Assembly (NCBI RefSeq): GCF_027587175.1
Contig: NZ_JAPCID010000070.1
Coordinates: forward strand, 1 to 36,971
Origin: Solirubrobacter deserti
Lineage (GTDB): Bacteria > Actinomycetota > Thermoleophilia > Solirubrobacterales > Solirubrobacteraceae
Direction: 5' to 3'
Length of the DNA stretch: 36,971 bases
Shown here: in pieces, positions 1 through 36,971 of the stretch
How the letters are laid out: each line of letters opens with the position of its first letter
Position numbering within the stretch: the first letter of the stretch is position 1
Program-made: the position numbers and the translations under genes
Notes under the pieces: model-generated
What the model was told of the DNA's origin: nothing
What the model saw: the letters and a program-made list of their open reading frames with translations, nothing else
Databases searched by the model: none

Positions 1-463
1 CTTGTCGCCGGCGCGCGGCGACGCGCCCGCCGCGGCGCCGCTGGCGCTGGCCGCCGCCGCGGCCGCTGACCGGATCCCCGCCCCGCTGGACGCGGCGAAG
101 GCGCGCTTGCTCACCGGCCGCGCGTTCGCCGCGGCGGGTGAGAGCGAGAGCGCGAAGGCGGCGCTGCAGCAGGTCGCCGCCGACGCGAGCCGCGGCGGCG
201 CGCTGCTCCTGCGCGACGCCGCCGCCCGCGAGCTGCGCCGCCTCGGCACGCGCGTGGCGACCCGTCATGACGCGCGGGAGCCGCTGACCGAGCGTGAGCG
301 GTGCATCGCCGATCTCGTCGCCGGCGGGCACTCCAACAAGCAGATCGCGGCGACGCTGTTCCTCAGCGAGAAGACGGTCCGCAACGCGCTCACCCGCGTG
401 TACGCGAAGCTCGGCGTGCGCTCGCGCACGCAGCTGGCGCGGGCGGTGGCTACGAGAAGGTGA
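1..463 (+). CDS. C-terminal part of a LuxR-type HTH regulator (5' truncated by window edge)
   Basis: The frame is open from the left edge to the TGA at 461-463, so only the last 153 or so residues are visible. The end is a GerE/LuxR-type helix-turn-helix: a PLTERE lead-in, then NKQIAATLFLSEKTVRNAL and a YAKLGVRSRTQLA recognition segment. The preceding Ala-rich part resembles the helical-repeat C-terminal region of large LuxR/MalT-type ATPase regulators, but no ATPase motif is inside the window. It converges with the minus-strand lipoprotein gene and overlaps its 3' end by 14 bp (450-463). The HTH call is firm; membership of the large ATP-dependent LuxR group is inference. Confidence 0.85.
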   Translation, partial: LSPARGDAPAAAPLALAAAAAADRIPAPLDAAKARLLTGRAFAAAGESESAKAALQQVAADASRGGALLLRDAAARELRRLGTRVATRHDAREPLTERERCIADLVAGGHSNKQIAATLFLSEKTVRNALTRVYAKLGVRSRTQLARAVATRR

Positions 464-1646
464 CCAGCGGGCCTTCCATGCTCTTGACGCCCGCGACGCA
501 CTCGCGGCGCGCCTGGGGCGTGGAGAGCTCGGGGCAGCCCGTGGTGCGGAACTTGCCGTCGCTGATGACGCCGAGCGTCTTGCCCAGCCAGCGGTGACAG
601 GCGGAGGCGAGCCCGCCGCGGAAGATCTCGCCGCACTGCTTGATCAAGTCGGTCTTCATCTCGTCCGGGTACTGCATGAGGTTCTGGACCTTGGTGCCGC
701 GGATGCACGCCACGACGTCGCTCTCGGCCTCGAGACCTGAGCAGACCGCGAGCTGGTTGACCGGGTCGGGCGGGCCGATGACGCTCGCACCGGTGACGCA
801 GGCGGCGCGCTGGAGGCCTTCGAGGCCGGAGCAGGCCTCGTCGATCTGCTCGCCGGACTCCATCCGCGTGCCCTTCGCGGTCTCCACGAACGAGCGGTAC
901 CAGCACACGCGCACGAACTCCTCGGGCTGGGCGCCGCACAGCTCGCGCGGGTCGGTGACGAGCTTGGCCGGCTTCTTCGTGGCGTCGATGCCGTTCACCG
1001 CGAACCAGTAGTCGTGGTAGATGCCCTGGGAGCAGTCGGCGGCCGCGTCGCTGCCAAGCTCCTCGCACATCTGCAGCGACGGAGCGATGGCCTCGTTGTT
1101 GAGGCGCATGAACGCGTGGCCGAAGCCGTGCGTGCACGAGTAGCGCTGGTAGCGCGTCTCGGAGTTCGCGCACAGGCGGTTCGCGACCTTCGGCCCCGCG
1201 CGCTCGATCTCCGGCGCGACCGCCGTGACGAGGCCGTGCGCGTAGCCCGCGGAGCAGCCCGGGTCGTTCGTGCGCGGCAGGCTGTCCATCAGCTTGTCGA
1301 GCTTGAGCCCGGTGCGCAGCGCGTACTCGCGCGCGACAGTGTGCATGATCCCGTGGCAGTTGGCGAGCAGGAAGCCGCCCTGGTCGGCGTACGCGGCCTG
1401 CGTGATGCCCTCCACCGCGGCGAGCGGGTCGCCGGCGCCGTTGACGATCGCCGCCAGCTCGCGCGAGTAGCAGGCGCGCCCCTCGTCCTGGATCAGGCCC
1501 GAGCAGGTGTTCAGGTCGCCGGTGGCGGTCGGCTCGGACGTCGCGACGCCGTCCCTGGGCTCGGGCGTGCTCGCCGGCTGCTGCGGATCGCTGCCGCCGC
1601 AGCCGATCATGACGGCCGCGAGCGCGGCCACGAGCAGGCGCTTCAC
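450..1646 (-). CDS. Cys-rich repeat lipoprotein with C-x-x-G-x-x-H motifs
   Basis: A 398-residue predicted lipoprotein of no family I can name. A hydrophobic N-terminus ends in a lipobox-like MIGC (Cys16). The mature part has 18 further Cys, most of them pairs 11-12 residues apart: 48/59, 159/171, 194/205, 237/248, 272/283, 302/314, 338/350 and 371/383, recurring about every 35 residues. This looks like an alpha-hairpin repeat protein with a disulfide per unit. Four Cys are followed by Gly and His: Cys97-His98-Gly99..His102, Cys131..Gly134..His137, Cys171..Gly174..His177 and Cys205..Gly208..His211. The later units keep Cys and often Gly but lose His. The GTG start at 1646 overlaps the upstream TGA by 4 bp (GTGA), which decides the start against a longer frame and implies coupled translation. 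A metal- or cofactor-binding role is only a guess. Confidence 0.75.
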   Translation of the reverse strand: MKRLLVAALAAVMIGCGGSDPQQPASTPEPRDGVATSEPTATGDLNTCSGLIQDEGRACYSRELAAIVNGAGDPLAAVEGITQAAYADQGGFLLANCHGIMHTVAREYALRTGLKLDKLMDSLPRTNDPGCSAGYAHGLVTAVAPEIERAGPKVANRLCANSETRYQRYSCTHGFGHAFMRLNNEAIAPSLQMCEELGSDAAADCSQGIYHDYWFAVNGIDATKKPAKLVTDPRELCGAQPEEFVRVCWYRSFVETAKGTRMESGEQIDEACSGLEGLQRAACVTGASVIGPPDPVNQLAVCSGLEAESDVVACIRGTKVQNLMQYPDEMKTDLIKQCGEIFRGGLASACHRWLGKTLGVISDGKFRTTGCPELSTPQARRECVAGVKSMEGPLVTFS

Positions 1647-2071
1647 TGCGCGACCCAGGTCGTCCAAGAGGCCTTGGTCGCGTCGGTCGCGCCGACACGG
1701 ATGTGCAGGTCGCACAGCAGCGCGGCCGTGTCGGCGGCCGCGAAGGTCACGGTGCTGCTCGCGCTGGCGGCCAGCGCGCGCGGTGCGCCTCCGCCGGCCG
1801 CGGCGAGCTCCCGCCCGACTTCCCGCGCGTAGCACGCGCGCGCCGGCTCACCGGTGAGCGCGGCGCACGTGCGCACGTTCCCGCCCGCGGCCGCGGTGGA
1901 CCCCTCGCTGCGGCCGAAGGCCAGCACGACGAACGCGCCGAAGGCGATCAACGCCCCAGCGGTGACCCAGCGACGTGACGGTGACGAAAGGAACCGCAAC
2001 AAGACCGTTTCCAGCGTACTCGGGGGTGGTTCGCGCCCTTCCCCCAAAGGGTTGGGTGCCTGACCGGCCAC
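1643..2071 (-). CDS. Small membrane-anchored protein related to the neighbouring Cys-repeat lipoprotein
   Basis: A protein of up to 142 residues with one membrane segment (about residues 36-53, starting WVTAGALIAFG) and an outside part of about 85 residues. That part holds a C-x(10)-C unit reading TCAAL..ARACYAREV, clearly like TCSGL..GRACYSREL at residues 47-64 of the downstream lipoprotein. The two genes share a 4-bp overlap. I take it as a partner or partial paralog carrying one of the same Cys-bracketed units. The start is uncertain: the GTG at 2071 lies inside a strong hairpin (2064-2100), so a TTG further in, for example just before VLLRFLSSP, may be the real start. Function unknown. 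Confidence 0.6.
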   Translation of the reverse strand: MAGQAPNPLGEGREPPPSTLETVLLRFLSSPSRRWVTAGALIAFGAFVVLAFGRSEGSTAAAGGNVRTCAALTGEPARACYAREVGRELAAAGGGAPRALAASASSTVTFAAADTAALLCDLHIRVGATDATKASWTTWVAQ

Positions 2072-2100
2072 CCGCTGGCCTTGGCCGAGCGGGTGGCCGG
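2064..2100 (-). terminator. Strong hairpin after the M14 carboxypeptidase gene
   Basis: A perfect 13-bp stem pairs 2064-2076 with 2088-2100. The loop itself contains a GGCC-TT-GGCC mini-hairpin. It begins 16 bp past the carboxypeptidase stop codon on the minus strand. There is no T-run after it, so it may act as a GC-type terminator or RNA 3'-end stabiliser. Confidence 0.6.
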
Positions 2101-2116
2101 AGCGGACAGGCGCTCC

Positions 2117-4195
2117 CTACGGGTTCGTGGTGGAGAGCGTGAACGTCAGCGTCTTGCTGTACGTCCCCGTCCGCAGTGGGTCGCCGGCGCCGATGGCCTG
2201 CTTGAAGGCCACCGTCACCGGGTCGTTGCTGACCGGACCGGACCAGGTCAGCAGAGGTGTGGAGGCACCCACCGGGACGGGCGCGGCGCCGGCGCCGGCG
2301 GCCGGGCTCGACGCGGCCGCGCGCAGCGGCTGCGCGAGCGCGAACGCGCCGTTGACGAGCTTGCCGGTGTTGACCGGGTCGGCGTCGCCGACGCTCAGCG
2401 TGGCGTCGCCCGCCGTGCTGATCACGTCCGCGTGCGTGCTGGCGTCGTACTCCTGCGCGACGCCCGGCACGAACGGCGGGAACGCCGCCGCACCCTTGAG
2501 CGTGAGCGAGAGCGTCGCGGGCACCGTGCCGCCGACGCCGCCGGCCGTGCACAGGCTGCGGTTGGCCATCTGGCCGCGCGCGATCTTCAGGGTCGTGCGC
2601 TCGAGCACCGTCCCGTCCGGCGCGGCGCACACGAGGTCGTACGCCTCGTCGAGGTGCGCCGCGTCGTACTGGCTGGCGCGCAGCGACGGGTTGATGTGCC
2701 ACTCGAACTTCCCGCTCGCTCCGACCGTGATCGTCTGCGCGATCGCGTTCGGGAACGCGCGCACCTGCGCGGGCTGGCCCGTCTCCCACACGAGGCTCGA
2801 GCTGTCCAGCAGCGTCGACTTCGAGAGCGTGAGCTTGGTGCCCGCGGGCGCGGTGCCGGTGAGCACCGAGTGCAGCTTGGCCTCCGTCGCCGCCTCGAAG
2901 GCGTCGTAATAGAGGCCGCGCATCGTCTGGCCGGCGTAGCGCGTTCCCGTGCCCAGGTAGTTGTCGATCACGTTCTGGTACGGCGGGTGGAACGTCTGCG
3001 GGGCGCTGAAGCCCGGCGTCGCCTCGGGCGTGAAGCCGAACGCGCCGTACGCGTAGTACGCCTGCTGCTCGGCGGTCGAGGACGCTTCGTAGTAGACGTC
3101 GGTCCACGGGCCCGCGGGCCAGCCCGGCAGGTTCTTGGCCAGCCGCTGCAGCAGCTCCTCGTAGACGACCTCGTCCGCGACGACCTCCGGCTCGTTCGAG
3201 GAGCTGGGCGCGCGCAGCAGGCGCTGGTCGGGCGTGTGGTTGTTGATCGCGACCGTGACGTTGCTCTTGTTGAGCAGGTCGATCATGCCGCGGTTCTCGG
3301 GCTCGGACGCGGGCGCCGAGCCGCGGTGGTTGGACGCGGTGGCGTTCGAGGACGAGCCCGGACCGCCCCAGAACGGGATGTAGTTGCGGTTGTTGTCGAC
3401 GCCGCGGTTGACGTTCGCCGCCGCGGTGCAGTCGGCGAGCGTCGGGGTGGCGCCGGCCGTGATGCGGCAGTTCTTGCGCTTCTGCTCGTTCTGAAGGCTG
3501 CGGCTGAGCTCGTAGCCGTCGGGGTTGACGACGGGGACGGCGATCAGCTTGCCCTTGCTGAGCAGCGCGTTGGCGTCGTCGCCGGGCTTGTCGTTGAGCA
3601 GCAGGTCCCACACGAACTCGAGCGTGAACTCGGCGGTCGGCCACTCGCGCGCGTGGTGGACGCCCGACAGCAGGAACGACGGCTTGGCGCCGGCGTTCGC
3701 GACGTCATGGCTGACCTCGACGCCGTAGATCGGCTTGCCGAGCAGCGAGGGCTCGCTCAGCGTGAACAGCTTGACCTTGTCCGGGTAGGTCGTCGCGAGT
3801 TGCTGGAGCTCGGCGTTGATGTCGGTCAGGGTGCGGTACGCGACGCGGCCGGTCGGCAGCGTGGACAGCGGAGCGATCCCGCGCTCGACGCGCTGCTGGC
3901 GCGCCTCCTCGGGCTCGAGGTAGTGGTCGTTGGCGCCCTCCAGGTCCTCGGTGAGGACCTTGTAGGCGTAGCCCGATTCGTCGAGGATCTGCCGGTCCTC
4001 GGGGCCGTGCAGCATCACTTCGGTCCGCTGCTCGCCCTCGTACGTGACGTCGAGCCCGAGCGCCTCCAGATGATGCAGCGCGGCGTGGCTCGTCTCCTTG
4101 AGCTCGACGAGCGTCGTCTTCGCGTGCGCGACGCCCGGCGCGAACAGCGCAGTCGCTGCTGCGAGCCCGGCCACGAGCTTGGATCGTTGGAACAC
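2117..4195 (-). CDS. Secreted zinc carboxypeptidase, M14 family
   Basis: A 692-residue exported metallocarboxypeptidase. A signal peptide (AGLAAATALFAPGVAHA) is followed by an N-terminal region of about 110 residues, then the M14 catalytic domain. Zinc ligands are visible as HxxE in VHHAREWPT (about His181 and Glu184) and the third His in AINNHTPDQ (about His320). NPDGYE and VDNNRNY supply the expected substrate-binding and Arg-containing motifs. The C-terminal third (about 460-692) is beta-rich and probably a cell-wall or propeptide-like domain. Expected activity is release of C-terminal residues from peptides outside the cell. The GTG at 4195 is preferred over the TTG at 4213 because AGAGGGGGGAA sits just before it. 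A strong hairpin follows the gene, so it is probably monocistronic. The 117 bp upstream (4196-4312) show nothing recognisable. Confidence 0.9.
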   Translation of the reverse strand: MFQRSKLVAGLAAATALFAPGVAHAKTTLVELKETSHAALHHLEALGLDVTYEGEQRTEVMLHGPEDRQILDESGYAYKVLTEDLEGANDHYLEPEEARQQRVERGIAPLSTLPTGRVAYRTLTDINAELQQLATTYPDKVKLFTLSEPSLLGKPIYGVEVSHDVANAGAKPSFLLSGVHHAREWPTAEFTLEFVWDLLLNDKPGDDANALLSKGKLIAVPVVNPDGYELSRSLQNEQKRKNCRITAGATPTLADCTAAANVNRGVDNNRNYIPFWGGPGSSSNATASNHRGSAPASEPENRGMIDLLNKSNVTVAINNHTPDQRLLRAPSSSNEPEVVADEVVYEELLQRLAKNLPGWPAGPWTDVYYEASSTAEQQAYYAYGAFGFTPEATPGFSAPQTFHPPYQNVIDNYLGTGTRYAGQTMRGLYYDAFEAATEAKLHSVLTGTAPAGTKLTLSKSTLLDSSSLVWETGQPAQVRAFPNAIAQTITVGASGKFEWHINPSLRASQYDAAHLDEAYDLVCAAPDGTVLERTTLKIARGQMANRSLCTAGGVGGTVPATLSLTLKGAAAFPPFVPGVAQEYDASTHADVISTAGDATLSVGDADPVNTGKLVNGAFALAQPLRAAASSPAAGAGAAPVPVGASTPLLTWSGPVSNDPVTVAFKQAIGAGDPLRTGTYSKTLTFTLSTTNP

Positions 4196-4312
4196 CTTCC
4201 CCCCTCTGGTCAAGTCCCCTCCTGACCTTCTATCCGGCGTGGGAGGACGCTAGGGGAGCGGCGCCGAGGATGGAAACGGTTGGGTGTGGACATGTCTCAG
4301 CGCAGGAGCCGG

Positions 4313-5749
4313 TCACGACACCAGGCGAACTTCCAGCGCCGTGCCGTCGCCGGGCCCGATCGGCTGGCCCGCACCGCTCATCAGGCCCAGGATGCGGGCG
4401 ACGTAGCCCTGCGTCTCGGGGATGTTCGGGACGCAGCCGCAGGCCTGCACCCGGCCCGGGCCCGCGTTGTAGGCGGCGAGCGCGAGCGGGACGCTGCCGA
4501 ACTGGCGCAGCAGGTCGCGCATCATGTGCGCCTGGGCGTTGATCGCGCTCGTCGCGTCGAACGGGTCGTCGAGGCCGTACTGGCGCGCCGTCGCCGGCAT
4601 GAACTGCGCGATGCCCTGGGCGCCGGCGGGGGACGTCACGAACGGGTTGAAGTTCGACTCGGCGTAGATCTGCGCGGCGAGCAGCGTGGCGGACACGTTC
4701 CAGCGCTGAGCGGCTTCGCGCAGCGCCGGCGCGAACCGTTGCGGGACGAAGCCGGGGACGCTGCCGCGGCCGAGGCCCGCGCGGCCGTCGCCGCCGCTGC
4801 TCGTCGACCGGGCATTGAGCGTGTACCCGTAGTGCCACGGCTCCCAGCTGTAGCGCTGCGTGAAGTGGAAGCGGCGCGCGTTGGCCGCCAGCCAGCCGTA
4901 GGCCGCGGGCGGGCCGAGGTCGAGCTCGGTGCCGTTGCGGTGCAGCGACTTCCCGGGCGGCGCCACCATTCGCGGGTCCGGGTTGCGCGCGAACAGGACC
5001 GCCTGCTCGGCGTCGGAGCGGTAGCCGCTCGTGATCGTGAGCGCGACGCCGTCCTGCTTGGCCGCCGCCTCCAGGCGATCGAAGGCCTGCGCGACGTCGG
5101 GGCGCATCGGCTTGCCCTGCCGGTACGCGAGCGGGCCGTCGTAGCCACCGCCTTCGGCGAAGCCGAGGTTCGCCGCGGCGCCGAGCTGCGCCTCGGCGGT
5201 GACGAGGATGCGCGCGCGTTCCTCATCGACCTCCACCGTGTCTCTCACGGCCACCTTGATCCGCACGGGCGCGATGGTGCGCTCGTCCGGGAAGCTGACC
5301 GTCGTGTGCGGCGCGCCGTTGGCGGCGGCCACGGCGCGCGCGGCGCTGCGGCCGAGGGCGAGATAGTCCGCCTTCGTCAGGTGCCGCGGGTTCGGCCGGC
5401 GGCGGGTGAGCGCGGGCTCGAACAGCCGCCCGTAGTTCGCGTGCATCGCCTTCGCCCCGGCGACCGCGGCGAGGTCCGCCGCGCGCTGGGCCGCCGCTTC
5501 CCGGCCCACGGCTCGGGCCAGCGCGCCGGCGATCACGACCGCGATCAGCACCCCGGCCAGACCGCCGATCAGGAGAATCGACGCCTGCCCGCGCTGCGAG
5601 TGGTCGTCTTCTCGGCCCAGCGCCGAGAGATCGAGCATTCGCGGGCGCATCGCCGCCCGTGCCCACCGCGCGTGTGCGAGGTTCGCCGCTCGCGGCCACC
5701 GAGGGCGGGCGCGGCCCCGACCCGTCCGTCGCATTGCGCGTGCGGTCAT
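4313..5749 (-). CDS. TadG-like prepilin fused to VanY-type DD-carboxypeptidase and lytic transglycosylase
   Basis: A 478-residue three-part protein. Residues 51-80 (RGQASILLIGG then a long hydrophobic helix) and the following 110 residues match the N-terminus of TadG/TadE-type pilus proteins. Residues about 215-312 form a VanY (M15B) D-Ala-D-Ala carboxypeptidase domain: zinc ligands His270 and Asp277 in SLHRNGTELDL, and Glu303 and His306 in EPWHYGY; Glu275 stands where Ala is usual. Residues about 340-435 form an SLT-type transglycosylase domain: catalytic Glu364 in YAESNFNPF, GAQGIAQFMPATA, and AYNAGPG near the end. It would act outside the membrane on peptidoglycan, cutting stem peptides and glycan strands. 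It is the last gene of a four-gene operon. The ATG at 5749 overlaps the previous stop by 4 bp (ATGA) with GGGAG upstream. All key catalytic residues are present. Confidence 0.85.
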   Translation of the reverse strand: MTARAMRRTGRGRARPRWPRAANLAHARWARAAMRPRMLDLSALGREDDHSQRGQASILLIGGLAGVLIAVVIAGALARAVGREAAAQRAADLAAVAGAKAMHANYGRLFEPALTRRRPNPRHLTKADYLALGRSAARAVAAANGAPHTTVSFPDERTIAPVRIKVAVRDTVEVDEERARILVTAEAQLGAAANLGFAEGGGYDGPLAYRQGKPMRPDVAQAFDRLEAAAKQDGVALTITSGYRSDAEQAVLFARNPDPRMVAPPGKSLHRNGTELDLGPPAAYGWLAANARRFHFTQRYSWEPWHYGYTLNARSTSSGGDGRAGLGRGSVPGFVPQRFAPALREAAQRWNVSATLLAAQIYAESNFNPFVTSPAGAQGIAQFMPATARQYGLDDPFDATSAINAQAHMMRDLLRQFGSVPLALAAYNAGPGRVQACGCVPNIPETQGYVARILGLMSGAGQPIGPGDGTALEVRLVS

Positions 5750-6783
5750 CTCCTGCTCCCCTCGTGCGCGTCGACGAGCGCACGGATCGGTCCGGCCGCG
5801 CGGATGCCGGCGCGCGACAGCTCGCGGGCCAGGCCGCGCTTGAGCGGACGGGTGGGCACGATGTGGCCGAGGCCCGCGCCCGCGGCCTGCGCCAGCGGGC
5901 CGTCGGGCTCCGTCGTCACCAGGACGGTGAGGTCCTGCTCGACGAGCGCGGCGTCGATCGCCGGCGTCCGCGGGGCCGTGACCGCGAGCACGACGGGCGC
6001 CGCGAGCAGCGCGACCTGCCAGACCAGGCTCGCCAGCTCCGGCGACGCCGGATCGAGCCGCACCCACACCAGCCGCCCCCGAACCCGCGGCTCGAGTCCG
6101 TGCGCTTCCAGCCGCGCCGCGACTCGCCGGCCCGCCCCTCCCCCACTGCTCGCCTCGGGCAGCGGCGGACCGACCACCGCGACCGTCGCGACCTTCGCGC
6201 GCGTCTCCCGCCGCAGCGCGAGCGCAAGCGCCGCCGCGACGGGCTCCGCCTCGCGCGGCCGCCCCAACACGGCCGCGCCCGTGAGGACGCCCGCGTCGGC
6301 GATGAGCGCGGCCGGCGGCACGGCCGCCGCGACCGGGTTCCGCGCCCGCCGCTTGCGCCGAGTCCGTCCCGCGGGGCCCGCCGCGGAGGGCCGAGGCGAG
6401 CCCGGCGCGGCCGCGGCCGGCGAAGAAGGAGGCGCGGCGAGCGGCGGCAAGGGCACCGGGGGCGAGCCCGGCGCGACCACGGCGGACGCGAACGGCAGCC
6501 CCGGCACGAGCGCCGCGGGCGGCGGCGATGACGGGGCCGGCACGACCACGGCCGGCGCCAACGACGCGCCCGGCACACGCGCCGCGGGCGACGCCGACGA
6601 CACGCCCGGCATGACCGCCGCGGGCGACGACGACGCGCCTGGCACGAGCGCCGCGGGCGGCGGCGATGACGGGGCCGGCACGACCACGGTCGGCGCCAAC
6701 GGCGCGCCCGGCGTGGATCGGGAGCCGGCGGCGGAGGGCTCGGGCTCGGGTGGGGCGAGGAAGAAGTCGAGGGCGCGGCTCAT
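5746..6783 (-). CDS. Pro/Ala-rich protein of the tad-like operon, function unknown
   Basis: A 345-residue protein with no family I recognise. Residues about 15-150 are a Pro/Ala/Ser/Val low-complexity stretch with repeated VVVPAPSSPPPAALVPG-type blocks, the product of a recent internal DNA duplication (6503-6574 and 6641-6712). A basic patch RTRRKRRARN comes next. Residues about 155-340 look like an alpha/beta fold with repeated hydrophobic strands (KVATVAVVG, VVLAVTA, LTVLVTTEPDGP). No P-loop lysine is visible, so a TadZ/CpaE-like ATPase cannot be claimed. No signal peptide or clear membrane helix. It overlaps both neighbours by 4 bp (ATGA at each end), so it is translated with the prepilin genes and probably works with the pilus apparatus, perhaps as a cytoplasmic adaptor. 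Confidence 0.65.
   Translation of the reverse strand: MSRALDFFLAPPEPEPSAAGSRSTPGAPLAPTVVVPAPSSPPPAALVPGASSSPAAVMPGVSSASPAARVPGASLAPAVVVPAPSSPPPAALVPGLPFASAVVAPGSPPVPLPPLAAPPSSPAAAAPGSPRPSAAGPAGRTRRKRRARNPVAAAVPPAALIADAGVLTGAAVLGRPREAEPVAAALALALRRETRAKVATVAVVGPPLPEASSGGGAGRRVAARLEAHGLEPRVRGRLVWVRLDPASPELASLVWQVALLAAPVVLAVTAPRTPAIDAALVEQDLTVLVTTEPDGPLAQAAGAGLGHIVPTRPLKRGLARELSRAGIRAAGPIRALVDAHEGSRR
6503..6712. repeat. 72-bp direct duplication, copies 138 bp apart
   Basis: Copies at 6503-6574 and 6641-6712 differ at about two positions. Unit length and offset (138 = 46 codons) are multiples of three, so the frame of the Pro/Ala-rich protein is kept. It explains the duplicated protein blocks. 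Confidence 0.8.
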
Positions 6784-7193
6784 GGGGCGGACGGTCCGGC
6801 GTCGGCGTGGGCGGTTCCGGCGAGGCGGGCGGCGAGGCCCGGGATCGGCAGGGCGGTGCGGGGAAGGACGCGGACGCGCACGCGGCGACCCGTGACGGTG
6901 ATCGAGGCGCGGTTGCGGGTGGACGCCGGGAGCGCCTCGCGGGCCGCGCCGCGCGGGTCCGTCTCGCCCTGGAGGAGCGCGAGCGCGCCGGCCTGGGCGG
7001 CTTCACCGGCCTGTTCGGAGGCGGTGTAGGACGCGACGACGGTGAACCCGGCGAGCGCGAGGGCGAGGACCAGCGGCAGCAGGCCCAGGAGCTCGATCGA
7101 GGCCTGGCCGCGCTCGCCACCGGGGGTGTGTCGTTTGACTCTCGGAGAACGAGAGTCAAACGACACACCCGTGATCTCGGCCGCGCGCATCAC
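6780..7193 (-). CDS. TadE-like prepilin
   Basis: A 137-residue TadE-family protein. The signature is RGQASIELLGLLPLVLALALAGF (about residues 29-51): a short polar lead, the conserved Glu five residues into the hydrophobic helix, then a long membrane segment. The remaining 85 residues are outside and end in a beta-rich stretch (SITVTGRRVRVRVLP). TadE-like minor pilins are cut by a prepilin peptidase and support Tad/Flp pilus assembly. The ATG at 7193 overlaps the preceding stop (ATGA), which fixes the start. As a result, residues 9-24 of the leader are encoded by a 47-nt perfect palindrome (7124-7170). The rest of the Tad machinery (TadA, TadB, TadC, Flp) is not in the window. Confidence 0.8.
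   Translation of the reverse strand: MMRAAEITGVSFDSRSPRVKRHTPGGERGQASIELLGLLPLVLALALAGFTVVASYTASEQAGEAAQAGALALLQGETDPRGAAREALPASTRNRASITVTGRRVRVRVLPRTALPIPGLAARLAGTAHADAGPSAP
7124..7170. repeat. 47-nt perfect palindrome (21-bp arms, 5-nt loop) inside a coding region
   Basis: Arms 7124-7144 and 7150-7170 are exact reverse complements; the loop is GAGAA. The element is clearly less GC-rich than its surroundings (core GTTTGACTCTC). It lies inside the tadE-like gene at 6780-7193 and is read in frame as leader residues 9-24. No second copy was found in this window. Confidence 0.9.
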
Positions 7194-7786
7194 GTCTGCG
7201 GGCGGAAGTGGGAGGTGGCGCCGACCCGCCCGAGGCCCAGCGACGGCAGGATGGCCGGGACGCGGATCGACACGCGAACGTCGCCGCCCTCGCGCGTGGT
7301 GACCCGAAGGCCCCGCTCGAGTCCAGACGGGAGATGGCCGCGAGCGGCGCGTTCGGCGTCCGCGCCGACGGCGTGTGCGCGGGCGGCGGCGCGGGCCGCG
7401 ACCCGCGCGTGCCAGACCGCCTGCGCCGCCAGCACGGCCTGCCAGGCCAGCGCGACGACGACGATCACGAGCGGGAGCACCGCGATGAGCTCGACGGACG
7501 CCTGGCCGCTCGCTGAACCGGCACGAGGGCCCCGCGCCCGTCGCCCGCGGACGCGCGGAAAGGCGACGCGCACGGGCCCGCGCCGCGAGGACGCGACGGA
7601 ACCGGCGCCGCCCCGCGAGGACGCGACGGAACCGGCGGCGCGCGGCGGCGAGAAGGCGGCGCGGGCGGCATCGGGCGAGGGGCCTGGAGCGGCGGCGGCC
7701 CCCGTGCGAGACGTGAGCGGGTTCGGGCTCGCGGGTGGGGCGTGCGGGGCGGTCAGGCCTGCGGGGCGGACGGGGTGCGGCGGCAT
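7190..7786 (-). CDS. TadE-like prepilin with a long Pro/Ala/Arg leader
   Basis: A 198-residue TadE-family protein, first gene of the four-gene pilin operon. The TadE signature SGQASVELIAVLPLVIVVVALAW follows an unusually long leader of about 93 residues that is Pro/Ala-rich and then Arg-rich. The outside part is about 80 residues and contains RVTTREGGDVRVSIRVPAILP. The ATG at 7786 has GGAAA eight bases upstream; a later start would give a more ordinary leader, so the first 60-70 residues are less certain. A 30-bp tandem duplication lies within the leader. Its stop overlaps the next gene (ATGA). Processing by a prepilin peptidase just before the Gln-Ala-Ser segment is the family expectation. 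Confidence 0.75.
   Translation of the reverse strand: MPPHPVRPAGLTAPHAPPASPNPLTSRTGAAAAPGPSPDAARAAFSPPRAAGSVASSRGGAGSVASSRRGPVRVAFPRVRGRRARGPRAGSASGQASVELIAVLPLVIVVVALAWQAVLAAQAVWHARVAARAAARAHAVGADAERAARGHLPSGLERGLRVTTREGGDVRVSIRVPAILPSLGLGRVGATSHFRPQT
7583..7642. repeat. 30-bp tandem repeat in the prepilin leader
   Basis: CCGCGAGGACGCGACGGAAC begins at 7583 and again at 7613; the two 30-bp units are almost identical. In the protein this gives GSVASSRGGA followed by GSVASSRRGP. In-frame slippage duplication. Confidence 0.75.
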
Positions 7787-7836
7787 GCCGACACTTTCCG
7801 TCTTGGCCCTGTTGTGGGTCTAGACGCAGGTGTTAC

Positions 7837-7869
7837 AGAACTGTGCCGGCTTTGTGCCGACTTGGTTCT
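7837..7869 (-). terminator. Two-tier hairpin after the small membrane protein gene
   Basis: An outer stem AGAAC/GTTCT (7837-7841 with 7865-7869), an internal loop, then an inner 6-bp stem with an ACAAA loop on the minus strand. It starts at the stop codon of the gene at 7868-8239 and separates the regulator operon from the pilin operon. No T-run follows. Confidence 0.45.
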
Positions 7870-8239
7870 AGTAGGTGCGGTAGGAGCGCCAGACGCTGTA
7901 GATGGCCCAGCCGGCGGCGCCGAGCATGAGGAGCCAGAGCATGCCGCCGAGCAGGGCGAGCTCGTTCCAGAGGCGGCTGGTGGCGATCAGGGCGAAGAGT
8001 GCGAGGGCGGAGGCTCCGTAGAGCAGGCCGCGTTGGCGTTCTTCGAGCCCGAGGATGGTGTCGCGGTGCTCCATGTAGAGGCGGTAGCCGAAGAAGAACA
8101 TGCCGCCGAGGAACAGCACCGAGAAGATGTTGCGGATCGTGTTCGCGCCGGTGCCGCCGCCTGGCACGAGCCAGACGGCAACGGCGAGAAGCAGGACGAT
8201 GCCGAAGTTGCGGATATGTGCGTTGCGGTCCGGGCCCAC
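7868..8239 (-). CDS. Small four-helix membrane protein, function unknown
   Basis: A 123-residue hydrophobic protein with about four membrane segments (near residues 12-26, 37-51, 73-88 and 94-113) and a charged loop EHRDTILGLEERQRG between the second and third. No signature motif of a known transporter or sensor was seen. The GTG at 8239 lies only 12 bp after the stop of the response regulator gene, so the two are probably co-transcribed. The Shine-Dalgarno is weak (GAAG). A hairpin follows the stop. Co-transcription hints at a role connected with the regulator, but nothing in the protein shows this. Confidence 0.7.
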   Translation of the reverse strand: MGPDRNAHIRNFGIVLLLAVAVWLVPGGGTGANTIRNIFSVLFLGGMFFFGYRLYMEHRDTILGLEERQRGLLYGASALALFALIATSRLWNELALLGGMLWLLMLGAAGWAIYSVWRSYRTY

Positions 8240-8251
8240 CGGACTTCAACT

Positions 8252-9100
8252 TTAGCCCGCGCGGGCGAAATCAGGCTCGGGAACCGTCACCGGCTCCACG
8301 GCCGGCACCGGCACGTCACTCACGCCGGGCATCGCCTCCCCGAGGGCGGCGTCCTCGACGGGCTCGGCGGAGAAGCGGTAGCCGATGCCGAAGTGGGTGT
8401 GGATGTAGCGCCAGCTGGACGACGCCTTCTCGAGCTTCGAACGCAGCTTGCGCACGAAGACGTCGACGGAGCGGTCGCCGTGGACCATCGCGTAGCCCCA
8501 GACGCGCTGGTAGATCTCCTCGCGCTGCAGGACCTGGCCCTCGGCCTCGGCCAGCAGCTGGATGAGCTCGAACTCGCGGCGGGTCAGCTCGACCGAGACG
8601 CCGTTCACGAAGGCCTGGAACTGGTCCGCGCGGATCTCCACCTCGCCGATGACGACGGGGCCCTTGTCGACGCGCACGTCGGCGCGCTTGCGGCGCCGGA
8701 CGACGGCCTCGATGCGGGCGATGAGCTCCTCGGGGTGACAGGGCTTGGTGACCCAGTCGTCAGCGCCGAGCCGCAGGCCGCGGACGCGCTGGGCGACGGA
8801 GGACTGGCCCGTGCAGACGATCACGCCCAGCCCCGGGAGACGGGCGCAGAGCTTATCCAGGTACGTCCAGCCCTGCGGGCCGAGCACCGCGAGGTCGACC
8901 ACGACCGCGTTCAGGCGCATGGCCACCATGGCGTCCAGCGGGACGGGGGACGCCAACACGCGGTACTGCCAACCCATTCCCTCCAGGCGCTTGCCGAGCA
9001 CCTGCAGGAAACCGGTGTCGGAATCGATCACCGCGAGCCGGACGGCGGACTGACCACCCGGCGCGACGCCGGCGCGTCGCTCTTCGCTCATCGTCGTCAT
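8252..9100 (-). CDS. PhoB/OmpR-type response regulator
   Basis: A 282-residue two-domain regulator. Receiver domain about 20-135: Asp26, phosphoacceptor Asp69 in VVVDLAVLG, Thr97 and Lys119 in VTKPCHPEEL. The acidic pair usual after the first strand is Asp26-Ser27 here, so one Mg-binding acid is replaced (Asp28 may compensate). Winged-helix domain about 150-240, with recognition helix DRSVDVFVRKLRSKL and wing HTHFGIGYRF. A Pro/Glu/Val-rich tail of about 40 residues follows. It probably controls phosphate-response genes: it sits just downstream of pst-phoU and has its own 11-bp GT-repeat operator upstream. No histidine kinase gene is in the window. ATG at 9100; a second ATG three codons in is possible. 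GATACT at 9118-9113 is a candidate -10. Confidence 0.88.
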   Translation of the reverse strand: MTTMSEERRAGVAPGGQSAVRLAVIDSDTGFLQVLGKRLEGMGWQYRVLASPVPLDAMVAMRLNAVVVDLAVLGPQGWTYLDKLCARLPGLGVIVCTGQSSVAQRVRGLRLGADDWVTKPCHPEELIARIEAVVRRRKRADVRVDKGPVVIGEVEIRADQFQAFVNGVSVELTRREFELIQLLAEAEGQVLQREEIYQRVWGYAMVHGDRSVDVFVRKLRSKLEKASSSWRYIHTHFGIGYRFSAEPVEDAALGEAMPGVSDVPVPAVEPVTVPEPDFARAG

Positions 9101-9131
9101 CTCGCCGGGAACAGTATCCAGAGGGAGGTTT

Positions 9132-9188
9132 GTTATCGAGGGATAAACCTGGCGGGTAACGACCTGGTTACAAACCGGAAACCGGATC
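9132..9188. promoter_or_regulatory. Pho-box-like 11-bp repeats upstream of the response regulator
   Basis: GTAAC at 9156, GTTAC at 9167 and GAAAC at 9178 are exactly 11 bp apart on the + strand. GTTATCGAG at 9132 is slightly out of phase but recurs at pstS1 (14096). Likely site of autoregulation. The third unit is weak. Confidence 0.55.
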
Positions 9189-9251
9189 CGCCGAGAACGC
9201 GGGCCAAACGTGGGCTTCTGTGACGCAGCTCCGCGCCCTCCCCCAAACGGG

Positions 9252-9929
9252 TCAGTTCACGTGCGACGCGTCCGAGAACTCCCGGAACTGGCCGGTGACG
9301 ACGAACGCCACCTGCTCGCCGATGTCGACCGCGTTGTCGCCGATGCGCTCGATCGCGCGCGCGACGAGCATCATCGACATCGCCCACTCGCGCCGGTCGG
9401 CATCGGTGCCGACTTCCACGGCGCGCGAGAACACGCACCGGTTCAGGCGGTTGATCTCCGCGTCCTGGCGCACCAGGTCCTCGGCGACCGCGACGTCACG
9501 CAGCAGGAACGCCTGCTTGGACTGCTCGACCTCCGAGCGCGCGAGCTTGCCCATCTTGAAGATGTACTCGAGCATCTGCTCGTCCTTGGGCGGCTCGTAG
9601 CCGACCACGGGCAGCATCTTCGCGATGTTCACGCACTGGTCGCCCATCCGCTCCACGTGCTTGATCACGTGCAGCAGCGCGGCGACGAGCCGCAGGTCCG
9701 ACGCGACGGGCGCCTGCAGCGCGAGCAGGGACAGGATCCCCTGCTGCACCTCCAGGTAGCGCCCGTCGATGCGATCGTCATCGTGGATGACGATCGAAGC
9801 GAGCTCGATGTCCTGGTGCTCGAGCGCCTCGAGGGTCCGGTCCATGGTCTTGACGACCAGGTCGATCCCGCCGAGGGCCTGCACCTCGAGCTCGCGCAAC
9901 TCCTCCTGAAAATGCTGACGACCGCCCAC
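9252..9929 (-). CDS. phoU: PhoU phosphate signalling protein
   Basis: A 225-residue PhoU, the family's usual length, made of two three-helix bundles. The metal-binding E-x-x-x-D motifs of each half are present: HVERMGDQC and AIERIGDNA. PhoU couples the state of the Pst transporter to the phosphate-sensing histidine kinase on the inner face of the membrane and dampens the response when phosphate is plentiful. It is the last gene of pstSCAB-phoU, 25 bp after pstB. The GTG at 9929 was chosen because GGAGAGAG stands just before it; the frame continues upstream into pstB, where a start would be meaningless. The response regulator gene follows, separated by an intergenic region with its own operator-like repeats. 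Confidence 0.93.
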   Translation of the reverse strand: MGGRQHFQEELRELEVQALGGIDLVVKTMDRTLEALEHQDIELASIVIHDDDRIDGRYLEVQQGILSLLALQAPVASDLRLVAALLHVIKHVERMGDQCVNIAKMLPVVGYEPPKDEQMLEYIFKMGKLARSEVEQSKQAFLLRDVAVAEDLVRQDAEINRLNRCVFSRAVEVGTDADRREWAMSMMLVARAIERIGDNAVDIGEQVAFVVTGQFREFSDASHVN

Positions 9930-9954
9930 GATCTCTCTCCGAATCGGGGGGATG

Positions 9955-10761
9955 TCAGCCGAATCGGCCGCTGACGTAGTCCTCGGTCTCCTTGTGCGTC
10001 GGGTTGGAGAAGATCTTCTCCGTGGTGTCAACCTCGACGAGCCGGCCGGGCTTGCCCGTGCCCTCGATGTTGAAGAACGCCGTGTTGTCGCTCGCACGCG
10101 ACGCCTGCTGCATGTTGTGCGTGACGATCACGATCGTGTACTCCTTCTTGAGCTCGGTGATCAGGTCCTCGATCGCGAGCGTGGAGATCGGGTCGAGGGC
10201 CGAGGCGGGCTCGTCCATCAGCAGCACGTCCGGCTCGACGGCCGTCGCGCGGGCGATGCACAGGCGCTGCTGCTGGCCGCCGGACAGGCCCATGCCGGGC
10301 TTGCCGAGACGGTCCTTGACCTCGTCCCACAGATTCGCGCCGCGCAGCGCGCGCTCGACGATCGCGTCCAGGTCGGACTTCTTGATCTTGCGCGAGTTGA
10401 GCTTCAGGCCGGCCGCGACGTTGTCGTAGATCGACATCGTCGGGAACGGGTTCGGCGCCTGGAAGACCATGCCGATCTGGCGGCGGACCTGGACGGGGTC
10501 GGCGTCGGCGGCGTAGATGTCGACGTCGTCGAGCAGGACCTCGCCGTCGGCGTACGCCCCCGGAACGAGCTCGTGCATGCGGTTCAGCGAGCGCAGGAAC
10601 GTCGACTTGCCGCAGCCGGAGGAGCCGATGAGGGCCGTGACCTTGTTCGGCTCGATCGTGATGTTGACGCCCTTGACCGCCAGGAAGCTGCCGTAGTACA
10701 GGTCCAGGTCGGTGGCCGTGATGCTCTTGGCCTGGACGGGCGTGTGGGCGGGAGCGGTCAT
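9955..10761 (-). CDS. pstB: Phosphate ABC transporter ATP-binding protein (first pst system)
   Basis: A 268-residue PstB. Walker A GSSGCGKS (46-53), Q-loop [10 protein letters not shown] with Gln101, signature LSGGQQQR from Leu159, Walker B VLLMDEP with Asp183-Glu184, and switch His215 in VTHNMQQ. The PNPFP after the Q-loop and the [10 protein letters not shown] segment are typical of PstB among ABC ATPases. It powers phosphate import through PstC-PstA. The ATG at 10761 overlaps the pstA stop (ATGA). Confidence 0.96.
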
Positions 10762-11930
10762 CGGATCTCCGTGCCGAAGCGGCGGTAGATGAAGCGAGCG
10801 GTGATGTTGAGCACCATGACGATCAGGATCAGCACGAGCGCGGCGGTCCACGCGCGATCGATCGACGGCTCAGGCGGCACGCCGGGGGACTTGTAGGAGT
10901 TGAAGGCGAAGACCGCGAGGTTCTGCATGCGGCCGTCGAACGGGTTCACGTTCACGGACGAGACGACGCCCACGGTGATCAGCAGCGGCGCGGTCTCACC
11001 GATGATGCGGGCGACCGCGAGCACCACGCCGGTGACGATGCCGCCGAGCGCCGTCGGGAGCACGACCTTGACGATCGTGCGCCACTTGGACACGCCGAGG
11101 GCGTAGGACGCCTCGCGCAGCGAGTTCGGGACGATCCGCAGCATCTCCTCGGTGGAGCGCACGACGATCGGGATCATCAGCACCGACAGCGCGACCGAGC
11201 CCATGATGCCGAGGCGGATGCCCGGGCCGAAGAAGATCGAGAACAGCGAGAACGCGAACAGGCCGGCGACGATCGACGGGATGCCGGTCATGACGTCCAC
11301 GAAGAACGTGAGCGCGCGCTTGAGGCGGCCCTGGCCGTATTCCTGCAGGTAGATCGCGGCGAGGATGCCGATCGGCACCGAGATCAGCGTCGCGCAGCCC
11401 GTGATGATCAGCGTGCCGTAGATGGCGTGGACCGCGCCGCCGCCCTCGCCGATGACGCCGCGCATCGACCACGTGAAGAACTCGCCGTCGAAGCGCGCGG
11501 CACCGCGCGAGACGACGGTGTAGAGCAGCGAGATGAGCGGCGCGAGCGCGAGCGCGAAGGCGGCGACGATGGCGTAGGTGAAGCCGCGGTCGGTGGCGCG
11601 GCGCTTGCCCTCGACGGCGCGCGAGACAACGTACTGCGCGGCACCGCCGACGACGACCGTGCCGACGACCCAGAGGGCCCAGTTCCACCCGATGGCCGCG
11701 ACGAGGCCCGCCATCACGACGGCGGTCGCGGCGACGATGCCCCACGGCGCCCACCCCGGGAGGACCTTGCCGGCCACCTGCACGGGCGGACGCACGCGCG
11801 CCGGCGCGGCGACCGTATGAGCGTCCTCGGCGTGCGCGTGGGCGTTGGACGCCAACGAGCCGAGCCCCGGCACGTCGGCGTTGGGGTCGGTGTCGGTCAC
11901 GTCTTCCCGTTGAGTCGGTTCGGTGCTCAT
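10758..11930 (-). CDS. pstA: Phosphate ABC transporter permease PstA (first system), N-terminally extended
   Basis: A 390-residue PstA, about 90 longer than usual. The core (from about residue 117) has the ABC permease segments and the EAA-loop signature [22 protein letters not shown]. The extension holds a polar His/Asp-rich region (1-55) and two extra predicted membrane helices (about 62-80 and 83-102). PstA pairs with PstC to form the channel; the extra helices are probably peripheral. ATG at 11930, one base after the pstC stop, so translation is coupled. The 3' end overlaps pstB by 4 bp. Confidence 0.95.
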
Positions 11931-11931
11931 C

Positions 11932-12879
11932 TCAGATACGCATCTGTCGGTTGATCACCGTGCGCGCGGCCATGTTGACCACGAGCGTGACGGCGAAGAG
12001 GACAAGACCAGAGGCGATCAGGGCGTTGACCGCAAGACCGGAGGACTCGGGGAAGTCGAGCGCGATGTTGGCCGCGATGGTCGAGGGGTTGCCCGAGCCG
12101 ATCAGGTCGAACGTGATCGCGCCGGAGACCGAGAGCACGATCGCAACGGCCATCGTCTCGCCGAGCGCGCGGCCGAGGCCGAGCATCGACGCCGAGATGA
12201 TCGCGGACTTGCCGAACGGCAGCACGGTGAGGCGGATCATCTCCCAGCGCGTGGCGCCGAGGGCGAGCGCGCCCTCCTGCAGCCGGCGCGGCGTCTGCTC
12301 GAACACCGAGCGCGTAACCGCCGTGATGATCGGCAGGATCATCACCGCCAGCACGGCGGCGACGACCAGCATCGTGCGCCCGGTGGCGGACGCGGGACCC
12401 TCGAAGAACGGAAGCCAGCCGAGGTTGTCCTCGAGCCAGCGCAGCAGGCCGACCGAGGCCGGGCCGAGCACCGCGATGCCCCAGAGGCCGTAGATGACGC
12501 TCGGGATCGCGGCCAGCAGGTCGATCAGGTAGCTCATCGGCTGCGCGATCCGCCGCGGGGCGATGTGGCTGATGAACAGCGCGACCGCGACCGACAGCGG
12601 CACCGCGATCACGATGGCGATCGTGGCCGCGATGATCGTGCCGAAGGTCAGCGGCCAGATGTAGGCGAGCAGGTTCTCGCCGCCCGGGAGATCCTCGGCA
12701 CTGGCCGTGATGGCCGGCCAGGCGCGGACGATCAGGAAGAGGGCGACACCGGCGAGCGTGGCCAGGATGACCACGCCCGCTCCGGTCGCGAGGCCTCGAA
12801 AGACGCGGTCCCCGGCGCCGCCCCGGGCGGGCCCGCCGCGAACTACTGACTGCAGGTCGTCGACGTTGGTCGAACTCAC
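11932..12879 (-). CDS. pstC: Phosphate ABC transporter permease PstC (first system)
   Basis: A 315-residue PstC with about six membrane helices and the permease EAA motif EGALALGATRWEMIRLTVLP. The segments LLAAIPSVIYGLWGI and GLGRALGETMAVAIV are hallmark PstC sequences. It lies 38 bp downstream of pstS and is followed by pstA after one base. The start is a GTG (12879) with a poor Shine-Dalgarno; AGGAG lies too far upstream (15 bp), so efficiency may be lower than for pstS. It forms the phosphate channel with PstA. Confidence 0.95.
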   Translation of the reverse strand: MSSTNVDDLQSVVRGGPARGGAGDRVFRGLATGAGVVILATLAGVALFLIVRAWPAITASAEDLPGGENLLAYIWPLTFGTIIAATIAIVIAVPLSVAVALFISHIAPRRIAQPMSYLIDLLAAIPSVIYGLWGIAVLGPASVGLLRWLEDNLGWLPFFEGPASATGRTMLVVAAVLAVMILPIITAVTRSVFEQTPRRLQEGALALGATRWEMIRLTVLPFGKSAIISASMLGLGRALGETMAVAIVLSVSGAITFDLIGSGNPSTIAANIALDFPESSGLAVNALIASGLVLFAVTLVVNMAARTVINRQMRI

Positions 12880-12917
12880 GTCTATCTCAGCGCTCCTGTG
12901 CTTCTTCGGGTGGTGGG

Positions 12918-14036
12918 CTAGCTCGCGGCGATCGCGTCGACCGCGGGCTGCACCTTCTGGCGAACAGCATCGCTGATCGGGGCCGAGCCCGCGTTCGAGG
13001 CGGCCGCTTCCTGTCCCTCAGGGCTGATGATGTAGTTGATGAAGCCCTTGACGAGCGCGCCCTGGGCCGCGTCGTCGTACTGCGTGCAGGCCATAATGTA
13101 GGAGACGAGCACGATCGGGTACGTGCCGGCCTCGGTCGTCTCGCGGTTGAGGTCGTACGTGAACACGTGCGCACCCGGGTCGTCGGTCTCCTGGGACGCC
13201 TCGACGATCTTGGCCGCGGCCTCGGGCGTCGGGCCGACGAACTCCTCGCCGACCTTGATGCTGGCCGTGCCCAGCTCGCCGGCCTGAGAGGCGTCGGCGT
13301 AGCCGATGGCGCCCGCGCCGGCCTTGACGGCGTCCACGACGCCGGACGTGCCCTGCGCCGCCTCGCCGCCCTTGACGGGCCAATCGCCGCTGATCTCGAA
13401 GTCCCAGACGTCAGGGGCCACGGCGGCGAGGTACTCGACGAAGTTCTCCGTCGTGCCCGACTCGTCGGCGCGGTTGACCACCGTGATGCGGTCGCTCGGC
13501 AGCTGCGCGTCCGGGTTGTCGGCCTTGATGGCCGCGTCGTCCCAGGTCTTGATCTCCTGCTTGAAGATCTTCGCCACCGTCTCCGGCGAGAGCTGCAGGT
13601 TGTCGACGCCCTCGAGGTTGTAGATGACGGCGATCGGCGAGATGTAGGCCGGAATCTCGATCAGGTTGTCGGGGCCGCCGCAGCGCTCCTGGGCGCCGGT
13701 GAGCTCCTCGTCGGCGAGGTGCGCGTCGGTGCCGCCGAAGGCGGTGCCGCCGGCGACGAACTGCTCGCGACCGCCGCCCGAGCCCACCGGGTCGTAGGAG
13801 ATGGTGGCGCCGGGGTTGGCCTCGCCGAAGCCGGCGATCCAGGCCTGCATGGCGGCTTCCTGCGAAGACGCACCGGCGCCGGCGATGTTGCCCTCGAGCT
13901 CCTCCGCCGCGGGCGTGCTCTCACCACCGGCAGCCGGGGTGTTGGTCGGCTCCTCCTCGTTGGAGGCACCGCAGGCAGCCAGCGTCAGCGCGGCGGCGAA
14001 GGCCACGCACGCCGGCATGAACCGCTTCGAAATCAT
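12918..14036 (-). CDS. pstS: Phosphate-binding lipoprotein PstS (first system)
   Basis: A 372-residue periplasmic-type binding protein anchored as a lipoprotein: signal peptide with lipobox TLAAC (Cys22), then an acidic Pro/Glu/Thr linker of about 25 residues. Phosphate-binding motifs are GAGASSQEAAMQ at the start of the fold and NRADESGTTENF in the middle; GAIGYADAS follows. It catches phosphate outside the membrane and passes it to PstC-PstA. ATG at 14036 with AAGGAAGGG upstream. A four-unit array of 11-bp GT repeats (14096-14139) lies 60-100 bp upstream, consistent with phosphate-starvation control of the whole operon. Confidence 0.96.
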   Translation of the reverse strand: MISKRFMPACVAFAAALTLAACGASNEEEPTNTPAAGGESTPAAEELEGNIAGAGASSQEAAMQAWIAGFGEANPGATISYDPVGSGGGREQFVAGGTAFGGTDAHLADEELTGAQERCGGPDNLIEIPAYISPIAVIYNLEGVDNLQLSPETVAKIFKQEIKTWDDAAIKADNPDAQLPSDRITVVNRADESGTTENFVEYLAAVAPDVWDFEISGDWPVKGGEAAQGTSGVVDAVKAGAGAIGYADASQAGELGTASIKVGEEFVGPTPEAAAKIVEASQETDDPGAHVFTYDLNRETTEAGTYPIVLVSYIMACTQYDDAAQGALVKGFINYIISPEGQEAAASNAGSAPISDAVRQKVQPAVDAIAAS

Positions 14037-14095
14037 CGAACCCTTCCTTCTGTATCCATGAGCCGGCGACCCTGGCAGGCCGTCGGCGCAAGTCT

Positions 14096-14139
14096 GTTAT
14101 CGAGACGTTTCCGACCTGTGAAAAGGATGTGAAGGCTCC
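14096..14139. promoter_or_regulatory. Pho-box-like array, four 11-bp units, upstream of pstS1
   Basis: On the + strand, GTTAT (14096), GTTTC (14107), GTGAA (14118) and GTGAA (14129) start at exact 11-bp steps. On the gene strand this reads as TTCACA repeats followed by GATAAC, a possible -10. It overlaps the stop codon and last 43 bp of the regulator gene at 14097-14477. The 11-bp spacing is that of known Pho boxes. Confidence 0.75.
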
Positions 14140-14477
14140 GGCTGGAACCGGTAGCCGAAGCCGAAGTGCGTGTGGATGAACCCCCACTCCGGCAACGCGG
14201 CTGCGAGCTTGGTCCTCAGCTTGTGCACGTACACATCCACGGACCGATCCTGTCCGCGTAGCGGCGCTCCCCACACCGTCTCGTACAGCTCCTCGCGCGC
14301 CACGATCCGCCCCTCACGCCGCGCCAGCGCGGCCAGCAACTCCAGCTCGCGGACGGACAGCGACAGCGTGCGACCGCGGGCCCGGGCCAGGTGCTCTGAG
14401 GGTCGAATCTCCAGGTCCCCGGCAACCAAGACTTCGATCGGCTCACTTGTCTGCACGAGCCGTACCTTGTGCGGCAA
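14097..14477 (-). CDS. Receiver-less winged-helix regulator (OmpR/PhoB DNA-binding domain only)
   Basis: A 126-residue protein with an OmpR/PhoB-type winged-helix domain (about 18-112) and no room for a receiver. The recognition helix DRSVDVYVHKLRTKL (78-91) and wing HTHFGFGYRF are almost the same as in the full response regulator at 8252-9100 (DRSVDVFVRKLRSKL, HTHFGIGYRF). It should therefore recognise the same or very similar sites without phosphorylation control. The start is a TTG at 14477 with GGAG eight bases before; a GTG seven codons further in is an alternative. It sits between two GT-repeat arrays: one upstream (14491-14534) and one covering its own 3' end, which serves pstS1. It could be a co-activator or a competitor of the response regulator. 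Confidence 0.8.
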   Translation of the reverse strand: MPHKVRLVQTSEPIEVLVAGDLEIRPSEHLARARGRTLSLSVRELELLAALARREGRIVAREELYETVWGAPLRGQDRSVDVYVHKLRTKLAAALPEWGFIHTHFGFGYRFQPEPSHPFHRSETSR

Positions 14478-14490
14478 GCGCCGCGCTCCG

Positions 14491-14534
14491 GTTACGCGGC
14501 CGTGAACTCGCTGTTATCAGGTTGTGAAGGCGGC
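14491..14534. promoter_or_regulatory. Pho-box-like array, four 11-bp units, upstream of the receiver-less regulator
   Basis: GTTAC (14491), GTGAA (14502), GTTAT (14513) and GTGAA (14524) follow each other at exactly 11 bp on the + strand. The array overlaps the stop codon and last 43 bp of the HD-domain gene and ends 14 bp before the start of the regulator at 14477. Confidence 0.7.
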
Positions 14535-15109
14535 AGCACGTCGAGCGCCCACAACTCGAACTCGAGCTGATCCACGAGCGCGAGGTCCTGCGTGCTCGCG
14601 CGCAGCATCTCCAGGCTGGCGCGGTAGTGCTCCAGTTTCCGGCCCAGCAGCTCGCTCGGGTCGCGGATGGCCTTCCCGCGCAGCTCGCGCACCTTGGCGA
14701 CCTTGTCGGCGGCGTAGATCGCGCACGCGTCGCGACCGGCGGCGGCCACCTGGTCGCGCAGCGCGCTCTTGCGCGCCGCGTAGGCCTGGATGCTCGGGTT
14801 CTCGGTGACGGCGGCCACCAGCCGCGCCACCCGTGAGCCGAACCGCCGGTGCACGTCGTCGAGCGTGACGCTGGTGTTCTCGACGATGTCGTGCAGCACG
14901 CCCGCGGTCACCACGTCGTCGTCGAAGTCGCGCCCGTTGAGCAGCGACGCCACCTCCAGCGGGTGCAGGACGAACGGCGCCTGGTCCACCTCCCGGCGCT
15001 GATCGGCATGCATGATCAGCGCCCACTCGACGGCGCGGCGGACGGGAGGACGGGTTTCGGCGAACGGCGGCAGGCGTGTTGTCAGCACCCTGTCCAAAGT
15101 ATCGTTCAC
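14492..15109 (-). CDS. HD-domain protein, (p)ppGpp hydrolase-like
   Basis: A 205-residue stand-alone HD phosphohydrolase of the RelA/SpoT hydrolase type. Metal-binding and catalytic residues are visible: His34 (MHADQRR), His49 (FVLHPLEV), His73-Asp74 in VLHDIVENT with Glu77-Asn78, and Asp135 in AADKVAKV. There is no synthetase, TGS or ACT domain, so it resembles small alarmone hydrolases or MESH1-like enzymes, which remove the 3' pyrophosphate of (p)ppGpp. The substrate cannot be proven from sequence. The GTG at 15109 has only a weak AAGG upstream. It lies 63 bp after the surface-protein operon, with a small CCGCC-TT-GGCGG hairpin between, and just before the receiver-less regulator. Phosphate starvation and the stringent response are linked in many bacteria. 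Confidence 0.8.
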   Translation of the reverse strand: MNDTLDRVLTTRLPPFAETRPPVRRAVEWALIMHADQRREVDQAPFVLHPLEVASLLNGRDFDDDVVTAGVLHDIVENTSVTLDDVHRRFGSRVARLVAAVTENPSIQAYAARKSALRDQVAAAGRDACAIYAADKVAKVRELRGKAIRDPSELLGRKLEHYRASLEMLRASTQDLALVDQLEFELWALDVLPPSQPDNSEFTAA

Positions 15110-15172
15110 AACTGCCGCCTTGGCGGGCTGAGCGTCAAGCGGATCAAGCCGCCGGGTTCCGCGGGTGGAGCG

Positions 15173-15934
15173 TCAGCCCTCGGTCTCGCCGGCGCTCTGC
15201 CCCTGGGCCTTCATGAAGCCGCAGCGGAACGCCTCGGGCGAGGAGATCGGCTTGCCGCCGGCGAACCCGCCCTTGTCCCCGTTGTCGTAGACCGTCACAT
15301 ACTGCAGCGTCTGCGGGTACGGGTTGGCGGCCAGCGGCACCGGGTCCGGCTCCCCCGCGCGCGGATCGCCGCGCGAGCCCTCGGTCACGCCCTGCGACCC
15401 CGCGGCCGAGGAACCCGCCTGCGTGGTGATCAGCGTCGAGGACATCTCCCGCCGGTCCTTGAGGCCGTCCGTCGCGTCCACGTCCGGTGAGGAGGAGACG
15501 GGCGCGTCGTCGATCGTCGAGGACAGCTTCACGCGGTCGGCGGCGCCGATCAGCTGCGCGGCCGTCGGCAGGAAGCCGCCCGCCTCCACGCACGCCTTGG
15601 ACGCGTACGCGTAGTCGTTCTTGCCGATGTCCTCGTTGGGCACCGGGTGCGGCGAGGCCTCCAGGCACCAGGTCCCGAGGTCCACCGTCTGCGGATCGCA
15701 GTTGAGCTGCAGGTCCTGCGCGCGCAGCGTGCCGAGGCGGTCGGCGCGCCGCGCGGACGCGACCTTCGGGATCGCCTTGGCCGGGAACTTGCCCTTCTTG
15801 TCCAGCTTGAGGACCGCGTTCGGCTTGGGCTTGGACACGACGTTGACGACCGCTTGGCGGGCGGCGTCGGCGACCCCCGTGAACGAGACGGTGAGGGCGA
15901 GCAGCGCGATGATCAGCGCGGCGTGTTTCTTCAT
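15173..15934 (-). CDS. Small secreted protein, function unknown
   Basis: A 253-residue exported protein. A signal peptide (ALIIALLALTVSFTGVADA) is followed by a basic segment (SKPKPNAVLKLDKKGKFPAKAIPKV), then a Cys-containing core: LNCDPQ, DLGTWCLE, ASKACVEAGGFLPTAAQLIGAA and FRCGFMKAQ. An Asp/Ser/Thr/Gly-rich variable stretch lies in the middle. No family name can be given; the core looks like a conserved extracellular domain with four Cys. The ATG at 15934 overlaps the stop of the giant propeller gene by 4 bp, so it is made with it and may associate with it at the surface. Confidence 0.75.
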   Translation of the reverse strand: MKKHAALIIALLALTVSFTGVADAARQAVVNVVSKPKPNAVLKLDKKGKFPAKAIPKVASARRADRLGTLRAQDLQLNCDPQTVDLGTWCLEASPHPVPNEDIGKNDYAYASKACVEAGGFLPTAAQLIGAADRVKLSSTIDDAPVSSSPDVDATDGLKDRREMSSTLITTQAGSSAAGSQGVTEGSRGDPRAGEPDPVPLAANPYPQTLQYVTVYDNGDKGGFAGGKPISSPEAFRCGFMKAQGQSAGETEG

Positions 15935-18900
15935 GGACGGCGTCTCCGGTACGGGAGGGTCGGCGGGTGATGGACGGAGGCGGTGGCGATGCTGCGGTCC
16001 CGGCGCTTGAGGCCGAGGCGCAGCGTCGCGCCCGCGAAGGCGGCGAGGATCACGAGGCCGTAGAGGTAGACGCCGACCGGCCCGTGCTGCTCCGGGAAGT
16101 ACGCGACCGCCGCCGACGAGGACTCGGGCGCGGCCTCTTCCTCACGCTTCTCCTCGTAGACGCGGATGACCGCGCCGCCGGGCGGGATCGGGCGCGCGAA
16201 CGCGCTCGCCGGCGGCGGCGGGGCGGCCGGGGTGCCGCTCTTGGGCTCGGTGCGGCGCGCGGGCGGCGTCGGCTCGGGTGTGACCACCGCGGTCGGGAAC
16301 GGCGTCGGCTGGGGACGCGGGCGTTCGCGCTCGCGTTCGCGCTCGGGCTCGGACTGCGGCAGCGGCGGCGCCGGAACCGGAGGCGGGGCCGAGTTGGGAG
16401 CGGGCGCCGGAGCGGGCGCCGGGGGCGCGGCGGCGGCGTCCGGCGGCGGCGGCTGCGTGAAGCGCTCCGGGTTGAGCGGACGCGTGCCGCACGGCCGCTG
16501 GACCTGGCCGGCGAGGACGGTGACGACCGTGCTGTAGGAGAGCCCGCCGGCCTTGACCGTGACGGTCGTCTTGCCCGCATTGAACGGGCAGAACAGGCCG
16601 GAGCGATTGTCGGTGATGACCTTGTCGTCGGCGCCGAGCAGCGGCTTGCGCAGGTTCGTCGACGCGGGGTCCCGGGCCACGAAGTCGCCGATGTCGGGAT
16701 CGCTGGAGGTGAACTCGTACTCGGGCACGATCCGGGTCGCGCACGTGGCGCCCGCGCACGGCTGGGGAGGGAACGCCGTGTACGGGTCCGAGCCCGGAGG
16801 CTGCGGGTCGCCGCCGCCCGCGACGGCGCCCCAGCGGTCGCCCGCGGCCGGGCGCCGGCCGAGGCCCTCGAACAGCGACGGGCGCGAGCGGCGCACCAGC
16901 GTGCCGTCGACGGCCTGCAACGTCAGCTCGGACACGATCGGCAGCAGCCGCGCGGTCACGGGCGCGCGGTTGGTGGCCGGGTCGCGCTTGCTGGTGTCGA
17001 CCTCGGCGAGCAGGAGACCGGCGTCGCCGAACACGGCGTCCGGGCCGTTGGTGGTGTTGGCCAGAGGCGAGCGGTAGCTGAGCGTGCCCGTCCCGAACGC
17101 GGGGATCGTCTGGGTCGCGCCGCTCGGGATCGGGTACACGCGCGTCTCCTCCGGGCGTTCGAAGAAGTACGCGGACGCGCCGCCGTCCACGAGCAGCTTG
17201 GCGATCTCGTCGCCGTCGCCGGCGACGTTGAGCGCGGGCGCGAAGCGCGAGTTGAGGTCGCGGCTGCCCATGACGATCGCTGGGATGCCCTGCGCCTTGG
17301 CCTGCGCGAGCATCGCGGTCAGCCACGGCTTCTGGGGCTCGAGCGGGTTCTGGTGCGGGTCCGAGGCCTCCAGCGAGCCGCGCGAATTGTCGATCACGAT
17401 CACCCTCACGGTCCCGCCGCGCCCGGCCGAGTCGAACGCGTAATGCGTACGCGCGCCGGGAGCTGCGACCGCTGCGCTCCCGACCGGGGCGACGCCCGCC
17501 GCGGGCAGGCCGCCGCCGAACGGCGCGGGCGCGCCCGAGAACGCTGAGGTGAACGCCGCCACCGCACTCGGCGTGGCCGTCGCCGTCGGGGTGGGGGAAG
17601 CGGTCGCCGCCCCCTCCGCCGTGTCGGCGGCGGAGGGAGCGGCGTAGGCCGGTGCGCCTGGGAGCAGCAGATCCGCGAAGCGCGTGGCTTCGCGACTGTC
17701 GAGTGGCTGCTCGTCTGGCAGACGCCCGCCCGTGTAGAGGAGCATGCGCGGCCCGCCCGGCTGGGCCGCGAGCTCACCGACAAGGTTCTTGGCCGCGCGC
17801 AGCGTCACGTCCGGGCCGAGCGCGTTGTCGCGCAGGTCTGCGCACTTGGACGCGCATTCGGCGTGGCCGGCGACCGCAAAGCGCGCGACGGCGGCCTCCA
17901 GGTTCGTACCGGTGCGCGTGACCGACGACGGTGGCGGCGGCTGCGCGCCGGTCGCGTAGCGCAGGACCGCGGCCGTCTGCACGCGCGTGCGGTCCGCGCG
18001 GCCCTGGGTGGAGCGGTTGCCGTTGCCGCGGCCGGCGGCGTCGGACTCGCCGCTCCAACCGCCGAGCGCCCAGCCCTCCCCGTTGCCGTCCACGAGCAGC
18101 GCCGCGATCGGGTCCGACTTGACCGGGCGGTCGGCGGTCGTGCCCGCGAACGCGGTGCGCTGCTCGTCGCGCCAGCCCGTATCGGTTTCGCGCAGCAGGT
18201 AGCCGTCGGCGGGCAGCGGGAACGGCGGGATCAGCGGCGGCGGCGAGTCCGGCCCGACCTCGGGGATCAGGTCCGGGACGGGATACGGCAGCGCGGGCTG
18301 CACGGCCGCGAGCGCGCGTACCGAGCCGCCCGAGCGGAACGCGGCCAGCGCGACCGGCGTCACGCCGAGCAGCGGCTGCGAGGAGAAGCGCCACGGCGTG
18401 CCCGCAGGCCCGTCGCGTTCGATCACGAAGTCCGGGCCGCCCGCGACCGCGCTGCCGTCCGGCAGCCCGGCGACGACGACGATCTGGCGGTTGGCGGCCG
18501 GCAGCGTCGCGAACAGCGCGTGCACGCCCTCGTCCGCGTGCCACGCGCCGCCCTCGTTGACGAGCAGGTCCGGGCCGGCGGCGACGAGCGCCTGGCTGCC
18601 GGCGAACGCGACGCTCGTCAGGTGGCGGCCGGCGAAGCCCTCCGGCAGCGGCTCCTGCGTCCACGTCTTGTCGTAGCGCAGGAGCACGCCCTCCTTGCCG
18701 ACGGCGTAGCCGCGCAGCGGGTCGCCGGCCTGGAAGGCGACCCCCATGAGGTTGCCCTCGAAGCCGACCGGCGCGGCGGGGTCGCGCTCCCACAGCCCGG
18801 TCTCCGCCCGCCACAGCCACATCGTGCCGAGGTCGCCGACGGCGTGCGCGCGCGCCGGCTCGGGCCACGCGACACCGCGCAGCACCGGCTTGGACACCGC

Positions 18901-20502
18901 GCCCGACGAAGAGAGCAGGAACTCACGCGTCCAGCCCGAGCCGGCCGCGTAGCGCAGGACCGTGCCCTCCTGGCCGACGGCGAGCGCGCCGGAGTCGACC
19001 GAGCCGACGGCTTGCCCCGGCGCACTGATCGCGGCCGTGAGCGGGGCGCGGGCCGCAGCCGGCCACGAGCGCAGCAGGTCCGGGCGTGCCCCGGCGCCGA
19101 TCTGCACCGGACCCTCCAGCCAGCCCTGCGTCGGTGAGCGAAACGCGGCGCTCGGGCGGAACGAGCCGCCCGCGCCCGGCATGCGCTCGAAGGCGTTCCC
19201 GCGGCGCACCGCGTAGGTGCCGCGGTTGTCCTCGTCGGCGCCGCCGGGCGGCAGCGGGTTGGAGATCACGCGCTCGCCGCCGGCGAAGCCGATCGAGTGG
19301 TAGCCCGAGCTGCGCGAGAAGCGGATGCCGAACGGGTGGTCGCACGCGGGGTCGTCACACCACGAGGTGACGCTGCCGTCGGACGCGCGCAGGAACGTGG
19401 CGTCGGTCGGCGCGGGGTTGCCCGAAGCGGCGCGCACGCCCGCATCGATCCAGATGCCGTCGGGCGTGACCGTCAGCGGGTCGCCGGCCGCCGACAGCGG
19501 GGAGAGCGCGAGGCCGCTCGGCAGCGTGAGCGGACGCGGCTCCCACTCCGCACCGCTCGTGCGCTCGAACAGCGCGAGCTCGCCGTCACCGTCCGCGCCG
19601 AGCAGCCAGGCGTTCGTGCCGGAGACGTCGAGCGCACGGATCTCGAACGCGTCCAGCTGGTCGCCGGCGAGCTCGATCGGCTCGCGCGTCCACGTGCGCG
19701 CGCCGTCGTCGTAGTGCAGGACGGTGTCCTGGACGCGCCGGCCGAGCACGCCGAAGAGCGCGTGCAGCTCGCCCGCGTCCTCGTAGGCCGCCGGGGCGAC
19801 GCGCCCGGCGCCGTTCTCCTCGGCCACCGTCTCGGCGCGGTTGGGCGCGGGCGGCGGGGTCGGCGTCGCGGTCACGGTGGGGGTCGCGGTCGCCGTGGTC
19901 GTCGCCGTCGCGGTCGGCGTGGCGGTCACGGTCGGCGTGGCGGTCGCGGTCGGCGTGGCGGTCACGGTCGGCGTGGCGGTCACGGTCGGCGTCGCCGTCG
20001 GCGTCGGGGCGGGGTCCGCCGGCGCGAGCAGGCCGGCGGGAATCGCCGGGGCCTCGCGGAAGCGCCCGCCGGGCTTGCGCACCAGCACGCTCACGCCGTT
20101 GTCGCCGCGCCCGACCAGCAGGCCGCCGCCGTTCGAAGTGATGCGCGCCGCAGCGCGGTTCGGCGTCGGCCCGGCGATCGTGGCGCCGTTGGCGTCGGCC
20201 GGCGTCTCGACGACCTGCCAGCCCAGTCCTTCGCGGTGGCGCAGGAACGCGAGCTGGCGCCCGTTGGTCCCGAGCGCGCCGATCTCGACGCCCGCCGGCG
20301 GCGCGGCCTCGCGCGAGAGCACGCGGTAGCCCCACGTGTCCTCGCCGGACACGCCCATCAGCACCGTGGCGTCGTCCGCGGTGCCCAGCGCCGGCAGCGC
20401 CGTCACGGCCGCCGGGTTCTGCGCGTCCGCGCCCGTCGTCAATCCCCACGCCACCGCTGCCGCCAGCACCGGCGGCGCGAGCAGCGCCCACACCCGCCGC
20501 AT
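15931..20502 (-). CDS. Giant surface protein: beta-propeller, degenerate metallophosphoesterase-like region, C-terminal membrane anchor
   Basis: A 1523-residue exported protein. Signal peptide 1-28; a six-residue VTATPT-type linker repeat at about 166-213; propeller-like BNR/YVG repeats from about 230 to 860 (for example HAVGDLGTMWLW, YAVGKEGVLLRY). Residues about 870-1115 resemble a calcineurin-type metallophosphoesterase in outline: FAVAGHAE, YTGGRLPD, HYAFDS, VRVIVIDNSRGS, PWLTAMLAQAKAQGIPAIVMGSRDL. The metal-binding GH and GHxH positions read GS and GASAYF, so it is probably inactive. An Ig-like part (about 1255-1330), a Pro/Arg-rich stretch (about 1345-1450) and a membrane helix near 1475-1498 followed by LKRRDR end the protein. 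The ATG at 20502 lies 2 bp after the previous stop. A sensing, adhesive or scaffold role is possible; the phosphoesterase reading is inference. Confidence 0.75.
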   Translation of the reverse strand: MRRVWALLAPPVLAAAVAWGLTTGADAQNPAAVTALPALGTADDATVLMGVSGEDTWGYRVLSREAAPPAGVEIGALGTNGRQLAFLRHREGLGWQVVETPADANGATIAGPTPNRAAARITSNGGGLLVGRGDNGVSVLVRKPGGRFREAPAIPAGLLAPADPAPTPTATPTVTATPTVTATPTATATPTVTATPTATATTTATATPTVTATPTPPPAPNRAETVAEENGAGRVAPAAYEDAGELHALFGVLGRRVQDTVLHYDDGARTWTREPIELAGDQLDAFEIRALDVSGTNAWLLGADGDGELALFERTSGAEWEPRPLTLPSGLALSPLSAAGDPLTVTPDGIWIDAGVRAASGNPAPTDATFLRASDGSVTSWCDDPACDHPFGIRFSRSSGYHSIGFAGGERVISNPLPPGGADEDNRGTYAVRRGNAFERMPGAGGSFRPSAAFRSPTQGWLEGPVQIGAGARPDLLRSWPAAARAPLTAAISAPGQAVGSVDSGALAVGQEGTVLRYAAGSGWTREFLLSSSGAVSKPVLRGVAWPEPARAHAVGDLGTMWLWRAETGLWERDPAAPVGFEGNLMGVAFQAGDPLRGYAVGKEGVLLRYDKTWTQEPLPEGFAGRHLTSVAFAGSQALVAAGPDLLVNEGGAWHADEGVHALFATLPAANRQIVVVAGLPDGSAVAGGPDFVIERDGPAGTPWRFSSQPLLGVTPVALAAFRSGGSVRALAAVQPALPYPVPDLIPEVGPDSPPPLIPPFPLPADGYLLRETDTGWRDEQRTAFAGTTADRPVKSDPIAALLVDGNGEGWALGGWSGESDAAGRGNGNRSTQGRADRTRVQTAAVLRYATGAQPPPPSSVTRTGTNLEAAVARFAVAGHAECASKCADLRDNALGPDVTLRAAKNLVGELAAQPGGPRMLLYTGGRLPDEQPLDSREATRFADLLLPGAPAYAAPSAADTAEGAATASPTPTATATPSAVAAFTSAFSGAPAPFGGGLPAAGVAPVGSAAVAAPGARTHYAFDSAGRGGTVRVIVIDNSRGSLEASDPHQNPLEPQKPWLTAMLAQAKAQGIPAIVMGSRDLNSRFAPALNVAGDGDEIAKLLVDGGASAYFFERPEETRVYPIPSGATQTIPAFGTGTLSYRSPLANTTNGPDAVFGDAGLLLAEVDTSKRDPATNRAPVTARLLPIVSELTLQAVDGTLVRRSRPSLFEGLGRRPAAGDRWGAVAGGGDPQPPGSDPYTAFPPQPCAGATCATRIVPEYEFTSSDPDIGDFVARDPASTNLRKPLLGADDKVITDNRSGLFCPFNAGKTTVTVKAGGLSYSTVVTVLAGQVQRPCGTRPLNPERFTQPPPPDAAAAPPAPAPAPAPNSAPPPVPAPPLPQSEPERERERERPRPQPTPFPTAVVTPEPTPPARRTEPKSGTPAAPPPPASAFARPIPPGGAVIRVYEEKREEEAAPESSSAAVAYFPEQHGPVGVYLYGLVILAAFAGATLRLGLKRRDRSIATASVHHPPTLPYRRRRP
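19861..20005. repeat. In-frame 18-bp-type tandem repeat coding a Thr-Pro-Ala-Val linker
   Basis: Variants of GTCGGCGTGGCGGTCACG follow each other, with 18-bp period and 6-bp sub-units. They encode TPTVTA/TPTATA blocks at residues about 166-213 of the giant protein. Slippage-prone, so its length may vary between strains. Confidence 0.85.
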
Positions 20503-20504
20503 CC

Positions 20505-22211
20505 TCAGCCTCCCGTGGTGGTGACGGTGTCGTCGGTGGTCGGGGTCGTCGTCACCGTGTCGTCGGACGGCGGCGCGAGCTGGGACTCGTCGAGCGTCAG
20601 CTCCTTGGTGCGAAAGCGCAGGGCCGTCGGCCACTGCTTGCGCGAGAGCTGCAGCTTGAGCGTGTGCTTGCCCTTGTTGAGCGTGCGGTTCTTCGTCTTG
20701 GCGACGGTCTTGCCCTTGCGCCGCGCGATCAGCTGCACGCGCGCCTTGCGCGAGACGGTGAACGTGAGCGACAGGACGAGCTTCTTAGACACCTTCGGCT
20801 TGCGGACGTTGCGGATCAGCGCCGCCAGCGGCTCGGGCTCGGCCTGCTCGGTCGGCTCGGGCTCGATCGCCACCGGCGGCGGGGCGAAGCGCTGGGAGTC
20901 GTCGGCCGGCGGCGCGTCGGGCACGAACTGCTCGGCGGCCTCGTTCGGGCGCGAGGTGATCGGGCCCGCGAACGCGGGGTCGGTGTCCTTGGCCGGGCGC
21001 GTGCCGTCCGTGTAGTGGAACAGCCAGCCGGCGTTGGTGACCATCCAGCCGTCCGTCGGCGACGTGAACGCGATCCGCGCGGCCGCCCCACGGCCGGAGC
21101 CGGACGCGGGCAGCGACTCGACCGTCGTGAGGCCCGTCCGCGCGTCGATGCGCGCGAGCTGGGCCTTGACGTTCGTGCGTCCCCGCTCGGCGAACGGCAC
21201 GAGCGCCGCCCACGCCTCGCTGGTGCCGGGCACCGCCGCGACGTCCTCGAAGCGATCGGCGGGGCCGAACGTCGGACCGGTCAGCGCGAGCTCGCGCGTC
21301 GGCCCGCCGACGCCCACGGCCACGAGCGGCGGTCGCTGGACGACGCCGTCGACGCCGCGCGCGGCTACGGCCGGGCCCGACGCAGCGCCGCCGCCGACCG
21401 CCCACGTGACGCCGCTGTCGCTGTCCAGGGCGAGCAGCTCGGTGCCGCCGTCGGCCTCTTGGGAGGGCAGGAACGGGTCATCGCTGAAGACGGTGCCCTC
21501 GATGCGCTGGAGCAGGTACGCGCGCGACTCCAGCGGCGGCGGGTCCGGCGCGTCGGGCGAGCCGCGACGCGGGCCGACGGCGGAGGACTCCAGGTAGCCC
21601 GTGGCGGTCGCCTCGATGTCGGTCACCGCGCGGCCGCTGCCGGCGTTGTAGACCGTGCGCAGGCTCGCGCCGTCCCAGTGCAGGTGGAAGGCGCCGACGC
21701 GCGTGCCCGTGGGGTCACGCGAGCCGATGCCGGCGAACCAGCAGTCGTTGACCGCGCGGCAGGCGGCCGCGTGCATCTGGCGGTACGGGTCGGCGGCCGT
21801 GTCCGCCGTCGAGTAGGAGCCGACGACCTGGCCGTCCTTGAAGCGGCACAGCGCCGTGCCCGAGCCCTGGCGCGGCCGGCTCGGCTCCGAGACGGTCCAG
21901 AACTCGTTCGCGGCCGCCCAGGCGATCCGCATCGTGTCCCCCGGGCCGCCGCAGACGGTCGACAGGGTGTGCCACGACTCGCCGTCGTAGGCGAGGATGC
22001 CGCGCGGCACGACGCTGTTGCCCTCCACGCCGAGCAGGCCGCGGTTCGGTGCCCAGAACGTCAGCGAGCCGGGAGCGCCGAGCGCCACGTTGAACGGCGC
22101 GCCGGCGGGCGGCGCCGGCTGCTCCAGGCGCCAGACAGGGGCCGACTGCGCGCTCGCCGGGGCGACCGCGCAGCACCACACCCACAGAACCAAGACAGCG
22201 AGTCGTCTCAC
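20505..22211 (-). CDS. Secreted BNR-type propeller protein with Ig-like tail
   Basis: A 568-residue exported protein. Signal peptide 1-22 (ending PASAQ), then repeated propeller blades with Trp/Gly patterns such as NEFWTVSEPSR, NDCWFAGIG, VTWAVGGG and SEAWAALVPF up to about residue 400. A Pro/Glu-rich linker and a Lys/Arg-rich beta domain of about 75 residues follow (RKPKVSKKLVLSLTFTVSRK), the kind of Ig-like tail seen on other secreted proteins here. A Thr/Asp tail (DDTVTTT repeats) ends it. The GTG at 22211 overlaps the FtsH-like stop by 4 bp (GTGA), which fixes the start well inside a longer open frame. It shares its general design with the giant protein that follows 2 bp later. No enzymatic motif was seen. 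Confidence 0.78.
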   Translation of the reverse strand: MRRLAVLVLWVWCCAVAPASAQSAPVWRLEQPAPPAGAPFNVALGAPGSLTFWAPNRGLLGVEGNSVVPRGILAYDGESWHTLSTVCGGPGDTMRIAWAAANEFWTVSEPSRPRQGSGTALCRFKDGQVVGSYSTADTAADPYRQMHAAACRAVNDCWFAGIGSRDPTGTRVGAFHLHWDGASLRTVYNAGSGRAVTDIEATATGYLESSAVGPRRGSPDAPDPPPLESRAYLLQRIEGTVFSDDPFLPSQEADGGTELLALDSDSGVTWAVGGGAASGPAVAARGVDGVVQRPPLVAVGVGGPTRELALTGPTFGPADRFEDVAAVPGTSEAWAALVPFAERGRTNVKAQLARIDARTGLTTVESLPASGSGRGAAARIAFTSPTDGWMVTNAGWLFHYTDGTRPAKDTDPAFAGPITSRPNEAAEQFVPDAPPADDSQRFAPPPVAIEPEPTEQAEPEPLAALIRNVRKPKVSKKLVLSLTFTVSRKARVQLIARRKGKTVAKTKNRTLNKGKHTLKLQLSRKQWPTALRFRTKELTLDESQLAPPSDDTVTTTPTTDDTVTTTGG

Positions 22212-24193
22212 TCGACCGGCGGCTGTACCGAACGCCGGCCGTTGACCGGCAGGTCCGACTCCAGGGTGACGGGCGTGAGCAGGGCTTCCAGCGCGAGGCC
22301 GGACACCGTCTCGTGATCGAGCAGCACCTGCGTGATCTCGCGCACCGCGCTCCAGTTGGCCTGCAGGATCACGGTCGCGCGCTCGAGCGCCTCGGCCACG
22401 ATCCGCTCGACCTCGTTGTCGATCAGGTCGAGCGTCGCCGGGCCGACGGAACCGAGCTCCTGCAGCGATGCGCCGAGGAAGACCTCGCCGCCCTGCTCGC
22501 CGATCGTGACCATGCCGAGCTTCGCCGACATGCCGAACGAGGTGACCATCGAGCGCGCGAGGTTGGTCGCGGCGTGCAGGTCGTCGTTGACGGCCGTCGA
22601 GACGACGCCGAACTGGACCTTCTCGCCCGCGGCGCCGGCGAGGATCGCGCACAGCTGCCGCTGCAGATCGTGCTCCTGCATGACCGTCACGTCCTTGTCC
22701 ACCAGCTGGGACGCGGACGTCCCGAGCGTGCGCCCGCGCGCGACGATCGAGATCTTCTGCGCGCCCGAGCCGGTCGACTGGCCGACCGCGCGCGCGACGA
22801 CCGCGTGCGAGGACTCGTGGATCGCGATCACCTGGCGTTCGCGCACGCTGAGCACGTGCGACTTCTTCGCCGGGCCGGCGACGACGCGGTCGATCGACTC
22901 CTCCAGCGTGGCCTGGTCGATCGTCTCGCGGCCCTCGCGGACCGTCAGCAGCGCCGCCTCGTTGACGACGTTCGCGAGCTCGGCGCCCGAGAACCCCGGG
23001 CACAGCTTCGCGACCTCCATCAGGTCGGCCGACGGGTCGATCGGCTTCTTGCGCGCGTGCAGCTGCAAGATCTCGTAGCGGCCGTGCACGTCCGGCGTGT
23101 CCACGACGACCTGGCGGTCGAAGCGGCCCGGGCGCAGCAGCGCCGGGTCCAGGATGTCCGGGCGGTTGGTGGCCGCCATCACGACCAGACCGGAGTCGCC
23201 CCCGAAGCCGTCCATCTCGACCAGCAGCTGGTTGAGCGTCTGCTCGCGCTCGTCGTTGCCCTGGCCGATGCCGGCGCCGCGCTTGCGGCCGGCGGCGTCG
23301 ACCTCGTCGATGAAGATGATCGCCGGGGCCATCTTGCGGGCCTTGGCGAACAGGTCGCGCACGCGGGCGGCTCCGACTCCGACGAGCGACTCGACGAACT
23401 CCGCGCCGGAGACCGAGAAGAAGGCCGCGTCGGCCTCGCCCGCGGTGGCCTTGGCGAGCAGGGTCTTGCCCGTGCCCGGAGGGCCGACGAGCAGCACTCC
23501 CTTGGGCGGCGCCGCGCCGAGCGCGAGGTACTTGCTGGGGTCTTCGAGGTAGTCGCGGATCTCGCGCAGCTCGACGACCGCCTCACCCGCGCCCGCGACG
23601 TTCGCGAACGTGATCGAGTTGGCGGACTTGGCACCGCGCTTGCGGCCCTTGCCCTTGAAGTTCGAGAAGGAGGCGATGCCCCCGGCGCCGCCGTCGGCAC
23701 CGATCCGCGTGAAGAGCGCGAACAGGCACACCAGCAGCAGGATCGGGACCAGGAACTGGACGAGGATGGCCTTCGCGGGCTTCCCCGCCTGCTGGTCCAC
23801 GGTGACGACCGCGCCGTTCTCGCGCAGCGACGTCATGAGCGCGGTCGTCTGCGCGTCCGACTCGGGATACGCGGCCCAGAACTCCGCGCCGCCGGACGTG
23901 TCGGCCACGACCCGCGAGTCCTGGTCGAGCATCGTCGCCCGCACGATCGACTTCGCCTCCGAGTACTGGAGCATCGTCGAGAACGGAATCTCCCGGCCCG
24001 ACGACGACGGCTGCGTGCCGCCGAGCAGCGAGAAGAACAGGACGGTCAACGCGACCGACGCAACGAGCAGGAACGCCGAGAAGCGGTCCTTGAGAAGGGG
24101 ACGAACCAGCCCCCCGAGCAGTGTCCCCAGGCTCCCGACTACGCGCGAGAAAGCGCTGGGGCGGCTCGCGAGGGCTGGCTTGTCCCGACTCAT
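22208..24193 (-). CDS. FtsH-like membrane AAA+ metalloprotease, atypical pore loop
   Basis: A 661-residue FtsH-family protein. Membrane helices at about 39-57 and 143-162 flank an outside domain of about 85 residues. AAA+ module: Walker A GPPGTGKT (237-244), Walker B IIFIDE (292-297), second region of homology [20 protein letters not shown]. Protease: HESSH at 459-463 fits HExxH, with the third ligand Asp538 in NDDLHAAT. The pore motif that normally reads F-V-G-V-G has Leu270 in place of the substrate-gripping Phe (VESLVGVGA). FtsH degrades membrane and some soluble proteins. This copy sits between a PstS-like gene (stop 4 bp upstream) and propeller genes, so it is probably a specialised paralog rather than the housekeeping enzyme. 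ATG at 24193 with GGGAA before it. Confidence 0.88.
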
Positions 24194-24197
24194 TTCC

Positions 24198-26021
24198 CTA
24201 CTTCTTCGAGGACTTGGGCTGCTTGACCGTGATCGTCTTCGTCACGGTCTTCGCGCTGCCACCGGTCGGGGTGTACGTGATCTTGAGCGTGAACTTGAGC
24301 TTCTTGTCCTTGCGGAGCGCGCTCTTGGCCTTCGAGTTCAGGCTCAGGGAGATGGTCTGCGAGCCGGCCTTCGTGACGTCGACGGTCTTCGTCGCGAGCT
24401 TGACCGCCTTGCCCTTCTTCGGCTTGGCCGAGGACGTGACGCTCACCTTGCCCGGGCCGGGGAACTGCAGCGAGAGGCGGATCGTGGTGCCGACGGCGCG
24501 CGTTGAGGCGAGCTTGGCGTCGTTGCTCGGCGCCGCCGGGGGCGGCGTCGTGCCGCCGCCACCGCCCGCGGGCGGATTGTTGGTGTCGCCGCCACCACCG
24601 GGCGGCGGGGGCGGCTGCTCGTCGCCGCACGGACGGCCGGTGCCGCCCTTGTTCCAGCCGATCGCGTTCACGCCCGCGCGCGCGACGTCGAGGATGGCGC
24701 CGGGCACACGCGCGTAGTCGCTCCCCGGCAGCGTGGCCTGGCCGGCCGGCGACACGACGGCCTTCGTGAAGTAGTCCTTGATCGTGCGGGCCTTGGCCTC
24801 CTCCGCCGGCGACTTGCAGTACACGACCGCGTTGTCGTCGAAGAGCAGGTTGTAGGTCAGCGTGCAGGCGGCGTAGCCGTCCTCGCTCATCGAGGAGTCG
24901 GCGTTGGTCCAGTCCCCCAGCGTCGAGCTCGGGATGCCGGTCGGCTGGACGGCGGTGCAGTTGGCGCCACGGTCGGCGACCGGGGTGTTGGGCTTGTAGC
25001 CCTGCGCGTTGGCCTGCGGGTCGAAGTAGTTGCCCGTGTCGGTCGTCGAGCTCTGCAGCGGCAGCCAGAACGTGCGGTCGATCGGGGCGGCCGCGCCGTC
25101 CCACGTGTACGCGCCGGCACCGCGGGCGCGGGCCGTGGCGAGGTCCACGTAGCCGAGCGTGCCCGGCGTGGCGAGCGCCAGGTCGGTCAGCGCGGAGCCG
25201 CCGTCGGTGGCGGCCTTGACGACCGTGGTCGCGCCCGTGTCGTTCGGCCAGGCCGCGCCGCCGGCGCGGGTCTTCCAGTCCGCGGCGTTGGCCGGGTCGA
25301 TCTTGGCCAGCAGCTGGCGCAGCGCGTACGTGGTGCCGGACGAGTCGCGGCGCACCGCGCGCTTGATCGGCGCCTGGCGGCAGGTGTTGTCGTTCGGCAG
25401 CAGCGTCGGGATCAGATCGCCCCACGTGGCGGCGGTGCCGCGGAACACGTCCTCGAGCGCCGTCAGCGCCGTCTTCGGGCGGTCACGGAACAGGTCGTTG
25501 CCCACCGCGCCGTAGTCGACGCAGCCCGCGGGGAGGTGCACGAGGATCGCGATCGCGCCCATGGCGGCCGGGACGACGTGGAGCGGGCTGTTGTCGGCCG
25601 CGGTGAGGTCCGTTGTCGTGCCCGGGACGACCGCGCCCTTCTCCATCTGCTCGCGCTGCGCCTGCGTGGGCGGCTCGTCGGAGCCTGCCCAGCGGACGCT
25701 CGGATCGCGGTCGCCGTTGGTGTTCGGCGCGCTGCGCTCGCCGAGCGCACGACGGCCGGCGCCGGACCCGGCGCCGTCCCACGTCAGGGCGTTGAGGGCG
25801 GCCGCTCCGCAGCCGTCGCTCTCGGTGCCGTACAGGCTGCGAAAGCCGCTGAACGCCGTGTTCTGGAACGACGCCCCGCGACCGGGGGCCAGGGAACCGC
25901 CGCATTCGGCGAGGGTGAACTGCGCAGACGCGCCGGGCGCGACCATGAGCATCGCGGCCAGCGCCCCTCCGACGCTGAGCGCGAGGCGGCGCCGTCGCGG
26001 GCTGGGCCCGAACGAAGACAT
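24198..26021 (-). CDS. PstS-like phosphate-binding protein with Pro/Gly linker and Ig-like tail
   Basis: A 607-residue secreted protein. Signal peptide 1-34 (MSSFGPSPRRRR then a hydrophobic core ending ASAQ) with no lipobox Cys. Residues about 130-430 match the PstS-type binding fold: VVPAAMGAIAILVHLP, VFRGTAATWGDLIP, and the phosphate-loop-like RDSSGTTYALRQLL near residue 222, then LGYVDLATA. A Pro/Gly linker (about 464-495) leads to a Lys-rich beta domain. It is the first gene of the five-gene surface operon. The ATG at 26021 gives a clean signal peptide; the frame runs on to 26192 but that part overlaps the operator array. AAGGAG stands 12 bases upstream, longer than ideal. Larger and differently anchored than PstS1 and PstS2, it may scavenge or sense phosphate or another oxyanion. 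Confidence 0.8.
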   Translation of the reverse strand: MSSFGPSPRRRRLALSVGGALAAMLMVAPGASAQFTLAECGGSLAPGRGASFQNTAFSGFRSLYGTESDGCGAAALNALTWDGAGSGAGRRALGERSAPNTNGDRDPSVRWAGSDEPPTQAQREQMEKGAVVPGTTTDLTAADNSPLHVVPAAMGAIAILVHLPAGCVDYGAVGNDLFRDRPKTALTALEDVFRGTAATWGDLIPTLLPNDNTCRQAPIKRAVRRDSSGTTYALRQLLAKIDPANAADWKTRAGGAAWPNDTGATTVVKAATDGGSALTDLALATPGTLGYVDLATARARGAGAYTWDGAAAPIDRTFWLPLQSSTTDTGNYFDPQANAQGYKPNTPVADRGANCTAVQPTGIPSSTLGDWTNADSSMSEDGYAACTLTYNLLFDDNAVVYCKSPAEEAKARTIKDYFTKAVVSPAGQATLPGSDYARVPGAILDVARAGVNAIGWNKGGTGRPCGDEQPPPPPGGGGDTNNPPAGGGGGTTPPPAAPSNDAKLASTRAVGTTIRLSLQFPGPGKVSVTSSAKPKKGKAVKLATKTVDVTKAGSQTISLSLNSKAKSALRKDKKLKFTLKITYTPTGGSAKTVTKTITVKQPKSSKK

Positions 26022-26141
26022 GAGCTGGGACGACTCCTTAGAAGCAGACGAGACGGGGTTTCGCGCCGGAGCGACCGGGCGCACCTGCCCTTCCGGGGCA
26101 AGGACGCTCGGCAGCCTCCCGGAGTTCAGAGCCGGTGTGGA

Positions 26142-26196
26142 GGGGCGTTCACCAACTTGGAACAGACCCTTGACAGGTCCGCAACATGACATTCAC
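26142..26196 (-). promoter_or_regulatory. Pho-box-like array, five consecutive 11-bp GT units
   Basis: On the minus strand, units begin GTGAA (26196), GTTGC (26185), GTCAA (26174), GTTCC (26163) and GTGAA (26152), each exactly 11 bp after the last, outer two GTGAA. The array is 121-175 bp upstream of the PstS-like start. Its first unit covers the stop codon of the upstream propeller gene. It is the longest array in the window and the most likely control site of the PstS-like/FtsH/propeller operon. Confidence 0.75.
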
Positions 26197-28145
26197 TTCC
26201 GCTTCGGCGGAGCGCTGAAGCGGACGTTCGCCGCGCCCTGACGCGGTGCGCCGGAAGCCGGCGTGAAGACCACGCTCGCGCGCCCGTCGAGCTTCTTCTC
26301 ACGCCGCGTGACCGCGTCGTACCGCTTCGCGAGCCTGACGTCGATCGTCACGTCGCCGGCCCTCCTGACGGTCTTGCGCGCCTTGCCCAGCAGCTTCGCC
26401 GAGCCGCGCAGACGGCCGTCACGATCGGGGACGCGCCCGCGGACCTCGACCGCGAGCCTGCCGCGTCCAGGCGCCCGCACGCGCAACCGCACGCGTCCCC
26501 CCGGCGCCTTGCGGATCACGACGCGCAGTCGCGCAACCTGTGGCGTCGGCGGATCGAAGACCTCCGCCGGCGGCTCCGCGGGCGGCTCGGGCGCGTCCGG
26601 CACCGGGGGCGCGGCGTCCAGGCGATCGATCACGAACACGTCGGCGCGCTGGTTGGCGTCGCCGAAGAAGAGGTTCTCCGCGTTGGAGCCGAACGTGATG
26701 CGGTGGCCACCGTCCGACAGCGATACCGGGCCCAGCGTGCTGGCCGCCGCCGCGGCGCCGTTGGCTCCCCGGACGGCCCGCTCGACCGTGCGGCCGTCCA
26801 GGTCGACGAGGTACAGCTCCTCCGCTCCCGGCACGGTGGTCGGGGTGTTCACCAGCCGCAGGGCGGGCAGCAGGAAGCGCGTGCGCTGCGTGAGCACGCC
26901 CGCCCAGCGCCCGTCCGGGGAGAGGGCCACCGCGGTGATGCTCGACGCGTCGGCCGGGTCGCGGTTGGAGCCTTCGCGCGTGAGCTCCACGCTCGCGGCG
27001 GTGCGCGAGAGCCCGTCGCGCATGTCGGTCATCCACAGGTCCAGCGCGTACCCGGGTGTGGGCGGTCGCGGCGGCGCCGACGTGAGGAACAGCACGCGGC
27101 GGCCGTCGGCGCTGAGAGCGGGCAGCGTGCCGTTGATGCCGGCGACGGACTGCTCGAACTCCGACAGCGGGCCGCTGCACGGTCCGCGCGTGCTCGGCGA
27201 GGGGTCGTACGTGGAGCAGCCGGGAAGCTCGGGCTCGGCGGGGCCCGTGATCCGGCGGGTGCCGCCGTCGTCCACCCGGCGCCACAGGTAGTACGCGGCC
27301 GCCGGGTCGGGGAACTCGCCGTCGAGAAAGCGCGTCTGCGCGCCGGCGTTGGCGCCCGGCCACGCGACGGTGCTGCCGTCGGCGCTGAGCGCGCCGCCGT
27401 TGCGGGCGCCGCCGGCGGGCTCGCCCGTCGCGGCGACGCGCGTGATCAGCTCGGTGCGCCGGGTCGAGCGCTCGCGTACCAGCAGCTGGTACGGCTCGGT
27501 GTCGGTGCCCGCGCGGGCCGGCAGGTCGGACGCGATGTCGACCGTGCGGAACAGGACGCGGTCGCCGTCGGCGGACAGGGACACACCGGGGCTGACGTCC
27601 GCGCCGGGGTTGCGCCCGGGTGTGTCGGGGTCGCGCGCCGCGTAGCTCGCCGGAGCGCTGCCGCCGTCGCGCACGGAGATCAGCTCGTACGCGCCGGTGA
27701 CCATGTCCCGCACGTAGACGTCGATGTTGCCGTTGACGTCCTCGGGCACCAGCTTCTGGGCCGTCGAGAACGCGACCACGCGGCCGTCGGCCGACACGGA
27801 CGGGTTGCGAGCGCCGCGCTGTTGGACGCCGCCTCCCAGGTTCCCGACGAGGTCGCCGGGCGCGACGAGCTCGAGCGCCCCCGTCGTGAGATCCCGCCGC
27901 ATCACGCCTCCCTGCCAATGCGCGCCGGGCGGATCCGCGAACGTCGGCGGGAAGAGGTTGCGCGCCTGCGTGTCGAACACCACGTAGCGCCCGTCCGCGG
28001 AGATCGCCGCGTTGCCGGAGGCCTCGTCGCCCTGCTCGCGCAGCTCGAGCGACGCGGACACGATCTTCGCTCCCGGCGCGACCCACGCCTCAGCGGTCGC
28101 GACCGGCAGCGCGAGCGCGATCGTCAGTCCGGCGAGCCACCTCAT
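26193..28145 (-). CDS. Secreted TolB/PD40-type propeller protein with Ig-like tail
   Basis: A 650-residue exported protein. Signal peptide (MRWLAGLTIALALPVATAEA), then at least six blades carrying the PD40 pattern S-A-D-G-R-x-V-x-F: ISADGRYVVFDT, VSADGRVVAFST, LSADGDRVLFRT, LSADGSTVAWPG, LSADGRRVLFLT, LSPDGRWAGVLT. A Pro/Glu linker (PDAPEPPAEPP) leads to an Arg-rich C-terminal beta domain of about 110 residues. TolB-type propellers in secreted actinobacterial proteins bind proteins or peptidoglycan; no catalytic residues were seen. The ATG at 28145 overlaps the upstream stop by 4 bp (ATGA). Its 3' end carries the first unit of the five-unit operator array. Confidence 0.78.
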   Translation of the reverse strand: MRWLAGLTIALALPVATAEAWVAPGAKIVSASLELREQGDEASGNAAISADGRYVVFDTQARNLFPPTFADPPGAHWQGGVMRRDLTTGALELVAPGDLVGNLGGGVQQRGARNPSVSADGRVVAFSTAQKLVPEDVNGNIDVYVRDMVTGAYELISVRDGGSAPASYAARDPDTPGRNPGADVSPGVSLSADGDRVLFRTVDIASDLPARAGTDTEPYQLLVRERSTRRTELITRVAATGEPAGGARNGGALSADGSTVAWPGANAGAQTRFLDGEFPDPAAAYYLWRRVDDGGTRRITGPAEPELPGCSTYDPSPSTRGPCSGPLSEFEQSVAGINGTLPALSADGRRVLFLTSAPPRPPTPGYALDLWMTDMRDGLSRTAASVELTREGSNRDPADASSITAVALSPDGRWAGVLTQRTRFLLPALRLVNTPTTVPGAEELYLVDLDGRTVERAVRGANGAAAAASTLGPVSLSDGGHRITFGSNAENLFFGDANQRADVFVIDRLDAAPPVPDAPEPPAEPPAEVFDPPTPQVARLRVVIRKAPGGRVRLRVRAPGRGRLAVEVRGRVPDRDGRLRGSAKLLGKARKTVRRAGDVTIDVRLAKRYDAVTRREKKLDGRASVVFTPASGAPRQGAANVRFSAPPKRK

Positions 28146-30064
28146 GGCGACACCCGCTTGCTCGTGGTCACGCGGTTGCCGGCCTTGTCGGTCGCGCGCA
28201 CGGTGACCGTGAACGGGCCGCCGCCGGCGTAGCGGTGCGAAGCCGTGCGGCGGGCGCTGGAGCGCTTGCCGTCGCCCCAGCGCATGCTGGCGGGCCCGGT
28301 GTCGGCGCCGCTCGTGCTCGAGCGGGCGCCGTCCCTCACCCTGACCTGGACGAGCCGGTTGCGGAAGCGCTGGACGCGCACGCGCGGCTTGCGGCGGTCC
28401 AGCTTGAGCTCGGCCGGGCGGCTCGTGGTCTCCTGCCCGCCGGCGTCCTCGGCGATCACCTGGACGACCTGCACGCCGTCGTCGAGGTTGCGTGAGCGCA
28501 GCGCGAGCTTGGTCCGGGTGAGGTTCTCGGCCACCGTGTCGTCGTCGACGGTCACGGCGTACTTGACGCCGCCGATCGCGTGCGCGGGGACCTCCCACTG
28601 GAGCTCGGGCACGGTGCGCACCCAGTCCACGGGCGTCTGGACGGCGAACGGGTCGGGCGGCGCGTCGACGACGACCGCGGCGATCTGCGGGCCGCTCTCG
28701 GGACCCTGCGCCCAGCCGACGATCGCGTCGCCGAGGCCGGAGCCCGCGAGGGCGAAGCCGGACACGATCCCGCCCACCGGGGCGGTCAGCGCCTGAGCGG
28801 TGGGGACGCCGTCCGAGCGGCGCTCGCTGACGCCGATGCCGCCGGCGCCGCCGCGGCGGACCTGCCAGGCGGCGACGGACGCGCCGGAGGCGGCGAGATC
28901 GACGACGGGCGTGCCGGGGATGCTGGTGCGGCCGTCGTCGAGCCGCTCGGGCGGGTTCACGGTGCGGTCGTCGGCGCCCACGAGCACGCTGCGCTGGCCG
29001 AGTCCGAACACGGTCGCCGTGTCCCCCACCCGGTCCACGGCCACGGACGGCGGCCCCACCGCGGCGGGGGCGGCCGCGCCGGCGCCGTCGACGATCCGCG
29101 GCGCGCCGAATCTGGCGGCGTCGGGCGAGGAGACCTCGGGGATCGTCGCGAGCATGATCCGCGGGCCGGGCAGCGGGCCGCCGGGCGCGGCGAGCTGGCG
29201 GTAGGCGATCGCGCCCTGGCCGAAGCCGGCGGTGTCGAGCGAGAACTGGTCCACGCCCGCGCGCAGCGGCTGCTCCTCCCACGTCGCGGGCGACACCAGC
29301 GTGGCAATGCCGACCTGGCCCGAACCGAAGATGCGGCGCGCCCAGACGCGATCGACGAACTGGTCGTCCGGCTCCTGCCAGGCGAGCAGGCCGTTGCCCT
29401 GCACGTCGATGGTCAGGCGCGGCGTCGCGCCCGCGGCGGGCAGCCGCAGCGGCGCGGCGGTGTTGCGGTTCAGCGGGAAGCCGAAGCCCGACCACAGCGC
29501 GCCGTCGTAGCGCGCGCCCCGCAGCTCGCCGCGCGCGTAGCCCGGCGGGTCGGCGGCGCCGGGCACCTGCATCGCGAGGTAGCTGATGAACGCGTTGCCG
29601 CTCGGCGCCATCGCGATCGACGGCCAGGTGCCCGTCGACTCGCCGACGTTGAGGTCGATCGGTACGGGCGGCTGGAAGCGGCGCGCGCCCGGGTCCAGCG
29701 CGGCGGAGTACAGGCGGTCGGTCGACGGGCCGTACTCCTGCACCCAGGCGACGACGAGCCGGCCCCCGTTGCCGGCGCCGATGGCCGGCCACGACGAGTC
29801 GAAGCGCTGGCCGTTGTCGACGCGCTGCGGTGCGCGCCAGCCGCCCCGGCTGTCGAACTGCGCGGCGAAGATGTGGATGCGGCCGTCGACGCGCTTGCGG
29901 TAGACGACCCCGCCCGTCCCGTCCGGCGCCATCGCGACCCCCCCGAAGTCGACGATCTCGGCCGACGGACCGTCGATGGGGGTCAGTGAGGAGATGCTCG
30001 CGCGCGCCGTGCCGGGAAGGCACGCCGCGCCCAGCAGCAAGACGAACGACACAAGCAGGCGCAC
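28142..30064 (-). CDS. Secreted propeller protein with PKD-like tail
   Basis: A 640-residue exported protein. Signal peptide (VSFVLLLGAACLPGTARA), then propeller-type repeats with patterns such as GGVAMAPDGTGGVVY, WPAIGAGNGGRLVVAW, WPSIAMAPSGNAFISY and PSVAVDRVGDTATVF. After about residue 455 come two beta-sandwich modules; the last (about 560-638) carries a PKD-like signature: MRWGDGKRSS, then SHRYAGGGPFTVTVRATDKAGN. The Cys in the signal region (LLGAAC) could suggest a lipobox, but the sequence after it reads as a type I cleavage region. The GTG at 30064 is the first start available. It diverges from pstS2 across a 94-bp region with an 11-bp repeat array, so both directions may respond to phosphate. 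Confidence 0.75.
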   Translation of the reverse strand: MRLLVSFVLLLGAACLPGTARASISSLTPIDGPSAEIVDFGGVAMAPDGTGGVVYRKRVDGRIHIFAAQFDSRGGWRAPQRVDNGQRFDSSWPAIGAGNGGRLVVAWVQEYGPSTDRLYSAALDPGARRFQPPVPIDLNVGESTGTWPSIAMAPSGNAFISYLAMQVPGAADPPGYARGELRGARYDGALWSGFGFPLNRNTAAPLRLPAAGATPRLTIDVQGNGLLAWQEPDDQFVDRVWARRIFGSGQVGIATLVSPATWEEQPLRAGVDQFSLDTAGFGQGAIAYRQLAAPGGPLPGPRIMLATIPEVSSPDAARFGAPRIVDGAGAAAPAAVGPPSVAVDRVGDTATVFGLGQRSVLVGADDRTVNPPERLDDGRTSIPGTPVVDLAASGASVAAWQVRRGGAGGIGVSERRSDGVPTAQALTAPVGGIVSGFALAGSGLGDAIVGWAQGPESGPQIAAVVVDAPPDPFAVQTPVDWVRTVPELQWEVPAHAIGGVKYAVTVDDDTVAENLTRTKLALRSRNLDDGVQVVQVIAEDAGGQETTSRPAELKLDRRKPRVRVQRFRNRLVQVRVRDGARSSTSGADTGPASMRWGDGKRSSARRTASHRYAGGGPFTVTVRATDKAGNRVTTSKRVSP

Positions 30065-30100
30065 CAGGCCGAACCTATGGCGAAGACATCACGCAATGGA

Positions 30101-30133
30101 CCGTCTTTCACGAGATGAGCACATCTCGGCCAC
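30101..30133 (-). promoter_or_regulatory. Pho-box-like three-unit array in a divergent promoter region
   Basis: On the minus strand GTGGC (30133), GTGCT (30122) and GTGAA (30111) start 11 bp apart. The array lies between the divergent propeller gene (start 30064) and pstS2 (start 30159), so it could act on either or both. Confidence 0.5.
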
Positions 30134-30158
30134 AATCCGCCGAGAGAGTGGCGGCGCG

Positions 30159-30965
30159 ATGAAGCGCTCCCGTCTCCTGCTGCTCGCCGCCGGCACTCTC
30201 GCCGCGGCCACGTTCCCGACCGCTGCCCACGCCCAGTCGAAGATCCTCATGAGCGGATCGACCTCGGTCTACCCGCTCACGGCTGATCTCATCAAGGCGT
30301 ACAAGAAGAACAACCCCAACACGAGGTTCACCGTCTCCCAGGGCGGCTCGGACGTCGGCATCGGGGACGTCGCGCGCAAGCGCGTGAACATCGGTATGTC
30401 CTCGCGTGACCAGCAGTCCGGTGACCCGGGCGGGCTGAACTTCTACAAGATCGCGCGCGACGGCGTGTGCATCGCGACGCACCCCGACAACAACCTCGCG
30501 AACCTGTCCCAGCAGAACGTGCAGGACATCTTCTCGGGCAAGGTCCGCCGCTGGCAGGACGTGCCCGGTGCGAAGGTCACGGGCCCGATCAACCTGAACG
30601 TCCGTACGCAGGCCTCCGGTACCCAGGACGCGTTCCGCAACATCTTCATGGGCCCGTCGCTGAACGTGACGCCGAGCGCCTCCCAGAAGGCGTCCAACGG
30701 TCTCGTCCAGACCGCGATCCGCAGCGACCGCAACGCGATCGGCTACCTCGACGTCAACTTCACCCAGGGCACCTACCCCGTGCCGTACAAGGGCGTCGCG
30801 TGCAACCTGCGCAACGCCAAGTCGGGCCAGTACCCCGGCGTCCGTAACTTCTGGTTCGTCACGGTCGGCCCCGCCAAGGGCGAGGTCAAGAAGTTCATCG
30901 ACTTCGCGCGCTCTTCCTCGACGCAGAGCAGCGTCGTCGCGAAGAAGTACGTGCCGTACCGGTAG
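30159..30965 (+). CDS. pstS: Phosphate-binding protein PstS (second system)
   Basis: A 268-residue secreted binding protein with a type I signal peptide ending AHAQ rather than a lipobox, unlike PstS1. The N-terminal phosphate site reads MSGSTSVYPLTADL, followed by VSQGGSDVGIGDVA and MSSRDQQSGDP. The central loop RTQASGTQDAF and IGYLDVN match PstS. The ATG at 30159 was chosen because it gives a proper signal peptide (MKRSRLLLLAAGT); the frame extends upstream without coding character. The stop shares one base with the GTG of pstC2 (TAGTG). Without a lipid anchor it may be cell-wall-held or released. Confidence 0.93.
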   Translation: MKRSRLLLLAAGTLAAATFPTAAHAQSKILMSGSTSVYPLTADLIKAYKKNNPNTRFTVSQGGSDVGIGDVARKRVNIGMSSRDQQSGDPGGLNFYKIARDGVCIATHPDNNLANLSQQNVQDIFSGKVRRWQDVPGAKVTGPINLNVRTQASGTQDAFRNIFMGPSLNVTPSASQKASNGLVQTAIRSDRNAIGYLDVNFTQGTYPVPYKGVACNLRNAKSGQYPGVRNFWFVTVGPAKGEVKKFIDFARSSSTQSSVVAKKYVPYR

Positions 30966-31921
30966 TGAGCGGCTGGTGGTCTGACCGGCGCGTCGGACCG
31001 GCGCTCGGCAGCGCGGGCGTGCTCGTGCTGGCGATCATCGCGGGGATGACGGTCTACGTCTTGCGAGAGGCGTGGCCGTCGTTCTCCGCCAACGGCCTGG
31101 CGTGGTTCGGCACCGGCGGCGACGCCAACGTGCAGCTGGAGAACATCTTCCGCTCGGAGCCGCCGTTCGAGTACATGCTGCGGGCCTGGCCGCTGCTCTA
31201 CGGGACGCTGCTGTCCTCGGGTGGCGCGGTGATCTTCGGGCTCGTCCTGTCCACGCTGACGGCCGTGTTCATCGTGGAGTTCGCGCCGCCGTCGGTGGTC
31301 CGCATCCTCGAGCCCGTCGTGCGGCTGCTCGCCGGTGTGCCGAGCGTGATCTACGGGCTGATCGGCGTGCTCGTGCTCGTGCCGTTCCTCAATGACCACC
31401 TGATCTCCACCGAGCGCAAGGAGTCGGTCTTCTACGTGATCCAGCTGACGGGTCAGAGCCTGCTCGTGGCCACGGCGCTGCTGACGATCATGATCGTGCC
31501 GATCATGATCGCGATCGCGGTCGACGCCCTGCGCTCGGTGCCGTCTTCGTGGACCGAGGGCGCGCTCGCCCTCGGTGCCAACCGCATGCGCGTGATGTGG
31601 ACGATCGCGCTGCGCGCCGCGCGTCCCGCGCTGGTCGCCGGCGCCGTGCTCGCGCTGGCGCGCGCGCTGGGCGAGGCGATCATGCTCGCGATGGTCTCGG
31701 GCGGCGTCATCTTCGCGCCCAACCCGCTCGACGGAAGCACGTTCTTCTTCGAGCCGATCCAGCCGCTCGCGGCCGCGATCGTGCAGGGCGCCGAGGGCAT
31801 CACGGTCAAGCCGTACGGGCAGACGCTGTTCGCCTTCGCCGCCGTGATCATGGTCTCCAGCGTCGGCCTCTCGATCACCGGCTGGGCCGTGCGCCGCCGG
31901 CTGCGGAGGTTCGCGGCGTGA
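30965..31921 (+). CDS. pstC: Phosphate ABC transporter permease PstC (second system)
   Basis: A 318-residue permease with about six membrane helices. LLAGVPSVIYGLIGV and LALARALGEAIMLAMV are PstC hallmarks; the EAA loop is EGALALGANRMRVMWTIALR. The GTG at 30965 overlaps the pstS2 stop by one base. About 60-70 bp separate it from pstA2, the only real gap in this operon. That gap holds a small ACCGGC-GAA-GCCGGT hairpin near 31955-31970, perhaps an RNA-processing or attenuation point. Confidence 0.94.
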   Translation: MSGWWSDRRVGPALGSAGVLVLAIIAGMTVYVLREAWPSFSANGLAWFGTGGDANVQLENIFRSEPPFEYMLRAWPLLYGTLLSSGGAVIFGLVLSTLTAVFIVEFAPPSVVRILEPVVRLLAGVPSVIYGLIGVLVLVPFLNDHLISTERKESVFYVIQLTGQSLLVATALLTIMIVPIMIAIAVDALRSVPSSWTEGALALGANRMRVMWTIALRAARPALVAGAVLALARALGEAIMLAMVSGGVIFAPNPLDGSTFFFEPIQPLAAAIVQGAEGITVKPYGQTLFAFAAVIMVSSVGLSITGWAVRRRLRRFAA

Positions 31922-31991
31922 GATCCGCGAAGCGATCTCTCTGCCGAACTGGCCCCGCACCGGCGAAGCCGGTCGCGGACAGGTGGCGCCC

Positions 31992-32975
31992 GTGAGCGCG
32001 CTGGCGACACCCCCGCAGGAGCGCCCGCCGCGCCTGCGCACCGACCCGTCCGGGTCCTGGCGCGCGTGGCCGCTGCGCGACCGCGTCCTGCTCGGCCTGT
32101 GCTGGGCGGCCGGTCTGGCGCTGATCGCGATCGCCGCGCTGATCGTCCTCTACATGCTCGTCAAGGGCGTGCAGTACCTGCGGCCCGAGCTGCTGTGGGA
32201 CCGGCCCGAGGCGTCGATCGACCAGTCGCGGTCCGGCGGCTTCCTGGACCCGATCCTGGGCACGGTCCTGATCGTCGTCGGCGCGCTCGTGATCGCGGCG
32301 CCGCTCGGCGTCGCGACCGCCGTGTGGCTGACCGAGTACGGCAAGCCCAAGTGGCTCGCGCGCATGGTGGAGTCCGGCATCGAGGTGATCGCGGGTACCC
32401 CGTCGATCGTGCTCGCGCTGTTCGGCCTCGCGTTCTTCGCGCAGGGCGGGCTCGGGTTCCTGTCGGCGACGGGCGAGGGCGGCGCCGTGTTCGGGCGCTC
32501 GCTGCTGATCTGCTGCGCCGTGCTCTCGCTGGAGGCGCTACCGCTGATCGTGGGCGCCACGCGTGAGGGCCTGCTGTCCACGCCGCGCCACGTGCGCGAG
32601 GCGTCGTACGCGCTGGGCAAGACGCGCGCGGCGACGATCCACCGCGTGCTGCTGCCGGTCGCGCGCCCGAACATCGCGACGGGCTGCGCGCTCGGGATGG
32701 GCCGTGTCGCCGGCGACACGGCGGTCGTGCTGCTGCTCGGCGGCGGCACGCTGCAGCTGACGACCAACGGCTCGATCCCGGGCCTGAACTATCTGCAGGG
32801 CACGGGCTCGACGCTCACGACGTACGTGTACGCGAACTCGCCCTCGGGCGAGGGCGGCGCGCCCGAGAAGGCGTACGCGGCAGCGTTCCTGCTGCTGGCG
32901 CTGGTGTTGGTGTTGAACTGGGCGGTCGACCGGATCGCGCGCGGTAGCAACGAGAGGCTGGGATGGACCCGCTGA
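31992..32975 (+). CDS. pstA: Phosphate ABC transporter permease PstA (second system)
   Basis: A permease of about 327 residues with six predicted helices. Typical PstA segments are SGGFLDPILGTVLIVVGAL, EVIAGTPSIVLALFGLAFF and the EAA loop [22 protein letters not shown]. Unlike PstA1 it has no extra N-terminal helices. The GTG at 31992 is preferred because GGACAGG lies eight to nine bases before it; a GTG three codons upstream (31983) is possible but has no ribosome site. The 3' end overlaps pstB2 by 13 bp. Confidence 0.93.
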   Translation: MSALATPPQERPPRLRTDPSGSWRAWPLRDRVLLGLCWAAGLALIAIAALIVLYMLVKGVQYLRPELLWDRPEASIDQSRSGGFLDPILGTVLIVVGALVIAAPLGVATAVWLTEYGKPKWLARMVESGIEVIAGTPSIVLALFGLAFFAQGGLGFLSATGEGGAVFGRSLLICCAVLSLEALPLIVGATREGLLSTPRHVREASYALGKTRAATIHRVLLPVARPNIATGCALGMGRVAGDTAVVLLLGGGTLQLTTNGSIPGLNYLQGTGSTLTTYVYANSPSGEGGAPEKAYAAAFLLLALVLVLNWAVDRIARGSNERLGWTR

Positions 32976-33844
32976 TGCCCCCGCCGCCGATCCGGCGGAT
33001 CGTCGTCGACGCGCCGCACGTGGTCGTGCCGGCGCCGGAGCCCGAGACCAACGGCGCCGTCCGGATGCGCCCGCGCGTCACGACCGACGTGGTCGAGCGC
33101 ATGCGCGTCGAGGAGCTCACAATCACCTACGGCCCGAAGGTCGCCGTCAACGGCGTCAACCTGCCCGTCCACCAGGGCGAGGTGCTGGCGCTGATCGGCC
33201 CGTCGGGCTGCGGCAAGACGACCTTGCTGCGGTCGCTGAACCGGCTCGTGGAGCTCACGCCGGGCGCCGCGCGCGGCGGCAAGATCGTGCTCGACGGCGA
33301 CGACGTGGACGCGATCGAGGTCACCAGCCTGCGCCGGCGGATCTCGATGGTCTTCCAGCAGCCGAACCCGTTCCCGATGTCGATCTTCGACAACGTCGCC
33401 TACGCACTGCGCGAGCAAGGCTCCAAGCGCGTCAAGCGGGCGGAGCTGATGGCGCCGGTGCGCAACGCGCTCGAACGCGCGGGCCTGTGGGACGAGGTCG
33501 GCGACGACCTGGACCGGCCCGCGCTGCGCATGTCGGGCGGCCAGCAGCAGCGGCTGTGCATCGCGCGGGCGCTCGCCGCCGACCCCGAGGTGTTGTTGCT
33601 CGACGAACCGTGCTCGGCGCTCGACCCGCGCTCGACGGCCACGATCGAGGAGCTGATCCTGCAGCTGCGCGAGTCGCTCGCGGTCGTGATCGTCACGCAC
33701 AACCTGCAGCAGGCGTACCGGATCGCCGACCGGGTCGCGTTCATGTACCTGGGCGAGCTCGTCGAGTACGGGCTGGCCGAGGACGTCTTCGAGCGCCCGC
33801 AGCACACACGCACCGCCGAGTACGTGGGTGGCGCGTTCGGATGA
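32963..33844 (+). CDS. pstB: Phosphate ABC transporter ATP-binding protein PstB (second system)
   Basis: A 293-residue PstB with an extra N-terminal Pro/Val-rich segment of about 45 residues before the ABC core. Walker A GPSGCGKT (79-86), Q-loop MVFQQPNPFP, signature MSGGQQQR (Met where Leu is usual), Walker B LLLDEP (Asp194, Glu195), switch His226 in VTHNLQQ. The ATG at 32963 has GAGAGG upstream; an ATG four codons later is also possible. Its stop overlaps the following lipoprotein start (ATGA). No phoU follows in this operon. Confidence 0.95.
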   Translation: MDPLMPPPPIRRIVVDAPHVVVPAPEPETNGAVRMRPRVTTDVVERMRVEELTITYGPKVAVNGVNLPVHQGEVLALIGPSGCGKTTLLRSLNRLVELTPGAARGGKIVLDGDDVDAIEVTSLRRRISMVFQQPNPFPMSIFDNVAYALREQGSKRVKRAELMAPVRNALERAGLWDEVGDDLDRPALRMSGGQQQRLCIARALAADPEVLLLDEPCSALDPRSTATIEELILQLRESLAVVIVTHNLQQAYRIADRVAFMYLGELVEYGLAEDVFERPQHTRTAEYVGGAFG

Positions 33845-34557
33845 GGTGGCTCGTGGCGTGCCTGGCCCTGGTCGCGTTCGCGGGTTGCGAGTCGACCCAG
33901 GCCAAGAGCGCTCGGCTCGAGCGCCAGGCGCAGGCCGCCAAGACGGAGAAGGGGGTCGTCGTCACCCGCGACGCGCCCGAGATCGAGGTCGGCGAGGCCG
34001 CCGTGCTGCAGGACGCCAACGGCGCCGCCACGGCCGTCGAGCTGCGCAACAAGTCCGGCGCGCCGCTGGTCGGGCTGCCGATCAGCGTCTCGGTGCTCGA
34101 CGCCGCCAAGAAGCCGGTCTACACCAACGACACGCCCGGCCTGGACGCGTCGCTGGTCAGCGTCCCCGCCCTGGCCGGCGGTGAGCGGCTGGTCTGGGTC
34201 AACGACCAGGTCACGCTCGCCGGCGAGGGCAAGGAGGTCACCGCGCGCGTCGGCACCGGCGGCAAGCCCGGCCCGCCCGAGCTGCCCGAGATGGAGATCA
34301 CCGGGTTGAAGGTGACCACCGACGTCGGCGGCAGCGCCACCGGCGTCGGCACCGTCCACAACCGCTCGGACGTCCTCCAGCGCCGCCTGGTCGTGTTCGT
34401 CGCCGCCCGCAAGGCCGACCGCGTCGTCGCCGCCGGCCGCGCCATCGTCGAGCAGCTCCCTGCGGGCAAGTCCGCGAACTTCACCGCCTTCCTCATCGGC
34501 GACGCGGCGGGAGCCGAGCTCTCCGCCGCGGCGCCCCCGACCATCGTCACGCCGTAA
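33841..34557 (+). CDS. Lipoprotein of the second pst operon
   Basis: A 238-residue predicted lipoprotein: MRWLVACLALVAFAGC with lipobox Cys16, then a short charged helix (AKSARLERQAQAAKTEK) and two beta-rich halves. Each half has a pattern of the type found in FxLYD-like domains: AAVELRNKSGAPLVGLPISVSVLDA and GVGTVHNRSDVLQRRLVVFVAARKADRV. Such domains mediate protein contacts outside the membrane. It is coupled to pstB2 by a 4-bp ATGA overlap and lies 10 bp before the zinc-ribbon membrane protein, so it is part of the transporter operon and may assist PstS2, which has no lipid anchor of its own. Function unproven. Confidence 0.72.
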   Translation: MRWLVACLALVAFAGCESTQAKSARLERQAQAAKTEKGVVVTRDAPEIEVGEAAVLQDANGAATAVELRNKSGAPLVGLPISVSVLDAAKKPVYTNDTPGLDASLVSVPALAGGERLVWVNDQVTLAGEGKEVTARVGTGGKPGPPELPEMEITGLKVTTDVGGSATGVGTVHNRSDVLQRRLVVFVAARKADRVVAAGRAIVEQLPAGKSANFTAFLIGDAAGAELSAAAPPTIVTP

Positions 34558-34567
34558 GGACCCCGCG

Positions 34568-35695
34568 ATGCAACACACCGCCCCACCCACTCCGCACGAC
34601 GCGCCGACGGCCGAGTTCGCACCGGTCGGCGCCGCTTCGCCGCCGCACGGGGCGGCGGCGCCCCACGCCGTCCCCGCCACCGGGCAGTACGCGGCGGCGA
34701 CCCCGGTCACCGTGCAGTACGGCGCGGCGGCCTTCGGCTCGGTCCCGGCGCACGCTCCCGTCGCGTCCGCCCCGGCCGACGAGGCCGGATTCTTCGCGCC
34801 GCGCCTCGGCCCCGACGGCGAGCCGTGCGCGAGCTGCGGCGCGCCGCTCGCGGCTGACCAGCGCTACTGCCTGAACTGCGGTGAGCGCCGCGCCGCCACG
34901 CGCGTGCCGTTCCCGGCCGCCGTCGCGCCGCAGCCGACCGCTACCACGGTCACGCACTCCACGCTGCCGGTGCGCCGGTCGCTCCCGCCGATGCCGATCT
35001 GGACGGGTCTGGCCGGCGTGGCGGCGGTCAGCCTCGGCATCCTCGCGGGCGTCGTGCTCATGAACGCGCGCGACGACGACCCGGTCACGGTGGCCGCCAC
35101 GCCGACGCCGACCGCGTCCGTCGCCGCGGCGCCGCCCCCGGCGCAGTCGACGCCCGCGCCGGAAGCCGCGCCCGCGACCTTCACGCCGGACTGGCCCGCA
35201 GGCACCGACGGCTGGACGGTCCAGCTGCGGACGCTGCCCAAGGACGGCACGACGCCGGACGCCGTCGCCGCGGCCAAGAACGAGGCGTCGACGCAGGGCG
35301 CCGCCGACGTCGGCGCGCTCGACTCGGACTCCTATCCGTCGCTGGACCCGGGCCAGTACGTCATCTACTCGACGGTCTCCACCAGCCAGGCGGACGCCGA
35401 GTCGATCCTCGACGGCATCAAGGCCAACTTCCCGGACGCGAAGGTCGTCGAGGTCTCCCAGACTCCGGGCGGCGGCACCGGCGACGACAACACCACCGAG
35501 GACAGCGGCGACACCGGTGACTCCCCTCCCCCGACGAGCGACGAGGCGCTCAAGGAGAAGGAGCAGACGCAGACGCCGGAGGAGGCGCAGAAGAAGCTGC
35601 GCGACGCGCCGGACGAGCAGGCGACCGAGGGCGGCGAGCTGCCCGAGGCCGACGGCGGCGAGCCGGGCGGCGGCACGGAGGCGACGGAGTTCTGA
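34568..35695 (+). CDS. Zinc-ribbon membrane protein with SPOR-like outer domain
   Basis: A 375-residue bitopic protein. A cytoplasmic Ala/Pro-rich region is followed by a zinc ribbon (Cys87, Cys90, Cys101, Cys104 in CASC..CLNC), one membrane helix (about 144-166), a Thr/Pro/Ala linker, and an outside domain at about 208-300 (GWTVQLRTLPKDG, YPSLDPGQYVIYST, ADAESILDGIKANFPDAKVVEVS) that resembles a SPOR domain, known to bind denuded glycan strands. An acidic Glu/Asp/Gly tail ends it. ATG at 34568 with AAGGA seven bases upstream. The stop shares one base with the next gene (TGATG). It may connect the operon with cell-wall state; that is inference. Confidence 0.72.
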   Translation: MQHTAPPTPHDAPTAEFAPVGAASPPHGAAAPHAVPATGQYAAATPVTVQYGAAAFGSVPAHAPVASAPADEAGFFAPRLGPDGEPCASCGAPLAADQRYCLNCGERRAATRVPFPAAVAPQPTATTVTHSTLPVRRSLPPMPIWTGLAGVAAVSLGILAGVVLMNARDDDPVTVAATPTPTASVAAAPPPAQSTPAPEAAPATFTPDWPAGTDGWTVQLRTLPKDGTTPDAVAAAKNEASTQGAADVGALDSDSYPSLDPGQYVIYSTVSTSQADAESILDGIKANFPDAKVVEVSQTPGGGTGDDNTTEDSGDTGDSPPPTSDEALKEKEQTQTPEEAQKKLRDAPDEQATEGGELPEADGGEPGGGTEATEF

Positions 35696-36054
35696 TGAAG
35701 CTGCGCGGCCGCACCTACGTCCCCGACCCTCAGCCGCTGCCGCCCGGCGGCGGCCGCTCGGTGAGCCCCGCCGAGCTCAACGAGCGCCGGCGCCGACTCG
35801 AGCGCGAGTTCGCCGAGCTGCAGTTCGACCTCGGCGGGCTCGCCTACGAGATGGCGATCCGCGACCACTTTCGCGTCGACCTGCTCGTGCGCCACGCGGC
35901 GCGGCTGCAGGCGCTCGACGCCGAGCTCGGCGCCGTCGAGCGGCTCGCCCGCATGGACGAGGGCGGCGCCGCGGGCACGTGCCCGAACTGCGACGCGCTG
36001 TACCCGCGCGGCGCGGCGTTCTGCTCGCAGTGCGCGCATCCGCTGATGCGATGA
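35695..36054 (+). CDS. Small coiled-coil protein with C-terminal zinc ribbon
   Basis: A 119-residue cytoplasmic protein. Residues about 25-85 form charged amphipathic helices (ELNERRRRLEREFAELQ, DAELGAVERLARM), and a zinc ribbon at the end has Cys96, Cys99, Cys110 and Cys113 (CPNCDALYPRGAAFCSQC). The ribbon resembles that of the preceding membrane protein in reverse layout. The ATG at 35695 overlaps the previous stop by one base. A long hairpin follows 14 bp after the stop, so it closes the second pst operon. Role unknown; a partner of the zinc-ribbon membrane protein is plausible. Confidence 0.72.
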   Translation: MKLRGRTYVPDPQPLPPGGGRSVSPAELNERRRRLEREFAELQFDLGGLAYEMAIRDHFRVDLLVRHAARLQALDAELGAVERLARMDEGGAAGTCPNCDALYPRGAAFCSQCAHPLMR

Positions 36055-36068
36055 CCCCGTTAGGGGAG

Positions 36069-36120
36069 CCCCCGGGCCCGACGCGGCGAGGAGAGAGAGG
36101 AACCGCGCCTGGCCCGGGGG
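36069..36120 (+). terminator. Long GC-rich hairpin ending the second pst operon
   Basis: A perfect 10-bp stem pairs 36069-36078 with 36111-36120; inside it GCGG/CCGC can extend the structure around a purine-rich GAGGAGAGAGAGGAA loop. It starts 14 bp after the zinc-ribbon gene. No T-run follows. Confidence 0.5.
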
Positions 36121-36159
36121 GTGCTACCTGGCGCGCCGCTCCGGCTGCGCCGCGGCACA

Positions 36160-36243
36160 GTGAACCTCGCGTGTGGGAAGTGGCCGTGACCAGCTTGTGA
36201 ATTGTTCATCGGACCTTCGCCGTGAAGAGTTTGTGAACGCCCT
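36160..36243 (+). promoter_or_regulatory. Three pairs of Pho-box-like 11-bp repeats upstream of the DUF47 gene
   Basis: Each pair is exactly 11 bp apart: GTGAA 36160 / GTGTG 36171; GTGAC 36186 / GTGAA 36197; GTGAA 36222 / GTGAA 36233. Pairs are offset from each other by 26 and 36 bp. They lie 35-118 bp before the GTG at 36278, on the same strand. Confidence 0.65.
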
Positions 36244-36277
36244 CGGCACGGCCCGGTGACCGCTGTACGGTCGGTTC

Positions 36278-36907
36278 GTGCTGCTGCGCAGGACCCGGCC
36301 TGACCCGGAGCTGCTGTCCCTGTTCGAGGAATCGGGCCGGAACGTCCAGCGTTCGACCATGCTCCTGCGCGACCTGCTGTCGGACTATCCCGAGCGGTCC
36401 ACGCTCGCGCGCGACATCCTGCTGTGTGAGCAAGAGGGCGACCGGATCGTCCACGACATCCACCACCGCCTCGCCAAGCGCGGGTCGCGCCGCGCGCACC
36501 TGGACTCGGTCGACGTGCACGCGCTCGCCGGCGCGCTGGACGACATCGTCGACTTCGCCGAGGAAGCCGCCGACCAGCTCGCGCTCTACGGCGTCGAGGC
36601 GCCGATGGAGCAGGCCGAGGCGATGGCGGCCGTCCTGGTCAAGTGCGCCGACCAGGTCGCCCACTCGCTGCGCGGGCTGCGCAACGGGCTCGACGTCGGC
36701 GCGCAGCTCGTGGAGATCCACCGGCTCGAGAACGAGGGCGACAAGCTCCAGCGTGCCGCCCTCGCCGACCTCTTCGTCGCCGGCATCGACCCGATGATCG
36801 TCATCCGCTGGAAGGACATCTTCGACACGATCGAGAGCGCCATCGACGCGTGCGAGACCGTGGCGAACGTCCTCGAGGGAATGACGCTCAAGCGGGCGAT
36901 GGCCTAG
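36278..36907 (+). CDS. DUF47 / PhoU-like phosphate transport regulator
   Basis: A 209-residue all-helical protein of the DUF47 (PhoU-like) family. Two E-x-x-x-D metal-binding motifs are placed symmetrically: CEQEGDRIVHDI (Glu51, Asp55) and LENEGDKLQRA (Glu151, Asp155). WKDIFDTIESAIDACETVANVLE near the end is typical. Genes of this family usually stand directly before a low-affinity PiT phosphate transporter, whose activity they modulate; the window ends 64 bp after the stop, so the next gene cannot be seen. The GTG at 36278 is the only sensible start. The three repeat pairs upstream suggest phosphate control, which would be notable because PiT systems are often constitutive. Confidence 0.88.
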   Translation: MLLRRTRPDPELLSLFEESGRNVQRSTMLLRDLLSDYPERSTLARDILLCEQEGDRIVHDIHHRLAKRGSRRAHLDSVDVHALAGALDDIVDFAEEAADQLALYGVEAPMEQAEAMAAVLVKCADQVAHSLRGLRNGLDVGAQLVEIHRLENEGDKLQRAALADLFVAGIDPMIVIRWKDIFDTIESAIDACETVANVLEGMTLKRAMA

Positions 36908-36971
36908 CTCTCCTGCCTTCAGAGGTTGTGAACGTCTGAGAAGACGTCCGGGCCCGTCCTGAGGCTCTGCG
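36908..36971. other. Intergenic tail at window edge
   Basis: Contains one GTGAA (36928) and a short inverted repeat ACGTCT/AGACGT (36932-36937 with 36942-36947). No start codon context or gene can be supported before the window ends. Confidence 0.3.

What the first reader, a model, noticed from the sequence alone, without database searches (positions are those of the whole stretch)
4313..5749. Pilin-like protein fused to two peptidoglycan-cutting domains
A TadG-type prepilin N-terminus, a VanY-type DD-carboxypeptidase and an SLT transglycosylase lie in one 478-residue chain with all key residues present (His270, Asp277, Glu303, His306; Glu364). Tad pili must cross the wall, yet wall-opening enzymes are normally separate proteins. 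Here the hydrolases would be placed at the pilus base by the prepilin part. Two TadE-like genes and a Pro-rich protein are translationally coupled to it.
Basis: partly seen in the sequence, partly recalled or inferred. Interest (0 to 1): 0.75.

Follow-up and report, generated by a model that had tools for sequence, protein, structure and literature searches.

The report
Pilus-tip protein carrying wall-cutting enzymes
A bacterium and its relatives carry a pilus-type protein fused to two enzymes predicted to cut the cell wall, beside other pilus genes, which may show how a pilus machine can open its own way through the wall.

Summary
On the minus strand, 4313-5749 is one open 478-residue gene: TadG/Rv3654c-like pilin N-terminus, VanY peptidase, SLT lytic transglycosylase. 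It is not an assembly join: full-length copies recur through the order (Solirubrobacterales, inferred) and a sister family. The catalytic residues are invariant in 53 full-length sequences and all three parts are under purifying selection. In a phylum sample every listed match elsewhere covered only SLT.

It ends a conserved operon with two TadE pseudopilins. TadA/B/C and CpaB lie elsewhere, upstream of mraZ. Fusion and this motor co-occur: 72 of 78 fusion-bearing high-quality genomes, 3 of 34 others, phylogeny uncorrected. No Flp pilin was recognised in the genome.

Best reading: a modular tip-type minor pilin of a Tad-like, apparently Flp-less filament machine, bringing wall hydrolases to where the filament crosses peptidoglycan. 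A 2025 paper says that no peptidoglycan hydrolase had been reported with Tad pili (PMC12307814, passages). Activity, processing and location are untested.

The parts
4313..5749 (-). Three-domain fusion gene, 478 aa (TadG-like pilin module + VanY peptidase + SLT lytic transglycosylase)
5150..5590 (-). TadG/Rv3654c-like pilin module, residues 54-200: G54-Q55 prepilin-type site, long helix to about residue 105-110, then helix and three strands; no Glu at +5
4820..5128 (-). VanY-type zinc peptidase domain, residues 208-310 (His270, Asp277, Glu303, His306)
4370..4747 (-). SLT lytic transglycosylase domain, residues 335-460 (Glu364-Ser365)
5746..6783 (-). Pro-rich protein, 345 aa; possibly a degenerate TadZ-like protein (no P-loop seen here; a deviant P-loop-like stretch in the gene at the same operon place in family f4)
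   Evidence: (no Pfam hit); the link between window and f4 proteins is by operon place and by eye
6780..7190 (-). TadE-like pseudopilin 2, site G|QASIE (start ATG 7190 or GTG 7193)
7190..7786 (-). TadE-like pseudopilin 1, site G|QASVE (start uncertain)
7868..8239 (-). Small hydrophobic, probably membrane protein (123 aa) upstream of the TadE pair in most relatives
8252..9100 (-). Response regulator (receiver + winged helix), next to the operon in many relatives of the same family
9252..14036 (-). PhoU (9252-9929) and the phosphate transporter genes PstB, PstA, PstC, PstS (9955-14036); genomic neighbours, not thought part of the machine. Named by reading the translations; no family search was run on these five

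Best explanation
The gene encodes a modular, tip-type minor pilin of a Tad-like type 4 filament machine. Its N-terminus is inserted in the membrane like a prepilin and probably processed at Gly54/Gln55. Together with two TadE pseudopilins it forms the initiating (tip) complex that TadA/TadB/TadC push outwards. Its C-terminal half carries a VanY-type peptide-trimming enzyme and an SLT glycan-cutting enzyme, which loosen peptidoglycan where the filament emerges. Shown: domains, conserved residues, conserved operon, co-occurrence with the motor genes, purifying selection. Inferred: processing, tip position, both enzyme activities, and that the target is the cell's own wall. DNA uptake is the use I think likeliest but is only suggested.
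For: Domains and catalytic residues; residues also kept in 8 of 8 sister-family copies examined. Gln55 53/53, Gly54 51/53, residue 59 (+5) never Glu in 53: a prepilin-type site, not just any membrane anchor. Long N-terminal helix, then helix and strands, in both AlphaFold2 models. Two TadE genes coupled upstream; two or more TadE-like motifs upstream in 56 of the 60 fusion loci with 5 kb or more in view. TadA (best family TIGR03819, 333 bits, cut-off 373), TadB, TadC and CpaB in the genome. Co-occurrence 72/78 against 3/34 in the order; in the sister family 8 of 8 fusion-bearing genomes have a TadA match, with a TadB of this type beside it in 7. A TadZ-like protein sits before TadA in the sister family and, in f4 of the order, before the fusion; the two sets align. 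PMC12075869 (passages): TadG bears a C-terminal modular domain in proposed TadEFG tips. PMC4322843 (passages): tad genes are needed for natural transformation in an actinobacterium.
Against: Motor and fusion operon are not adjacent in any locus I read. Co-occurrence is not corrected for phylogeny: 6 of 78 fusion genomes show no such motor and 3 of 34 others have it without the fusion. Outside the order the link is looser: of 16 same-class genomes without the full fusion that searched, 7 match the TadA, and at least two of these (G552, G434) have a TadB of similar kind beside it (36-42%). Several genomes below the quality limit have the TadA and no strong fusion match. Pfam Tad/TadE matches are below their cut-offs. 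The pilin module alone found no pilin among solved structures. No Flp was recognised; the only prepilin peptidase found lies in a cluster that I read as type IVa. No activity, localisation or pilus data.
Confidence: 0.5

Rival explanations
1. Anchor only: the pilin-like N-terminus is a recycled membrane anchor. The enzyme is an ordinary wall-maintenance hydrolase, regulated with the neighbouring response regulator and phosphate genes and independent of TadABC.
For: Fusion operon and tadABC are unlinked; the operon sits by response regulator/PhoU/Pst genes in many genomes of the window's family; 6 of 78 fusion genomes show no motor of this type; same-class genomes have the motor without the fusion.
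Against: The G-Q prepilin-type site is kept; two or more TadE-like motifs lie upstream in 56 of 60 loci in view, also in the sister family where the neighbouring genes differ; co-occurrence with the motor in the order.
Confidence: 0.24
2. Division or cell-shape device: a Tad-like piston moves the hydrolase pair along or across the wall during growth or division and builds no external filament.
For: tadABC lies upstream of mraZ, same orientation and within about 4 kb, in 16 of the 17 loci of this type with that side in view; in the 17th (L101) a canonical Flp locus lies in between. No Flp recognised.
Against: The fusion operon itself was not seen by the mraZ cluster; in genera g17 and g19 no genome has a fusion match at E <= 1e-40 or, in the listed matches, a motor of this type, yet they divide; adjacency may be inherited gene order.
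Confidence: 0.13
3. Offensive tip: a Kil-like contact weapon in which the filament carries the hydrolases onto neighbouring cells.
For: Myxococcus Tad-like Kil pili with exchangeable TadEFG-type tips kill prey (PMC12075869, PMC8460266, passages).
Against: The hydrolases are on a predicted membrane-inserted minor subunit; no Flp filament recognised. Immunity or predation genes were not looked for.
Confidence: 0.06

Closest known systems
[quoted passage not shown]
   Same: Pilin module at the N-terminus, a large independent functional domain grafted at the C-terminus; proposed tip subunits (PMC10191384, PMC6916266, passages)
   Different: Those described carry adhesion domains; here two peptidoglycan-cutting enzymes, and the system is Tad-like. 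PMC6916266 mentions hundreds of modular-pilin architectures; I have not seen that list, so enzyme modules may already be among them
TadG / KilN tip minor pilins of Tad and Kil pili
   Same: N-terminal pilin helix, PF13400/TIGR03816-like, beside TadE; large C-terminal modular domain (PMC12075869, passages)
   Different: The words peptidoglycan and hydrolase do not occur in that paper's text; PMC12307814 states that no peptidoglycan hydrolase has been reported with Tad pili
Actinobacterial Rv3654c-type tad locus (TIGR03815/03816/03819; locus layout and the numbers other than Rv3654c/Rv3655c recalled)
   Same: TadA scores best to TIGR03819, fusion N-terminus to TIGR03816
   Different: Genes split over two sites, no Flp/DUF4244 pilin recognised, TadG-like protein enlarged by two enzymes
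Dedicated lytic transglycosylases of trans-envelope machines (VirB1, IpgF, FlgJ; recalled)
   Same: Same task: a gap in the wall for a machine
   Different: There separate secreted or scaffold proteins; here covalently part of a pilin-like subunit and paired with a VanY peptidase

Membership tests
Tad/Flp (type IVc) pilus system | TadA-type secretion ATPase | tested here: met
   C74 gene: PF00437 207 bits, cut-off 24.9; best NCBIfam match TIGR03819, 333 bits, under its cut-off of 373
Tad/Flp (type IVc) pilus system | Two platform proteins TadB and TadC | tested here: met
   Both PF00482 above cut-off, directly after tadA
Tad/Flp (type IVc) pilus system | TadE-type pseudopilins with prepilin site and Glu5 | tested here: inconclusive
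   Sites G|QASIE and G|QASVE present; PF07811 and NF041390/TIGR03816 matches are below their cut-offs
Tad/Flp (type IVc) pilus system | Flp major pilin | tested here: not met
   No PF04964 or PF14029 match in the genome at E <= 0.01. In 12 tadABC loci of this type the motif scan gave two hits, one inside TadB and one antisense to another gene, none Flp-like; both canonical loci scanned (L101, L110) gave a Flp. A very divergent Flp is not excluded. Hence 'Tad-like', not filed as a Flp pilus
Tad/Flp (type IVc) pilus system | Prepilin peptidase | tested here: inconclusive
   One A24 peptidase, in a type IVa pilus cluster by reading its neighbours; that it serves TadE is unknown
Tad/Flp (type IVc) pilus system | CpaB/RcpC | tested here: met
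   SAF PF08666 above cut-off, RcpC PF16976 just below; TIGR03177 59 bits, cut-off 71
Tad/Flp (type IVc) pilus system | TadZ | tested here: inconclusive
   Family f4 proteins at the same operon place align to the sister family's TadA-linked protein (hhalign probability 95, E 3e-8, from 5 and 7 sequences); the window's own protein has no family hit and is linked to them by place and by eye
TadG/Rv3654c-type minor pilin | PF13400 / TIGR03816 N-terminus | tested here: inconclusive
   E 0.029 and 1.4e-6, both under the curated cut-offs
TadG/Rv3654c-type minor pilin | Prepilin-type site followed by a long hydrophobic helix | tested here: met
   Gln55 53/53, Gly54 51/53; helix 52-105
TadG/Rv3654c-type minor pilin | Pilin fold matched to solved pilins | tested here: inconclusive
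   No pilin among the listed PDB matches of the module
VanY-type D,D-carboxypeptidase (PF02557) | Profile match and zinc/catalytic residues | tested here: met
   56.8 bits, cut-off 25; H270, D277, E303, H306 53/53; Foldseek VanY/LdcB structures
VanY-type D,D-carboxypeptidase (PF02557) | Enzyme activity and bond specificity | not testable with these tools
   D,D- or L,D-carboxypeptidase cannot be told from sequence
SLT lytic transglycosylase (PF01464) | Profile match, catalytic Glu-Ser, fold | tested here: met
   79.6 bits, cut-off 21.3; E364/S365 53/53; Slt and MltF structures, Z about 14
SLT lytic transglycosylase (PF01464) | Glycan-cleaving activity | not testable with these tools
   needs a zymogram or muropeptide assay

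The most novel reading that the evidence does not exclude
A self-drilling, Flp-less Tad-type pseudopilus: TadE subunits form a short piston capped by a bifunctional peptidoglycan hydrolase, so that the filament tip cuts its own exit (for DNA uptake or secretion). It would be the built-in wall opener of a Tad-type machine.
Probability: 0.3. Interest if true: 0.87.

Novelty: new variant of a known kind. Interest (0 to 1): 0.7.

Why it matters
[quoted passage not shown] Here the link would be covalent and conserved over an order and a sister family, so active-site point mutants would test directly whether assembly of a Tad-type filament needs local wall cutting. The modular pilins described in the passages I read carry adhesion domains; this one would carry enzymes. 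It also flags a Tad-type motor upstream of mraZ and the division and wall-synthesis genes.

Tried and rejected
Sequencing or assembly join: rejected (100%-identical gene in a second assembly, full-length relatives). No Tad machinery: rejected. Ordinary Flp pilus: not supported here. Fold of the pilin module: Foldseek gave nothing at E <= 0.001 and the second look a best Z of 8.6 to a monophosphatase; pilin families are not excluded by that. DUF4244 matches in 14 of 232 genomes are weak (one above cut-off) and were not taken as Flp. The TadE family search of the whole genome found TadE1 but not TadE2, so absence of further TadE- or Flp-type genes by profile is soft. Direct family searches of the f4 TadZ-like proteins gave only weak P-loop hits or none. 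Phylum reach: 217 of 396 sampled genomes match the profile at E <= 1e-10, but outside the order and the sister family every listed match covers only the SLT part (the list is cut). Flank words at the insertion in L051: longest shared word 11 bases, not at the junction pair. Papers: seven searches on the subject listed no title or abstract start that describes a pilin fused to wall hydrolases; four of these lists were cut (15 of 46, 15 of 23, 12 of 48, 15 of 23 shown) and one search showed 10 of 11. One search (Solirubrobacter with pilus) gave one unrelated paper. I read passages of six papers, none whole.

Limits: the co-occurrence table was typed by hand and uses only the 112 genomes that are at least 90% complete and at most 5% contaminated; the other 120 of 232 were left out, and several of those (for example G056, G062, G171, G172, G174, G215) have the TadA but no strong fusion match. 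Fusion present means E <= 1e-40, which counts some split or partial copies (G061, G169, G194, G089). Motor present means TadB identity >= 33% or TadA identity >= 60%. Flp matches with E > 1e-3 were not counted. The 53 aligned sequences are the window's own and 52 others, taken from 68 ORFs that span most of the query; partial, split or N-terminally divergent copies were left out by that choice and duplicates dropped. In one search two of the 65 loci (L053, L054) are halves of one split gene, and 15 loci gave three or four motifs, so the scan has some background. Gene calls outside the window come from my own simple caller.

Full report
WHAT IS THERE. The finding gives no strand; the gene is on the minus strand, ATG at 5749 and stop at 4313-4315, 478 residues without a stop. 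Residues 343-435 match SLT (PF01464, 79.6 bits, cut-off 21.3) and 215-310 match VanY (PF02557, 56.8 bits, cut-off 25). Residues 54-100 match Tad (PF13400) only at E 0.029, below its cut-off; NCBIfam's Rv3654c TadE-like model TIGR03816 matches 52-105 at E 1.4e-6, also below cut-off. The start is uncertain: an ATG at residue 38 is in frame, so the leader before Gly54 has 16 to 53 residues.

IT IS NOT AN ARTEFACT. A second assembly of the species has a 100%-identical gene, and of 232 genomes of the order 188 have a match at E <= 1e-5 (98 of the 112 high-quality ones; 78 of these at E <= 1e-40). I aligned 53 full-length sequences, the window's own included, chosen from 68 ORFs that span most of the query. 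His270, Asp277, Glu303, His306, Glu364 and Ser365 are invariant in them; Gln55 is invariant, Gly54 is kept in 51, and residue 59 (the +5 position after Gly54) is never Glu (Leu 40, Val 4, Ala 3, Met 2, four others). Within the genus, dN/dS (Nei-Gojobori, five comparisons with this genome) is 0.26-0.37 for the pilin module, 0.10-0.28 for VanY, 0.23-0.36 for SLT, and 0.44-1.33 for the linker. So the three parts are maintained, and the loose part is the linker.

WHO HAS IT. Named relatives with long matches are Conexibacter arvalis, Candidatus Siliceabacter maunaloa, three Solirubrobacterales metagenome genomes and one unplaced actinobacterial one; I infer the order Solirubrobacterales for the window. 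A profile search of 396 genomes sampled through the phylum found matches covering all three parts only in this order and in one other family of the same class (seven genomes, plus one partial copy that lacks the N-terminus in the match); every other listed match covers only SLT. All eight sister-family copies keep the catalytic residues; the seven whose N-terminus is held keep Gly54, six of them Gln55, none has Glu at +5.

THE OPERON. Upstream and coupled lie two TadE-like genes with G|QASVE and G|QASIE sites, then a Pro-rich protein. The overlaps are TGATG, ATGA and ATGA. A 123-residue hydrophobic protein stands before them. Of 65 fusion loci examined, 60 have at least 5 kb upstream in view: 56 of these show two or more TadE-like motifs and 53 the small hydrophobic protein (two of the 65 are halves of one split gene, and 15 gave three or four motifs, so there is background). 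In many genomes of the window's family the operon lies next to a response regulator, PhoU and Pst genes, less regularly in the other families; in the sister family it lies between genes that I read as thrS and uvrC. The operon, not its surroundings, is what is conserved.

THE PRO-RICH PROTEIN. It matches no Pfam family. In family f4 of the order the gene at the same place keeps a deviant P-loop-like stretch (such as GxGASTLARALA). In the sister family a similar protein stands before TadA. These two sets align at hhalign probability 95, E 3e-8, from small alignments of five and seven sequences. The window's own protein is linked to the f4 set by operon place and by eye, not by a search hit. I read it as a displaced TadZ that has lost its P-loop here; if so, it ties the fusion operon to the motor genes that lie elsewhere.

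THE MOTOR. The genome has one TadA-type ATPase (contig C74), followed by TadB and TadC, with CpaB about 5 kb upstream; mraZ, mraW, ftsI, murE and murF follow (mra, fts and mur names by reading). The other secretion ATPases of the genome are PilB- and PilT-type. TadA scores best to TIGR03819 (333 bits, cut-off 373) and CpaB 59 bits to TIGR03177 (cut-off 71). In 16 of the 17 fetched loci of this type with that side in view, mraZ follows in the same orientation within about 4 kb; in the 17th (L101) a canonical Flp locus stands between. Some relatives have such a canonical Tad locus, with Flp, TadE, TadG, TadZ and CpaB.

CO-OCCURRENCE. Among 112 high-quality genomes of the order, 78 have the fusion (E <= 1e-40); 72 of these have the mraZ-linked type of motor (TadB >= 33% or TadA >= 60% identity), against 3 of the 34 without it (hand-typed; phylogeny not corrected, so the Fisher p of 3e-18 overstates). 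Flp (E <= 1e-3) occurs in 14 of the 112; five of these have the fusion, and those five also have the mraZ-linked type of motor. The nine Flp genomes without the fusion show no motor of that type by these criteria; three of the nine were checked by locus (L110-L112). So in the order the fusion goes with the motor that lacks a recognised Flp. In the rest of the class the picture is looser: 8 of 8 fusion genomes match the TadA, 7 with a TadB of this type beside it, but so do 7 of 16 genomes without the full fusion, of which at least G552 and G434 have a TadB at 36-42%.

IS THERE A PILUS? Own-genome searches for Flp (PF04964) and DUF4244 (PF14029) found nothing at E <= 0.01. A motif scan of 12 tadABC loci of this kind gave two hits, one inside TadB and one antisense to another gene, and no Flp-like ORF; it found Flp in both canonical loci scanned. 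The one TadE family match in the genome is TadE1; the profile missed TadE2, so such absences are soft. Either a TadE subunit is the main building block, or the machine makes only a short pseudopilus, or Flp has diverged beyond recognition. The only prepilin peptidase found lies in a cluster that I read as type IVa. ComEC is present.

STRUCTURE. AlphaFold2 on seven sequences gives mean pLDDT 63.8: helix 52-105, helix 126-143, strands 149-152, 163-174 and 177-191, then the two enzyme domains. The N-terminal part alone reaches 76.3 with a 62-residue helix. Solved Slt/MltF and VanY/LdcB structures match the enzyme parts. The pilin part found no pilin in the PDB lists, so its assignment rests on sequence and on helix-plus-strand order only.

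MECHANISM. Filaments of this superfamily start from a tip complex capped by a subunit that lacks Glu5 (PMC10191384, passages); TadEFG are proposed to form that tip, with TadG bearing a C-terminal modular domain (PMC12075869, passages). The fusion fits this: pilin helix without Glu5, TadE partners, large C-terminal module. I therefore place it at the tip rather than the base and propose that it trims stem peptides (VanY) and cuts glycan strands (SLT) where the filament emerges. DNA uptake is the use I think likeliest because tad genes are needed for transformation in the actinobacterium Micrococcus luteus (PMC4322843, passages); this step is inference.

COMPARISON AND NOVELTY. Modular pilins are known, with adhesion domains as the cases described in the passages read (PMC10191384, PMC6916266); the latter also mentions hundreds of architectures, a list I have not seen. 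[quoted passage not shown] My searches (several lists cut) showed no paper on such a fusion; the library lacks most subscription journals. I call it a new variant of a known kind.

Noticed in passing
L051 (G061) 5086-17194; L053 8378-10663 with L054 9280-10437 (G169); L256 and L260 (G308): The fusion gene is interrupted at the same codons (after Trp-His-Tyr of the VanY zinc motif) in two genera; in G061 a gene with serine-recombinase domains lies near the far junction, in G169 a partial ORF of the same blast cluster follows the break. In G308 tadA is split over about 30 kb with an ORF beside it that looks recombinase-like by eye. Mobile elements may favour this system, as for competence genes (recalled).
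   Followed up: partly
L035 8275-15260 and relatives: A tadABC cluster stands upstream of mraZ-mraW-ftsI-murE in the four families of the order that were sampled.
   Followed up: partly
L101 11540-13264: In G070 a 574-residue protein with another SLT domain lies beside a prepilin peptidase next to the canonical Flp/Tad locus: a second possible wall-cutting enzyme near a Tad locus, not fused to a pilin.
   Followed up: no
window 7868-8239: Unnamed small hydrophobic protein found upstream of the TadE pair in 53 of 60 loci of the order and the sister family; a possible unknown component of the machine.
   Followed up: partly
L036, L037, L115: The genome also encodes PilB- and PilT-type ATPases (PF00437), one of them beside an AIM24-family gene, and a prepilin peptidase beside genes read as pilM, pilN and pilO: apparently a separate type IVa pilus.
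   Followed up: partly
window 30159-33844: A second set of phosphate-transporter-like genes (similar to PstC, PstA and PstB at 32-52%) lies in the window on the plus strand.
   Followed up: no
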